A DNA stretch of 49,502 nucleotides from Nonomuraea lactucae (GTDB lineage Bacteria; Actinomycetota; Actinomycetes; Streptosporangiales; Streptosporangiaceae): contig NZ_QNFZ01000010.1 of the NCBI RefSeq assembly GCF_003313395.1, positions 1 through 49,502 of the forward strand, read 5' to 3'. Positions within the stretch are counted from its first letter, which is position 1, and the number at the start of each line of letters is the position of its first letter. Positions 1-49,502 of this stretch are shown here, piece after piece. A program made the translations under genes and the position numbers. The notes under the pieces are model-generated. The model was not told the DNA's origin, made no database searches, and saw only the letters and a program-made list of their open reading frames with translations.

Positions 1-360
1 GTGGGCGGGGTGCTCGACCTGGTCACCGCCGAGCTGGTGCGGGAGCTCCGGTCGCGCACGGAGGTCGAGGCGCTCATCGCGGCGCCACGGACCACACCGG
101 CGCCGATCCCGATCGTCGACGTGCACTTCCGGCTCGGCGGCGGAGTCGTGCGGTTCTTCTCGGTCGTCTCCACCATCGGCACACCGGTCGACGTCACGGC
201 ACAGGAACTCCGCATCGACACCATCGGCACACCGGTCGACGTCACGGCACAGGAACTCCGCATCGAGGCGTTCTTCCCCTCGGACGACGAGAGCGCCGAA
301 CGCTGGAGTGCCGACGACTTGCGCGCCCCCCGGGAGACGATCTCCACCCATCCGCCATGA
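1..360 (+). CDS. C-terminal part of an unrecognised protein
   Basis: The frame is open from the first base of the window and ends at a TGA at 358-360, so the true start probably lies outside; the GTG at base 1 may be internal. The 119 visible residues are acidic towards the end and show no signal peptide, membrane segment or motif that I recognise. The middle contains a 16-residue stretch (TIGTPVDVTAQELRI plus D/E) present twice in tandem because of a 48-bp DNA duplication, which keeps the frame. It is the only gene left of a mobile-element remnant. Function unknown. Confidence 0.6.
   Translation: MGGVLDLVTAELVRELRSRTEVEALIAAPRTTPAPIPIVDVHFRLGGGVVRFFSVVSTIGTPVDVTAQELRIDTIGTPVDVTAQELRIEAFFPSDDESAERWSADDLRAPRETISTHPP
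172..267 (+). repeat. 48-bp tandem duplication, two copies
   Basis: Units 172-219 and 220-267 are identical except for the last base. The length is a multiple of three, so 16 residues are duplicated in frame inside the first gene. Near-identity implies a recent slippage or unequal-exchange event, or an assembly artefact. Confidence 0.9.
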
Positions 361-414
361 CCCCACGACGCAGACAGTCACCCACGCCCAAATCCAACCC
401 TGGCCACAAAGTAG

Positions 415-1150
415 TCAGAATGGGCCATCGTGATTCTTAGGTCGCTCCGGTCGGTGATTCCGGCGTGCAGGCGCTCTCTGGGATGAACGCCTCAGGCAAT
501 ACCTGGCGACTCGCGTTCGCACCCCTGGCCCGAAGGGATGGTCGTCCACCGCGAGGTCGGTCCCTGAAAGGGTCAGCGGGGTTGTCGGCAGCTGCGGGGC
601 ACGTGGCCCCGAGGCGGGTACGCGCCGGTCGGCAAGAAAGACCGGCCCGGTGGTGCAGCCGCGTAGCAGGCGGGGCAGGAGGCGGGCTGTGCCGGTGGCC
701 CAGTGCACGTACTCGGTGGCGCCGCCGTTGGAGGTGACGCGGCGGCGCCGGAATTCCAAGTCCAGGTCCTCGATGTTGAGGGAGAGGATCTCTTCGGCGC
801 GGGCGGCGGTCTCGTACAGCATTCGCCAGAGAACGCGTTCGCGCAGGCCGTGCTGGTTGTCGGTGAACAGCTTGTCCAGGCGGGCGCGCGGAATCGAGCG
901 ATCACCGCGGCGGGCGGGCTTGCGCCGCTCCAATCGGCGGGCCGGGTTGGTGGCGAGGATCTCCTGCCGTCAGGCCCAGGCGGTGAACGAGGTCAGCGCG
1001 GACAGGTGTCGGTTCCAGGTTGCGGCGGCCGCACTGTTCCACTTGTCCATCACCGCGGCGTAGTCCTCGGGCGTGAGCGTGGCGGCGGCCCGGTCCCCGG
1101 CGAGCGTGGTGAAGCGGACGAGCGTGTCGGCGTAGCTGGGCACCGCCGGG
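415..1150 (-). pseudogene. Tyrosine recombinase (TnpI/XerD-like) remnant
   Basis: Minus-strand reading gives a core-binding domain (LTPEDYAAVMDKWNSAAAA, then WNRHLSALTSFTAWA), an in-frame TGA near 970, and then a catalytic-domain frame ending at 415. That frame carries the Arg I box (YETAARAEEILSLNIEDLDL) and the beta-strand segment TSNGGATEYVHWATGTARLL. The frame is lost after the FLADRR motif near 590, so the HxxR and Tyr boxes are absent. The protein is clearly paralogous to the recombinase at 22765-23714 (TAARAEEIL, NIEDLDLEFRR and FLADRR are shared). It lies directly downstream of a transposase fragment on the same strand, so both look like the collapsed remains of one Tn3-type element. 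Not functional. Confidence 0.8.
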
Positions 1151-1189
1151 TAGATCGGGGTTGAAGAACCTGTGGACAGCCGTTGGCGA

Positions 1190-1645
1190 CGGCCAGGTGC
1201 GGCTGGCAGTCCTCCCAGCTGAGCTCATCCGGCCGTAGGCCAGGGTGAAGATGGCGCCGTTGACCTCCGCGCACACAGAAGAGGCCAGGTCATCCAGAGT
1301 GGAGAAGGCCGGGAACTCGCAGCTGTGCTTGGCCAGGTCCTCCAGCGCCACGTTGATCAGATCGGCCGGGTGGTCCTTGGTCGTGGCCGCCTGCCGGATC
1401 GCCTGCTCGGCCAGCTTGCGCGCAGCGGCCTGATCGCCGTCCAGCCTCAGCCGGGCCTTCAGCCACACCATCAGCGACGACGGGTCTGCTCGCTGTCGGT
1501 CATCTCCCGCGCCCAGTCCATCTCCGCCAGGCTCGGCGAGTACGCCTCGCGCAGTTCGCGCTCGGAGATGGTCCGCTTGAACCGCGGGTAACAGAAACGC
1601 ACAAACTAGAGCCAGGCTCCCCGCCGTCCCCGACGGTCGACTTCC
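1190..1645 (-). pseudogene. Tn3-family transposase, N-terminal fragment
   Basis: Two reading frames together give YPRFKRTISERELREAYSP and then, after a frameshift near 1480 and an apparent internal deletion, EQAIRQAATTKDHPADLINV with the following ALEDLAKHSCEFPAFSTLDD. Both match the N-terminal (DUF4158-type) part of the transposase at 17207-20231 (YPRFGRVVSGRELSEAFTP; LTKDNPADLINVALEEL). The catalytic domain is missing entirely. The recombinase remnant follows immediately, so most of tnpA and any passenger genes appear deleted. No terminal inverted repeat was found beside it. Confidence 0.75.
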
Positions 1646-1744
1646 GAGATCACGCGCCAACCCTCGCGGAGAGCCCTGTGCTCCGGCCCGGGTACCCCAC
1701 CAACCCGGACCCGCAGCGGGATGCCCAACGTTCTCAAGATCGAC

Positions 1745-1972
1745 TCATGGCCGGTTTTGCCGGCATCTCGGCTGGACCCGGCCATCGCCCTGCGGCGCGA
1801 AGGACACATTGGTCCCGCCAGGGTGCTGGTCACCTCCGCAGGCCGTGCCGGCCAATGCGACTGTGGCCAGCGCGACGGCCGCCCTGATGCTCCTGCGGGA
1901 GCGCTCCTGACCGAGCGTCGGGTCGGCGGCGCTGCCGGGCGGGTTACGGTCGGCAGCCCTCGGGAGCTCCAC
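1745..1972 (-). pseudogene. Possible lipoprotein 5' remnant
   Basis: The minus-strand frame contains a convincing lipoprotein signal: RRSIRAAVALATVALAGTACGG, with positive charges, a hydrophobic core and an LAGTAC lipobox. Only about 30 residues follow and they resemble nothing I know. It lies in the 340-base gap between the mobile-element remnant and the end of the hydrolase operon, so it may be a truncated gene. Chance coding in GC-rich DNA cannot be excluded. Confidence 0.3.
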
Positions 1973-1985
1973 GGCGCGTGGGGAT

Positions 1986-3143
1986 TCATGATTGACCGCA
2001 GTCCTCAGGGCACAACTTGGCCTCGGGGTAGCGCGATGACGGTTTGTCCAGGATGGGCTGCCGCTGCGACTTCAGGTGCCGGTCGAGGAAGGCCGCCACG
2101 TACGTGCGGGCGATCTCGGCGCCGCGCTCCGCGGGCAGGACACCGTGTACGGGCTCGATGCCGAGGGAGGGCCCCACCAGCGGAATGTCGGTGAACGCCT
2201 GGTGGTCCGTACCCGTCACCGCGATCCAGCGCTTCCACCCGGTCAGCAGCTTCCAGTCACGGTCCCACGAAGCATCGCCGCCACCGGGGACATGCTGCTC
2301 CGAACCGATGAACATGAACGGCCGGGAGAATCCGCTCTTGGGAATCCGGGCGTAGGTGCTGCCGTCCATGTCGATGCCGGCGCGTACGCGGGAGTCCTCC
2401 AGCATGGCCGCCATCGCGCTGGCCCCGCCCATCGACTGGCCGACCATCGCGATTCTGGAGCGGTCGATCAGGCCGGAACCGTCCCACTTCGCCGGCAACT
2501 GGTCGAGCACGAAGGAGACGTCGGCCGCCCGGCCCTGCACCACCCGCGCGCCGAAGCCCGGATCGGTGTCGCTGTCGCACGCGATGCAGTCGGCGATCCG
2601 CCCATCGGACAAGGTCGTGACGTAGCTCTCGTGGGTGTGGTCGATCCCGGCCACGACGTACCCCCGGCTGGCCAGGTCCTCGGCCAGGGCCGTGAGTGAG
2701 CTCATCGGCTTGGTGAAGCCGGGAGAGAGCACCACCAGCGGAAGCTTCTCCCCCGCGGGTTCGGCGTCTTTGATGGCGTTCGTCCGCGTCTTGCTCAGCG
2801 TGTCGGACGGCACGCCCGCGATCGCGGAGCCCCTCAGGAAGAGCTCCGACTCCTTCGGCGTCATGTACGGGGCCCGCTCCCCCTCCTTTCGCTCGGTCGG
2901 GTACCACAGGGTGACCTTGAGCTCCCTGGCGCCGACGTCGAGGTTCCAGGGATCGGGGCGGGAGGTGTCGTTCACGTACAGGATGGTGGTGCCGACCGGG
3001 TGGTCGCCGGTGGGCGCGGGCAGGACGGCCGGGCCGGTGGGCGTGGCCGACGGCCTGGTAGCCGACCGGGGCGGCGCGGGCGCGGAGCAGGCGGACGCGG
3101 CCAGGACGGCCAGTCCGGCAGCGGCTGCCAGGAGGAGTCTCAT
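1986..3143 (-). CDS. PAF-acetylhydrolase-like alpha/beta hydrolase lipoprotein
   Basis: 385 residues. The start at 3143 was chosen because it gives a lipoprotein signal peptide (MRLLLAAAAGLAVLAASAC, lipobox LAASAC) and has an AAGGGA ribosome site; the frame is open further upstream but only as a shadow of the preceding gene. The body has the fold of platelet-activating-factor acetylhydrolase II and related polyester hydrolases: VVLSPGFTKPMSS around the oxyanion region, nucleophile elbow VGQSMGG, a GSTYARIPKSGFSRPFMFIG acid-strand region and a late His in GTDHQAFTD. It should be an exported, membrane-anchored serine esterase; the substrate is unknown. It starts 11 bases after the S41 peptidase stop and is the last gene of a five-gene operon. 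Confidence 0.88.
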   Translation of the reverse strand: MRLLLAAAAGLAVLAASACSAPAPPRSATRPSATPTGPAVLPAPTGDHPVGTTILYVNDTSRPDPWNLDVGARELKVTLWYPTERKEGERAPYMTPKESELFLRGSAIAGVPSDTLSKTRTNAIKDAEPAGEKLPLVVLSPGFTKPMSSLTALAEDLASRGYVVAGIDHTHESYVTTLSDGRIADCIACDSDTDPGFGARVVQGRAADVSFVLDQLPAKWDGSGLIDRSRIAMVGQSMGGASAMAAMLEDSRVRAGIDMDGSTYARIPKSGFSRPFMFIGSEQHVPGGGDASWDRDWKLLTGWKRWIAVTGTDHQAFTDIPLVGPSLGIEPVHGVLPAERGAEIARTYVAAFLDRHLKSQRQPILDKPSSRYPEAKLCPEDCGQS

Positions 3144-3154
3144 CGAGAGTCCCT

Positions 3155-4576
3155 TCACTTGTGCAGCAGGGTCAGGGCCTTGGCCAGGGCGGGGTCGCGC
3201 CCGGCGGCCGCGTCCTTCGGGGTCAGGGGCACGTAGTGGTCGGGCGGCACGCCGATCCGGTCGAGCGTCTCGCGGTTCGGCCCCAGGTGGTGTCTGGTGG
3301 GGAAGGCCAGCATGGTGTTGTTGCTGAGCTGGAATGGCTCCGAGGGGCCGGAGACGGCACCGGCGGTCCTGGTGCCGACCAACTTGCCGATGCCCAGGTC
3401 CTTGACCGCGGAGCTGAAGTGCTCGCACGCCGAGGCGCAACTGCGGTCGGTGAGCACCGCAAGCGGCAGGTTGAGCAGCTCGACGGTGTCGTCGGTCCGC
3501 AAGGCTTCGCACTTGGCGTCCACGGTGCACAGGTAGGCGGTGACCTTGCCGTGGACGAACGCGCTCACCAGCCGGATCGCTTCAGGGGCGCGGCCGCCGC
3601 CGTTGCCCCGCAGGTCCAGCACGACGCCAGTGAGCGTCCGGCCGGTGCGCAGCCGGGAGATCGCCTTGAACACCCTGTCCCCGGCGTCGGGAGTGAACCC
3701 GCGCACCCGCACATAGGCGATGCCGTCTTCCAGCAGCTTCGGCGTCACCCCTTGCAGGGCGGCCAGATCCCGCTCGTAAACGGCGGGCTTGAGCGTCACG
3801 CTCCAGCGGCGTCCGGTGCTCTGCCGCAGCAGCTGCAGCTCGACCGGGTCGACTTCCGGGTATCGCGGGTAGAGGGCGGCGATCGCGGGGGTGGGCTTCC
3901 CGTCGATGAAGGGCGCCGATCCGTCGATCGATTCGATGATGTCGCCCGGACGAACTCCAGCGGCCTGCGCCGCGCCGCCCTCCACGGTGGTGACGAACAA
4001 CGGGGGAAGCGCGGCGCCGGGGTTGCCGTTCACCTGAGGTCCGTTGACGCTCGCCGCAAGGCCCAGGCCGTAACCGTCACCGTCGTGGTAGCCGGGGGGC
4101 GCCTTTCCGACGTCGCGCACCCACCTGGCGTGATTGTCATCGAGGCCGGCCACGATGGCCTCCAGGGTGACGACGGCCAGCTTGTCACGCACGTCCGGGA
4201 CCTGATCGGCGACCTTCCGATAGACGGCCTCGAAAGCGGTCCAGTCGGCCTCCCGGTCGCCGGTCAGCGCCGGCATGGTCGCCTCGGAGACATCACGCCC
4301 GTTGAGGTTGAGTTCCCGCGTCAACGCGATGAACCCGGCGGTCAGCAGCAAGCGGGCGTCCATCGTGGCGCCGCTGTAGTAGTTGCCGAGGATGCAGAAG
4401 TACGCCTGCTCGACGACCTCGATCGTGGTGGGTGTCTGCGCCGGGAGGCGGCCCTTGGGCCGTGCGCAGACCGTGCCGGCCGCCGGACTCGTCTCGCTGC
4501 GCGGCGCCGTCGGCGCCGTACAGGCCGCCGCCAGCAGGAGGGCGAGCCCGGCGGTCACGGCCCTGATCACGGTCAT
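3155..4576 (-). CDS. S41-family peptidase (C-terminal processing protease type), lipoprotein
   Basis: 473 residues from the ATG at 4576, which overlaps the permease stop (ATGA) and is preceded by GGAGG. The N-terminus is a lipoprotein signal (MTVIRAVTAGLALLLAAAC). A central PDZ-like segment (GGAAQAAGVRPGDIIESIDG) is followed by the S41 core: VVLDLRGNGGGRAPE and DRSCASACEHFSSAVKDLG, the latter holding the predicted nucleophilic Ser, then GTRTAGAVSGP. The family cleaves exported proteins, often near their C-termini. Here the role is inferred to be extracytoplasmic turnover or processing linked to the ABC exporter and hydrolase in the same operon. The general Lys was not assigned with certainty. 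Confidence 0.9.
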   Translation of the reverse strand: MTVIRAVTAGLALLLAAACTAPTAPRSETSPAAGTVCARPKGRLPAQTPTTIEVVEQAYFCILGNYYSGATMDARLLLTAGFIALTRELNLNGRDVSEATMPALTGDREADWTAFEAVYRKVADQVPDVRDKLAVVTLEAIVAGLDDNHARWVRDVGKAPPGYHDGDGYGLGLAASVNGPQVNGNPGAALPPLFVTTVEGGAAQAAGVRPGDIIESIDGSAPFIDGKPTPAIAALYPRYPEVDPVELQLLRQSTGRRWSVTLKPAVYERDLAALQGVTPKLLEDGIAYVRVRGFTPDAGDRVFKAISRLRTGRTLTGVVLDLRGNGGGRAPEAIRLVSAFVHGKVTAYLCTVDAKCEALRTDDTVELLNLPLAVLTDRSCASACEHFSSAVKDLGIGKLVGTRTAGAVSGPSEPFQLSNNTMLAFPTRHHLGPNRETLDRIGVPPDHYVPLTPKDAAAGRDPALAKALTLLHK

Positions 4577-5630
4577 GACAGGCGCCTCCGGATCCACCAG
4601 AACGACAACCACGCGAGGCCCACAGTGAGCAGGGCGTAGATCCCGGTCTCGATCCACTGGAAGATCCAGAAGCGCTCAAGGGGCTGGTAGGTAACCTGCT
4701 GCCGGTAGCCGAGACGGTTGACCTCGCCCAGGCAGCCGTCCCCGGCGCCCGGCGCCGCATTCCTCGGTGCGCAGGGCCCCGACGTCGAGGAGACGTTGAT
4801 GACGGCTCCGGTGCCGCCGTCGCCGCCGGAGATCACCTGTCCGGATGGGGCGAGCAGTTCGTTGGCCAGGACCCAGGAACCCGGGTGGCCGGGGACAGCC
4901 TCCCTCAGGAACAGCCGCGGGGATTCGCCTCCCTCCCGGGGGATGCTGAGGCTCTCCATGTTCTCCATGCCGAGCTCGAAGGTCGCGGTCACCGGGGCCA
5001 CCAGATGGGGACGGACCATCGTCGGCAGAGTGAGCTGGATCGCGGCGAAGACGGCCAGCGTGAGGGCCATGGCGGGCAGCGTGCGGCGCACCACCATGCC
5101 CACGGTCACACCGAGCACGAAGGCGAAGGCCGCGTAGCCCATCGGGGCGATGCCGCGGGCGCTGAACACCAGGGGTGCCATCAGGGCCATGCCCTCGGCG
5201 GCCGACTTGTCCAGGGGGTCGGACCACCAGGTCACCATGAGGCCGCACAGGCCGACGGCGGCCACGGCGACCAGTCCGGTGAGCCCGAGCTTGACCGCCA
5301 GCCAGCGGCCGCGGGTGATGCTCTGGTTCCAGACCAGCAGGTGCGTGCCCGCCTCCAGCTCGCGGGTGATCAACGGTGCTCCCCAGAAGAGCCCGATGAG
5401 GGCGGGCAGGATCAGCACGCCAAGGGTCAGGGCCAGGAACGGGAGGTCGTACTCGCCGAAGAAGCGGTTGTAGAAGCCGGCGCAGGTGTCGTCCGTGGTG
5501 CAGTCGGCGATCCCCGCCGAGTAGGCGGAGGCCAGTCCGGGGCCGGTCACGGCCAGGGCGACGGCGAGTACGCCGAGTACGGCGGCCATCATCGCGGCCG
5601 AGCCGCGGAACTGCCGCCAGGTCAGCCAGA

Positions 5631-5634
<4 letters not shown>
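4573..5634 (-). CDS. ABC-2 type transporter permease
   Basis: 353 residues from the ATG at 5634, which overlaps the ATPase stop (ATGA). It opens with MIWLTWRQFRGSAAMM, typical of actinobacterial ABC-2 permeases, and has about six hydrophobic segments (VLGVLAVALAVTG; LALTLGVLILPALIGLFWG; LGLTGLVAVAAVGLCGLMV; AAFAFVLGVTVGMVV; ALTLAVFAAIQLTL; IYALLTVGLAWLSFWW). A large loop rich in Gly, Ser and Pro lies between the last two and should face outside. RELEAGTHLLVWNQSI after the second segment is characteristic of the family. It should form the membrane part of the transporter with the upstream ATPase. The substrate is unknown. Confidence 0.88.
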
Positions 5635-6520
<886 letters not shown>

Positions 6521-6524
<4 letters not shown>

Positions 6525-6913
6525 GCTATGTCCTCCTGAGCGGTGGTCCGAAAGGTGGTCATGAAGAGGGCCTCGATGCTTTCCTCGTCGAGGCCGGCCC
6601 GGCGGGCCTTGGCCAGCCAACGCTGCAGCTCCAGCCGCAGCGGGCCGTGCGCGGCCAGCGAGGTGTCGGTGAGCGTCGCCGTCACGAACGTCCCCACCCC
6701 TGGCCGGGCGGCGATCAGGCCCTCGTGCTCGAGTTCCCGGTAAGCCTTGAGCACGGTGTTGGCATTGATCGCCAGGTGCGCCACGACCTCCTTGACGGTC
6801 GGCAACTGGTCGCCCTCGCGCAGTACGCCGAGCCGTAGCGCGTGCCGTACCTGCTGGACCAGTTGCAGGTACGGAGACACACCCGACCTGCCGTCCAGGT
6901 GGAACTCGATCAC
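6521..6913 (-). CDS. GntR-family regulator, YtrA type
   Basis: 130 residues from a GTG at 6913 with an AAGGGG site upstream. The N-terminal winged helix is clear (QLPTVKEVVAHLAINANTV, AYRELEHEGLIAARPGVG). It is followed only by a short helical tail, the small YtrA layout, rather than a large ligand-binding domain. It is the first gene of the five-gene operon and overlaps the ATPase by four bases. YtrA-type proteins usually repress their own ABC operon until cell-envelope stress, so autoregulation is likely here; that is inference from the family. Confidence 0.92.
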
Positions 6914-6962
6914 CGCTTTACCCCTTTATCTAGGCTTATAGTACTTTAGGGTTACAGATGTT
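6914..6962 (-). promoter_or_regulatory. AT-rich promoter/operator region of the GntR-ABC operon
   Basis: This stretch is far more AT-rich than its surroundings. It contains, on the minus strand, CCCTAAAGTACTATAAG followed by CCTAGATAAAGG, with an AGTACT palindrome and a TATAAG that could be a -10 box. It is the only plausible promoter site for the operon, but the exact elements are uncertain. Confidence 0.4.
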
Positions 6963-7317
6963 AAGGGGTCATAAGGATCGCTGCATAGACCTCGCCCGGC
7001 GGCACCCGAAGCGGTCCGGCGCTCCTTAGCCCGACCGCAGGGCTTCAACGGCTTCTCCGCCTGGCTGCGCTTCGGCAACGACGGCGCCCCGACGACTTCG
7101 ACCCCCACCCCGACCCCGACCTGCCCCCGATCGACTTCACCGACCTGGCCGAGGCGGCCTGGGAAGCCGCGCGGGAGTGGGCGTCGATGGAGGTCGCGGG
7201 CGGCCCGGCACGCACCCGGCACTGCCACCTGACAGGCGAAGGAACCCTGCCGTCATCCTCCGAAGATCACAGGCAAGGACCGTTGAACGTGAGTCCAGTC
7301 CTTCGCGGGCGTCATGG
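6963..7317. other. Gap with coding-like debris
   Basis: No intact gene. On the plus strand around 7037-7250 two frames read like a degraded protein (GFNGFSAWLRFGNDGAP, then DFDPHPDPDLPPIDFTDLAE and AAWEAAREWASMEVAG), which suggests a frameshifted remnant. I do not recognise the family. Confidence 0.25.
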
Positions 7318-7908
7318 TCAGTGCGGTTGGCGTAGTCCGGCGACGAGGAGAGCGACCATTCGGCGCGCGTCGTAGCGGGGGTCGGCATCGGCGCCGATGC
7401 AGAGGTTTCCGATGCCGCGCATGAGCTGGTAGGCCTCGAGGCCGGGGTGGATCTCGCCGGAGGTGGTGGCGGCGTCGAGGAGTTGGGTGCACACCGGCAG
7501 GAGGCGGTCGAGGAAGTAGGCGTGCAGCGTCTCAAATCCGGCGCTGTCGCTTCGCATCGCGGCGGCGAGGCCGTGCTTGGTGACCAGGAAGTCGACGAAC
7601 AGATCGACCCACTGGGCGAGGGCGGCGTGCGGTGTCGGGCTTGCGGCCAGCAGGGCGGGCCCGGCTTCGGCGCAGGCGTCGACCTGGTGGCGGTAGACGG
7701 CGATGATCAGCTCCGCCCGGGTGGGGAAGTGGCGGTAGATCGTGCCGATCCCGACGCCGGCCTTGGCCGCGATGTCGCGTACCGGGGCTTCCACGCCGGA
7801 GGCGACGAAGATCGTGGCGGCAGCGTCCAGCAGGGCTTGCTGGTTGCGCCGGGCGTCCTTCCGCTTGGACCCGGCCATGCTTGCCGTACGCCGGTCGCTG
7901 TCGTTCAT
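7318..7908 (-). CDS. TetR-family transcriptional regulator
   Basis: 196 residues from the ATG at 7908, preceded by GGAAGG. The N-terminal TetR helix-turn-helix is clear (RDIAAKAGVGIGTIYRHFPT, residues about 43-62), followed by the LIIAVYRHQVDACAEAGPALL helix and a C-terminal domain of the type seen in regulators of hydrolases and oxidoreductases (GFETLHAYFLDRLLPVC; RGIGNLCIGADADPRYD). It is divergent from the hydrolase/epimerase pair. A long, perfect inverted repeat fills the intergenic space, so it very likely represses itself and the divergent genes; the inducer is unknown. Confidence 0.92.
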   Translation of the reverse strand: MNDSDRRTASMAGSKRKDARRNQQALLDAAATIFVASGVEAPVRDIAAKAGVGIGTIYRHFPTRAELIIAVYRHQVDACAEAGPALLAASPTPHAALAQWVDLFVDFLVTKHGLAAAMRSDSAGFETLHAYFLDRLLPVCTQLLDAATTSGEIHPGLEAYQLMRGIGNLCIGADADPRYDARRMVALLVAGLRQPH

Positions 7909-7934
7909 CGCGACGTTTCCTTCCGCCCGGTTGC

Positions 7935-7984
7935 AAAGCGGAACGGTGTTCCGTATTGTTTGGCGCGGAACACCGTTCCGCTTT
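7935..7984. promoter_or_regulatory. Double palindromic TetR operator
   Basis: A perfect 19-bp inverted repeat, AAAGCGGAACGGTGTTCCG at 7935-7953 and its complement at 7966-7984, separated by 12 bases. Each arm itself contains a smaller palindrome, GGAAC-N3-GTTCC. The spacer is AT-rich (TATTGTTTGG) and could hold a -10 element. The position between divergent genes fits two TetR dimer sites. Confidence 0.85.
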
Positions 7985-8041
7985 TCATGATGTCAGACGC
8001 CGGCCGATGCCCGGAAGACAACCCCGAAGGAAGGCATTTCC

Positions 8042-8956
8042 ATGTCCGAAACTCAGACGCCCACCCTGATGATCTCCGCCAAGCCGGTGGTCCTGCCCGC
8101 CCCGGGGCGCGGTGACGATCTCCAGGTCCGCGTGTCGGCCCCCGCGACCGGCGGCGATCTTCCCGTCGTCGTCTTCTCGCACGGCTTCGGCTGGTCGATG
8201 GACGGCTACGCCCCGCTGACGGACTTCTGGGCCGCCGAGGGTTTCGTCGTCGTCCAGCCGACCCACCTCGACTCACGGACGCTCGGCCTGCGGGCCGATG
8301 ATCCCCGCACGCCGCGGATCTGGCGGCTGCGCGTCGAGGACCTCACCCGCGTCCTGGACGGGCTCGACGTGCTGGAGGCGTCCGTGCCGGGATTGGGCGG
8401 CCGCATCGACCGCGGCCGGATCGCCGTGGCGGGCCACTCCTGGGGAGCACAGACGGCGAGCACACTGCTGGGCGCGCGCGTCCTGGACGACGGCGGTGTT
8501 CCCGGCGAGGACCTGTCCGACCCCCGCGTCAAGGCGGGGGTGCTGCTCGCGCTGACCGGCCTGGGCGATGACCTGACCCCGTTCGCCGCCGAGCACTTCC
8601 CCTTCATGAGGCCGTCCTTCGACGGCATGAAGGCCCCGGCGCTCATCGTCGCCGGTGACCACGACCAGTCCCCGCTGTCCTCGCGCGGACCGGACTGGTT
8701 CACCGATCCCTACCACCGCAGCCCGGGCAGCAAGAGCCTGCTCACCCTGTTCGGGGCCGAGCACTCGCTCGGCGGCGTCGCCGGTCACGAGATCGCCGAG
8801 ACAACCGATGAGGACCCCGAGCGCGTCGCCCTGATCCAGCGGCTGACCACGGCGTTCCTGCGCAGCGCCCTCGACGAGGATGACACGGCCTGGCGAACGG
8901 CCGCCGCCTCGCTGGCCGAAGCCTCCGCCCCGCTCGGGAAGCTGCAGAGCAAGTAG
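8042..8956 (+). CDS. Alpha/beta hydrolase (chlorophyllase/dienelactone hydrolase-like)
   Basis: 304 residues from the ATG at 8042 with GGAAGG upstream. Fold markers: VVVFSHGFGWSMDGYAPLTD (oxyanion strand), nucleophile elbow AGHSWGAQT, acid strand LIVAGDHDQSP and catalytic His in FGAEHSLGG. No signal peptide, so cytoplasmic. It is followed 23 bases later by the epimerase and is divergent from the TetR gene, with the double operator in the gap. It is therefore probably an inducible detoxification or catabolic esterase; the substrate cannot be read from sequence. Confidence 0.88.
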   Translation: MSETQTPTLMISAKPVVLPAPGRGDDLQVRVSAPATGGDLPVVVFSHGFGWSMDGYAPLTDFWAAEGFVVVQPTHLDSRTLGLRADDPRTPRIWRLRVEDLTRVLDGLDVLEASVPGLGGRIDRGRIAVAGHSWGAQTASTLLGARVLDDGGVPGEDLSDPRVKAGVLLALTGLGDDLTPFAAEHFPFMRPSFDGMKAPALIVAGDHDQSPLSSRGPDWFTDPYHRSPGSKSLLTLFGAEHSLGGVAGHEIAETTDEDPERVALIQRLTTAFLRSALDEDDTAWRTAAASLAEASAPLGKLQSK

Positions 8957-8979
8957 ACCGACGCCAGAAAGGATTCGTG

Positions 8980-9924
8980 ATGATCCTCGTCACCGGAGGC
9001 TTCGGCTTCATCGGCACCCACACCGTCCGGGCGCTGGCCGACGTGGGAGAAGACTGTGTGGTGGTCCAGCGCGGCTCCCGCCAACTCCCGTCCCTCCTCG
9101 CCCAGACGCGGGTAGAGGTGGTGCGGGCGGATATCGCCGATCGCGACACCCTGCTGGCGATCGGCGACCGCCACAAGATCACAGGGATCGTGCACCTGGC
9201 CGGCTCCTATCCCTGGCCACCTGTCCCCGATGCGCCGGTCGAGGCGACCCGGCAGGCGGTCGGCGGACTGCTGAACATCGTGCAGGCCGCGCATGAGTGG
9301 GGAGTGCGGCGCCTGGGCATCGCCAGCACGATCGGCGTCTACCTCGGTACCGACACCAGGTCGCCGCTCCGTGAGGATGCAGCGCTGCCGATGACCGCGT
9401 CCGTCTCGATCCCCACCTTCAAGAAGGTCGGCGAACTGCTGGGCGGCTTCCTCGCCGACACCACCGGCCTCGACATCGTCCACTACCGCATCTCTGGCAC
9501 CTGGGGACCGCTCGGCCACCCCGACCCGTTCTTCGCCGCGCCCGCCCTCATCCACGCCGCCGCCCGCGGCACCACCCCCGACCTGTCCACCCTCATGCGG
9601 CCGGCCTTCGCAGAAGACGGGCTCGACCTCACCTACGTCAAAGACACCGTACGGGCGATCGCCCTGCTCCAGCTCGCGGACAGGTTGAACCACCGCACCT
9701 ACAACGTCGGCTCCGGCCACGCCACGACCAACGCCGACATCATCGAAGCGATCAAGAAGACCGTTCCCGACGCCCGGATCACCCTGCCCGCCGGGGGCGA
9801 GGCCCACCATCCGGTCCTGGACATCACCCGTCTCCAGCAGGACACCGGCTACCAGCCCGAATACGGCACAGAGCGAGCCGCCGCCGACTACATCGCGTGG
9901 CTGCGCGCAGGCAACCAGCGCTGA
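8980..9924 (+). CDS. NAD-dependent epimerase/dehydratase family protein
   Basis: 314 residues from the ATG at 8980; a GTG at 8977 is possible, but AAAGGA at 8968-8973 is better spaced for the ATG. Extended SDR features: ILVTGGFGFIGTHTVRALAD (dinucleotide loop), HLAGSYPW, a GIASTIGVYLG strand and FKKVGELLGG in place of the usual YxxxK (the active-site Tyr is not obvious, F instead). SGTWGPLGHPDPFF and TYNVGSGHATTNADI belong to the substrate domain. It probably reduces or epimerises a small substrate and shares the TetR-controlled transcript with the hydrolase. The atypical catalytic position makes activity uncertain. Confidence 0.85.
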   Translation: MILVTGGFGFIGTHTVRALADVGEDCVVVQRGSRQLPSLLAQTRVEVVRADIADRDTLLAIGDRHKITGIVHLAGSYPWPPVPDAPVEATRQAVGGLLNIVQAAHEWGVRRLGIASTIGVYLGTDTRSPLREDAALPMTASVSIPTFKKVGELLGGFLADTTGLDIVHYRISGTWGPLGHPDPFFAAPALIHAAARGTTPDLSTLMRPAFAEDGLDLTYVKDTVRAIALLQLADRLNHRTYNVGSGHATTNADIIEAIKKTVPDARITLPAGGEAHHPVLDITRLQQDTGYQPEYGTERAAADYIAWLRAGNQR

Positions 9925-10135
9925 ACCACCGGGGCCGAGACCACCACCTGAGTCGTCCCGTCACCGAGCAGCCCGGTTACTCGATCCTGCAGCGTGGGAT
10001 CCAGACCCACGTACTGCCCGTGACCGAGCAGTGCGGGCTCGGTGTGCTGGTGTGGGGCCCCTTGGCCTCGGCCCGGCTGTGGGGCGCGATCCGCGAGGGC
10101 CGGGAAATCGCCACCAACCGCTCGACCCGGCGTCG
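9925..10135 (+). pseudogene. Aldo/keto reductase internal fragment
   Basis: The plus frame reads RPVTEQPGYSILQRGIQTHV, then LPVTEQCGLGVLVWGPLASA and GAIREGREIATNRSTRR. This is the strand 6-7 region of aldo/keto reductases (typically TEQPPYSIL...GMGVLVWSPLASGWLSG). The N-terminal catalytic half and the C-terminus are missing and no start is present. It immediately follows the epimerase stop, so it is an orphan fragment left by deletion. Confidence 0.65.
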
Positions 10136-10501
10136 CGGGCCGGCGGCCTCTCCAGCAGGGTGCGGTGGAAGACCCGGTGGGCTTCGGACCAAGCGCCGCT
10201 GTAGTACTCGCCCTCCTCCGGCACGTACGCCAGGGGTGCGGGCCAGACGGTGGTGGGCCGCTCGTACACAGGCCTCCTAGTCGACGTCGCCGCGCTCGAT
10301 GGACATGCGCAGCACGACCGGTTCGATGGTCCAGCGGGTTTCCGCGATCTCCTGCCAGCGGCCGTCGGAGAAGGGCGGGACGGCGAAGCCGCGGTTGGGC
10401 AGCCGGTCGGCGAGGCACTCGCCGACCACTCTCCGACCACTCGCACGTGCGCCTCGCGCACGACCGGATAGTCCATCCGGTTGTGCTATCGTCCCACTCA
10501 A
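10136..10501 (-). pseudogene. Unrecognised degraded minus-strand gene
   Basis: Two minus frames look coding: GFAVPPFSDGRWQEIAETRW followed by TIEPVVLRMSIERGDVD and a stop, then VYERPTTVWPAPLAYVPEEG followed by EYYSGAWSEAHRVFHRTLLE. Together they look like one gene with frameshifts. It would be divergent from the SDR at 10539 and so could be a former regulator or partner. I do not recognise the family. Confidence 0.3.
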
Positions 10502-10517
10502 ACGGATTATCTATCCG
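10465..10517 (+). promoter_or_regulatory. Twin operator CGGAT-N5-ATCCG upstream of SDR
   Basis: Two identical palindromic boxes, CGGAT-AGTCC-ATCCG at 10465-10479 and CGGAT-TATCT-ATCCG at 10503-10517, 38 bp start to start. The second is nested in a larger inverted repeat, CCACTCAAA ... TTTGAGTGG, at about 10494-10530, directly ahead of the SDR ribosome site. Repeated boxes on both sides of the likely promoter (TTGTGC / TATCGT between them) fit a repressor binding site. The cognate regulator is not identified. Confidence 0.65.
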
Positions 10518-10538
10518 ATTATTTGAGTGGAGGGGCTC

Positions 10539-11438
10539 ATGACGAAGACAGCCGTGGTCACGGCCGGCACAGGAGGCATCGGTCTGGAGACGGCGCTGGG
10601 TCTGGCCGCTGCGGGATTCGCCGTCACCGTGGTCGGTCGCGACGCCGACCGGGGAGCCAGGGCGGTCGATCGGATCAACGCGGAGCAACCCGCGCACCCC
10701 GGCCGGTTCCTTTCTGCTGACCTGGCCTCGCTCGACCAGGTCCGCGCGCTGGCCGACACGATCGCCGCCGAGCGCGTGGCGTCGGGTGAACCGTTGACGG
10801 TGCTGGTCAACAACGTGGGGGCGATGTTCGCCCGGCGGCAGCACATCGACGGCGTCGAGGCGTCGTTCGTGGTCAATCACCTGTCGCCGTACCTGCTGAC
10901 TGAGCTGCTGCTGCCCACGCTCACGGCCGGGGCGCCCAGCCGGGTCGTGAACGTGACCTCGGGCGCGGTCGGCGTCGCCAGGCGGGTGTTCGACGCCGTC
11001 GAGCCGCCGGGCGGCTACTACGGCTTCCACTGGTACGGGCGTGCCAAGCTAGCCAACCTCGCCTACACGCTCGACCTGGCGAGGCGGCTGGAGGGAACGG
11101 GCGTGTCGGTCTTCGCCGCAGATCCTGGTGGCGCCGCGACCGACATGACCAACGGCACCCTGACCGACCCGAAGATCGTCTCCCCGCCGCTGCGGCTGTT
11201 GTGGCCGCTGGTGCGCCGCCGGTTCGAACGCTCCACGTCCGGCCCCGCATCCGTGGCCGCCCGGCCCTCGATCACCGCCGCCACCGACGCCGCGCTGACC
11301 GGCCGGACCGGCCTCGTCATCGGCCCCCAGGCCGATCCCGTCGCCCCGTTCCGCGCCGCGACCGACCCTCGCGTCGCCGACGCCGTGCGCCTGCTCAGCC
11401 AGACCCACGCACCCGTGGCCGCCCGAGAGAACACATGA
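10539..11438 (+). CDS. Short-chain dehydrogenase/reductase (retinol dehydrogenase-like)
   Basis: 299 residues from the ATG at 10539, with GGAGGGG just upstream; the TTG at 10527 is unlikely. The cofactor motif is a variant, VVTAGTGGIGLE (Ala for the second Gly), followed by VVGRDADRGARAV. NNVGAMF replaces the usual NNAG, the strand-5 Ser lies in VVNVTSGAVGVA, and the active-site pair is WYGRAKLAN (YxxxK). The RAKLANLAYTLDLARRL segment and the PGGAATDM turn match the retinol-dehydrogenase/WW-oxidoreductase type. Probably a cytoplasmic NADP-dependent ketoreductase controlled by the twin operator; substrate unknown. Confidence 0.88.
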   Translation: MTKTAVVTAGTGGIGLETALGLAAAGFAVTVVGRDADRGARAVDRINAEQPAHPGRFLSADLASLDQVRALADTIAAERVASGEPLTVLVNNVGAMFARRQHIDGVEASFVVNHLSPYLLTELLLPTLTAGAPSRVVNVTSGAVGVARRVFDAVEPPGGYYGFHWYGRAKLANLAYTLDLARRLEGTGVSVFAADPGGAATDMTNGTLTDPKIVSPPLRLLWPLVRRRFERSTSGPASVAARPSITAATDAALTGRTGLVIGPQADPVAPFRAATDPRVADAVRLLSQTHAPVAARENT

Positions 11439-11536
11439 GCACCGCAGATGACCCCAGGGCCCGACGCCGGCCGCACGACCAGCGCCGACCCACCGCCACC
11501 GCCGCCCATTCACCCCTTCCCCGTGAGGACACCATC

Positions 11537-12329
11537 ATGACCACCGCAGTCCCGGCCCCCTACGCCCGCACCGTGCACGGCTCCGGCCCCGGCCTCCTCC
11601 TCGCCCATGGCGCAGGCGGCGGCAGCGCGGCCAACTTCGGGCCGATCATGGACGGTCTCGCCGCGCGGCACACCGTCGTCGGCGTCGACTACCCCGGATC
11701 GGGCACCACCCCGGCCCCTGCCGCGCCCCTGGAGCTCGACGACCTGGCGGACCAGCTCGTCGCCACGGCGGACGCGGAAGGGCTCGACACCTTCGCCGTC
11801 TGCGGGTATTCGCTGGGCGGCGCGGTCGCCCTGCGGGTCGCCGCGCGCCACCCGCAGCGGATCACCGCGCTCGTGCTGAGCGCGGCCTTCGCCCGCCTGG
11901 ACACCCGCACCGAGCTGGCCGCCGCGATCTGGCAGCAGCTCTACGACGCCGGACAGCACCTCATCCTCGCCCAGTACCTGGCACAGCTGACCATCAGCGC
12001 CCCGGTGCTGAACTCCCTCACGCCCGCCCAGGTGCGCGCGGCCGCCGAGCAGACCGCCTCCCAACTCCCTCCCGGCACCTCGGACCAGGTCGACCTGGTC
12101 CGCCGGACCGACGTCCGCGACGACCTCGCCGCCATCACCGCGCCGACCCTCGTCGTCGTGACCACCGCCGACCCCCTGATACCGGCCGCACTCCAGTACG
12201 AACTGGCCACCGCCATCCCGGGCGCGCAGATCGCCGAGCTCGCCACCGGGCCTGCCCTTCCTGGAACAGCCGAACCAGTGGCTGGAGACCATCACCGGCT
12301 TCCTCGCCAAGCAGAACGACGCTCGCTGA
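11537..12329 (+). pseudogene. Alpha/beta hydrolase with 3' frameshift
   Basis: The frame from the ATG at 11537 (GAGGA upstream) has an alpha/beta hydrolase core: LLLAHGAGGGSAANF, nucleophile elbow VCGYSLGGAVALR, acid strand LVVVTTADPLIPAAL. At about 12250 the frame fails: after AELATG the expected continuation LPFLEQPNQWLETITGFLAK is found in another frame and runs to TGA at 12327-12329. A two-base loss from a Gly-His-Leu sequence would explain this and would remove the catalytic His codon. Left uncorrected, the frame reads on into the TetR gene. It follows the SDR by 98 bases, so they were probably co-transcribed. A sequencing error remains possible. Confidence 0.75.
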
Positions 12330-12332
12330 CCC

Positions 12333-12368
12333 GGGCGGTGGGCGGGCCGGGCAGCCCACCCACCGCCC
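12333..12368 (+). terminator. GC-rich hairpin, likely terminator
   Basis: A 15-bp stem with one mismatch, GGGCGGTGGGCGGGC at 12333-12347 and GCCCACCCACCGCCC at 12354-12368, with a six-base loop. It starts three bases after the hydrolase stop. There is no T-tract, as is common in actinobacteria. Confidence 0.7.
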
Positions 12369-12449
12369 GCAGCCGCCCGCCCGGGAACGCCCGCGCTATG
12401 ATCACCCGACCAGCCAGCGAACCAAGACCAGCAACCTGGACACTTCCCC

Positions 12450-13031
12450 ATGACGACCACACCGCTGCGCAAGGACGCCGCCCGCAACTGGGAGCGGATC
12501 GTCGCGATCGCCCGCGACCTGGTCGACCAGGGCGCCCCCCTGCAGCTCAACGATGTCGCACGCCGGGCCGGCCTCGGGGTCGCCACCGTCTACCGGCACT
12601 TCCCCACCCCCGAGGCACTGCTGGAGACCGTCGCCGCCCCCTGCCTCGAAGCCCTCGCCGGCGATGGCGAGCAGGCCCTGGCCGACGCCGACCCCTGGCG
12701 GGCGCTGGAGAGTTTCCTGTCCCGCGTCGTCGAAGCACAGCTCACCGACGCCGCCCTGCCCCCGGTCGCCGCCGCCGCCGTGGACGCCCTGCCGCGGACC
12801 ACGGAACTCAAAGAGTCACTCGCGTCGGCCGGCACCACGCTCCTCGACCGGGCTCGTGACGCCGGAGCCGTCCGCCCCGACCTCGCCGCCCGCGACCTGG
12901 TCGCGCTCATGTGCGGCATCGCCCATGCCGTGAACGTCCACGGCGGCACACCCGCTGACAAGACCGAAACCGCCCACCGCTACCTTGACACCCTGCTTGA
13001 AGGCATGCGCCCCGCGCCGTCGAACGCGTGA
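12450..13031 (+). CDS. TetR-family transcriptional regulator
   Basis: 193 residues from the ATG at 12450. The DNA-binding domain is near the N-terminus (LNDVARRAGLGVATVYRHFP, residues about 33-52) followed by TPEALLETVAAPCLEALA. The C-terminal domain resembles the SCO1402-type TetR domain common in actinobacteria (DLVALMCGIAHAVNVHGG; HRYLDTLLEGMRP). The ribosome site is weak. It lies downstream of the SDR/hydrolase pair and may control it; the CGGAT boxes at 10465-10517 are one candidate target, but nothing links them directly. Confidence 0.9.
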   Translation: MTTTPLRKDAARNWERIVAIARDLVDQGAPLQLNDVARRAGLGVATVYRHFPTPEALLETVAAPCLEALAGDGEQALADADPWRALESFLSRVVEAQLTDAALPPVAAAAVDALPRTTELKESLASAGTTLLDRARDAGAVRPDLAARDLVALMCGIAHAVNVHGGTPADKTETAHRYLDTLLEGMRPAPSNA

Positions 13032-13044
13032 CGTCCAGGATCAC

Positions 13045-13555
13045 GTCTTCTCGAAACGACCCTTTCCGGAGCAGGATCGCTGCCCGCGCTGCGGCGTACA
13101 GCCCGGCTCGCCCTGCCGATCCCGCTCGGGTGCGGTCGCGGGGATCTACCACACCGGCCGCTTCAAGAAGGTCGCCCGGCATGCCAAGCTCTTGCGGGTG
13201 CCGACCCCAGCCGACCGCGGCCCCGGCCAGCCCTGGCGGGCCGGCACCCCGCCGCCGGCCGCGCCCGATGCGGACACCCCCAGCGCGGACATCCGCATCG
13301 GGTACGCCCGCTGCAGCCACCTCATCCAGGAGCTCCGGTCGCAGCTGGACGCGCTCAGCGCGCACGGCATCCCACGCGACAAGATCTTCTCCGAGAAGAT
13401 CAGCACCCGCATTCCCGCAGACACCGACCGGGTACGCCCCAGTTCGAGGCCGCGCTCACCCTCGCCCGCGAGATCAAGGCCCACGCCCCGCACTGCCGCG
13501 TGCTGTCGTCTACGAGATGAAGCGCCTCGGCCGCGACGCCGCCTTCGTGCGGATC
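13045..13555 (+). pseudogene. Serine recombinase (resolvase-type) fragment with zinc-finger-like N-terminus
   Basis: The plus strand reads a Cys-rich start (DRCPRCGVQPGSPCRSRSG, then GIYHTGRFKKVARHAKLLRV), then the resolvase catalytic start IRIGYARCSHLIQELRSQLD with ALSAHGIPRDKIFSEKIS. After a frameshift near 13425 it continues in another frame: RPQFEAALTLAREIKAHAPH and YEMKRLGRDAA. The nucleophilic Ser lies in the YARCS motif. The gene stops abruptly near 13550, where it joins an ABC-permease fragment on the other strand, and the C-terminal DNA-binding half is absent. It is likely the resolvase of a lost Tn3-type element. Not functional. Confidence 0.75.
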
Positions 13556-13599
13556 TGCGTCACGACCTCGCGGCGGGCGACCAGCATCAATCCGTTCAC
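13548..13599 (-). pseudogene. ABC-2 permease, N-terminal stub
   Basis: From a GTG at 13599 that overlaps the ATPase stop (GTGA), the minus strand encodes VNGLMLVARREVVTQIRTK and then runs into the serine recombinase sequence. This is the usual opening of an ABC-2 permease and was cut off by the rearrangement. Confidence 0.6.
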
Positions 13600-14231
13600 G
13601 CCACGGCCTCCTTGAAGATCTCGGTGAGGGTCGGCTGCTCGACGCCGAAGTGCTCGACGCGTCCGGCTTTGACGGCGCGACGCAGGATCTCCTGATCATC
13701 GCCGTCCGTCGTACGCAGGACGTGCCGGTCACCGTTCACGCTGACCGTGCCCGGCAGACCGTCCGCCCAGCCAGGGGCGGCGTCGCGGACGACCACGCGG
13801 ACCGTGTTGCCCTCGGCCGAGCGCAGCTCGGCCACCGCGCCCGTGGCCACCATCCGGCCGGCCGAGAGGATGCCGACCGAGTCGCACTGCCGCTCGACCA
13901 GCTCCAGCTGGTGGCTGGAGAAGATCACCGGCACCCCTCCCCTGCGCCGCTCCTGCGACACCGCGGCCAGCGCCTCCACCGCGATCGGGTCGAGGCCCGA
14001 GAACGGCTCGTCCACCAGCACCTCGGGGCGGTGCACCAGCGCCACCGCCGGCTGCACACGCTGCTGGTTGCCCAGCGAGAGCGACTGCACTTGCCCGCGC
14101 CGTTCGCGCCGACGAACCCGAACATCTCGCCCGGGCGTAGGACGAAACTGATCCCATCCAGGGCGAGCTTGCCGCCGGGAGCGTCGGGGCCCGCCCGCGA
14201 AGTGCTTGCGCAGCTCGCTGATCTCGAGCAT
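13596..14231 (-). pseudogene. ABC transporter ATP-binding protein with internal deletion
   Basis: The start MLEISELRKHFAGGP and the C-terminal half are in one frame: SLGNQQRVQPAVALVHRPEV, DEPFSGLDPIAVEALAAV, VIFSSHQLELVERQCDSVG and a C-terminal domain ending PTLTEIFKEAVA. The Walker A region is seen only in another frame (FGFVGANGAGK near 14100), and about 100 residues between it and the ABC signature are missing. So it has frameshifts plus a deletion, and its permease partner is truncated downstream. The transporter is dead. No substrate can be assigned. Confidence 0.8.
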
Positions 14232-14423
14232 CAGGTCCTCTTCTTCATCATGGGTCGATCGCGGCTTCCGAGCCGTTCGCCCTGGCAGTCGGGGCGCCGG
14301 GTAAGAACTGTGCGATGAGCCGCCAAACTGCGATCGCGCCCCGGCCAGGTCCGGGGCTTCGATGACGTGGTCAAGTGACCTCCTCCGAGAAGCCGGCGGT
14401 GGGAGCCGCCGTGACTCGTCGTG

Positions 14424-15074
14424 TCAGCCCTCTCCGTACGCCGACTTGGCCGCCTCGACGCTCTTACGCAATGCGGTCGCGATCGGCTCGACGGGCGCGG
14501 ACAGCTGCTGGATCCGGTTCCGGCGCAGACGCGTCTCCCGCCAGGAGTGAACCACCGTCTTGAGCCGGGCCGCCGTGGCCAGCGCCGCCAGAATTCGGAC
14601 GTCCTCATCCAGGTGTCCGACCGGCTGGCCGCCGCGGATGGCCCGGCTGACGCGCTCGGCCAGCCTGCGCGACAGGTACGCCTTGCGCGGCGTGATCCGC
14701 TCGACCGAGAACAGCAGGATCCGGCGCCGCTCCACGCTGATCATCCGGGCGGCCGCCAGCTCGTCGCGTACCATGCGGACCGCCTTGCCGCTGTCCTTCT
14801 GCACCCACCGCCGCCACGAGCGGGGCGGCGAGTTCGAGATCTGCTCCCAGACCACGGCCCGCAGGGAACCCGGCTCGGCGGCCGGGGCGGTGAGGGCTCG
14901 CGCCTTGCCCGACTCGTCCGCCAGATTGCCCGCCAGCAGAAGCTCGGCGAGGGTGGCCGCGCGCAGCAGGTAGCCCAGCTCGCCCCCCTGGGTCAGCTTC
15001 TCCTTCCGCAGGTCGAAGGCAAGTAGGAAGGCCGATCGGGCGAGTGACTCACCCTGCTCCACTTGCGTCTCCAT
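14424..15074 (-). CDS. GPP34 (Golgi phosphoprotein 3-like) family protein
   Basis: 216 residues from the ATG at 15074 (GAGGAG upstream), overlapping the end of the ribbon-helix-helix gene by 26 bases. The N-terminus SLARSAFLLAFDLRKEKLTQ and GGELGYLLRAATLAELLLAG is the GPP34 signature; the protein is helical throughout, with basic surface segments near 140-170 (RRRILLFSVERITPRKAYL). Eukaryotic members bind phosphatidylinositol-4-phosphate. Bacterial members are widespread in actinobacteria with unknown function, probably peripheral membrane binding. Position after an SPFH membrane protein suggests a shared role at the membrane. Confidence 0.85.
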   Translation of the reverse strand: METQVEQGESLARSAFLLAFDLRKEKLTQGGELGYLLRAATLAELLLAGNLADESGKARALTAPAAEPGSLRAVVWEQISNSPPRSWRRWVQKDSGKAVRMVRDELAAARMISVERRRILLFSVERITPRKAYLSRRLAERVSRAIRGGQPVGHLDEDVRILAALATAARLKTVVHSWRETRLRRNRIQQLSAPVEPIATALRKSVEAAKSAYGEG

Positions 15075-15315
15075 CCGCCCGCTCCTCTTCTTCCTGATCT
15101 GTGTCGTCCCCTGTGCCGTCCTCTGGCGCCTTCCTCGGCCGTCCGCGTGGGCGCATCCGCCCCACCCCGTCAGGCAGGCGTCCGGCCTCGGAAAGGGCCC
15201 TGCGCAGCAGGAACTCGATCTGGGAGTTCGTGCTGCGCAGCTCGTCGGACGCCCACCTGGCCAGCGCGTCGTGAACCACCGGGTCAAGCCGCAGCAGGAT
15301 CTTCTTCCGCTCCAC
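15049..15315 (-). CDS. Small ribbon-helix-helix (CopG/Arc-like) protein
   Basis: 88 residues from a GTG at 15315, five bases after the SPFH stop. Residues 1-45 (KKILLRLDPVVHDALARWAS, then STNSQIEFLLRRALSEAG) match a ribbon-helix-helix DNA-binding fold: a beta strand with Arg/Leu alternation, then two helices with a conserved NSQIE turn. The second half is acidic and disordered (GDDTDQEEEERADGD). It is probably a repressor; the perfect palindrome at 16307-16322 upstream of this operon is the natural candidate target. Start and end overlap its neighbours, so all three proteins should be made together. Confidence 0.8.
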   Translation of the reverse strand: MERKKILLRLDPVVHDALARWASDELRSTNSQIEFLLRRALSEAGRLPDGVGRMRPRGRPRKAPEDGTGDDTDQEEEERADGDASGAG

Positions 15316-15320
15316 GGTGA

Positions 15321-16271
15321 CTAGTGGTAGAGCGTGCCCGTGTTGAGCACGGGCTGGGTGTCGCGGTCACCGACCAGCACCACGAGCAGGTTGCTCACCA
15401 TGGCCGCCTTGCGCTCCTCGTCCAGCTCGACCACGTCGTGCTCGGCGAGCTTGGCCAGGGCCATCTCCACCATGCCGACCGCCCCCTCGACGATCCGCTG
15501 CCGGGCCGCCACCACTGCGCCCGCCTGCTGGCGGCGCAGCATGGCGTGGGCGATTTCGGGCGCGTACGCCAGATGGATGATGCGGGACTCGATGACCTTC
15601 ACCCCGGCGGACGACACTCTGGCCGCGAGCTCCGTGGACAGCCGCTCGTTGATCTCGTCGGCGTTGTCTCGCAGGGACAGCCTGGGCTCTCCGTGCGCGT
15701 CGTACGGATAGCTGCCCGCGATGTGCCGCACGGCTGTCTCCGCCTGGATGGCCACGAACTCGACGAAGTCGTCCACCTCGAAGACCGCCTGCGCGGTGTC
15801 CTGCACCTGCCAGACCACCACGGTCGCGATCTGGATCGGGTTGCCGTCCGCGTCGTTGACCTTCGTCACGTCCGTCTCGTGGTTGCGGATCCTCGTGGAC
15901 ACCCGCCGGCGCACCGTGATCGGGTTGACCCAGTGGAAGCCGGGGGTGCGCAGGGTGCCGACGTATCGGCCCAGCAGCTGCACCACCCTGGCCTCGCCCG
16001 GCGCCACCGCGGTGAGGCCGAAGTACGTGAAGAATCCGAGCAGGATCATCAGGATGCTCACGATGACCACCCACAGGCCGCCTTGCCCGGCCCCCGAGGC
16101 GAGCATGACGATCCCCACGACGAGCAGCGCGATCCCGGCCAGGTCCAGCGCCGTCGCCACCCCCAGCATCACCAACCCGTTGGCCGCCCGCACCGGGCGC
16201 TCGCTCGTGTGCGGTACGGGCATGTCCACGACGGCGGCCTCAAGTGCGACCTCGCCCGATGTGTTCGCCAT
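15321..16271 (-). CDS. SPFH/band 7 (stomatin/flotillin-like) membrane protein
   Basis: 316 residues from the ATG at 16271, which has GAAGGGA upstream; an ATG at 16289 lacks a site. Two hydrophobic segments lie near residues 30-90 ([40 protein letters not shown]). The SPFH domain follows: [56 protein letters not shown], then [20 protein letters not shown] and an alanine-rich helix with [22 protein letters not shown] proteins form oligomeric membrane scaffolds. It is first in a three-gene operon with the ribbon-helix-helix and GPP34 genes. Confidence 0.92.
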
Positions 16272-16306
16272 CGTCCGTCCCTTCTCCATGACTTCATCTT
16301 GCTACC

Positions 16307-16322
16307 AAAGTGATATCACTTT
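16307..16322. promoter_or_regulatory. Perfect 16-bp palindrome AAAGTGATATCACTTT
   Basis: It lies 35 bases upstream of the SPFH start, within an AT-rich island, where a promoter would be expected. The perfect dyad and small size fit a ribbon-helix-helix or GntR-type dimer site. Binding by the RHH protein of the same operon is inference. Confidence 0.75.
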
Positions 16323-16339
16323 TTCGACGCCTGTGGAAG

Positions 16340-16720
16340 GCCGGTGGCGCTGCAAGAGCTCGGCTTCACTCTCGATGAAGTCGTCGATGCCCTGACCGCG
16401 CATGATCAGGGCGGGGCCACCTGCGACAGCGAGCGCTGGCGGCTGGCAGTGGACCGGCTGGCCACCAAGGTCTGTCGGGTGGAGATGTCGCCGGATCGGC
16501 TGCGCGGTGCGCTGCCGGCGCGCTGTCGCGAAGACAGGATCGAGCCGCCGAAGACGACCCGGATTGAACGCGTGCTGGGCGCGGCCGAGGCGATGTTCGA
16601 GCGGAACTTCACCGCCACGACCGTGGAGCGCTTGTCGCTTGGGTCGGTCGGCAAGCTGGAAGAGCTGATCGTCGCCGAAGCTGCCCCGGCAGGTGCCCCG
16701 GCCGGTGCCCCGGTCGTCGC
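16340..16720 (+). pseudogene. Chimeric fragment: MerR regulator piece joined to Tn3 transposase piece
   Basis: The first part, LQELGFTLDEVVDALTAHDQ followed by GGATCDSERWRL, matches the helix after the DNA-binding domain of MerR-family regulators; the DNA-binding part is absent. The frame then runs into RCREDRIEPPKTTRIERVLG and AAEAMFERNFTATTVERLSL, typical of the N-terminal DUF4158 region of large Tn3-family transposases. It then becomes a low-complexity APAGAPAGAP stretch. Neither half is complete. It is most likely two fragments joined by deletion. The transposase part may come from the same family as the pseudogene at 29.7-31.65 kb. Confidence 0.55.
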
Positions 16721-17110
16721 CGGCGGGGACGCTTCGGAAAGGGGACGGGCAGACTCAGGTCGCCAGTGGCGGCCGGCGCGCTTCAGCCTGGGCGAGCGGC
16801 CGTTGATCTCGCCGACATGCTGCGGAAGCGGGCGATGTGTCATGTCCCTCCCGAGCTTGGGCGGCTGTCAGGGCAGCCGGGAGATCCCGGCGGCCCGCGT
16901 CGTCGATCTTGGCGTGCAGTCCGATCACGAGGGTGTCCAGGTGCGGGGCTGAGCGCGTCGATCAGGCAGGGCGGTGGCCCTGCCCGAGGTTGGCGATGGC
17001 CGGTAGGAGCACCGAAGTCACGCGGATGCGGGCGGCCCCTTGGACCGCCCGCATCGTCACGGGGCCGGGATCAGTTCTCCCAGAGGTAGCTGACCCGGAC
17101 GCGCAGGTTC
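16721..17110. other. Gap, nothing recognised
   Basis: Open frames on both strands here give compositions typical of antisense GC-rich DNA, with no motif. It is the left flank of the Tn3 unit transposon. Confidence 0.5.
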
Positions 17111-17142
17111 GGGGGCGGCCGGAATACGCCGGAAAGGGGCCG
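17111..17142 (+). repeat. Left terminal inverted repeat of Tn3 element
   Basis: Starts GGGGGCGGCCGGAATACGCC; 31 of 32 bases match the complement of 23783-23814. The outer G-run is typical of Tn3-family ends. It lies 65 bases upstream of the transposase start. Confidence 0.85.
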
Positions 17143-17206
17143 CGGGGTTGATGGCTGATCATTAGGGTTGGCGGCGTCTTGTTGGCCGCGTCTGCGGGGG
17201 TTGGCT

Positions 17207-20200
17207 GTGACCTCGGTCGATCGGACGGCGTATCCACGATTTGGCCGCGTGGTGTCGGGGCGGGAGCTATCTGAGGCGTTCACGCCTACGGATGCCGAGG
17301 CGGAGTGGGCGCGGACCAAGACGCAGGATCAGCAGCATCTGCTGGCCCTGGTGGTGTGGTTGAAGTCCTACCAGCGGCTGGGGTACTTCCCGAAGGTTGA
17401 GGATGCGCCGCTGCTGGTGGTGCGGCATGTAAGGGACATTCTGGGACTCGGCGAGGACGTAGCGCTGAAGCGTGCGGCGGTTCGGTCGGCCAAGCGGCAT
17501 CGGGAGTTCGTCCGCAAGCGGATGAAGGTCGTCTATGACGGGGCTGGGGTCCGGAAGGTCGCCGAGGAGGCGATTCGCAGGGCGGTCCTGACGAAGGACA
17601 ATCCCGCCGACTTGATCAACGTGGCGTTGGAGGAGTTGGTTCGGGCGCGCTGTGAGCTGCCGGGCTACACCACGCTGGATGCGATGGCCTCGACGATTCG
17701 CACTGAGGTCAACAACGGCTTCTACCAGAGCGTCGCTGGGCGGCTCGGTGCTGGGGCCAAGGCCAGGCTGGCGCGGATGCTGGTGGTGGATCCGATCAGT
17801 CGGCGCAGTGAGTTCGACCGTTTGAAGGATGTGGCGCAGGCCGCGTCGCTGGGCAAGTTCAAGCAGCGCCTGGAGCTGCTGGAGGGGATCGACGCGATCG
17901 GGCCGACCGAGGTGTGGCTGGATGGCGTACCGCCAGGGAAGATCGCTCATTTCGCTGGGGAAGCGCGGGTCACCTACGTTGCCGACATGAAGAAGATCAC
18001 CAATGAGGAAAAGCGGCTGACGCTGATTGTGTGTTTTGTGCATGCGGTCCGGACCAGTGTCCGCGATGACGTGGTGACGATGTTCTGCAAGCGGATGGCC
18101 GCGATCCACAAGAAGGGGCGCGAGCGCCTGGACGCCCTGCGGGAGGCGCATCGGGCCGAATCGGAGCGGCTGTTGGGCGTCTTCGGCGACGTCCTGTCCA
18201 TGGTTCGCGAGGCCACCGCCCCTGAGGAGGAGGCGTCGGCCGAGAGCAACGGTGATGCCTCGGTCGAGGGCCTAGCGCCGGACACGCGTGAGGTGGCGGA
18301 GCGGGCCGGCCGGTGGGTGCTCAAGACGCTGGAGAAGGCAGGGGGGGTAGAGACGGTGGCCGCGGCGCATGAGGCGGTGTCGGCCCATCACGGCAACAAT
18401 TACCTGCCGCTGCTGGAGCAGTACTACGGGCCCCACCGTGCGGCGCTGTTCACGCTGGTGAACGCGATTACGCTGGAGTCGACCAGCGCCGACCGCAGCG
18501 TCATTGACGCCGTGGAGTTCCTGCGGGCGCTGCGTGGCGCGAAGGTTTGTGCCGGAGCGGCTGATGGTCGAGCGGGTGGGCGCGGACGGGCAACCGGTCA
18601 CGGTGACGCTGTCGATCGACATCGACGGCTTCGCCTCGGCGATGTGGAAGAAGATCCTGCGGGACAAGCACAAGCCGGGGTGCGTGTTCTCGAACCTGGC
18701 GGCGGAGCTGCGGTCTGGGGACATCGCGGTGGCGGGGCCGGAGTCCTACGCCAACCTGCACGAACAGCTGATGTCCTGGCAGGAGTGTGAGCCGCTGGTG
18801 ACCCGGTTCTGCGAGGAGGCCGGGATCCCGTCCGAGCCGTCGCAGCTGACCGCCTTCTTCCGCGACAAGCTTGCCGCCCTCGCGCAGAGCGTCGATGCCG
18901 GGTATTCCTCCAACACCGATCTGGTGCTGGAGGGTGTCTGTCCGATGCTCAAGCGTCGCAAGGGCGTCGAGCGTCGGCCGGAGGCGCTCGAGTTGGAGGC
19001 TGCGGTCCATGACCGGCTGCCGCAGCGGGCGCTGCTGGACATCCTCACGCGCACCGCCTATCTGCTGGGCTGGCACCATCACTTCGGTCCGGCCTCCGGC
19101 TCGGATCCGAAGATCAAAGAGGCCTTGGCTCGCTACGTGCTGACGGTGTTCGCGCATGGTACGCTCCTCGGCCCGTCCCAGGTCGCGGCACACATGCGCG
19201 GCAAGGTCAGTCTCACTGGCAGGCAACAAGCACGCCACCGCCGGCAAGATTGAGAAAGCGTCGGCCACGGTCATCAACGCCTTCAGCAAGTTGGACGTGG
19301 CCGGCGTGTGGGGCGACGGGAAGACCGTCGCCGCGGACGGCTCGCAGATCGACACGTGGGAGAACAATCTCCTCGCGGAAACGTCCATCCGGTACGGGGG
19401 CTACGGAGGCATCGCCTACCGGCATATCTCTAACACCTACGTCGCCCTGTTCAGCCACTTCATCCCGTGCGGGGTGTGGGAGGCGGTCTACATCATCGAG
19501 GGCCTGCTGAAGAATACCTCCGACGTCCAGCCCGATACCATCCGCGCCGACACCCAAGGCCAGTCGCTGCCGGTCTTCGGCCTGGCCGCGCTCCTGGGGT
19601 TCGACTTGCTCCCTCGCATCCGCAACTGGCACGACCTGATCTTCTAGGGGACGAGGCGGTCGACTGGGACCTGATCGAAGCCCATTGGACGGACCTGCTG
19701 CGCACCGCGATCTCCATCCGGGAGAACAGGATGTCCTCGGTCACGCTGCTGCGCCGGCTGGGCAACCACTCCCGCAAGAACCGCCTGTACCGGGCATTCA
19801 GGGAGCTCGGCCGGGCGATCCGCACCATTACGCTGCTGCGCTATCTGTCCGAGCCGCAGCTGCGGGAGCAAATCACCAAGGTCACCAACCGGAACGAGGC
19901 CTTCCACGGTTTCGCCGACTGGCTGATGTTCGGCGGCAAGCTCATCGGCCACAACGACCCCGACTACCAGGAGAAGGTCATCAAATTCAACGAGTTGCTC
20001 GCCAACTGCGTCATGTACTCAACAGCCCTGGACATCACCGACGCCGCCAACGACATCGCCGCCGAGGGACAACCTGTCGATCTGGGCGACCTGGCGACCG
20101 TTTCCCCCTACATCACCCACACCGTCCGCCGGTTCGGGAACTGGACCCTCAACCTCAGCCCTCCGGAGGACACTCCCAACACCCGGTTGGACCTGGAACC

Positions 20201-20231
20201 ACGAGTGTTGTTCGCAGCGGCTCTGGCCTGA
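17207..20231 (+). pseudogene. tnpA: Tn3-family transposase TnpA, three frameshifts
   Basis: Joined frames give a protein of about 1000 residues, the normal length. The GTG at 17207 is the likely start (SVDRTAYPRFGRVVSGRELS follows). Frame breaks lie near 18540, 19215 and 19645. The N-terminal DUF4158-type domain (NPADLINVALEELVRARCEL; VGRL-type AGRLGAGAKARLARML) is followed by the catalytic domain, whose acidic residues are all visible: Asp in VAADGSQIDTW, Asp in IRADTQGQSLPVFGLAALLG, Glu in VTNRNEAFHGFADWL. The C-terminus ends LGDLATVSPYITHTVRRFGN. Each frame is otherwise well preserved, so decay is recent or the breaks are sequence errors. Confidence 0.9.
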
Positions 20232-20272
20232 TCCCCGTTCTAAATGTGGGCACGATGACGGACCGGCACGTC

Positions 20273-20996
20273 CTAGCCTGTTCCTGGATCGGGGTTGATC
20301 AGGAGCGATGTCCTCGGGCCCGCCGGTCCCAGGTCACGCAGCAGCGCGAGCCGGTTGGGCAGGGCGGCCGCCGCGTGGGCCCGGGCCAGCTCGGCCGTGC
20401 GAGCGCGGGATGAGTCCAGGACGACGAGCTGGGTGACCGCCAGCAGCGCTTGCGGCCCGAGCAGGCTTCTGGCCCGGCGAGTGTGCTCGACCGGCATGCC
20501 CAGCGGGTGGGCGCCGCAGGCGCGTTCGGCGGCGAGCTGGAGCATCTTCGGGCCCAGCGGCCGGGACGCTGGGCGGTGCGGGGATCGGCGGGCCGAACGG
20601 GGCGGCATCCATCGCGTCCAGGTAGGCGCGCATGGTCGCCACCGGCGGGCCGAAGCGATGGCCGCGCACGTCGGTGACCAGGGCGGGGTGGCTGACGCCG
20701 AGGCCGAGCAGGAACCGCCCGGGGAAGGCCTCGGCAAGGGTGCGCTGCGCAGCCGCGGCGCTGACCGCGTCGCGGGCGTAGATGCTGGCGGTGCCGGTGG
20801 CGATGACCGTCTGCCGGGTGGCCGACAGCAGCAGGGCGGCCTGGGTCATCGCCTCGCGGCCGGTCGTCTCGGGAAACCACAGGGCCGGATAGCCGAGGTC
20901 GTCGATGGCGGCGGCGGCCTGACGCAAGGCGAGGGCGGGATAGCGGTCCATCTCGCCCGCCCAGATGCCGACCCGGCCGAGGTCGAGCGCGTTCAT
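20273..20996 (-). pseudogene. LLM-class F420-dependent oxidoreductase, frameshifted and truncated
   Basis: From the ATG at 20996, which overlaps the NmrA stop (ATGA), the frame encodes MNALDLGRVGIWAGEMDRYP, AAAIDDLGYPALWFPETTGR and AYLDAMDAAPFGPPIPAPPS, typical of LLM oxidoreductases (TIGR03620-like). Near 20555 the frame breaks and continues in another as LGPKMLQLAAERACGAHPLG, MPVEHTRRARSLLGPQALLA and ALPNRLALLRDLG. The protein is about 50 residues short of the family length: the C-terminus is replaced near 20320 by unrelated sequence next to the transposase end. It was the second gene of an NmrA-LLM operon. Confidence 0.8.
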
Positions 20997-21907
20997 CGGT
21001 CCTGCTCGGCAGTGTCCTGGGCGGCCAGGAAACCGGCGATCTGGGCCGCTCCGGTCCGCTGCAGCCAGGTGCGCAGGTCCATCAGGCCGGGGTGCAGCGC
21101 GCGGGTGAAGGCGACGTCGGCGCGGTAGCCGCGTTCGTTGAGCCAGGTGTAGGCGTAGGCGAATTCCGCGCCGAGCTGAGCGATCGCCTCGATCGGGATC
21201 TGGACGTAGGGCAGCGGCCGGCCGACGCCCTCGGAGATGGCGGCGGCGATCTGGCGTGGGGTCAGTTCGTCCCCGGCCAGGTCGACCGCGCGGCCGATCC
21301 ACTCGCCCGGCTGGGCGAAGGCCAGCGCGGCGAAGGCGCCGACGTCGTCGACGGCCATGATCTGCTGGGGCACGTCGGCGGCGAACGCGGTGGCCACGGT
21401 GCCGTCGTGCAGGTGGTAGGAGCCGGTGTAGTTCTCCATGAAGGAGACCGGGCGCAGGAAGGTCGCGGGCAGGCCCAGGCGGGTGATGTGCTGTTCGATC
21501 CGCCACTTGTTGATGGTGTTGCTCGGCAGTTTCTCGGTGTTGTGGCGGCCGGCGCCGGCGAGCGAGGCGTAGACCAGGTGGCGCACGCCGGCGGCGTGGG
21601 CCGCGTCGGCGACGTTGCGGCCCCAGCGGACCTCGTCCTCGGCCGTGAAGCCCGCCGGGGTGCCCGGGGAGCCGACGGTGGGTTGCACGCTGAACAGGCC
21701 GTAGGCGCCTTCGGCGGCGGCGATGAGTGAGGCGAGGTTGTCCATCTCGGCGCGGGCGAGTTCGGCGCCCGCCTGCGCCAGCGCGCGCGCCGCTGCGGCG
21801 TCCGGATCGCGCGTCACCGCCCGTACCTGCCAGCCGTCGGCGAGCAGTTGTGCTGTCACGGCCCGGCCCTGCAGGCCGGTCGCCCCCACCACCACGATGG
21901 TCTTCAC
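20993..21907 (-). CDS. NmrA-like NAD(P)-binding protein (atypical SDR)
   Basis: 304 residues from a GTG at 21907 with GGAGA upstream; the ATG at 21931 lacks a site and lies in the operator region. Rossmann start TIVVVGATGLQGRAVTAQLL, then VRAVTRDPDAAAARALA, FSVQPTVGSPG, HLVYASLAGAGRHNTEKLPS (no YxxxK, usual for NmrA proteins) and LPATFLRPVSFMENYTGSY. NmrA/HSCARG-type proteins act as NADP sensors or as quinone/isoflavone-type reductases. It is divergent from a TetR gene across a palindromic region and coupled to the LLM remnant. It is passenger cargo of the Tn3 element. Confidence 0.88.
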   Translation of the reverse strand: MKTIVVVGATGLQGRAVTAQLLADGWQVRAVTRDPDAAAARALAQAGAELARAEMDNLASLIAAAEGAYGLFSVQPTVGSPGTPAGFTAEDEVRWGRNVADAAHAAGVRHLVYASLAGAGRHNTEKLPSNTINKWRIEQHITRLGLPATFLRPVSFMENYTGSYHLHDGTVATAFAADVPQQIMAVDDVGAFAALAFAQPGEWIGRAVDLAGDELTPRQIAAAISEGVGRPLPYVQIPIEAIAQLGAEFAYAYTWLNERGYRADVAFTRALHPGLMDLRTWLQRTGAAQIAGFLAAQDTAEQDR

Positions 21908-21936
21908 GATGTGTCTCCAGATCGTAGGCATGCGGC

Positions 21937-21999
21937 GGCCACCCGCTTAACTGGGGTGGCCCTCCGGTTCTGGGTGAGTACGATATGGAGGGCCACCCC
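21937..21999. promoter_or_regulatory. Triple GGCCACCC operator between NmrA and TetR genes
   Basis: A perfect 13-bp inverted repeat, GGGGTGGCCCTCC at 21953-21965 and GGAGGGCCACCCC at 21987-21999, plus a third half-site GGCCACCC at 21937-21944 that pairs with GGGTGGCC at 21954. GAGTACGATAT between the arms could hold a -10 element. It is the likely site of the divergent TetR. Confidence 0.75.
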
Positions 22000-22025
22000 G
22001 TTTTTGCAAGCCCGCCGGAGAACAC

Positions 22026-22640
22026 ATGCCGCCCGACAGCCGTACGACCTCGCCCACGCGTCCGATGCGCGCGGACGCACGCCGCAACTACGACCGCATC
22101 CTGGCCGCAGCCGCCGAGGCCATCGCCGAGCACGGAGCCGAGGCGTCCCTGGAGGAGATCGCCCGGCGCGCGGGCGTCGGCTCGGCCACGCTGCACCGCC
22201 ACTTCCCCTCCCGGCAGCGACTGCTGGAGGCCGTCTTCCGGGACAAGGTCGAGGCCCTGTGCGCCACTGCCGCCGACCTGGCCGCCGACCCCGACCCCGG
22301 ACAGGCGCTGGCGACCTGGCTGGGAGCCATCGCCAGGCACGCCGTGTCCAACCGGGGCCTGGCCGCCTCGCTGATGCGGGGAGCCCACGAGGGCGATCCG
22401 ACCCTGGGCGCCACCTGCCACACGATGATTACCAATGCCGGGGCGGACTTGCTGGCCCGCGCATGCCGGGCGAACGCCGCACGGCCCGATGTCTCGATCA
22501 CGGACCTGCTCAAACTTGTCAACGCCATCTGCCTGGCCGTTGAGCAGGAACCCGACGGCGTGGCCCAGGCCGACCGGCTGCTCACCCTTGCGCTCGCCGG
22601 AGTGCACCCTGCAGGAGCAACGGGGGGCCGGAAGATGTGA
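22026..22640 (+). CDS. TetR-family transcriptional regulator
   Basis: 204 residues from the ATG at 22026 (CCGGAG upstream). The helix-turn-helix is EEIARRAGVGSATLHRHFPS (residues about 41-60), with the TLHRHF variant common in actinobacterial TetRs of the SCO1402 group. The effector domain contains LATWLGAIARHAVSNRGLAA and a C-terminal LLKLVNAICLAVEQEPDGVA. It is divergent from the NmrA/LLM pair, with the GGCCACCC operator in between, so it probably controls that passenger operon. Intact although the transposition genes on both sides are broken. Confidence 0.92.
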   Translation: MPPDSRTTSPTRPMRADARRNYDRILAAAAEAIAEHGAEASLEEIARRAGVGSATLHRHFPSRQRLLEAVFRDKVEALCATAADLAADPDPGQALATWLGAIARHAVSNRGLAASLMRGAHEGDPTLGATCHTMITNAGADLLARACRANAARPDVSITDLLKLVNAICLAVEQEPDGVAQADRLLTLALAGVHPAGATGGRKM

Positions 22641-22744
22641 CACAGAAGATGAATTATCTGTCACACCGGCGACCGCCGGATTCTGTCCCCCCAGCTCGGC
22701 CTCCGCCGCGCCGCGGGCGACTCGGCAACATTATGTGTCACATC
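22634..22744 (+). promoter_or_regulatory. Candidate recombination site of the tyrosine recombinase
   Basis: This 110-base stretch just upstream of the recombinase gene has three related boxes: GATGTGACACA at 22634-22644, TGTCACA at 22659-22665 (inverted relative to the first), and TGTGTCACATC at 22734-22744, an exact 11-base complement of the first. In Tn4430-type elements the recombination site (paired inverted core plus accessory repeats) lies directly upstream of tnpI. The resemblance is in layout only. The repeats could instead be transcriptional operators. Confidence 0.45.
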
Positions 22745-22764
22745 CACGTGCAGGAGGACGGCCC

Positions 22765-23714
22765 GTGCCCGTCGTGGCGTTCCCCAGCCCACCCGACCCC
22801 ACCGGCTCAACGACCGCCGCAGCGGTCGAGCGCTTCCTGGAGTCCCGCACCGCGGCCACCACCCGCGCCGGCTACGCCGAGACCCTCACCTCAGCGCTAT
22901 CACCGGCCCGAGCCATCCCGTCGCCGAACTGACCCCGGAGCAGTACGCCGCGGTGATGGACCGCTGGAACACCGCGACCGCGGCCACCTGGAACCGGCAT
23001 CTATCCACCCTGGTCTCCTTCACCACCTGGGGCCCAGCGCCAGGAACTGCTCGTCACCAACCCGGCCCGGCGCCTGGAGCGCCGCAACAGCGCCCGCCGC
23101 GGCGACCGCGCCATCCCGCGCACCCGACTGGAGACACTCTTCACTGACCCCGCCCACGCGCTGCGCGAAAGAGTCCTGTGGCGGCTCCTGTACGACACCG
23201 CCGCCCGCGCCGAGGAAATCCTCACCCTCAACATCGAAGACCTCGACCTGGAGTTCCGCCGCGCCCGCGTCACCAGCAACGGGGACGCCATCGAGTACGT
23301 GCACTGGGCCACTCCCCACCGCCCGCATCCTGCCCCGCCTGCTGGCCGGCGGCACCGCCGGGCCGGTGTTCCTGGCCGACCGGCGCGCCCCTGCCTCCGG
23401 CTCTCGCGCACCCGCGGCCGCCGACATCTGCCCCCTCACCGGGCGGGGCCGGCTGTCCTATCCACGCGCCGAGTACCTGTTCAAGACCGCCTCCGCCAAG
23501 CTCGACCCGCACCGCCAGGGGTGGACGTTGCATCAGCTTCGCCACAGTGCGCTGCAGCATCTCGCCCAGGCCGGGCGTACCGCCCCGGAGTTGCAGGCCA
23601 AGAGCCCGCCACCAGCACCTGGCCAGCCTCGGCCGCTATGTGCGCTTGGGCGAGGAGACCTCTGCGCGCATCACCGCCGAAGCAGACCCCGCCCAACGTC
23701 GCCGAACCCGTTGA
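22765..23714 (+). pseudogene. Tyrosine recombinase (TnpI/XerD-like), several frameshifts
   Basis: A GTG at 22765 with GGAGG upstream opens MPVVAFPSPPDPTGSTTAAA and RFLESRTAATTRAGYAETL. About four frame breaks follow (near 22895, 23035, 23310 and 23605). Across frames the whole enzyme is visible: core-binding domain LTPEQYAAVMDRWNTATAAT, Arg I in YDTAARAEEILTLNIEDL, the HxxR box LHQLRHSALQHLAQAG, and the end HQHLASLGRYVRLGEETSAR with the nucleophilic Tyr. It ends about 70 bases inside the right inverted repeat, so it is part of the transposon, the position and role expected of a cointegrate-resolving TnpI. It is paralogous to the remnant at 415-1150. Confidence 0.85.
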
Positions 23715-23782
23715 CCCTGGACCACCTTGCAGGGACGGTCGCGCCTACTGCCGAACCCGCTGACTGCGACTACAGCAGCTCA

Positions 23783-23814
23783 CGGCCCCTTTCTGGCGTA
23801 TTCCGGCCGCCCCC
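23783..23814 (-). repeat. Right terminal inverted repeat of Tn3 element
   Basis: The complement starts GGGGGCGGCCGGAATACGCC, as at 17111, with one mismatch over 32 bases. It adjoins the truncated integrase at 23815. Confidence 0.85.
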
Positions 23815-24107
23815 GTGCAGGAGGTCGTGGCGGACGGCCCATTTGGCGAAGGAGGCGACGGCGGCGCGCTTGCGCTTGCGGGTGGCTGGCGACAGGTCGG
23901 CGAGCTCGGCCAGGTAGGTGCGGATCGGCGCGGCGGTCAGCTCGGCGATGTCCTCGCCGTGGTGGGCGGCGAAGGCGATCAGGTCACCGCGGTAGGCGCG
24001 CCGGGTGTGCGCGGAGGCGCCAGCGTTGGCCAGGTCGGTGAAAAGTCGTCGAGGTGGCGGGCGAGCGGGTGGGCGAGGCCGAGTTGCTCGGCGATGACCG
24101 GATCCAC
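23815..24107 (-). pseudogene. Second integrase, N-terminal fragment cut by the Tn3 element
   Basis: A GTG at 24107 with GGGAGG upstream opens VDPVIAEQLGLAHPLARHLD. After a one-base frameshift near 24040 it continues as FTDLANAGASAHTRRAYRGD, LIAFAAHHGEDIAELTAAPI and KRKRAAVASFAKWAVRHDLL. This is the SAM-like core-binding domain of XerC/D-type recombinases. The reading stops exactly where the transposon end begins, and the catalytic domain is not found on the far side of the transposon (left flank before 17111). So the target gene was interrupted and its other half later lost. Confidence 0.75.
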
Positions 24108-24133
24108 CGTGTCGACCTCCCTGATCCGCAAGG

Positions 24134-24233
24134 TTGCCAGATAACCGGGAAATGAAGCGTGCCTGCCGGGCGGCGCCCGTCCAGCTCGTGCCTGGTACGT
24201 GATCGCTATCTTGCCAGATAACAACGGTTATCT
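24134..24233. repeat. Direct repeat and inverted repeat upstream of the truncated integrase
   Basis: TTGCCAGATAAC occurs at 24134-24145 and again at 24211-24222. The second copy continues into a dyad, AGATAAC-AACG-GTTATCT, at 24216-24233 that overlaps the MarR stop codon. The arrangement could be an integrase core/accessory site or simply the MarR terminator. Confidence 0.45.
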
Positions 24234-24726
24234 AGGAAGCCTTGCTGGGTGAGCGCACGGCGCTAGACCGTGCCAGCGCCGCCTGGGTGGTGGGGCGCCT
24301 GGTGTCCACGTTGTCGGTCAAGGTTTTGAGGATGCCGGGGAGTTCTGCCACCGTTTCGGCGGGCAGGCCGCCCACGGTCTCCTCCGCCAGAGCGCACCAA
24401 AGCTGCTTGACCTGGTCGGCCAGAGCTTTGCCGCTGTCGGTGAGTTCGACGATGCTGGCGCGCTTGTCGGAGGGGGCGGGTGTGCGGCGGATGTGGCCGC
24501 CGGCTTCGAGCTTGCGGGTCATGAGCGTGACGCTGGGCGGCTCGCAACCGAGCGCCTCGCTGAGCTGTGCCTGGATCATCGGGCCGGTCCGGTCGAGCTG
24601 GAGCAGGAGCGCCTCCTGACCGGTGTGCAGGCCGAGCGGGGCCAGCAGTGATGCGGCCCTGGCCCGGTGGCGCAGGCTCAACAGGCGGATGGCCTGGTTG
24701 AGGGCGTCGGCGTGTTCGAAGTCCAT
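24232..24726 (-). CDS. MarR-family transcriptional regulator
   Basis: 164 residues from the ATG at 24726 with AAGGAGA upstream; the frame extends further but through the operator. The winged helix is clear: QLSEALGCEPPSVTLMTRKL (recognition helix) and GGHIRRTPAPSDKRASIVEL (wing with the conserved D-R pair), then TDSGKALADQVKQLW. The dimerisation helices are at both ends. It is divergent from the WrbA and MFS genes, with a palindromic site in the gap, so it probably represses itself and an inducible quinone-reductase/efflux pair. The ligand is unknown. Confidence 0.92.
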   Translation of the reverse strand: MDFEHADALNQAIRLLSLRHRARAASLLAPLGLHTGQEALLLQLDRTGPMIQAQLSEALGCEPPSVTLMTRKLEAGGHIRRTPAPSDKRASIVELTDSGKALADQVKQLWCALAEETVGGLPAETVAELPGILKTLTDNVDTRRPTTQAALARSSAVRSPSKAS

Positions 24727-24743
24727 GGGCTTCTCCTTGACAC

Positions 24744-24780
24744 ATTGGTTATGCACATAACTATTATGCACGTAACCAAT
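24744..24780. promoter_or_regulatory. MarR operator between divergent genes
   Basis: The outer dyad ATTGGTTA (24744-24751) ... TAACCAAT (24773-24780) encloses a second one, GTTATG-CA-CATAAC, at 24748-24761, and a related TTATGCACGTAA. The AT-rich patch stands out from its surroundings and covers both promoters. Confidence 0.8.
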
Positions 24781-24805
24781 CTTACTCGACAATGAGGAGC
24801 CGGGC

Positions 24806-25486
24806 ATGACCGTGAAGGTCGCCGTCATCTACTACAGCGCGACAGGCAGCGTGCACGCGCTCGCGCAGGCCGTCGCCGAGGGCGCCGCCTCGGCCGGGGC
24901 CGAGGTGCGGCTGCGGCGGGTCGCCGAGCTGGCTCCCGACAGCGCGATTGACCAGAACCCGCTGTGGCGGCAGCACGCCAATGCCGCCGGGTCGATCCCC
25001 GAGGCCTCGATCGATGACCTGGCGTGGGCCGATGCATTCGCGTTCGGGACGCCGACGCGGTTCGGCGCTCCTGCCGCGCAGCTCAAGCAGTTCATCGACC
25101 AGGCCGGCGGGTTGTGGCACGAAGGCGGATTGGCCGACAAGCCGGTCACGGCCTTCACCTCGGCATTCAACCGGCACGGCGGCAGCGAGGCCACCATCTT
25201 GTCGCTGGGCAACGTCTTTTACCACTGGGGGGCGCTGATCGTCCCGCCTGGATTCACCGATCCGGCCGTGTACGCCGCCGGTGGCAACCCCTATGGCACC
25301 TCGCATGTGACCGGCCCGACCGGAGACGGCCCGGACGCCGCGGTGCTGGAAGCGGCCAGGTACCAGGGGCAGCGGTTGGCCCGGATCACAATCCGGCTGC
25401 TGGGAAGCGGGCGCGTCACTGATGCCGCCGCGGGCAAGGGGAACGCCCGCGAAGCCCTGGCCGCTACGGCCTCCCGGACCGTGTGA
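24806..25486 (+). CDS. wrbA: WrbA-type NAD(P)H:quinone oxidoreductase (flavodoxin-like)
   Basis: 226 residues from the ATG at 24806 (GAGGAG upstream). It has the flavodoxin-like fold with an FMN-phosphate loop YYSATGSVHALAQAVAEGA, the WrbA segment WADAFAFGTPTRFGAPAAQL and FTSAFNRHGGSEATILSL. WrbA proteins reduce quinones by two electrons, avoiding semiquinone radicals. It is divergent from MarR and 25 bases upstream of the MFS pump, which suggests a quinone- or electrophile-inducible defence operon. The C-terminal 30 residues are longer than in E. coli WrbA. Confidence 0.9.
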   Translation: MTVKVAVIYYSATGSVHALAQAVAEGAASAGAEVRLRRVAELAPDSAIDQNPLWRQHANAAGSIPEASIDDLAWADAFAFGTPTRFGAPAAQLKQFIDQAGGLWHEGGLADKPVTAFTSAFNRHGGSEATILSLGNVFYHWGALIVPPGFTDPAVYAAGGNPYGTSHVTGPTGDGPDAAVLEAARYQGQRLARITIRLLGSGRVTDAAAGKGNAREALAATASRTV

Positions 25487-25511
25487 GCGGCGGGTTGGCC
25501 GGGAGTGAGTC

Positions 25512-26936
25512 ATGACGACCAACATCGAGACGCAGCGGGCCAGGCCGCACACCGGGCCCGCCTGGTTGGTCCTGGCGTTGGCGTGTGCCTGCCAGTTCAT
25601 GGTGATCCTGGATTCGTCCATCGTGAACGTGGCCCTGCCCTCGGTCCGCGAGGACCTCGGCTTTACACCCACCGGCCTGGCCTGGGTGGTGAACGGCTAC
25701 CTGCTCACCTTCGCCGGCTTGATGCTGCTGGGTGGCCGCGCCGCCGACCTGTACGGCCCGCGCCGGATGCTGGCCGCCGGGCTGTTGTTGTTCTCCGCCT
25801 CGAGTCTGGTCGGCGGCCTGGCAACCGCTCCGGAGGTCCTGGTGGCGGCCCGCCTCGCGCAGGGCATCGGAGCCGCCATGATGGCCCCGGGGACGCTGGC
25901 CGTGATCAACACCAGCTTCACCGAGCCGAACGCGCGTGCCAAGGCATTCGGCGCATGGTCCGCCGCGGGCGGTGTGGGCGGGCTGGCCGGCGCGATCGCG
26001 GGCGGCGCCATCACCACCGGCCTGTCGTGGCGGTGGGTCTTCCTCATCAACGTGCCCATCGGCGCGGTGCTGATCGTCGCGGCGATAATGTCGCTGGCTG
26101 GCACGCGAAGCAGCTGGCGAGAGTCGCTCGACTTCACGGGCGCGGTCGCCGGGACGGCGGGGCTGGCCGCGCTGATCTACGGGGTCATGCAGAGCGCCGA
26201 TCACGGCTGGTCGTCCGGGCTGGTCATCGGGCCAGTCGTGGCGGGCCTGCTCCTGCTCGTCGTCTTCACCGCGGTGGAGGCGCGCTTCGCCACCCAGCCG
26301 ATAGTGCCGCTGCGGCTGTTCAAGATCCGGGGGGTGGCGGTCGGTAACGGCATGCTGCTGCTGTTCGGCGGAGTCGCCATCGCGATGTGGTACTTCACGT
26401 CGCTCTTCCTGCAGAACGTCCTCGGCTACAGCGCGCTTCAAGCCGGGCTCGGGCAGACACCCGCGGCGGTGATGTTCATGGTGATCGCGCGGTGGGCCGC
26501 CGTCCTGCTGCCGCGCACCGGCGTGCGGCCTCTGTTGCTGTCCGGCAGCGCTTGTTTCCTGGCCGGATTCGGCTGGCTCTCCCTGGCTCATGCCGGCAGC
26601 GGTTATGTCACCAGCGTGCTCGGGCCTACGCTGCTCATCGCGGTCGGCATCGGGCTGACCTTCCCCACTCTCATGGCCGTGGCGACCGCTGACGCTCCCG
26701 AGGGCGATGCGGGGATCATCGGCGGCCTGGCCCAAACCGCCAGCCAGGCGGGCGGGTCGATCGGCCTGGCGGTGCTCGCGACGGCTGCCGGCGCCAGAGC
26801 TGCGTCGGAGGCCGGCGAGGGCTCCCCGGCCGCCGCCCTCGCCGCCGGATATGGCCTGGTCTTCCTCATGGCGGCCGGGCTCGGCCTGGCCATCGCGGTG
26901 GTCAGCTTGCTGCTGCCGCGGCACCGGCGCGGCTGA
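25512..26936 (+). CDS. MFS drug exporter, DHA2 (EmrB/QacA) type
   Basis: 474 residues from the ATG at 25512. There are about 14 hydrophobic segments, the number expected of DHA2 pumps. The first contains the family mark FMVILDSSIVNVALPSVRED; motif A between segments 2 and 3 is GGRAADLYGPRRMLAAG; motif C is in AWSAAGGVGGLAGAIAGGAI. It should export a drug or metabolite by proton antiport at the cell membrane. It is probably co-transcribed with wrbA and controlled by the divergent MarR. It ends 70 bases before an IS3 remnant. Confidence 0.92.
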   Translation: MTTNIETQRARPHTGPAWLVLALACACQFMVILDSSIVNVALPSVREDLGFTPTGLAWVVNGYLLTFAGLMLLGGRAADLYGPRRMLAAGLLLFSASSLVGGLATAPEVLVAARLAQGIGAAMMAPGTLAVINTSFTEPNARAKAFGAWSAAGGVGGLAGAIAGGAITTGLSWRWVFLINVPIGAVLIVAAIMSLAGTRSSWRESLDFTGAVAGTAGLAALIYGVMQSADHGWSSGLVIGPVVAGLLLLVVFTAVEARFATQPIVPLRLFKIRGVAVGNGMLLLFGGVAIAMWYFTSLFLQNVLGYSALQAGLGQTPAAVMFMVIARWAAVLLPRTGVRPLLLSGSACFLAGFGWLSLAHAGSGYVTSVLGPTLLIAVGIGLTFPTLMAVATADAPEGDAGIIGGLAQTASQAGGSIGLAVLATAAGARAASEAGEGSPAAALAAGYGLVFLMAAGLGLAIAVVSLLLPRHRRG

Positions 26937-27006
26937 CCGCCGACGACGCCGCGTGCTCACTCGCCGCACCCCTGTGTCCGCGTACGACCTCACGTGGCGG
27001 TGCAGG

Positions 27007-27161
27007 TGAACCGTCCTGGGTTTAGTTCCAACTTCTCTTGGAGGATGGAGCTATGCCACGTCACTTCCCGCCGGAGTTTCGGCAGCGCGCGTTGCGGCTG
27101 CTGGGCGAGTCCCGGGAGAACCACGAGTCGGAGTACGAGGCGATCAAGGCAGTAGCGTCGA
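27007..27161 (+). mobile_element. IS3-family insertion sequence, left-end remnant
   Basis: A typical actinobacterial IS3-family left end, TGAACCGTCCTGGGTTTAG, starts at 27007. It is followed by a GGAGG site and an ATG at 27053 encoding MPRHFPPEFRQRALRLLGES and RENHESEYEAIKAVAS, the start of the OrfA (helix-turn-helix) protein. Homology stops after about 37 residues at the start of the Tn3-type inverted repeat. OrfB is absent. Confidence 0.8.
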
Positions 27162-27285
27162 GGCCGGAAATCCGGATGGAACGAAAACGTACGCCAAGCC
27201 CGTTCGCCCAGGCCGTGGCGGGTTCACAGGCGGGGTCTGCGGGAGGTGCTAGCGTACGTTTCCGTTCCAAGGCCGTATCTGGCCA
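27161..27285. mobile_element. Tn3-type inverted-repeat pair, possible miniature element
   Basis: An 18-bp inverted repeat with one mismatch, TGGAACGAAAACGTACGC at 27177-27194 and its complement at 27252-27269. Weaker matching extends outwards to GGCC at 27162 and 27284. TGGAACGAAAAC is identical to an internal segment of the 38-bp Tn3 terminal repeat, and ACGTACGC-CAAG resembles the inner end of Tn3/Tn1721 repeats. The pair encloses about 57 bases without a gene, which would fit a very small Tn3-derived miniature element or two ends joined by deletion. No target duplication is seen. Confidence 0.5.
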
Positions 27286-27315
27286 GGGCACAGCCGGACC
27301 GAGCACCTCAGTCTC

Positions 27316-27560
27316 CCCTCCCACGGCGAGCTTGACGGGCGGCCGCCGCTGCTGCTCGCGGTGGGCTCGAAAGAAGTGCTTCTCGACGACGCGCGGCGCC
27401 TCGCCGAAGCCGTCTCCGCCGCCGGAGGAAACGTCTATCTCGACATCTACGACAGTGTGCCCCAGCCTTACACGCCACCGTCCTCCCTATCGCCACCACC
27501 CTGCTCCGCCGCATCGCAGAGTGGATCAACCAAGCACCCCTCGCACAGGACCAGACATGA
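27316..27560 (+). pseudogene. Alpha/beta hydrolase (esterase/lipase) C-terminal fragment
   Basis: The frame GRPPLLLAVGSKEVLLDDAR then RLAEAVSAAGGNVYLDIYDS is the acid-residue strand and following helix of hormone-sensitive-lipase-like esterases. After a frameshift near 27465 it ends as ATVLPIATTLLRRIAEWINQ-APLAQDQT, stop 27558-27560. The nucleophile half is missing, and the catalytic His should lie at the frameshift. It adjoins the Tn3-type repeat pair, so it was probably truncated by that element. Confidence 0.65.
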
Positions 27561-27623
27561 TGATCACCCTGGCTCTGAATCACGCGTCCACGCCCCCAAG
27601 GCGTCACCCATCCGGAGGAGAGC

Positions 27624-28160
27624 ATGAATGCACGTTCCGAGGCGGGCAGCCGCCTCACCGCCCTGGGCACACAGTTGCTCGAAGTGCATGTCTGGCTCCG
27701 CGAGATGCTGGAAGACCTCCAGGACAGCGTCGACGACTACTTCGACGGCAAGGGGCTTCCGCCACGGGACCTCCGTGCCCACTGCCTTTCCTTCTGCACG
27801 GCGTTGACGCGCCACCACACCGGCGAGGACAAGGGCGCGTTCCCGGCGATCGCCGAGGAGTTCCCCGAGCTGCGCAAGGTGCTCTCCGACCTGCGCACCG
27901 ACCATAACCAGCTGGACTGGCTGCTGGGGAATCTGCAGAAACTGCTCGAGTCCCTCCCGGAGAAACCGGACCCGGCCACGGCCTCTAAGGTGCGCGAGGA
28001 GGTGGACGCGCTGTCGGCGATCATGCAGACGCACTTCATCTATGAGGAGAAGAAGCTGATCTCCGTACTCAACTCGATGGACGTGCCCGAGTGGCGCGAG
28101 AGCCGGCCCGACTTCCTGCTGATCGACGACGAGGACGGAGCTCGGACTTCTTCTCCGTGA
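27624..28160 (+). CDS. Hemerythrin-domain protein
   Basis: 178 residues from the ATG at 27624 (GGAGGAG upstream). A four-helix hemerythrin-like arrangement of metal ligands is visible: His in LLEVHVWLREM, the H-H-x-x-x-D/E pattern TRHHTGEDKGAFPAI, His in LRTDHNQLDWLL and HFIYEEKKLI near the C-terminus. Such proteins bind a di-iron centre and are linked to oxygen, NO or iron sensing and storage. No fused regulatory domain. It stands alone, with fragments on both sides; the tail after LIDDEDG is short and acidic. Confidence 0.9.
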   Translation: MNARSEAGSRLTALGTQLLEVHVWLREMLEDLQDSVDDYFDGKGLPPRDLRAHCLSFCTALTRHHTGEDKGAFPAIAEEFPELRKVLSDLRTDHNQLDWLLGNLQKLLESLPEKPDPATASKVREEVDALSAIMQTHFIYEEKKLISVLNSMDVPEWRESRPDFLLIDDEDGARTSSP

Positions 28161-28258
28161 GGTTCCACACCAGGAGAACGGCGACCGCGGACCGCCGCGC
28201 GGCTCCTCATGCTCCAGTGATGCGCCCATGACGATCGGCAGACTTCCGGCTGCTGCCG

Positions 28259-28609
28259 CTACCGGTGGCGGTCGAGCGCGTCGCCGTGGCCCCTCAGATC
28301 GCCGCCCAGCCTGGCCATCTGATCGGCGTGATCGCTCAACGCTGCGGAGTGCTCCGCCAACGCCGCCGTCTGGGCCGCCGCCAGGTCATGGCCGTGACGC
28401 AGCTCGTGGTAGATCGCCTGGAGCATCGACAGCTGCGCATCAGCCAGCAGCTCGCCGGCACTCCGATCGGCCAGCTCAGCCGCGGTCTTGTTCTCGTAGC
28501 CGATGCTGCCGTAGGCCTGCCCGGCGAACTGGTAGAACATCTCGGCCGTGGCCCTGTCGCTTTCGGGCTGGCCGTCAGGGGCGGGGGTCTGGGAGGCGTC
28601 CACGAGCAC
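28259..28609 (-). CDS. Small helical hypothetical protein
   Basis: About 116 residues with no recognisable family. The sequence AEMFYQFAGQAYGSIGYENK then TAAELADRSAGELLADAQLS is followed by a heptad-like, His- and Ala-rich C-terminus (AALAEHSAALSDHADQMARL) that could form a coiled coil. Start uncertain: GTG at 28609 is used, but the coding look continues upstream in frame (AIRVTVVLVDASQTP). Composition suggests a real protein; the gene may be truncated at its 5' end. Confidence 0.45.
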   Translation of the reverse strand: MLVDASQTPAPDGQPESDRATAEMFYQFAGQAYGSIGYENKTAAELADRSAGELLADAQLSMLQAIYHELRHGHDLAAAQTAALAEHSAALSDHADQMARLGGDLRGHGDALDRHR

Positions 28610-28897
28610 GACGGTAACCCGAATGGCTCTGGCCGCCCCCAGGGCTCAAGTGCCGGGCGCGAAGCTGGCGGCCGCGACGACGCCGTCGACCTCAGTTCAT
28701 GGGGCTGACGATCTCCGAAACGCAGCGGCGCCCCGGGACGGCGCCGGAGGCTGTTGCCGTGTCAATAAGCGATACCGCAGATCAACGGCACGGCGACGGT
28801 GCGGAACTTGTAGCCGACGAGGCCTTCACGGCCGCCGGCTATATCGAGGATCTCTGACCCGGTGCCCTCGCACGAGGCCGCGCACTACGGTGCTGGC

Positions 28898-29606
28898 ATG
28901 GTGATGCGGTTGCTGCTGGAGCCCTTGCCCGCGTCGTGGCCGGCACCGGCACCCCCGCGACCGACGGGACTGCGCGGCCTGCTCACCCGGCTGCAGGAGA
29001 TGGCCGACGCGGTGCGGCGGCCAGGCAACCTCGATGACCTCAAAGGGCACCTACGGCGGGCAGCCGCGCAGGCGATCGTGCGGGAGGCCTACTACCGGAC
29101 CGTGGGCGAGCAGGAGGACGAACAGCGCAGGACCTCCGCCTTCGCCGAAGCGTGGAAGAGCCACCTGGCCGCGCTGCTGGCCCAAGACACGGTGAAGCTC
29201 TCGGGCCGGTCACCGACCACCGCCGCCGGTCGCGACACCGACCTGGCGTGGAAGCTGTATGACGCCGCCAGCCGCATCAGAGCGGACGCGATCACGCACG
29301 CCACCGCCACGCCCAGCAAGCGTGAATTCTCCCGCTCGTCAACCCTCTGGTATGCGTTTGCGATCGCCGCGGGGAACGACTATCCGACGCTCGGGGAAGT
29401 CCGCTACGCGATTTGCGAGCCCTGCGGCGTCGGCCTGCTGAGAAAGATCGACGGCGCTGACCTGGTACACCACCGGCCAGTACGAGTCCGCCCAGAGCTT
29501 CTATGAGCGCTACCGGAAAGACAGCAGCAGCCCCTGGACCGCCAAGCAGTGCCCCTGCCCACACTTTCGAGGACTTGATCAGGCGAGCCAAGGACAGCCC
29601 GCCTGA
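28898..29606 (+). pseudogene. Unrecognised gene with one frameshift
   Basis: From the ATG at 28898 the frame encodes a soluble, mostly helical protein (TRLQEMADAVRRPGNLDDLK, RRAAAQAIVREAYYRTVGEQ, WYAFAIAAGNDYPTLGEVRY, ICEPCGVGLLRKIDG). Near 29455 the good coding sequence moves to another frame, reading TWYTTGQYESAQSFYERYRK and then TAKQCPCPHFRGLDQASQ to TGA at 29604-29606. The CEPC and CPCPH cysteines could bind a metal together. The ribosome site is weak. I do not recognise the family. It lies downstream of nothing related and faces the Tn3 pseudogene. Confidence 0.5.
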
Positions 29607-29689
29607 CGAAGGGCCTTGGCCCGGGCCTGATGCGCGCCGTCCTGCCAGGCGGGCGCGCACCGGCCCCTACCCGATCATGAAGCTAGTTC

Positions 29690-31655
29690 GGGCTGCCCGC
29701 CTCCGGTCGGCCGGGTCATCGCCGGCGTCAGCCGCGGGTACAGATCGCTTTCGCCGCTCTCGACCCGGTACAGCTTGACCTTGTTGATCTGCTTGATGCG
29801 TGGCAGCAGGTCAAAGCCCAGCAGCCGGGTCACGCCGAACCCGATCTCGGTCTGGCCGTGGGAGTCGACATAGTTGCCCTCGACCTTCATGGTGGTGCCG
29901 TGCCAGACCGCGCCCTCGATCATCGCGTGCACTCCGAGGCCGAGGCGCGCAGAGTCTGGGAGCGCACCACCATCGACCCGCGCTCGATGTGCCAGTAGAT
30001 GAGGATGCCGCGACCGCCGTACCGCGAATGCCACTCAGTGAAAATATTCTGATCGTAGGCGCGCACATGCGTGGAGTCGGAGGCGACCGTGGTCGTGCCC
30101 TCGCCCCACAGCTCCACGTCCCGGGCGGTGAAGGTGGCGTTCGCGATGGCGATCGCGATGTCCTGGGCGATCTGCGGGGTCAGGTAGCGGCGCCGCACGT
30201 AGCGGATGTCGTCCTCACTGTGGGCGTGGCCACCGGAGGCCACGGCCCGGATCCCGGTGTTGGTGCCATATCCGAAGATCGTGAGCATCAGCCGCTCGGC
30301 CAGGACCTCGGGCTTGAGGCTGGAGGTGCCCGCCACCGAGGTGACCGCCTTCAGGCAGCCGGTGCGCAGCACCGCCTCCTTCAGCATGTCGATCAGCGGT
30401 ACCGAACCCCAGCGGCGGCTCGGAGATCGCCAACCAGTCCAGCTTCGGCAGCGCGGTATCGAACGCCTCCAGCTCGGCGCGCATCTCGGCCTTCAACTCG
30501 GCGATGAAGTCCTTCGGGTCCAGCGGCTTGCGCAGCTCAGCGTAGTTCTCCACGCGCCGGGCGGCGAAATCCTTGGGCAGGTCCTCCTCCGGGTCACGGA
30601 AGGAATGAGCGCCGACCACCCAGATCTCCTTGCACCGCAGGGCCTCGCGCAGCGCCTGGAAGGTGACGATCTCATACACCATCCGCACCACCCGCCGCCG
30701 CCCGCGCTTGTCCTTCTTGAACACCAGGTCCTCCCACTCACCAGCGGTGCCGCGGTGCTCGGGCACCACCTCGCCGCGCGGGTAGTAGGTGGCGTTGCCC
30801 GCCTTGGCGTAGCGGCGGATCAACTTCAGCGCCTCGATCACCGTCTGGAAGGCGGTGTTGTTGCTCTTGAACTCCAGGGTGTCAAGCAGCGCGATCAGAC
30901 CGCGCCGGTAGTGGTTGGTGTGAGGCGCGCAGCGTGGTCTGCACCGTGGTTCGGTAGGCCGGGCCCTTGGTCTTGAACTCGTGCACCAGATCCCGCAGCG
31001 TCTGCTCGCCGCCGCTGACAGCCGGGAAGATGACCTGGCGGACCGAATCGTCGGGCTGACCGAGCGCGGCGTCGGCGACCTTGAACAGGATGTTCTCCTT
31101 GCCGGTCACCCGCTTGAACGCGTTGATCAGCTCTTTGGTCACCTTGCTGTCGGCCCGCGCCTTGATCCGATGCACCGTGGCAATCAGCAGCTCCACCAGC
31201 GCGTCAGTGATCTCCCGCTCCCGCTCCTGGACCAGCGCCGCCAGCAGCAGCACCGTCAGCTCGCGCGGATGCGTGCGCATGTGGGAGGGCGCTTCCACCG
31301 CCGCCCGTGCCCGCCAAGCGGCCAGCACCTTGGGCGCCACGTCGGCGAACAACCCGGCCGGCAGCTCGATCGAGCGCCCCGCCGCCAGCTTGCGGATCTC
31401 GGTCATCATCGACTCCAGGCTCACGTTGCCCGGCGCGGACTTGATCAACGCCAGGAGGCTGGAGTCGATGTCGTCATCGTCCTCGGCAGGCGCCCCGCCC
31501 ATAGGTTCCTGACGGTCACCGGCCCCCTCGTTCACCGCGCGGCTCGCATCTTCGATGCCGACCAGCGCGTAGATCCGCTGCGTGGTCTCGGGACTCGACC
31601 GGGAGGCGATCCGCTTTCTTACCGGCACCCCGTGTAGCGCTGGGCCGCTCGCCAC
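29690..31655 (-). pseudogene. Tn3-family transposase, truncated at both ends with three frameshifts
   Basis: Minus-strand frames join (breaks near 30915, 30405 and 29945) into the middle and catalytic start of a large Tn3 transposase: LLALIKSAPGNVSLESMMTE, LPAGLFADVAPKVLAAWRAR, ELINAFKRVTGKENILFKVA, VVGAHSFRDPEEDLPKDFAA, EVLAERLMLTIFGYGTNTGI. The first catalytic Asp is in TVASDSTHVRAYDQNI and the second in GNYVDSHGQTEIGFGV. Sequence is lost after RLTPAMTRP, before the third acidic residue. The N-terminal domain is also missing. It belongs to a different subfamily from the transposase at 17207. Decayed remnant. Confidence 0.85.
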
Positions 31656-31712
31656 GAGCCTCGTCGGAACGACCGTCGGGTCCTGTCAGGACGTACAGAT
31701 CTGCAGCGCCGG

Positions 31713-33092
31713 TCAGGACCGGCGGTTGCCGAAGCCGGAGGCGCGCAGGACGCGGTCGCGTGAGGCGCGCACGTCCTCGCGCAGGGCGGCCAGGTCGACG
31801 TCGAGGACGGTGCCGGCCCACTTGCGAATCTGGCCGGCGATGAAGACGGCGTCGATGTTGCCCGCATCGCTGCCGAGGACGAGGGTGCCGATGGGGTCGT
31901 TGAGCGGCATGTTGTTGAGGTCTTCGGCGCGGACGACGAGCAGGTCGGCCTGCTTGCCGGGGGTGAGGGAGCCGGTCACGTCACCCAGGCCGATGCTTTT
32001 GGCGCCCTGCAGGGTGGCGAAGTCGAGCACGTCGTGCACGCCGATCCGGTTGGGCTGATCGCCGGTGCCGTAGGTGGCGTTGACGGCGCGCATGCGCTGG
32101 ATGGCGTGCAGGGCGCGCATCTGCGTGAACATGTCGCTGGCAAGCGCCACTTCGACGTCGATGCTCAGGCCGGGCCGGATGCCGACGGCGAGCGCCTCGT
32201 CGATGGCGGGGATCGCGCTTTCCAGGCCGATCTGCGCATCCGAGGTGGGGGCGAGCGCGACGTTGGCGCCGCTGTCGGCCATCGCCTGCCATGCCTGGGG
32301 GGTCAGGCCGGTGCAGTGGATGAGGGAGACTGCCGGGCCGAGCAGATCCTTCTTGGCCCATCCGAGGATGGCCTCGGATGAGGGATGGCCGAAGACGGCG
32401 TCGATGCTGACTCCGATCCCCAGCTCGCGGGCGGTGTGGGCGAGGCGTTCGCCGTAGGCGAGGTCGGGGCCGGCGATCTCGCCGGTGGCGAGGGTGGCCA
32501 GGCGCAGGGTGAGCAGTCCACCGCTGGAGAAGTAGGTGTCCTGCAAGCGGGTCAGGTCGGCGGGCCATTGGCCGTCCCAGTCGCCGAAGTGCGGGCGCAT
32601 CGAGGCGTGCACGCCGCGGATGCCGGTGTCGGCCAGCGCCCGGATGGCGGCGTCGGAGTGGGCGGCGGTGCGGGAGTTGTGGGAGAAGTCCAGCATGGTG
32701 GTGATGCCGCCGTCGATGGCGGTCAGCGCGGCCAGCCGGGTGCCGATGTACATGTCCTGTGGATGGTAGGCGGGTGCGATGCCGGCCAGGGTGGAGGTGA
32801 CGTACTGGCCGAGGTCGTTGACGTCCGGCATGATGCGGCGCAGTTGCGCCTCCCAGGCGTGGCGGTGGGTGTCGACGAAGCCGGGGGCCAGGACGGCGCC
32901 GGTGACGTCGATGACCAAGGCGTCGCCGGCCTGCAGGTCCGGGCCGACGGCGGCGATCCGGTCGCCTTCGATGAGCAGGTCGGCGCGGGGCAGGACGCCG
33001 AGCGCGGGGTCCATGGTGACGATGGCGGCTCCGGTGAGCAGGATGCGGCGGCCGGAGCTGTGGCGGCGCAGCTCGTCCAGGGTGGCGTTCAT
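31713..33092 (-). CDS. Amidohydrolase (chlorohydrolase/cytosine-deaminase-like)
   Basis: 459 residues from the ATG at 33092 with GAAGGAA upstream. Typical metal-dependent amidohydrolase plan: N-terminal strand domain LLTGAAIVTMDPALGVL, metal motif APGFVDTHRHAWEAQ (HxH), later His in LIHCTGLTPQAW, LAPTSDAQIGLES and a conserved Asp region near GLSIDVEVALASDMFTQM, then the C-terminal strand domain GSLTPGKQADLLVV. The family hydrolyses C-N or C-halogen bonds on ring compounds; the substrate is unknown. It is the last gene of an SDR-SDR-amidohydrolase operon. A decayed copy of this gene lies at 43248-44096. Confidence 0.9.
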   Translation of the reverse strand: MNATLDELRRHSSGRRILLTGAAIVTMDPALGVLPRADLLIEGDRIAAVGPDLQAGDALVIDVTGAVLAPGFVDTHRHAWEAQLRRIMPDVNDLGQYVTSTLAGIAPAYHPQDMYIGTRLAALTAIDGGITTMLDFSHNSRTAAHSDAAIRALADTGIRGVHASMRPHFGDWDGQWPADLTRLQDTYFSSGGLLTLRLATLATGEIAGPDLAYGERLAHTARELGIGVSIDAVFGHPSSEAILGWAKKDLLGPAVSLIHCTGLTPQAWQAMADSGANVALAPTSDAQIGLESAIPAIDEALAVGIRPGLSIDVEVALASDMFTQMRALHAIQRMRAVNATYGTGDQPNRIGVHDVLDFATLQGAKSIGLGDVTGSLTPGKQADLLVVRAEDLNNMPLNDPIGTLVLGSDAGNIDAVFIAGQIRKWAGTVLDVDLAALREDVRASRDRVLRASGFGNRRS

Positions 33093-33242
33093 GGTGTTTC
33101 CTTCAGCGTGGTCGTGGGTGAGGTCTTGCCACTTGGTCATGCGGTGCCGCAGATCCACGGTGGCGGCGTTGGTGGAGAAGGTGCCGAGAATCCGCAAGTC
33201 GGCTGCTCACAGGAGCCCGGCGCAGGGCCAGGTCAGGCCAGG

Positions 33243-34022
33243 TCAGACGACCTGCGCGGTAGGCAGGATGGTGATCTCGGTGAGGTTGACGTGGCGGGGC
33301 GAGGCGGCGATGAACGCCACGGTCTCGGCCACGTCCGCCGACTGCAGCGGGTCGATCTCGGTGAGCAGCCCTTCCATGAGGGCGCTGGCGTCGGGGTCGG
33401 TGACGTGGCTGGGCAGCTCGGTGTCGACCATGCCGGGCTGGATCGTGGCCACGCGGATGTTCTTGGGGCCGAGTTCGACGCGCAACAGCCGGGTGAGGTG
33501 GCTGATGTAGGCCTTGGTGCCTGAGTAGACGGAGAACTTCTCCAGGATCCGGGTCGCCGCGATCGAGGAGGTGGTGATCAGGTCCGCGGGACGGCCCGCC
33601 TCGGCGGCAATGGTCAGGTGTGGCAGGAAGGCGCCGATGACGTTCATGACGCCGGTGATGTTCAGGTCGATCTGGCGCTGCCAATCGTCTTGGCGCAGGT
33701 CGGTGATCGGCGAGATGAGCTGGACGCCGGCGTTGTTGACGACGAGGTCGGCGGTGCCTAGCCGCTCGGCGACCTCGGCCGCCGCGTCACCGACGGCTTC
33801 CCGGCTGGTGACGTCGACGGCGATGGCGATCGCGGTGCCACCGGCGGCGCTGATGGACGCGCTCAGGTCGTCGAGCTTGTCCTTGCGCCGGGCAAGCACG
33901 ACGACGTTCGCGCCGAGTCCAGCCAGGCGCAGGGCGGTGGCGGCGCCGATGCCGCTGGAGGCACCCGAGACCACGGCCACGCGGCCGGCCAGCGGGGTTC
34001 CGATGAGCAGAGCAGCAGTCAT
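33243..34022 (-). CDS. Short-chain dehydrogenase/reductase
   Basis: 259 residues from the ATG at 34022 with AGAGG upstream. Classical SDR: VAVVSGASSGIGAATALRLA (TGxxxGxG with Ser for Thr), VNNAGVQLI, strand-5 TTSSIAATRI and the catalytic YSGTKAYIS (YxxxK), then IRVATIQPGMVDTELPSHV. VVLARRKDK with Arg residues after strand 2 suggests NADP. It is the middle gene of the operon. A short remnant of a paralogue (ATPSVGRVAVVCGASSG) survives at 43038-43132 in the duplicated locus. Confidence 0.9.
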   Translation of the reverse strand: MTAALLIGTPLAGRVAVVSGASSGIGAATALRLAGLGANVVVLARRKDKLDDLSASISAAGGTAIAIAVDVTSREAVGDAAAEVAERLGTADLVVNNAGVQLISPITDLRQDDWQRQIDLNITGVMNVIGAFLPHLTIAAEAGRPADLITTSSIAATRILEKFSVYSGTKAYISHLTRLLRVELGPKNIRVATIQPGMVDTELPSHVTDPDASALMEGLLTEIDPLQSADVAETVAFIAASPRHVNLTEITILPTAQVV

Positions 34023-34101
34023 GACCAAGACCTCTTTCGTGTGTGAAGGCGGTGCCCGGGATGGGCTGCCAGGGGCCGGACGGTGTGCCGCAGGCCGTCG
34101 G

Positions 34102-34944
34102 TCAGGCAGTGGCGTCGTCGTGCGCGGTGGCGGCGGATTTCCCCCGCCAGGGGGCCACGTCCTGTTCGATCTGGTCCAGCTTGACCTGCAGCCGGTCCAG
34201 GGTGTCGGTACCCAAGTACAGGTGCCGGGGCAGGGTGTCCTGGGAGGTGACCTCGTAGATCAGCGCGGCGCCCTTGGCCGGGTCGCCGAGCTGGGTGTGG
34301 TTGGCGGTGTCCACCCAGTCGAGGGTCACATGGGCCGGGGTGCCGTCGTAGGCGTCGATGCGGTCGGCGGGCATCGACAGGGAGCTGGCGTCGAGGAAGT
34401 CGGTGCGCAGCACGCCCGGCTCGACCACCATCGACTGGATGCCGAACGGCTCCAGCTCCTTCGACAGCGACTCGCTGATCCCCGCCACGGCGAACTTCGA
34501 GGCGCAGTACATACTCACCCCGGGCTCGCCCTCGAACCCTGACCGCGAGCCGATGTGCACGAGCTTGCCGGAGCCCTGGCGGCGCATGACGGGCAGCACC
34601 GCGCGGGTCATGTCGATGAGACCGAAGACGTTCAGGTCGAACAGCGAGCGCGCCTCGGCGTCGCTGATCTCCTCCAGGGCTCCGAGCAGGCCGCGACCGG
34701 CGTTGTTGACCAGCACGTCGATGCGGCCAAACCGGTCGACGGCGGCCTGGACGGCGGCGGGAATGGCCGCGCTGTCGATGACGTCCAGGGCGACGGTCAG
34801 CACGTTGCCGGCCTTGACGAGGTCTTCCGGCATGCGGGCCGGGTTGCGGACCGCGATGACAACGTTATCGCCCTGGGCGAGGGCGGTGCGGGCGATCTCA
34901 GCACCCAGCCCGCGGGATGCTCCGGTGATGAACCAGGTGGCCAT
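34102..34944 (-). CDS. Short-chain dehydrogenase/reductase
   Basis: 280 residues from the ATG at 34944 (GAGGAC upstream); the frame upstream of it is non-coding. Motifs: MATWFITGASRGLGAEIART (cofactor loop), VNNAGRGLLG, IGSRSGFEGEPGVSMYCASK (catalytic Ser and YxxxK), VVEPGVLRTDF. The C-terminal extension of about 60 residues (TLPRHLYLGTDTLDRLQVKL) is typical of SDRs of this group. It is first in the operon; the 25-bp element at 35024-35048 lies 80 bases upstream. A decayed copy of its 5' end, with the same element, lies at 41101-41276. Confidence 0.9.
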   Translation of the reverse strand: MATWFITGASRGLGAEIARTALAQGDNVVIAVRNPARMPEDLVKAGNVLTVALDVIDSAAIPAAVQAAVDRFGRIDVLVNNAGRGLLGALEEISDAEARSLFDLNVFGLIDMTRAVLPVMRRQGSGKLVHIGSRSGFEGEPGVSMYCASKFAVAGISESLSKELEPFGIQSMVVEPGVLRTDFLDASSLSMPADRIDAYDGTPAHVTLDWVDTANHTQLGDPAKGAALIYEVTSQDTLPRHLYLGTDTLDRLQVKLDQIEQDVAPWRGKSAATAHDDATA

Positions 34945-35023
34945 GACGGTGTCCTCGTTCCGTTCCGTTTGGCTGACATCTATGAGGTTGCCCAGGTCAG
35001 CGAGGTAGAAGAAGGTCGCGGAA

Positions 35024-35048
35024 TTCCTGGGAGAGATGTACCTAGGAA
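35024..35048 (-). promoter_or_regulatory. Conserved 25-bp element, copy 1
   Basis: On the minus strand it reads TTCCTAGG, TACAT, CTCTC, CCAGGAA: an imperfect palindrome with TTCCT/AGGAA arms. It matches 24 of 25 bases with 40973-40997. It stands 80 bases upstream of the SDR at 34944, after the terminator of the XRE gene, so it is probably the operator of the SDR operon. Confidence 0.8.
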
Positions 35049-35082
35049 CCGGGCCGGACAGCGGACCGGGCGCGCACCAAGA

Positions 35083-35109
35083 AGAGGCCGGGGCAGTGCC
35101 CCGGCCTCT
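35083..35109 (-). terminator. Strong hairpin terminator of the XRE gene
   Basis: A perfect 12-bp stem, AGAGGCCGGGGC and GCCCCGGCCTCT, with a three-base loop, about 60 bases after the XRE stop. On the minus strand it is followed by TTCTTGG. It separates the regulator from the SDR operon. Confidence 0.85.
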
Positions 35110-35169
35110 CGGCATGGTCGTGGATCGTGCGGGTCAGTCGGCTCGTGCGTGCATCGCCTGATCTTCCTC

Positions 35170-36006
35170 CTACCGCGCCTTCGACAGCGCGTCGTCGGCC
35201 CGCTCGCGCAGCCGTTCGAACGCCCGCGCGGTTGGCGTGGCCGGCTCGGCCTGATAGACGACGAGCTGCTGGTGCGGTGCGCCGTTGACGGTGAACGCCG
35301 AGAACAGGATGTGCAGGTCGCCCACGTGCGGATGGCGCAGGTGCTTGCCCTCCTGCGTCTTGGGTTTGACGTCATGGCGGCCCCACAGCTCGGCGAACTC
35401 GGGACTGGCGGCCGACAGGTCCGCCACGACCTCGGCGATGCGCCGATTGCCGGGGTCGTGGCCGTAGGCGGCCCGGATCTCCGCCATGCAGGAGTGCGCC
35501 GCCCGCTCCCACTCCTGGTAGAACCCCCGCCCGGCCGGGTCCGCGAACACCATGCGGGCCAGGTTGTCGGGCGGGCTGAAGCCCTCGTGCAGCGCGGCGG
35601 CCATGGGGTTGCAGGCCAGGATGTCCAGCGCGGGCCCGAGGGCGAAGGCGGGCGAGGTGGACCAGCCGTCCATGAGTTGCAGCAGCTGAGGGCTGACCGT
35701 GGTGTCCTGTGCCTGCTGCCACATCCGCGCTTCCGGCGGCTGCACCAGCCGCCACAGATGCTCGGCGGCGGGCGCGTCCAGGCGCAGCGCCCGGGCGACC
35801 GCCTCGACCACCTGGGGCGACGGGCTGGACTCGCGGCCCTGCTCCAGCCGTACGTAGTAGTCGCTGCTCATGCCGGCCAGCATCGCCACCTCTTCACGGC
35901 GCAGGCCCTTGACCCGGCGGCGGCCGTACTCGGACAGGCCGACGTCCTGCGGCTTGAGGGCTTCGCGGCGGGCGCGCAGGAAGTCGCCCAGCGGGGTGCC
36001 GGTCAT
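35170..36006 (-). CDS. XRE-family regulator with MmyB-like ligand domain
   Basis: 278 residues from the ATG at 36006. An N-terminal helix-turn-helix (GLRREEVAMLAGMSSDYYVR, LEQGRESSPSPQVVEAVARA) is followed by the MmyB-type domain: ALDILACNPMAAALHEGF, NLARMVFADPAGRGFYQEWE and HLRHPHVGDLHILFSAFTVN. In actinobacteria such regulators commonly sit beside SDR genes, and the domain is thought to bind a fatty-acid-like ligand. It is upstream of the SDR-SDR-amidohydrolase operon on the same strand and is the best candidate to bind the 25-bp element; that is inference. An upstream TTG at 36096 would add a (SSSHAG)x3 leader. Confidence 0.9.
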   Translation of the reverse strand: MTGTPLGDFLRARREALKPQDVGLSEYGRRRVKGLRREEVAMLAGMSSDYYVRLEQGRESSPSPQVVEAVARALRLDAPAAEHLWRLVQPPEARMWQQAQDTTVSPQLLQLMDGWSTSPAFALGPALDILACNPMAAALHEGFSPPDNLARMVFADPAGRGFYQEWERAAHSCMAEIRAAYGHDPGNRRIAEVVADLSAASPEFAELWGRHDVKPKTQEGKHLRHPHVGDLHILFSAFTVNGAPHQQLVVYQAEPATPTARAFERLRERADDALSKAR

Positions 36007-36019
36007 GCCGTGCCCTTTG

Positions 36020-36073
36020 CCGGCGTGGCTTGAGGAACCGGCGTGGCTTGAGGAACCGGCGTGGCTTGAGGAA
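36020..36073 (-). repeat. Three tandem 18-bp units in the XRE leader
   Basis: The unit CCGGCGTGGCTTGAGGAA (plus strand) is repeated exactly three times, at 36020-36037, 36038-36055 and 36056-36073. On the minus strand it lies in the 5' leader, ending 13 bases before the XRE start. If a TTG at 36096 were used it would encode SSSHAG three times. Confidence 0.9.
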
Positions 36074-36074
36074 C

Positions 36075-36157
36075 AGTACTGAGCGTACTTGTCCAAGCTG
36101 TCATGTCCGTCCTTTCAGCTTCTAGCTCGGAAACGTCAGAAGGTGACGGTCACCTTC
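36075..36157 (-). promoter_or_regulatory. Two dyads upstream of the XRE gene
   Basis: AGTAC-TGAGC-GTACT lies at 36075-36089, adjacent to the tandem repeats. GAAGGTGAC-G-GTCACCTTC, a perfect 9-bp dyad, lies at 36139-36157. Both are in the region expected to hold the XRE promoter. Regulators not identified. Confidence 0.6.
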
Positions 36158-36414
36158 CCCTGCCTGCAAAGATGGTGAGCGCCTGGCGGTCAGGGTGCGG
36201 CGTGGCGGAGGTGGAGCCCGCTGTGCTGGTCCGACATCAAAGACGCATCGTCCCATTTTTACTGGCTCCCGCCGAGGCGGGCGGCCAGCGCGTGATGGCA
36301 ACTCCCATAACGCGAGCGACGCCCGGGGGTAGGGTCGGCCTTGATGGACCCGCGCCTTGCTCAGCAGAGCGCCGCAGGCCCCGAACGCGGCGTACGACTC
36401 CTACGACCCTCCTA
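36158..36414. other. Gap, nothing recognised
   Basis: No convincing gene between the XRE upstream region and the IS transposase remnant. The frames here lack motifs. Confidence 0.4.
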
Positions 36415-36649
36415 CCGCAATCGCACACCCCGCCCAGGCGAGCAGTACCTCAAACCGATCCGCCAGCTCATCGAATCGGTCAACGACACCCTCAAAGGCC
36501 AACTCGATCTCGAACTCCACGGCGGACGTACCCCAGAAGGGGTCGGCGCCCGCATCGCCCAGCGCATCTTGGCGTTGACCGCCGCGATCTGGCACAACCG
36601 CCTCACCGGCCAGCCCGTCACCCGCTCATTGACCGCCTACGACCACTGA
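36415..36649 (+). pseudogene. IS transposase C-terminal fragment (IS5/IS982-like)
   Basis: The plus frame reads RNRTPRPGEQYLKPIRQLIE, SVNDTLKGQLDLELHGGRTP and LALTAAIWHNRLTGQPVTRS-LTAYDH, then TGA. This is the end of a DDE transposase of the IS5/IS982 kind, including the Glu-containing IESVNDT helix of the catalytic triad. The frame is open from 36341, but nothing before 36400 matches. CGGCGTTAGGACTTACTC just after the stop may be part of the IS right end. Confidence 0.7.
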
Positions 36650-36670
36650 CCGGCGTTAGGACTTACTCGT

Positions 36671-37127
36671 CTAGCCGTCGGAGGACGCACCATACAGTGC
36701 ATTGGCAACGTCGCGGGTCTCGTCAGCCCAGGGCACAGGCCGACGTGACTGCGGGTCCACGTTGACCTCGGTGCGGCTGCCCTCGGCGTGGACCGTCCGC
36801 CCATCCTCGGAAACCACGCGGAAGGCGAAGACCATGCTGCTCTTGCCGAGGTGCTCCAGCCGGGAACACACGTTGACCATGCCGACTCCGCGGATCGGGC
36901 TGCGATACCTGATCACCTGCTCAAGCACGGCATGCAGGACATCCGGATGCGTCGGCACACCGTCGGCGATCGAGTACCCAGCCCGCGCCCAGATCCGCAC
37001 CAGCGCCCGTTCAACCAGCATCGGATACCGGCCGCTGTGCAGATTGCCCATGAAATCGAGGTCGTCCAGGTGGACTTCGGCCTGCTCGATGCGCTCCGCA
37101 CCGAGCACCTTGGCAGTGTCAACCATT
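36671..37127 (-). CDS. Acyl-CoA thioesterase (hotdog fold, 4HBT-like)
   Basis: 151 residues from the ATG at 37127, which has GAAGGG upstream; the frame continues to 37222 without a better start. Hotdog features: VHLDDLDFMGNLHSGRYPML (the D-x-x-G-x-x-x-x-x-x-Y helix start), VIRYRSPIRGVGMVNVCSRL, SSMVFAFRVVSEDGRTVHAE and RTEVNVDPQSRRPVPW. Members of the family hydrolyse acyl-CoA or acyl-carrier-protein thioesters. It is isolated: IS debris on one side, a methyltransferase 250 bases upstream on the same strand. Substrate unknown. Confidence 0.82.
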
Positions 37128-37373
37128 TGTATCCCTTCTTCGATTGCTCCTTCTTTCGCCGTGTCCGCCAGGAAGTAGGCCTGCCGACCCTTCACATGTC
37201 CGCGGGGCTTTACGCCGGCCATGCGGTTAGACGATGTCGACCTCGACCGCGTTCCGGGATGATGTGCGCTACGCCCACGACCTGGTCATGTCGCTATGCG
37301 GGTCCCTCACCGAGGATGAGGCGGAACGTGAACCCCGCGCAGGACACCGAAACCGAACGCTCATGACCGGCTG

Positions 37374-38249
37374 TCAGGTCAGCTGGCCCGCGAAGAGCCA
37401 GACTGAACAGGCGTCCGGGGCTGTACTGCAGATCGGCGGGACCGGGCGGCCGAGACTGGCGATGAATGCAGCGATTTCGGTGACCTCCGGGATCCAGCCG
37501 TGCCGTCGCAGCCACACCGACGGTTCTTCGGATGGACCAGCCTGGAGGAGGCCGGACATCCCGGCCGCCATCCGTCGGTCCGCATCGTCCGTGCATCGGC
37601 TGGTGAAGAACTCCGTGCTTGGCCGGTGGTCCGGGTACTCACTGATGATCCGCGAGCCCGGGGCGGATAGGCCGGTCAGCGTCGCCATCAGCTGGTCGGC
37701 ATCCTCGGGGGACAGATACATCAGCAGACCCTCGGCAAGCCAGACGGTGGACTCACCGGGATCGAAGCCGGCCGCCAGCAAGGCGGCCGGCCAGTCGGCC
37801 AGCAGATCCGCCACAACCAGCCGTCGCGGACAGGTCGGTGCCTCGCCGACGGCGGCGAAGACCTCCTCCTTGAACGCGAACACATCGTCGTGGTCCAGCT
37901 CGAAGACGGTGCTCCCGGGATGCATGACCAGCCGGTATGCGCGGGCGTCCATCCCCGCGGCCAGCAGCACCACCTGACGCAGTCCATCCCTACTCGCCTT
38001 GAGCAGGTGCTCGTCATAGAACACGGTACGTAACGCCAGGTAGGACCCGAACTCGCGCCACAACGTCGACGCGCCCTCGTCGCGGGCGAAGCCCAGCGGC
38101 GGCAATGGGCCGGACCGGTGGCCGGTCGCAGCATCGACGCACGCCTCCGCCCAGCGATCGAGGAAGATCGCGTCCGCGCGGCGGCTCTCCTGCGCCCGGG
38201 CATACGCGGTCATCAATGACGTGGCTCCGACGCCCTGCGGAAGTCTCAT
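37374..38249 (-). CDS. SAM-dependent methyltransferase (TIGR00027/LCMT-like)
   Basis: 291 residues from the ATG at 38249. Family features: TSLMTAYARAQESRRADAIF, REFGSYLALRTVFYDEHLLK, the SAM-binding strand VVLLAAGMDARAYRLVMHPG, VFELDHDDVFAFKEEVF and VWLAEGLLMYLSPEDADQLM, then a C-terminal RRHGWIPEVTEI. This leucine-carboxyl-methyltransferase-like family is expanded in actinobacteria, with O-methylation of small molecules or polyketides as the usual inference. The start has only a weak ribosome site. It is divergent from the TetR at 38392 with TGTCAAAAA repeats in the gap, so control by that TetR is likely. Confidence 0.88.
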   Translation of the reverse strand: MRLPQGVGATSLMTAYARAQESRRADAIFLDRWAEACVDAATGHRSGPLPPLGFARDEGASTLWREFGSYLALRTVFYDEHLLKASRDGLRQVVLLAAGMDARAYRLVMHPGSTVFELDHDDVFAFKEEVFAAVGEAPTCPRRLVVADLLADWPAALLAAGFDPGESTVWLAEGLLMYLSPEDADQLMATLTGLSAPGSRIISEYPDHRPSTEFFTSRCTDDADRRMAAGMSGLLQAGPSEEPSVWLRRHGWIPEVTEIAAFIASLGRPVPPICSTAPDACSVWLFAGQLT

Positions 38250-38326
38250 CCTGGCTATCCCCAATGTCCGATGGTGAACGGCCGATCGCTGCCCAGCGAC
38301 GATCGCCGTCATCACCGTATTACAGG

Positions 38327-38355
38327 TGTCAAAAATAATCAACGCATGTCAAAAA
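38327..38355. promoter_or_regulatory. Direct repeat TGTCAAAAA between methyltransferase and TetR
   Basis: TGTCAAAAA occurs at 38327-38335 and 38347-38355, 20 bp apart (two helical turns), in an AT-rich patch upstream of both divergent genes. Likely promoter/operator. Confidence 0.55.
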
Positions 38356-38391
38356 GCTGTGGGTATTATCCTTCCTGGGGACGGAGGGTTC

Positions 38392-39069
38392 ATGGCACAC
38401 ACGACGGAGAATCGGCGGCACAGCCCGTCCAAGGGCGATCTGCGATACGCGCACCTCCTCCGCGTGGGAGAGGAACTGCTTGCCGAGAAGCCGTTGCGGA
38501 ACATCACCATCGACGAGATCGCCAAGCGGGCGAGGCTGACCCGCCCCGCGTTCTACTTCTACTTCGACTCCAAGTACGCGCTGCTCGCGGCGCTGCTGGA
38601 GCGGGTCTTCGCGACCCAGTTCGATGCCGCGACGCGCCTGTGGTTCCGCAGGCCGACTGAGATCACGCCACGCCAGGCATGCGAACAGCACTTCACCGAG
38701 ATGCTGGCGCTCTGGCGCCGGCACGCCAGCGTGATGCGCGAGGCCTCCGAGGCGATCAGCTTGCATCCAAAGATCCAGGAGGCCTACGGGCAACTGCTCC
38801 ACCGATTCGTCGAGGCCGCCACCGACCAGATCGATCGGGAACGGCAGGCCGGAGCCGCCCCGCCGGGCGCCGACGCCCGCGCGCTCGCCTCGACCCTGAC
38901 CTGGATGACCGAGCGCACCCTCTACGCCACCGTGGCCGGCCTCGGCCCCGACTTGACCGACGAGGCCCGGATCGCGGCCCTCGCCGACGCATGGCTACGC
39001 GCCATCTACGGAACCGCGACACCCAGAGCATCCACAACGCCCTCACCGCAGCCTGCGGACGCAGGGTAG
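38392..39069 (+). CDS. TetR-family regulator, EthR-like
   Basis: 225 residues from the ATG at 38392 with CGGAGGG upstream. DNA-binding domain: ITIDEIAKRARLTRPAFYFY then FDSKYALLAALLERVF; the RPAFYFYF recognition helix is the EthR form. The C-terminal domain has LALWRRHASVMREASEAISL and LTWMTERTLYATVAGLGPDL, also EthR-like, a fold that binds large hydrophobic ligands. It is divergent from the methyltransferase and probably represses it. The Pro/Thr-rich last 15 residues look disordered. Confidence 0.92.
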   Translation: MAHTTENRRHSPSKGDLRYAHLLRVGEELLAEKPLRNITIDEIAKRARLTRPAFYFYFDSKYALLAALLERVFATQFDAATRLWFRRPTEITPRQACEQHFTEMLALWRRHASVMREASEAISLHPKIQEAYGQLLHRFVEAATDQIDRERQAGAAPPGADARALASTLTWMTERTLYATVAGLGPDLTDEARIAALADAWLRAIYGTATPRASTTPSPQPADAG

Positions 39070-39123
39070 CTTGGTGAGCCGGGGGGATCGGTTGGTCAAG
39101 GCCTGGTCCCTCCGGCTGGTTCG

Positions 39124-39798
39124 GTGCTGCAGCACTACGGCCCGGATCACTACGAAATGGTGCTGGCGTGGTCCCGAGCAGTGGAGCTGCGCCACCAGGC
39201 CCGCCGCCGGACCGCCGCCGCGGAGATGCGCAGCGTGCTCCAGGACGTGTTGCGCCTGGCAGAGGACGGACGGACCGAATTCTTGTGCAGGAACGGCCGG
39301 GCGTCGGGCCGCTTCAGTGGCCTGGCGCTGCAGCCGTCTGGACGGTGCGTACGATGGTTGGCTGGCGGACTTTCGAGGAGCGCCCAGTTGGCAAGTCGCA
39401 CACTGGAGGCGCTGCGCGCTACGGCCGGGGCCGACGCAGGACCTGAGCTCGCCGTCGCAGTGACCGGCATGCCGGTCGACCGGCTGGACGAGCCGGCGGC
39501 GGTGTGTACCGGAATGCGGCCGGACCGGCCAGCCTGAACCTCAACGCCGCGCTCAACCCGCGGTTCGCCGGCACCGGCCACTTTTCCGCCGGGCCCTGCG
39601 AGCGTTGCTGTACTGCCACGGACTCGTCATCGAGGACCCGATCGCCGTGGCCGCCGAGATGTATCCAAGATGCGGGCGGCGTGGTCGGCGGTCTGGTGGC
39701 GGCGCTGTGGGCCAGTTCGGCGATGCGGGCTCCCATCCGGTCGATGAGGCGCGACCCGGGCCGCCTCGTCGACCGGATGGTCGCCCGGGTGGAGGGGG
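39124..39798 (+). pseudogene. Coding-like debris, family not recognised
   Basis: Two stretches look like former genes. VLQHYGPDHYEMVLAWSRAV followed by LRHQARRRTAAAEMRSVLQD lies in the frame from 39124. ALLYCHGLVIEDPIAVAAEM lies near 39600 in another frame. Each loses its coding look after 40-60 residues. No start with a good ribosome site. Probably remnants of one or two hypothetical proteins. Confidence 0.3.
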
Positions 39799-40251
39799 TC
39801 AGCCGGCCTTGGCGGCGGACTCGGACTCGGAGTCCTTGATCCCGAGGTTGGCGTAGGCGACCGGGTTGGCGTACTCCCATACCTTGACGATCTTCCCGTT
39901 GGCGATGTCGACTTTGAAGATGTAGACGTTGCGGTACACCAGCTTCTCGGCGGTCGACAGGATGTCGCCGTTGGCCTGCAGGAAGACCGAAGAGCCGTCC
40001 TCGCTGACGGTGTAGACCTTGTCCAGGAACGCCACCCGGTCGAACTTGGCGGCGACCGAGTGGATGTAGCCCATCACGTGCTCGCGGCCGTCGAAGACAT
40101 ACCAAGGCTCGGGCGTGCCCTCGATCGACAGCGGGATGGTGATGTTGGCCTCCGGCGCCAGCACGGCCTCCACGCCGGCCGGGTCGCGGCCCTCGAACGC
40201 GGCGAAGAACGCCTGGGCCAGGGACAGGGCATCCTGATGAACGGTGTTCAT
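39799..40251 (-). CDS. SnoaL/NTF2-like family protein
   Basis: 150 residues from the ATG at 40251, with AAAGAGAAAG upstream. Small cone-shaped NTF2-like fold: DALSLAQAFFAAFEGRDPAG, VEAVLAPEANITIPLSIEGT, YVFDGREHVMGYIHSVAAKF and VYRNVYIFKVDIANGKIVKV. Members include ketosteroid isomerase, SnoaL cyclases and many small-ligand binders. The VWEYANPVAYANLGI ending is typical of the SnoaL-like group. It stands alone in debris. Catalysis cannot be inferred because the conserved acidic residues of the cyclases are not evident. Confidence 0.85.
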   Translation of the reverse strand: MNTVHQDALSLAQAFFAAFEGRDPAGVEAVLAPEANITIPLSIEGTPEPWYVFDGREHVMGYIHSVAAKFDRVAFLDKVYTVSEDGSSVFLQANGDILSTAEKLVYRNVYIFKVDIANGKIVKVWEYANPVAYANLGIKDSESESAAKAG

Positions 40252-40972
40252 GATCTTTCTCTTTCCGGTTGAAGTGAGCCGGTCCGGAATGGGTGTTCGT
40301 CCCGGCGGCGATGCTTACGCTAGGCCGCTCTCGCCTGGTCTCCCTCGCCCCGGCATCCCTGGGACCGCCAGTCCCACGCTGCGCCCCTCCACTCGACGCG
40401 AACACTGGTGGAATCGTCAATACCTCTGGGTCAAGATCCTTAGGCGGGCCGCCTTACCCCTTGCCGTCCAGCCGCTGTTCTCGGAAGTGCTGACGAGCGC
40501 TCCGGTTCTCGTTCTCGGAAGTCGTCGCGGCGGACGTTTCTGAGAACACGGCCTCCTCGGAAGCTGCTGGCCTGCGATGCTGCTATGCGATGCTGGCCCG
40601 CAGCGGGAAGTTTCGGCCGGATATGACCAGCGCCGGTGACACCCTCCGTGACACGTTGGGTGCCTGCCGTCGCGGAATTGATCATCGTGGTGGTAGCAGC
40701 GCGCACACCTATGCGCTCACCCGCGTGGGCGCGCGTGGGAGGCCGGCCGGTCAGGGCCTGGGGCGGGGGCCGGCGATGCGGGCGGCGAGGAGGTGCTTCA
40801 GGCGGGTCACGGGCCTTCGATCAGCGCGCCAGCCATGGTGAAGGTTTGCCGAAAGGCTTTCAGCGAGGCGTTGCGTATCGACGACAAGCAGGCGATCGAG
40901 GCCTTTGACACTGCGATGACCACATGGCGATGGCGGCGCGGTGGGGAGCGCGGCCACCAACGCGACGCTCCA
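40252..40972. other. 720-base gap without a convincing gene
   Basis: The part next to 40251 is the leader of the SnoaL-like gene, with TTGACGATTCC on the minus strand at about 40415 as a weak promoter candidate. The rest has short coding-like bits, for example KVCRKAFSEALRIDDKQAIE-AFDTA near 40840-40915 on the plus strand, which I do not recognise. It leads into the conserved 25-bp element. Confidence 0.4.
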
Positions 40973-40997
40973 TTCCTAGGTACAGCTCTCCCAGGAA
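40973..40997 (+). promoter_or_regulatory. Conserved 25-bp element, copy 2
   Basis: Reads TTCCTAGG, TACAG, CTCTC, CCAGGAA; one base differs from the element at 35024-35048. It lies 104 bases upstream of the SDR remnant whose intact paralogue follows copy 1. It is conserved better than the gene it precedes. Confidence 0.8.
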
Positions 40998-41100
40998 ACT
41001 CACGGCCTTCTCCCCCTTTGGCCGCCTGGACAGACTCGAATCTGTCAGCGGCAGGACATATCGCGGCTGAACCGGCAAGACAAGCGGAAAGGACGCCCTC

Positions 41101-41276
41101 ATGGCCGCCTGGTTCACCGGCGCATCCCGCTGCCTGGGCGTCGAGATCGGCCGCACCGCCCTGGGCGAGGGCGACAACGTCGTGGTCGCGATACGCAACC
41201 CCGACCGCCTTACGAGGACCTGAAGAAGGCCGACAACGCGCTGGCGGTCGCCTTGGACGTCACCGACACTGCCTGA
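41101..41276 (+). pseudogene. SDR 5' remnant, paralogue of the gene at 34102-34944
   Basis: The ATG at 41101 (GAAAGGA upstream) opens MAAWFTGASRCLGVEIGRTA then LGEGDNVVVAIRNPDRL. After a frameshift near 41210 it continues YEDLKKADNALAVALDVTDT and a stop. The intact paralogue starts MATWFITGASRGLGAEIART and has GDNVVIAVRNPARMPEDLVK. About 220 C-terminal residues are gone; the next SDR gene starts 26 bases later. Confidence 0.85.
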
Positions 41277-41301
41277 CCCCGCAGCCACCGAAGGATCAAT
41301 C

Positions 41302-42141
41302 GTGTTTCACACCTCAACCGTCTGGCTCATAACCGGCTGCTCCACAGGTTTCGGCCGCTCCCTGGCCGAACACCTGCTCGACCAGGGCCACCGCGTGGTG
41401 GCCACCGCACGCGACACCGAGCAGATCAAGGACCTGCGCGAGCGAGGGGAAGCTCTCCTGCTGCCTCTCGACGTCAGCGACCCGGCCAGCGTCTCTGAGG
41501 CGGTGCGACAGGCCGAGGAGCAGTTCGGCGGCATCCACGTGCTGGTCAACAATGCCGGGATCGGTTACTTCGCCGCCGTCGAAGAGAGCGAGGAAGCCGC
41601 CATCGACCGGCTGTTCGACGTCAACTTTCATGGCGTCTCCCGCACGATTCGGGCCGTCCTTCCCGGGATGCGCGCGCGCAGGAAGGGCTTCATCGTCAAC
41701 CTGACCTCGATCGGAGGGCTGGTGGGCCACACCGCGGTGGGCTACTACTGCGCCACCAAGTTCGCCGTCGAGGGCCTGACCGAGAGCCTGCGGCACGAGG
41801 TGGAACCTTTGGGCATCAAGGTGATGCTGGTCGAGCCGAGCGCGTTCCGCACCGAATGGGCCGGCTCCGCTCGGGGGTCCGAAGCGACCATCGCCGACTA
41901 CGACGCCACGGCCGGTGCCGCTCGCCGCGCCTACCAGGCATCGGTGGGGCGCCAATCCGGCGATCCCGACCGTGCCGCGCGAGCGCTGGTGGCCGCGGTG
42001 GAGTCTCCCGAGCCGCCGCTGCACCTACTGCTCGGCAACGATGCCCACGACACCGCCATGGCCAAACTCGCCACCCTGCGGGCGGAGTTCGAGAAGTGGG
42101 AGTCCACCAGCCGCGGGGCCGACTTCCCGGCCGGCTCCTGA
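41302..42141 (+). CDS. Short-chain dehydrogenase/reductase
   Basis: 279 residues from a GTG at 41302 with GAAGGA upstream. Classical SDR of the oxidoreductase type with a C-terminal extension: VWLITGCSTGFGRSLAEHLL (cofactor loop), VVATARDTEQ, LVNNAGIGYFAAV, LTSIGGLVGHTAVGYYCATK (catalytic Ser and YxxxK), VEPSAFRTEWAGSA. It sits just after the decayed SDR stub and has no close counterpart in the left locus, so it was added to the duplicated operon or replaced part of it. It probably shares the transcript with the next SDR. Confidence 0.9.
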   Translation: MFHTSTVWLITGCSTGFGRSLAEHLLDQGHRVVATARDTEQIKDLRERGEALLLPLDVSDPASVSEAVRQAEEQFGGIHVLVNNAGIGYFAAVEESEEAAIDRLFDVNFHGVSRTIRAVLPGMRARRKGFIVNLTSIGGLVGHTAVGYYCATKFAVEGLTESLRHEVEPLGIKVMLVEPSAFRTEWAGSARGSEATIADYDATAGAARRAYQASVGRQSGDPDRAARALVAAVESPEPPLHLLLGNDAHDTAMAKLATLRAEFEKWESTSRGADFPAGS

Positions 42142-42179
42142 CCGTCGAAGACACCACTATGAACTGATTGGAGCAGATC

Positions 42180-42947
42180 GTGAACCGCTTCACCGAAAAG
42201 GTGGCCGTCATCACCGGCGGAGGGTCGGGAATCGGCGCGGCAACCGCGCGCCGATTCCTCGACGAAGGAGCCAGCGTCGTCATCTCCGGTCGTCGGAAAG
42301 AGCGCCTGGAGCACGTCGCGCAGAGCACGCCGCAAGATCGCGTGCTCGTCTTCCCGGCGGACGTGTCCGTCCGCGAGGAGTGCGACGCCCTGATCGCGGC
42401 GGCCGTCGACCGGTTTGGCCGGATCGACACGCTGGTCAACGCGGCCGGCATGAACCTCGTCGGCAGCGTCGAGGAAACCTCGGACGAGGACTGGCACACG
42501 TGCGTGGGCGCCGACCTCAGCAGCGTCTTCTACACCACCCGGGCCTCGCTCCCCCACCTGCGCGCCACCAAGGGCTCCATCGTCAACGTCGGCTCGGTGT
42601 CGTCCCTTGGCGGCGGCTGGTCTCACGCCGGATACAACGCCGTCAAAGCGGCCGTCGCCAATCTCACCCGCTCCGTCGCCTGCGACGTGGGCAAGGACGG
42701 TGTGCGCGCCAACGTGGTATGCCCCGGCCTGACCATCACCGAGATGGTCGACGAGATCATGGCGGATGAGGCCCTGCTGGACAAGGCATGGGAGCGCATC
42801 CCCTTGCGACGCGCCGCCCAGGCCGATGAGGTCGCCTCCGCCATCGCCTTCCTCGCCAGCGACGAGGCCGCCATCATCACCGGCATTGCCCTGCCTGTCG
42901 ACGGTGGTCAGACCTGCACCGACGGCGGCCCCGAATGGGGCAAGTGA
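42180..42947 (+). CDS. Short-chain dehydrogenase/reductase (FabG-like)
   Basis: 255 residues from a GTG at 42180 with TTGGAG upstream; a TTG at 42168 is less likely. Motifs: VAVITGGGSGIGAATARRFL, ADVSVREECDAL, LVNAAGMNLVG (NAAG), NVGSVSSLGGGWSHAGYNAV (catalytic Ser; the YNAVK active site follows) and ANVVCPGLTITEMVDEIM. The end ITGIALPVDGGQTCTDGG is the standard FabG-type C-terminus. It follows the previous SDR by 38 bases. No counterpart in the left locus. Confidence 0.92.
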   Translation: MNRFTEKVAVITGGGSGIGAATARRFLDEGASVVISGRRKERLEHVAQSTPQDRVLVFPADVSVREECDALIAAAVDRFGRIDTLVNAAGMNLVGSVEETSDEDWHTCVGADLSSVFYTTRASLPHLRATKGSIVNVGSVSSLGGGWSHAGYNAVKAAVANLTRSVACDVGKDGVRANVVCPGLTITEMVDEIMADEALLDKAWERIPLRRAAQADEVASAIAFLASDEAAIITGIALPVDGGQTCTDGGPEWGK

Positions 42948-43037
42948 GGCCGCAGACCCGCACCACCGCGGCCGGTCCGGCCCTCGCCACGCGGCCTCCG
43001 CCAACATCGCCATCGCCAAAACCCGGCTTCTCACACT

Positions 43038-43132
43038 CAACGATCATCACTGCTGCTCTGCTCACCGCAACCCCGTCCGTCGGCCGCGTTGCCGTCGTCT
43101 GCGGCGCCTCCAGCGGCCTGACCCACGACTGA
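43038..43132 (+). pseudogene. SDR N-terminal remnant, paralogue of the gene at 33243-34022
   Basis: The plus strand reads ITAALLTATPSVGRVAVVCG then ASSGLTHD and a stop. The intact paralogue starts MTAALLIGTPLAGRVAVVSG-ASSGIGAATA. Only the first 25 or so residues survive. It lies between the FabG-like SDR and the amidohydrolase remnant, the expected place for the middle gene of the duplicated operon. Confidence 0.75.
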
Positions 43133-43137
43133 CACCG

Positions 43138-43173
43138 GTGGGATGCCGCCGGGCGGGCCCGGCGGCATCCCAC
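43138..43173 (+). terminator. Strong 16-bp hairpin
   Basis: A perfect stem, GTGGGATGCCGCCGGG at 43138-43153 and its complement at 43158-43173, with a four-base loop. It starts five bases after the SDR remnant stop. It probably ends the transcript of the two intact SDR genes. Confidence 0.85.
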
Positions 43174-43247
43174 GCCAGCCTGTCTCCCCCACCCCGGCTC
43201 GCCCCCCGGCCGAGCCGTCACTATCCCCGCTTCCGCAGGAGCCCACC

Positions 43248-44096
43248 ATGAACGTCCTTCTGGACGGACTGCGCCGCCACGCCATCGACCCCGCCCGCCG
43301 GGTCATGCTCACCGAGGCGACCGTCGTCACCATGGACCCCCGCCTCGGTGTCCTGGTCGCCGGCTTCGTCGACACCCACCGCCATGCCTGGGAGGCCCAG
43401 CCACGCCGGATCATGCCCGACGTCGACGACCTCGGCGAGCACGTGACCATGCGGCCGCACTTCGGCGACTGGGACGACCAGTGGCCCGCCGACCTGACCC
43501 GGCTCCACAACACCTACTACTCCGCCGGTGACCAGTTCCTCACCCTGCGCCGCTACCCATTGCCGAGATCGCCGGCCCGAACCCCGCCTGCGGCGAACGC
43601 CTCGCCCGTGAGCTGGGCATCGGGGTGAGCATCGATGTCGTCTTCGGCCTGCCCTCCTCCGAGGCCATCGTCGCCTGGGCAAAGCAGGACCTGCTCGGCC
43701 CGGGCGTCACGTTCCACTGCACCGGCCTGACCCCGCAGGCGCGGCAGGCGATGGCCGACGCCGCGGTCTCCCTCGCCCCTACCTCCGATGCGCGGATCGG
43801 ACTGCGAGAAACCCGCCCGCATCGGCGTGGCCGCCGCGCTCGACTTCGCCACTCTGCAAGGTGCCGAGAGCATCGGCCTCGGCGACGTCACCGGTTCCAT
43901 CACGCCGAGCAAGCAGGCCGACCTGCTCGTCGTACGTGTCGAGGACCTGAACGACATGCCGCTCAACGACCCGATCGGCACCCTGATCCTCGGCTCCGAT
44001 CCTCGCAACATCGACCCGTCTTCATCGCCTGCCAAAAGGACGTACGCGCCTCACGCGACCGCGTCCTGCGCGACGCGCACCGCGAGGACCCGTCAT
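43248..44096 (+). pseudogene. Amidohydrolase remnant, paralogue of the gene at 31713-33092
   Basis: It opens at the ATG at 43248 (MNVLLDGLRRHAIDPARRVM; the paralogue has MNATLDELRRHSSGRRILLT). VTMDPRLGVL is followed directly by VAGFVDTHRHAWEAQPRRIM, so about 30 residues are deleted. A larger deletion before MRPHFGDWDDQWPADLTRLH removes about 85 more. Frameshifts near 43550 and 43800 and a third deletion follow, but SEAIVAWAKQDLLGPG, FHCTGLTPQARQAMAD, DFATLQGAESIGLGDVTGSI and DVRASRDRVLRD are still readable. It ends in ATGA, overlapping the next SDR start. Not functional. Confidence 0.9.
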
Positions 44097-44895
44097 GACC
44101 AAGTCCGCCTCCGGCCACAGCGTTGTCCTGACCGGCGCGACCAGCGGGATCGGTCTGGCGACTGCCCGTCTGCTCACCCGCTCGGCCACCCATCTCATCC
44201 TGCACGGCCCCGAGCTGCGCTCCGCCGTCGAGCCCCTGCTGTCCACGCTGCCCGGCGAGGCCAGGATCGACTACCTGCACGCCGACTTCGACGAACTGAT
44301 TCAGGTCGCCGCGCTCGCCACCCGAGTCGGCGAGCTGACCGGGCGCGTGGACGTTCTGATCAACAACGCGGGCCGACCCGGACCGCCCACGCGCACGCTC
44401 AGCCGCGACGGCTACGAAACGACGCTCCAGGTCAACTACCTGGCCGCGGTGCTGCTGACCCAGCGCCTCACCCCGCTACTCCGGGACGGCCGCGTGGTGC
44501 ACGTCGCCTCGGCCACCCACCTGTCGGCCACCCTGAACGTGGACGACCTGCACCTGGAACGCCACCCCTACAGCCCAACCATCGCCTACGCCCGCTCCAA
44601 GCTCGCCATGGTGACGCACGCCCTGTGGCAGGCCCGCCACCCCGGACCGCCGACCGTCAGCATCAGCCCCGGCGTCATCAGCACCGGACTGCTGCACGCC
44701 ATGTACGGCGTCGGCGGCGCCCCCACCGCCCACGGGGCACGCAACGTCGTCCAAGCTGCGACCGCGCCTGGCCTGCCCACAGGCACATACCTGGACGACG
44801 GCGAGCCCGCCACGCCAAGCCGCTTGGCCCGCGACCACGCCGCCCAGGAGTCCTTGCACCAGGCCACCACGGACCTGCTCAAGCCATGGCGATGA
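44093..44895 (+). CDS. Short-chain dehydrogenase/reductase
   Basis: About 266 residues; the ATG lies at 44095, overlapping the amidohydrolase remnant's stop, with GAGGA upstream. Motifs: HSVVLTGATSGIGLATARLL, LINNAGRPGPPTRTLSRDGY, VNYLAAVLLTQRLTPLL, VHVASATHLSATLNVDDLHL and AYARSKLAMVTHALW (YxxxK). The HLSATLNVDDL type with a downstream YARSKLA resembles retinol-dehydrogenase-like SDRs. The C-terminus PGLPTGTYLDDGEPATPSRL is also typical. It was probably translated with the amidohydrolase in the duplicated operon. The left locus has no such gene. Confidence 0.88.
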
Positions 44896-45139
44896 AGGCT
44901 GCGACGGGAAACAAAGGCCGGACGGCTGGTCATGATCACTCCGCCGGCGCCGTCCAAATCGTCGGCGGCGTCCCGCCCGTCTCGGTCGGGTGCAGAACGG
45001 CCTGCGCACACGGCGCTCTCGCCTGGCCACTCAACGGCCATATGGTCTAACTTCACCTACTCGGCGGCCGGCCCGGACGGTGGTCTACGTCTGGTCAGAG
45101 CCCGGCTGGAGGAAACCGGCGGCGGACCGCGCCCGCCAT

Positions 45140-45361
45140 GCCAGCCGTCCCGACCTGCACAGTCCCGCTCTCGACTGGGATCCCGTCATTGCTCCCGGCG
45201 GCATGGCCTTCTACCGCGGCGACGCCTTCCCGCGATGGCGCGGATCACTCGTGAACGCCGGCTTGGTGTCCGAAGCCCCGATCCGCGTCGTGATCGGCTC
45301 CGACGGCACAGTCTGGTACGTCGAAGACGACGACCCTGGCCGCCTGTCACTCATCCGATAA
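45140..45361 (+). pseudogene. PQQ-dependent sugar dehydrogenase, C-terminal fragment
   Basis: The plus frame reads RPDLHSPALDWDPVIAPGGM, AFYRGDAFPRWRGSLVNAGL and VVIGSDGTVWYVEDDDPGRL-SLIR, then a stop. These are the last blades of soluble glucose/sorbosone dehydrogenases. The usual segment between LVNAGL and the RVVIGSDG strand is shortened, so there is an internal deletion as well. The frame is open from 44990, but its beginning does not match. No start; orphan remnant. Confidence 0.65.
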
Positions 45362-45396
45362 CCCCTACAGGCCGGAGATCACCGCGGAGGTGTGGA

Positions 45397-46980
45397 ATGA
45401 GTCATCGCAGCCTGGAGATCGTGGTCGTCGTGGTGGCGGCCGTACTGGTCATGACCTGGACGGCCAGACGGCTTAGGCTCAGCGAGCCGATGGTGCTGTT
45501 GGCAGGCGGATGTCTGATCGGCCTGGTGCCGCACTTCGGCGACATCCCCTTGCCCCCCGAAGTGGTGCTGCTCATCTTCCTGCCGGCGTTGCTGTATTAC
45601 GAGTCGCTGACCACATCACTCCGCGAGATCAGAGCCAACCTGCGCTCCATCACGTTGCAGGCCACCGGACTGGTGATGCTCACCACGGCAGCGGTGGCGG
45701 CCGTGGCCCACGCATTCGGATTCCCCTGGCCCGTGGCGTTCGTGCTCGGTGCCGTGCTTGGCCCCACCGACGCGGTGGCGGTGGCCGCGGTCGCGCGCGG
45801 TCTGCCGCGCCGGACGCTCACGATGCTGCGCGCCGAATCACTCATCAACGACGGCACAGCGCTGGTGCTGCTCGCCGTGACGATCGAGGCGGCCGTTCAG
45901 GGCACTCCGTTCTCCTGGAGCGGCACCGCACTCCATTTCGCCGTCTCCTGTGCCGGCGGCATCGCGGTGGGCCTGGCCACGGCCGCGGTCGTGATCCTCA
46001 TCCGGCGCCGCTGGCGAGACCCGATGCTCAACAGCGGCTTGAGCGTGCTCACCCCGTTCGCCGCCTTCATGCCCGCTGAACTGTTGCACGCCTCCGGCGT
46101 CCTGGCGGTCGTCACCTGCGGGCTCGCCTTGAGCCAGGCAGGGCCCCGGCTCATCCCGCCGGTCGCTCGCCTGCAGGTGGTCTCCTTCTGGGAGGTGACC
46201 ACCTTCCTGGTGAACGGGTCGCTGTTCGTCCTCGTCGGTATCCAACTGCCCGCTGCGGTACGTGGTTTGTCGTCGTTCACCGTGCCGCAGGCCGCTCTGC
46301 TCGCCCTGGCGGTGAGCGCCATGGTCATCAGCATCCGACTGCTGTGGTTCTACACCGTGCCCTACCTCGTACGGCTCCTCGACCGACGGCCCCGTCAGCG
46401 CGAACGCCGGATCGGCGCCCGGCACCGCCTGCCGCTCGCTTGGGCTGGCATGCGCGGCGCCATCTCCCTGGCCGCAGCGCTGTCAGTGCCTACGATGACC
46501 GCCGGCGGACTGCCTGTACAGGACCGCGACGCCATCGTGTTCATCACCACCGTGGTCATCCTGGTCACCCTGGTCATCCTCAGCCCGCCGCTGCCTGCCG
46601 TCATCCGGTGGGCGCGCCTGCCCGCCGACCCGACCCAGGACGAAGAAGAGCGCCTGGCCCTGCGCCAGATCTCCCGCGCGGCTGTGAGGGCGCTGCCCGA
46701 ACACGCCGCCCGCCTCAACGTGCCAGCTCACATCGCCGACGAGCTTGCCCGAGACCTTGGCGTCTTCAGCCACCCGAGCAGGGCGCAAGAGGTCGAGCAC
46801 ACCCGGCAACTGGCCTTGGCTCTGCTCCAGGTCAAACGCGCCACGCTGATCCACCTCCGCGACCGGCGGCACATTGACGACATCGTGCTACGCCGCCTGC
46901 AAGCGCGCCTGGACGCCGAACAACTCCGCCTCGAAACCCTCGCCGCCGACGCCGCACCTGCTCGACCGTCGTTATCTTGA
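45397..46980 (+). CDS. Na+/H+ antiporter, CPA1 (NhaP/YjcE) family
   Basis: 527 residues from the ATG at 45397 with GGAGG upstream. About 12 membrane segments fill the first 410 residues. Core motifs: LLIFLPALLYYESLTTSLRE, VLGAVLGPTDAVAVAAVARG (ion-binding PTD region), LRAESLINDGTALVLLAVTI (conserved ND) and LAWAGMRGAISLAAALSVP, with the conserved Arg. A cytoplasmic tail of about 110 residues is helical and charged (RLALRQISRAAVRALPEH, LALALLQVKRATLIHLRDRR). It should exchange Na+ or K+ for protons at the cell membrane. No obvious partner genes. Confidence 0.93.
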   Translation: MSHRSLEIVVVVVAAVLVMTWTARRLRLSEPMVLLAGGCLIGLVPHFGDIPLPPEVVLLIFLPALLYYESLTTSLREIRANLRSITLQATGLVMLTTAAVAAVAHAFGFPWPVAFVLGAVLGPTDAVAVAAVARGLPRRTLTMLRAESLINDGTALVLLAVTIEAAVQGTPFSWSGTALHFAVSCAGGIAVGLATAAVVILIRRRWRDPMLNSGLSVLTPFAAFMPAELLHASGVLAVVTCGLALSQAGPRLIPPVARLQVVSFWEVTTFLVNGSLFVLVGIQLPAAVRGLSSFTVPQAALLALAVSAMVISIRLLWFYTVPYLVRLLDRRPRQRERRIGARHRLPLAWAGMRGAISLAAALSVPTMTAGGLPVQDRDAIVFITTVVILVTLVILSPPLPAVIRWARLPADPTQDEEERLALRQISRAAVRALPEHAARLNVPAHIADELARDLGVFSHPSRAQEVEHTRQLALALLQVKRATLIHLRDRRHIDDIVLRRLQARLDAEQLRLETLAADAAPARPSLS

Positions 46981-46983
46981 ATT

Positions 46984-47003
46984 GCTGACGCAACTCTGTC
47001 AGC
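46984..47003 (+). terminator. Short hairpin after the antiporter gene
   Basis: GCTGAC and GTCAGC pair around an eight-base loop three bases after the antiporter stop. Small stem and no T-tract, so only a weak terminator candidate. Confidence 0.35.
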
Positions 47004-47235
47004 GGGCGATCACCTCGTGCAGCACCTGCAACGGCTCGGCCGCGTCGTCGTGATGCATCCAGGCCAGCTCTCCCTGGGCGTCATGGCCCCGGCTCCAGCC
47101 GTCGCACACGTCATCGAGCACGTCGGCGGCCTCGATCAGCGCTGCCAGGTCGCGGGCGGCCTTGAGGGCCGGCACCTGGCCGTGCGCTCGCGGCCGACAC
47201 CCCCGACCGGCCCACCACACCCGCCGCCGCGCCCA
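46999..47235 (-). pseudogene. Unrecognised C-terminal fragment
   Basis: The minus frame ends with PALKAARDLAALIEAADVLD, DVCDGWSRGHDAQGELAWMH and HDDAAEPLQVLHEVIAR. It looks like genuine protein but has no start of its own; upstream it runs into the toxin gene region in a different frame. Probably the 3' end of a lost gene. Confidence 0.35.
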
Positions 47236-47318
47236 CAGGCCCGGTCCTAAGGGAGCGGCGCCGCGGCTCTTGAACGCTCTCAGCGCGTTTACGCTGCTCA
47301 AGTGTTGATCTGGAGGAC

Positions 47319-47535
47319 CTAGACTGACAGGTGGTCGGCCCCGTGGGTGTAGATAATCCGGAAGGTGTCGGTGCGCAGTTCCAACGCGCCGGGATGCCCC
47401 GTAGGGCCGGGCGCCCAGCGGTTCGCGCTCCTCGGCAAGGTCGAGGATCGCGTCGATGATCGTGACGCGCAGGCCGAGGGTGGCCTGGTACAGGGCCTCG
47501 CGGACGGCGTCGGCGAGTTCGAGAGCCTGCTTCAA
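47319..47535 (-). pseudogene. RelE/ParE-type toxin, frameshifted
   Basis: A TTG at 47535 overlaps the antitoxin stop (TTGA) and opens KQALELADAVREALYQATLG and RVTIIDAILDLAEEREPLG. Near 47400 the frame shifts by one base and continues as GHPGALELRTDTFRIIYTHG-ADHLSV, stop 47319-47321. LELRTDTFRIIY is the characteristic end strand of RelE/ParE-like toxins. The toxin is about 72 residues, short but within range. The shift should inactivate it, leaving an orphan antitoxin; a sequencing error would restore it. Confidence 0.6.
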
Positions 47536-47843
47536 GAGCGCTCGCCGGGCGTCGGCAGGCCTAAGTCGGCGTACACCTGGTCGCGCGACTCGTAGCGGTG
47601 CATGCGCATCTCGCCCCGCTCGCGGGCGGCGATCGCCTCCCGGATGCGGCCGGCCTCGACCTCGTCGCGGGCGCGCAGCAGTTCCTCGTAGTCGGCTACG
47701 GAGATAAGTACGGCGTGCTCGTCATCGGAGCGCTTGATGACGGTGGGCCGGTGGGCGTGGACAGCGCGGGAGACGAGCGGGCCGAGTATGTCGCGGGCCG
47801 CGGTGATCCCGAACGTCTCCATGCCGTGCTCGTCGATGCTCAT
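47532..47843 (-). CDS. Phd/YefM-family antitoxin
   Basis: 103 residues from the ATG at 47843; an ATG at 47822 (METFGIT) is an alternative. The N-terminal fold is the Phd/YefM DNA-binding domain: FGITAARDILGPLVSRAVHA, HRPTVIKRSDDEHAVLISVA, DYEELLRARDEVEAGRIREA. The tail (AARERGEMRMHRYESRDQVY) should wrap the toxin. It overlaps the toxin gene, the usual coupled arrangement. It would repress its own promoter and neutralise the toxin, but the toxin here is frameshifted. Confidence 0.82.
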   Translation of the reverse strand: MSIDEHGMETFGITAARDILGPLVSRAVHAHRPTVIKRSDDEHAVLISVADYEELLRARDEVEAGRIREAIAARERGEMRMHRYESRDQVYADLGLPTPGERS

Positions 47844-48030
47844 GCCCCCACCGCCCCACTCGGCACCACCGAGCGTGCGGATTCCCCGCACGCCGCCTGA
47901 CAGGTCTGCCGGTGGGACTACTGGCGGCCTCCCGGACCGGCGAGCACAGCTTCTTCGACCAGGGCCACCTCCGCTCGGCCGGCTGGCGCGCGACATGTGC
48001 CCGACGGCCGCTGTGGAAAGGGTTCGGGGG

Positions 48031-48849
48031 TCAGGTGGCCAGCGTGCCCAGCAGGGCCAGTGCTTGGGCGGAGAGGGAGTCCGGCTCGGCCGGGTGGGCG
48101 ATGAGCCGCAGGCCGGGCGCGCTGGCGATAAGGAAGATCTCGGTGCGCAAATGCAGATCGCCGACGTCGGGGTGGTAAAAGTGGGTGCCGGACGCGAGTC
48201 CGCCGCGCGGGTCGCGGGCCGCCCACAACCGGCGGAAGTCGTGGCTGATGATCGCCAGTTCGCCGACGAGTTCGCGCAGATTGTGCTCGTCCGGTGCCTG
48301 GCGAGTCGCTTGGCGCAGATCGTGTACGGCCGCCCGGGCGGTGCTGGTCCAGTCGCGGAAGAACTCCCGCCCTGCCGGGTCAAGGAAGATCATGCGCAGC
48401 AGGTTGTCGCCGAAGACGAAGCGGCTGTGCAGCATGGTCGCCAGCGGGTTACGTACCAGCACGTCGCAGGACCTGCCCACGATAAGGGCCGGGGCCACCG
48501 TCCAGTCGTGGAGCAGGGCCAGCACCTCGGGCGCGACCCGCTCGACGCGGCCGGGCCGGCGGCGCCCAGCGGTGGGCCGGGCCAGCCGATACAGCTCCAC
48601 AAGGGCCTGCTCATCCAGGTGCAGCGCCCGGGCCAGGCTTTCCACGGTCTGGCGGGTGGGGCGCTCGCGGCCCTGTTCGAGCCGGGTGTAGTAGCCGACG
48701 CTGAGGCCGGCCAGGTGGGCGACCTCGTCGCGCCGCAGCCCGGCCACCTGTCGGTGGCCGCCTACGGGCAGCCCCGCCTGCTCGGGGCGCACGAGCGCGC
48801 GGCGCTCACGCAGGAACCGCCCCAGCGCGGCGTTGCGCTCACTGTCCAT
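48031..48849 (-). CDS. XRE-family regulator with MmyB-like ligand domain
   Basis: 272 residues from the ATG at 48849; with TAGCCT about 10 bases ahead and no ribosome site, it may be leaderless. The helix-turn-helix ([40 protein letters not shown]) is followed by the MmyB-type domain ([58 protein letters not shown]). It is a paralogue of the XRE protein at 35170-36006 at the family level, not a recent copy. Usual neighbours (SDR genes) are not adjacent here. Its target is unknown; the 25-bp elements are possible but distant. Confidence 0.9.
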
Positions 48850-48929
48850 GACATCTGAGGCTAGGCAAATGGCCGGCACGCTGCCTGGGTGCGTCACTCC
48901 CAGGTTGAACGGCCGGAGCCTCCGGCGGA

Positions 48930-49502
48930 TCACATGCCGAGGTCGAGGTCACGCAGCTGGCGGCGGGAGCTGATGCCGAGTTTGCGGGTAGAAGCTGTGC
49001 AGGTGGCTGTCGATCGTGCGCGGGCTCAGGAAGAGTTCGGCGGCCACCTCTCGAGAGTTCCTGCCGGTGGCCGCAAGGCGGGCGATGTGGTTCCTGGGAG
49101 GTCAGGGCATCCAGGACCGAGGTGGCGGAGCTGGACGGCCGGTCCTCCAGCTCGCGCAGGCCCCGGGCGGCGCGGGTGGCGAAGGCGGTGGCTCCCATGC
49201 CGTCGAACATGCGGTGGAAGCCTCGCGCAGGCTCGCGCGCGCCCGCGGCCGTGAGCCGGAGCGGATGAGCCACTCGGCGTGCAGCAGGCGTGTACGGGCC
49301 AGCTGGACGGCGACCCGGGTGTCGCCGAGGTGGTAGACGGCCTCCTCGTACAGCTCTTCGGGAGCGTAACTGAGCAGGGCGTGGCAGCGGGCCGGCACGC
49401 CGAGCCCCCAGCAGGTGCGGGCGGCGGCCTCGATGAGCTCCGGCAGCGCGGCGGCGCTCCAGAACAGGCGGCTGCGCCCGGCGGCCTGCCCGGGCGGGCG
49501 CG
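48930..49502 (-). pseudogene. LuxR-family (LAL-type) regulator, C-terminal part, frameshifted
   Basis: It enters from the right edge of the window. The tetratricopeptide-like helical region (LLSYAPEELYEEAVYHLGDT, RVAVQLARTRLLHAEWLIRS) leads to AFHRMFDGMGATAFATRAAR and GLRELEDRPS. The LuxR DNA-binding domain is split: VLDALTSQE, then after a break near 49097 HIARLAATGRNSREVAAELF with LSPRTIDSHLHSFY, then after a break near 48995 RKLGISSRRQLRDLDLGM and the stop at 48930. This is the plan of large ATP-binding LuxR (LAL) regulators. Two shifts in the DNA-binding domain should inactivate it. Confidence 0.75.

Follow-up and report, generated by a model that had tools for sequence, protein, structure and literature searches.

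Xenologous displacement and mosaic operons are an established concept, and ordinary bacterial pseudogenes arising after redundancy are characterized by deletion-biased decay and flat substitution across codon positions. Regulators of the MmyB/MltR type are known with adjacent, divergent SDR genes, and their B-boxes have been published (PMC3406030). As far as the relevant parts of that paper describe these systems, the locus analyzed here resembles them in placing an MmyB-like regulator beside SDR genes, in this case with a PF17765 ligand-binding domain, but differs in that the regulator of its intact operon stands in tandem with the operon and is not divergent, an amidohydrolase gene (AH) forms part of the set, and one specific candidate site is confined to two units. 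As in xenologous displacement, one genome holds a pair of homologous operons that differ in ancestry, and one of the pair loses genes; the difference is that single genes are lost here from a unit standing apart, in which those matched by the other copy died and the unmatched ones were kept under the operator. The decayed unit shares deletion-biased decay and flat codon-position substitution with ordinary pseudogenes, but its decay is selective within one operon. This pruning of redundant genes is instructive and has precedents. A literature search covering listings and parts of PMC3406030 returned no published account of the locus.

Nonomuraea lactucae is described as a soil bacterium, and two related versions of the gene cluster lie close together in its genome. 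The DNA analyzed (the window, 49,502 nucleotides) is part of a 1068-contig draft genome (G000), and genome-wide statements apply to this draft only. Copy 1 denotes the intact minus-strand operon SDR1-SDR2-AH and copy 2 its decayed plus-strand relative, which lies ~6 kb away in inverted orientation with the same gene order. Loci are given as L numbers and genomes as G numbers.

Collinear genes and their decay

Comparison of 40400-45500 with 31000-36500 by blastn yielded collinear opposite-strand matches for SDR1 (149/190 nt, 78%), SDR2 (62/74 nt, 84%) and AH (five blocks, 75-97% nt, best E 2e-92), and a repeat search recovered the same inverted pairs. The original prediction of damaged remnants of all three genes, collinear with the intact operon on the opposite strand, was thus borne out. 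Its bounds were retained for SDR1 and refined for SDR2 and AH (Table 1), and its list of remnants lacked the leader, as the homology between the copies reaches upstream across leader and operator (40973-41049).

Table 1. Features of the two operon copies and their surroundings in the window
Feature	Position	Strand	Remarks
Broken Tn3-family transposase	29707..31454	-	Directly 3' of copy 1
Copy 1 AH	31713..33092	-	Intact, PRK08204 subfamily; PF01979; NF006056 415.7 bits (cut-off 391); start placed at ATG, homology searches run with 31713-33086
Flav scrap	33114..33185	-	24 residues near C-terminus; between copy 1 SDR2 and AH
Copy 1 SDR2	33243..34022	-	Intact; PF00106; 92-94% aa to L096, L097, L019; search query 33243-34013
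Copy 1 SDR1	34102..34944	-	Intact; PF00106; 89-92% aa to L096, L097, L019; search query 34102-34950
Candidate operator, copy 1	35024..35048	-	TTCCTAGGTA-n6-TCCCAGGAA; exact site
MmyB-like regulator upstream of copy 1	35170..36006	-	PF17765 MLTR_LBD and HTH_31
IS982-like stretch	36448..36681	+	Resembles plasmid DNA
Candidate operator, copy 2	40973..40997	+	Exact site
Second inverted repeat, copy 2 leader	41028..41052	+	GGACAGACTcgaaTCTGTCAGCGGC
SDR1 remnant	41101..41276	+	Apparent large internal deletion and small deletions
S41302, intact SDR	41302..42141	+	279 aa open; relative at same place in G117 (L125)
S42180, intact SDR	42180..42947	+	259 aa open (255 from GTG at 42180)
SDR2 remnant	about 43045..43117	+	Blastn, trees, gapped alignment
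AH remnant	43244..44083	+	Blastn, trees, gapped alignment
S44095, intact SDR	44095..44895	+	266 aa open; 71% aa relative right after AH in Kribbella L020
Na+/H+ exchanger (called NhaP)	45397..46980	+	PF00999
MmyB48, second MmyB-like regulator	48031..48933	-	Near operon in many relatives, place and orientation vary

The SDR1 remnant looks like the whole gene minus one large internal piece, because its 5' part is retained and followed by an apparent natural 3' end, which is recognized by 12 nt shared exactly with the close of the intact SDR1 gene and was not placed by the gapped alignment itself. In the AH remnant, 13 deletions and no insertions were counted against L096, a ratio that depends on the reference chosen; with copy 1 as reference there were 15 deletions and three small insertions. 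Among sites that do not vary across five functional relatives, changes specific to this remnant affected codon positions 1, 2 and 3 at 20/216, 23/239 and 19/170, compared with 0.4-4.8% at codon positions 1-2 for the specific changes of functional AH genes. The AH remnant evolves as dead DNA would, both frame-breaking deletions and the loss of codon-position bias being clear; the SDR1 and SDR2 remnants are not long enough to test codon positions firmly. Microhomology at the deletion junctions was mostly 0-1 nt, with 5-8 nt at one 9-nt deletion.

Copy 1 lies between transposase debris, with Tn3 on one side and the IS982-like stretch on the other. A Pfam search with the latter gave no match, and an IS982 transposase is annotated in two of the best eight of the 43 plasmid records matched. 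The scrap between SDR2 and AH derives from Flav, which we take to be flavin-reductase-like; it is 83% identical to residues 152-175 of the 176-residue Flav of L125 (tblastn) and was the single match to Flav in a search of the draft genome (E 2.8e-6). A PDB search with AH recovered distant relatives only (best 1.7e-18), namely deaminases and triazine hydrolases.

Ancestry of the two copies

Trees were built from 20 hand-picked operons, copy 1 included, out of more than 100 loci (21 sequences and 1090 columns in the concatenate), and an extended tree with two same-genus genomes (G010 and G019) was made for SDR1 only. The two copies are of separate ancestry: copy 1 falls with L097, L019, L016 and L017, copy 2 on the side of L096, L159 and L018, and the split between them is supported at 100 on the concatenate, 100 on AH and 90 on SDR1 (74-81 with the two genomes added). 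Copy 2 had originally been taken for a duplicate of the intact operon, a claim that did not survive the AU tests. A sister relation of the copies was rejected on the concatenate (p=0.0028), on which ground a recent in-genome duplicate was discarded, and on AH alone (p=0.033); on SDR1 alone it was borderline (p=0.053) and fell to 0.022 on the extended tree. A group of copy 2 with copy 1, L097, L019 and L125 was rejected on AH (p=0.0009), and one of the SDR1 remnant with copy-1-like sequences gave p=0.0125, which became 0.075 and was no longer rejected with G010 and G019. The AH remnant aligns better with the outside locus L096 (711/840) than with intact AH (677/831), the comparison on which the duplication had itself been made to depend.

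An inverted duplication within the genome, followed by decay and by insertion of new SDRs under the old promoter, would account for the shared gene order and operator of two inverted units so close together, and for S42180, which is without a close relative in the sampled order. However, certain outside operons are closer to the remnants than copy 1 is, and relatives of S41302 and S44095 occupy the same places in other operons. We consider such a duplication quite improbable, and the AU tests have largely refuted it already.

On its own side of the tree, copy 2 can be joined with L018, L159 or L096 on the concatenate (all allowed, p 0.19-0.39). Its leader and SDR1 together matched L018 best among nine genomes (79% over 299 nt, 239 bits, against 168 for L096), and the SDR1 remnant alone is closest to SDR1 of G010 (146/182). 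As a grouping of copy 2 with G010 is allowed (p=0.455) and the G010 leader is largely copy-2-like, the lineage of copy 2 may be native to the genus. The differing best matches of SDR1 and AH, together with an intermediate leader in L096, would also fit a mosaic in which an L096-like 3' part (AH and exchanger) recombined with a differently descended 5' part, the accessory SDRs being gained at that time and decay setting in later. Against this reading, which we regard as rather unlikely, the trees are without significant conflict: copy 2 with L096 on SDR1 gave p=0.18 (0.22 on the extended tree), and copy 2 with L018, L020 and L023 on AH was not rejected (p=0.07).

The surroundings of the copies bear on the order of their arrival. 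The exchanger that follows copy 2 adjoins the operon in L096 and L125 as well (84% and 80% nt) and was not found near it in L097 and L019 within the stretches compared. MmyB48 follows the exchanger on the operon's strand in L096 and lies on the opposed strand in the window, and no MmyB-like regulator of its own, nor any scrap of one in 40252-40972, precedes copy 2. If copy 1 were the resident, copy 2 would be an incomer whose core was redundant on arrival and decayed, only its accessory SDRs being useful. Copy 1 does keep the cognate regulator, and its genes are 86-94% identical (aa) to the operons of L096, L097 and L019. We nevertheless hold this sequence of events to be doubtful in view of the exchanger beside copy 2, the debris around copy 1 and the neighbours of copy 1 (1-31700 and 36200-40950), which, compared with the flanks of L096, L097 and L019 (up to 10 kb per side), showed no match exceeding 70 bits; among 11 loci compared, only the flank of L017 matched them, at 9450-9935. 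Since transposase debris stands on both sides, copy 1 is possibly the newcomer, although this debris may be unrelated.

The three intact SDRs of copy 2

The SDRs between and behind the remnants are intact as predicted, but their description as unrelated genes that had replaced old ones stands only in part. S41302 and intact SDR1 are of one SDR class (236/350 nt, blastn), and PRK06180.1 is the best NCBIfam match of both, above cut-off for S41302 only. The relative of S41302 in L125, a locus from another genus, is frameshifted and is flanked by SDR1 and SDR2. For S44095 a relative follows AH in Kribbella and a scrap does so in N. basaltis, while the scrap after AH in A. alba (24 residues, E 0.004) is weak as evidence because it covers a motif common to SDRs. 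Judged by the gene order of these relatives, S41302 and S44095 look like old operon members and are unlikely to be wholly new inserts. They are rare members, found in 1/26 SDR1-SDR2 pairs (S41302) and, as relative or scrap, after 3/85 AH loci (S44095), and could therefore have been gained; both counts left out L001-L015, the duplicates L098, L156 and L157, L101-L155 other than L125, L163-L165 and later loci.

Only S42180 may be an insert, and no relative was placed in another operon. It matches the NCBIfam meso-2,3-butanediol dehydrogenase model (315.5 bits, cut-off 270). At 1e-70, 249 other genomes of the family yielded no relative and 395 other phylum-sample genomes a single one (51%), and none came from 277 other order-sample genomes at E<=1e-60; this absence is not firm because the three samples overlap and few candidates, 6-10 at first look, were scored per genome (10 in the searches with S41302, S44095 and SDR2, 30 in the genus search with AH).

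Against their nearest relatives, dN/dS was 0.23 for S41302 (L125) and 0.30 for S44095 (L020), values over long branches that do not prove present selection. At the remnant's rate of seven frame-breaking deletions per 1380 nt (L096 alignment), and assuming equal exposure time, the chance of finding none in the 2409 nt of the three SDRs is ~5e-6.

A shared candidate operator and two possibly complementary units

The promoter region of copy 2 was predicted to have been kept, and its operator is indeed intact. This 25-nt inverted repeat is identical in both copies and unique to them in the draft genome, with one exact site ahead of each and still only two when up to three mismatches were allowed; the backward-read control at the same tolerance had one site in the genome, and 100 shuffles of the window contained no exact site, compared with two in the window. 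Elsewhere the exact operator occurs once in each of six operon-bearing relatives and twice in G159. It is exact in 12 aligned SDR1 leaders and carried by 13/103 loci scanned, the window and two duplicate loci included, and was not found in more distant loci, including those of Lentzea, Streptomyces and some Nonomuraea (L026 and L099). In G031 and G043, MmyB paralogues are preceded at ~90 nt by a one-mismatch version, and L018 has a second site in the spacer that separates MmyB48 from a gene of opposite orientation.

The remainder of the leader varies. The GGACAGACTcgaaTCTGTCAGCGGC repeat of copy 2 is common to the Sphaerisporangium, Kribbella and A. alba operons and largely present in G010, but not in copy 1. 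A clean split into leader types A and B was dropped, as the leaders of L096 and G010 are of an intermediate type; the leader is thus not a clean lineage mark. Conservation of the leader beyond neutral is only suggestive: its 42 box columns hold a single change (p=0.07), and the operator taken by itself gives p=0.14.

From the co-occurrence of operator and regulator we infer that MmyB recognizes this site and thereby controls the two units. As both keep the same operator, which is otherwise absent from the draft genome, the regulator of copy 1 probably drives both.

The reading that we find somewhat more convincing than not is that two diverged versions of one MmyB-controlled operon, either xenologues or long-separated paralogues, met in one genome. 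The longer version, copy 2, which has the Na+/H+ exchanger next to it just as two relatives do, would once have carried SDR1, S41302, probably S42180, SDR2, AH and S44095, and the shorter version, copy 1 (MmyB-SDR1-SDR2-AH), may have arrived later. With the regulator, SDR1, SDR2 and AH supplied by copy 1, the matching parts of copy 2 could have degenerated through deletion and substitution, whereas the three SDRs that copy 1 lacks kept open reading frames. Enzymes of one pathway would now come from two units driven through the shared operator. On a more tentative footing, the locus could represent a natural split operon, in which the copies complement each other gene by gene, with the core from copy 1 and three accessory SDRs from copy 2, linked only by shared operator and regulator.

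The locus would offer a compact natural case in which gene-by-gene redundancy within one operon predicts which genes die, and, for the MmyB-like regulators that accompany SDR genes, a testable candidate operator. A further lesson is that intact genes between remnants need not be insertions, since the remnants may be what changed.

Remnants and ancestry of the second operon

In the draft genome (8.67 Mb, 1068 contigs, of which the 49502-base C788 forms the window), collinear, opposite-strand blastn matches connect SDR1, SDR2 and the amidohydrolase gene (AH) of the intact MmyB-SDR1-SDR2-AH operon (copy 1) with a second operon (copy 2; 75-97% by block, best E 2e-92), which confirms the predicted remnants of all three genes in the same order. 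Chance is excluded as the source of these matches. Homology was also found between the leaders upstream of SDR1. The SDR1 remnant has kept its start and apparently its end, which was not placed by gapped alignment, while its middle is deleted. The copy 2 remnants are dead, because changes specific to copy 2 at AH sites invariant in five functional operons are flat over codon positions 1, 2 and 3 (20/216, 23/239 and 19/170; 0.4-4.8% at positions 1 and 2 in functional AH genes) and deletions break the frame. Gapped alignment of the AH remnant revealed 13 deletions, seven of them not multiples of three, and no insertions relative to the outside operon L096, and 15 deletions plus three small insertions relative to copy 1. 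With 16 of 136 (SDR1) and 7 of 57 (SDR2) sites changed, the other remnants offer too few sites for a firm codon-position test.

Coordinates of features at the N. lactucae locus and two related loci
Feature	Position	Strand
Split Tn3 transposase domain, left part	19467-20231	+
Split Tn3 transposase domain, right part	29675-30387	-
Copy 1, AH to MmyB-like regulator	31713-36006	-
Flavin-reductase-like (Flav) scrap, copy 1	33114-33185	
SDR1 leader homology, copy 1	34972-35048	
SDR1 leader homology, copy 2	40973-41049	
Copy 2, operator to S44095	40973-44895	+
Na+/H+ exchanger	45397-46980	+
ORF stretch with PhdYeFM antitoxin domain	47532-47870	
MmyB48, second MmyB-like regulator	48031-48933	-
SDR1-SDR2 junction in G058 (tblastn)	L162:9573-10416	
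G117 operon	L125:7006-10203	

The original prediction had explained copy 2 as a decayed duplicate of copy 1; the decayed relatives stood, while the duplication was largely refuted by AU tests and by remnants lying nearer to some outside operons. A sister relation of both copies was rejected on the concatenate (1090 columns, 21 sequences; AU p=0.0028) and on AH alone (AU p=0.033), while SDR1 alone gave p=0.053, or 0.022 once two same-genus genomes were added. Grouping copy 2 with copy 1, L097, L019 and L125 was rejected on AH (p=0.0009) and SDR1 (p=0.0125), the latter no longer when same-genus G019 joined the group (p=0.075). Placements with L096, L018 (Sphaerisporangium) or L159 were each allowed on the concatenate, as was one with same-genus G010 on SDR1. 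Identities were 711/840 to L096 vs 677/831 to copy 1 for AH, 146/182 to G010 and 145/182 to L018 vs 141/182 for SDR1, and 60/68 to L097 vs 55/66 for SDR2.

The operon seems to erode often, because G010 and G019 (L183, L184) keep only the operator and SDR1, with at most a scrap of SDR2. The G058 locus reads as another decayed operon: residues 1-118 of SDR1 run straight into residues 94-256 of SDR2, and the tblastn coordinates put the two a single base out of phase.

Intact SDR genes and downstream context

The intact SDRs S41302, S42180 and S44095 are all open frames with GC3 of 0.86-0.90 (copy 1 genes 0.92-0.94, exchanger 0.85). dN/dS was 0.23 for S41302 vs L125, 0.30 for S44095 vs Kribbella L020 and 0.22 for the exchanger, with 0.38-0.55 in more distant pairs. 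Had they been as exposed as the AH remnant, the chance of zero frame-breaking deletions in their 2409 nt would be near 5e-6, assuming equal time and the AH remnant's gapped alignment to L096. S44095 has a 71% aa relative in Kribbella starting 66 nt past the AH match, a C-terminal scrap after AH in N. basaltis (54%, E 6e-7) and a weak N-terminal scrap in A. alba (24 residues, E 0.004); a relative or scrap follows AH in 3 of the 85 AH loci with room downstream. Of 26 SDR1-SDR2 pairs, only that of G117 is spaced widely enough for a gene like S41302, and a 77% aa relative of S41302 occupies the gap. Since relatives occupy the same places in other operons, S44095 and S41302 plausibly once belonged to a longer operon. 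For these two, the proposal that new SDRs replaced old genes is not supported; S42180 may be an insert. With few candidates scored per genome, relatives of S42180 were found in 0/249 other family-sample genomes at 1e-70, 0/277 other order-sample genomes at 1e-60 and, once (51%), among 395 other phylum-sample genomes. The decay in G117 is partly opposite to that of copy 2: SDR1, SDR2 and Flav remain whole there, but the relative of S41302 carries a frameshift and AH is missing its C-terminal part.

The exchanger follows copy 2 as in L096 and L125, and was not found in the examined flanks of the L097 or L019 operons. MmyB48 comes next as in L096, yet in opposite orientation. Exchanger relatives (55-63% aa) in AH loci of several Streptomyces (L029, L052, L053, L058-L060, L062, L086) hint at an older exchanger-AH link.

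Operator and leader

The 25-nt operator has two exact matches in the N. lactucae draft genome, both within the window, and, in genomes chosen as operon-bearing, one in each of six relatives and two in G159. In G159 (L018) the second site falls in the space separating MmyB48 from a gene read in the opposite direction, which seems to encode an isochorismatase-type hydrolase. With up to one mismatch, the operator occurs in 11 of 254 order-sample genomes (N. lactucae counted). One-mismatch sites ~90 nt ahead of MmyB paralogues in G031 and G043 suggest an MmyB-type regulator as binder of this candidate site. MmyB-like genes adjoining SDR genes are already known (PMC3406030); neighbourhoods described there have SDR genes beside the MmyB-like gene, as at copy 1. 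Conservation of the leader beyond neutral drift is only suggestive (p=0.07 boxes, p=0.14 operator). All 12 aligned SDR1 leaders contain TTCCTAGGTA-n6-TCCyAGGAA. The repeat GACAGACT...CTGTCAGCGGC is common to the leaders of copy 2, Sphaerisporangium, Kribbella and A. alba (L023) and absent from copy 1; it is no clean lineage mark, because L096 is intermediate and G010 largely carries it.

Possible late arrival of copy 1 and selective loss in copy 2

Copy 1 is itself pruned, since Flav, whole at that place in L125 and matched nearly full-length in L125, L016, L021, L024, L026, L099, L158 and L159, is reduced to a 24-residue scrap between SDR2 and AH, the only Flav trace found in the draft genome. 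Copy 1 lies between a broken Tn3 transposase and a stretch resembling plasmid DNA annotated as IS982, and its outer neighbourhood matched none of the examined L096, L097 and L019 flanks; this debris and unmatched setting weakly favour copy 1 as the newcomer. The transposase parts, oppositely oriented, cover Tn3 profile positions 2-225 (right, in two frames) and 222-388 (left), which suggests that some rearrangement, perhaps by inversion, had one of its breakpoints within a Tn3 transposase. Alternatively, they may be two different Tn3 relics; direct comparison of the two edges gave no clear common sequence.

Two versions of one operon probably met in one genome. Redundancy would be the simplest cause of selective loss in copy 2, because the parts duplicated in copy 1 (regulator, SDR1, SDR2, AH) are absent or broken and the three SDRs without a copy 1 counterpart are intact. 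As both units carry the same operator, these SDRs are probably co-expressed with the copy 1 core enzymes. AH falls within PRK08204, a subfamily made up of hypothetical proteins, and has deaminases and triazine hydrolases as distant relatives. The locus is a well-supported example, of unusual regularity, of a known evolutionary process, and supplies a useful candidate operator.
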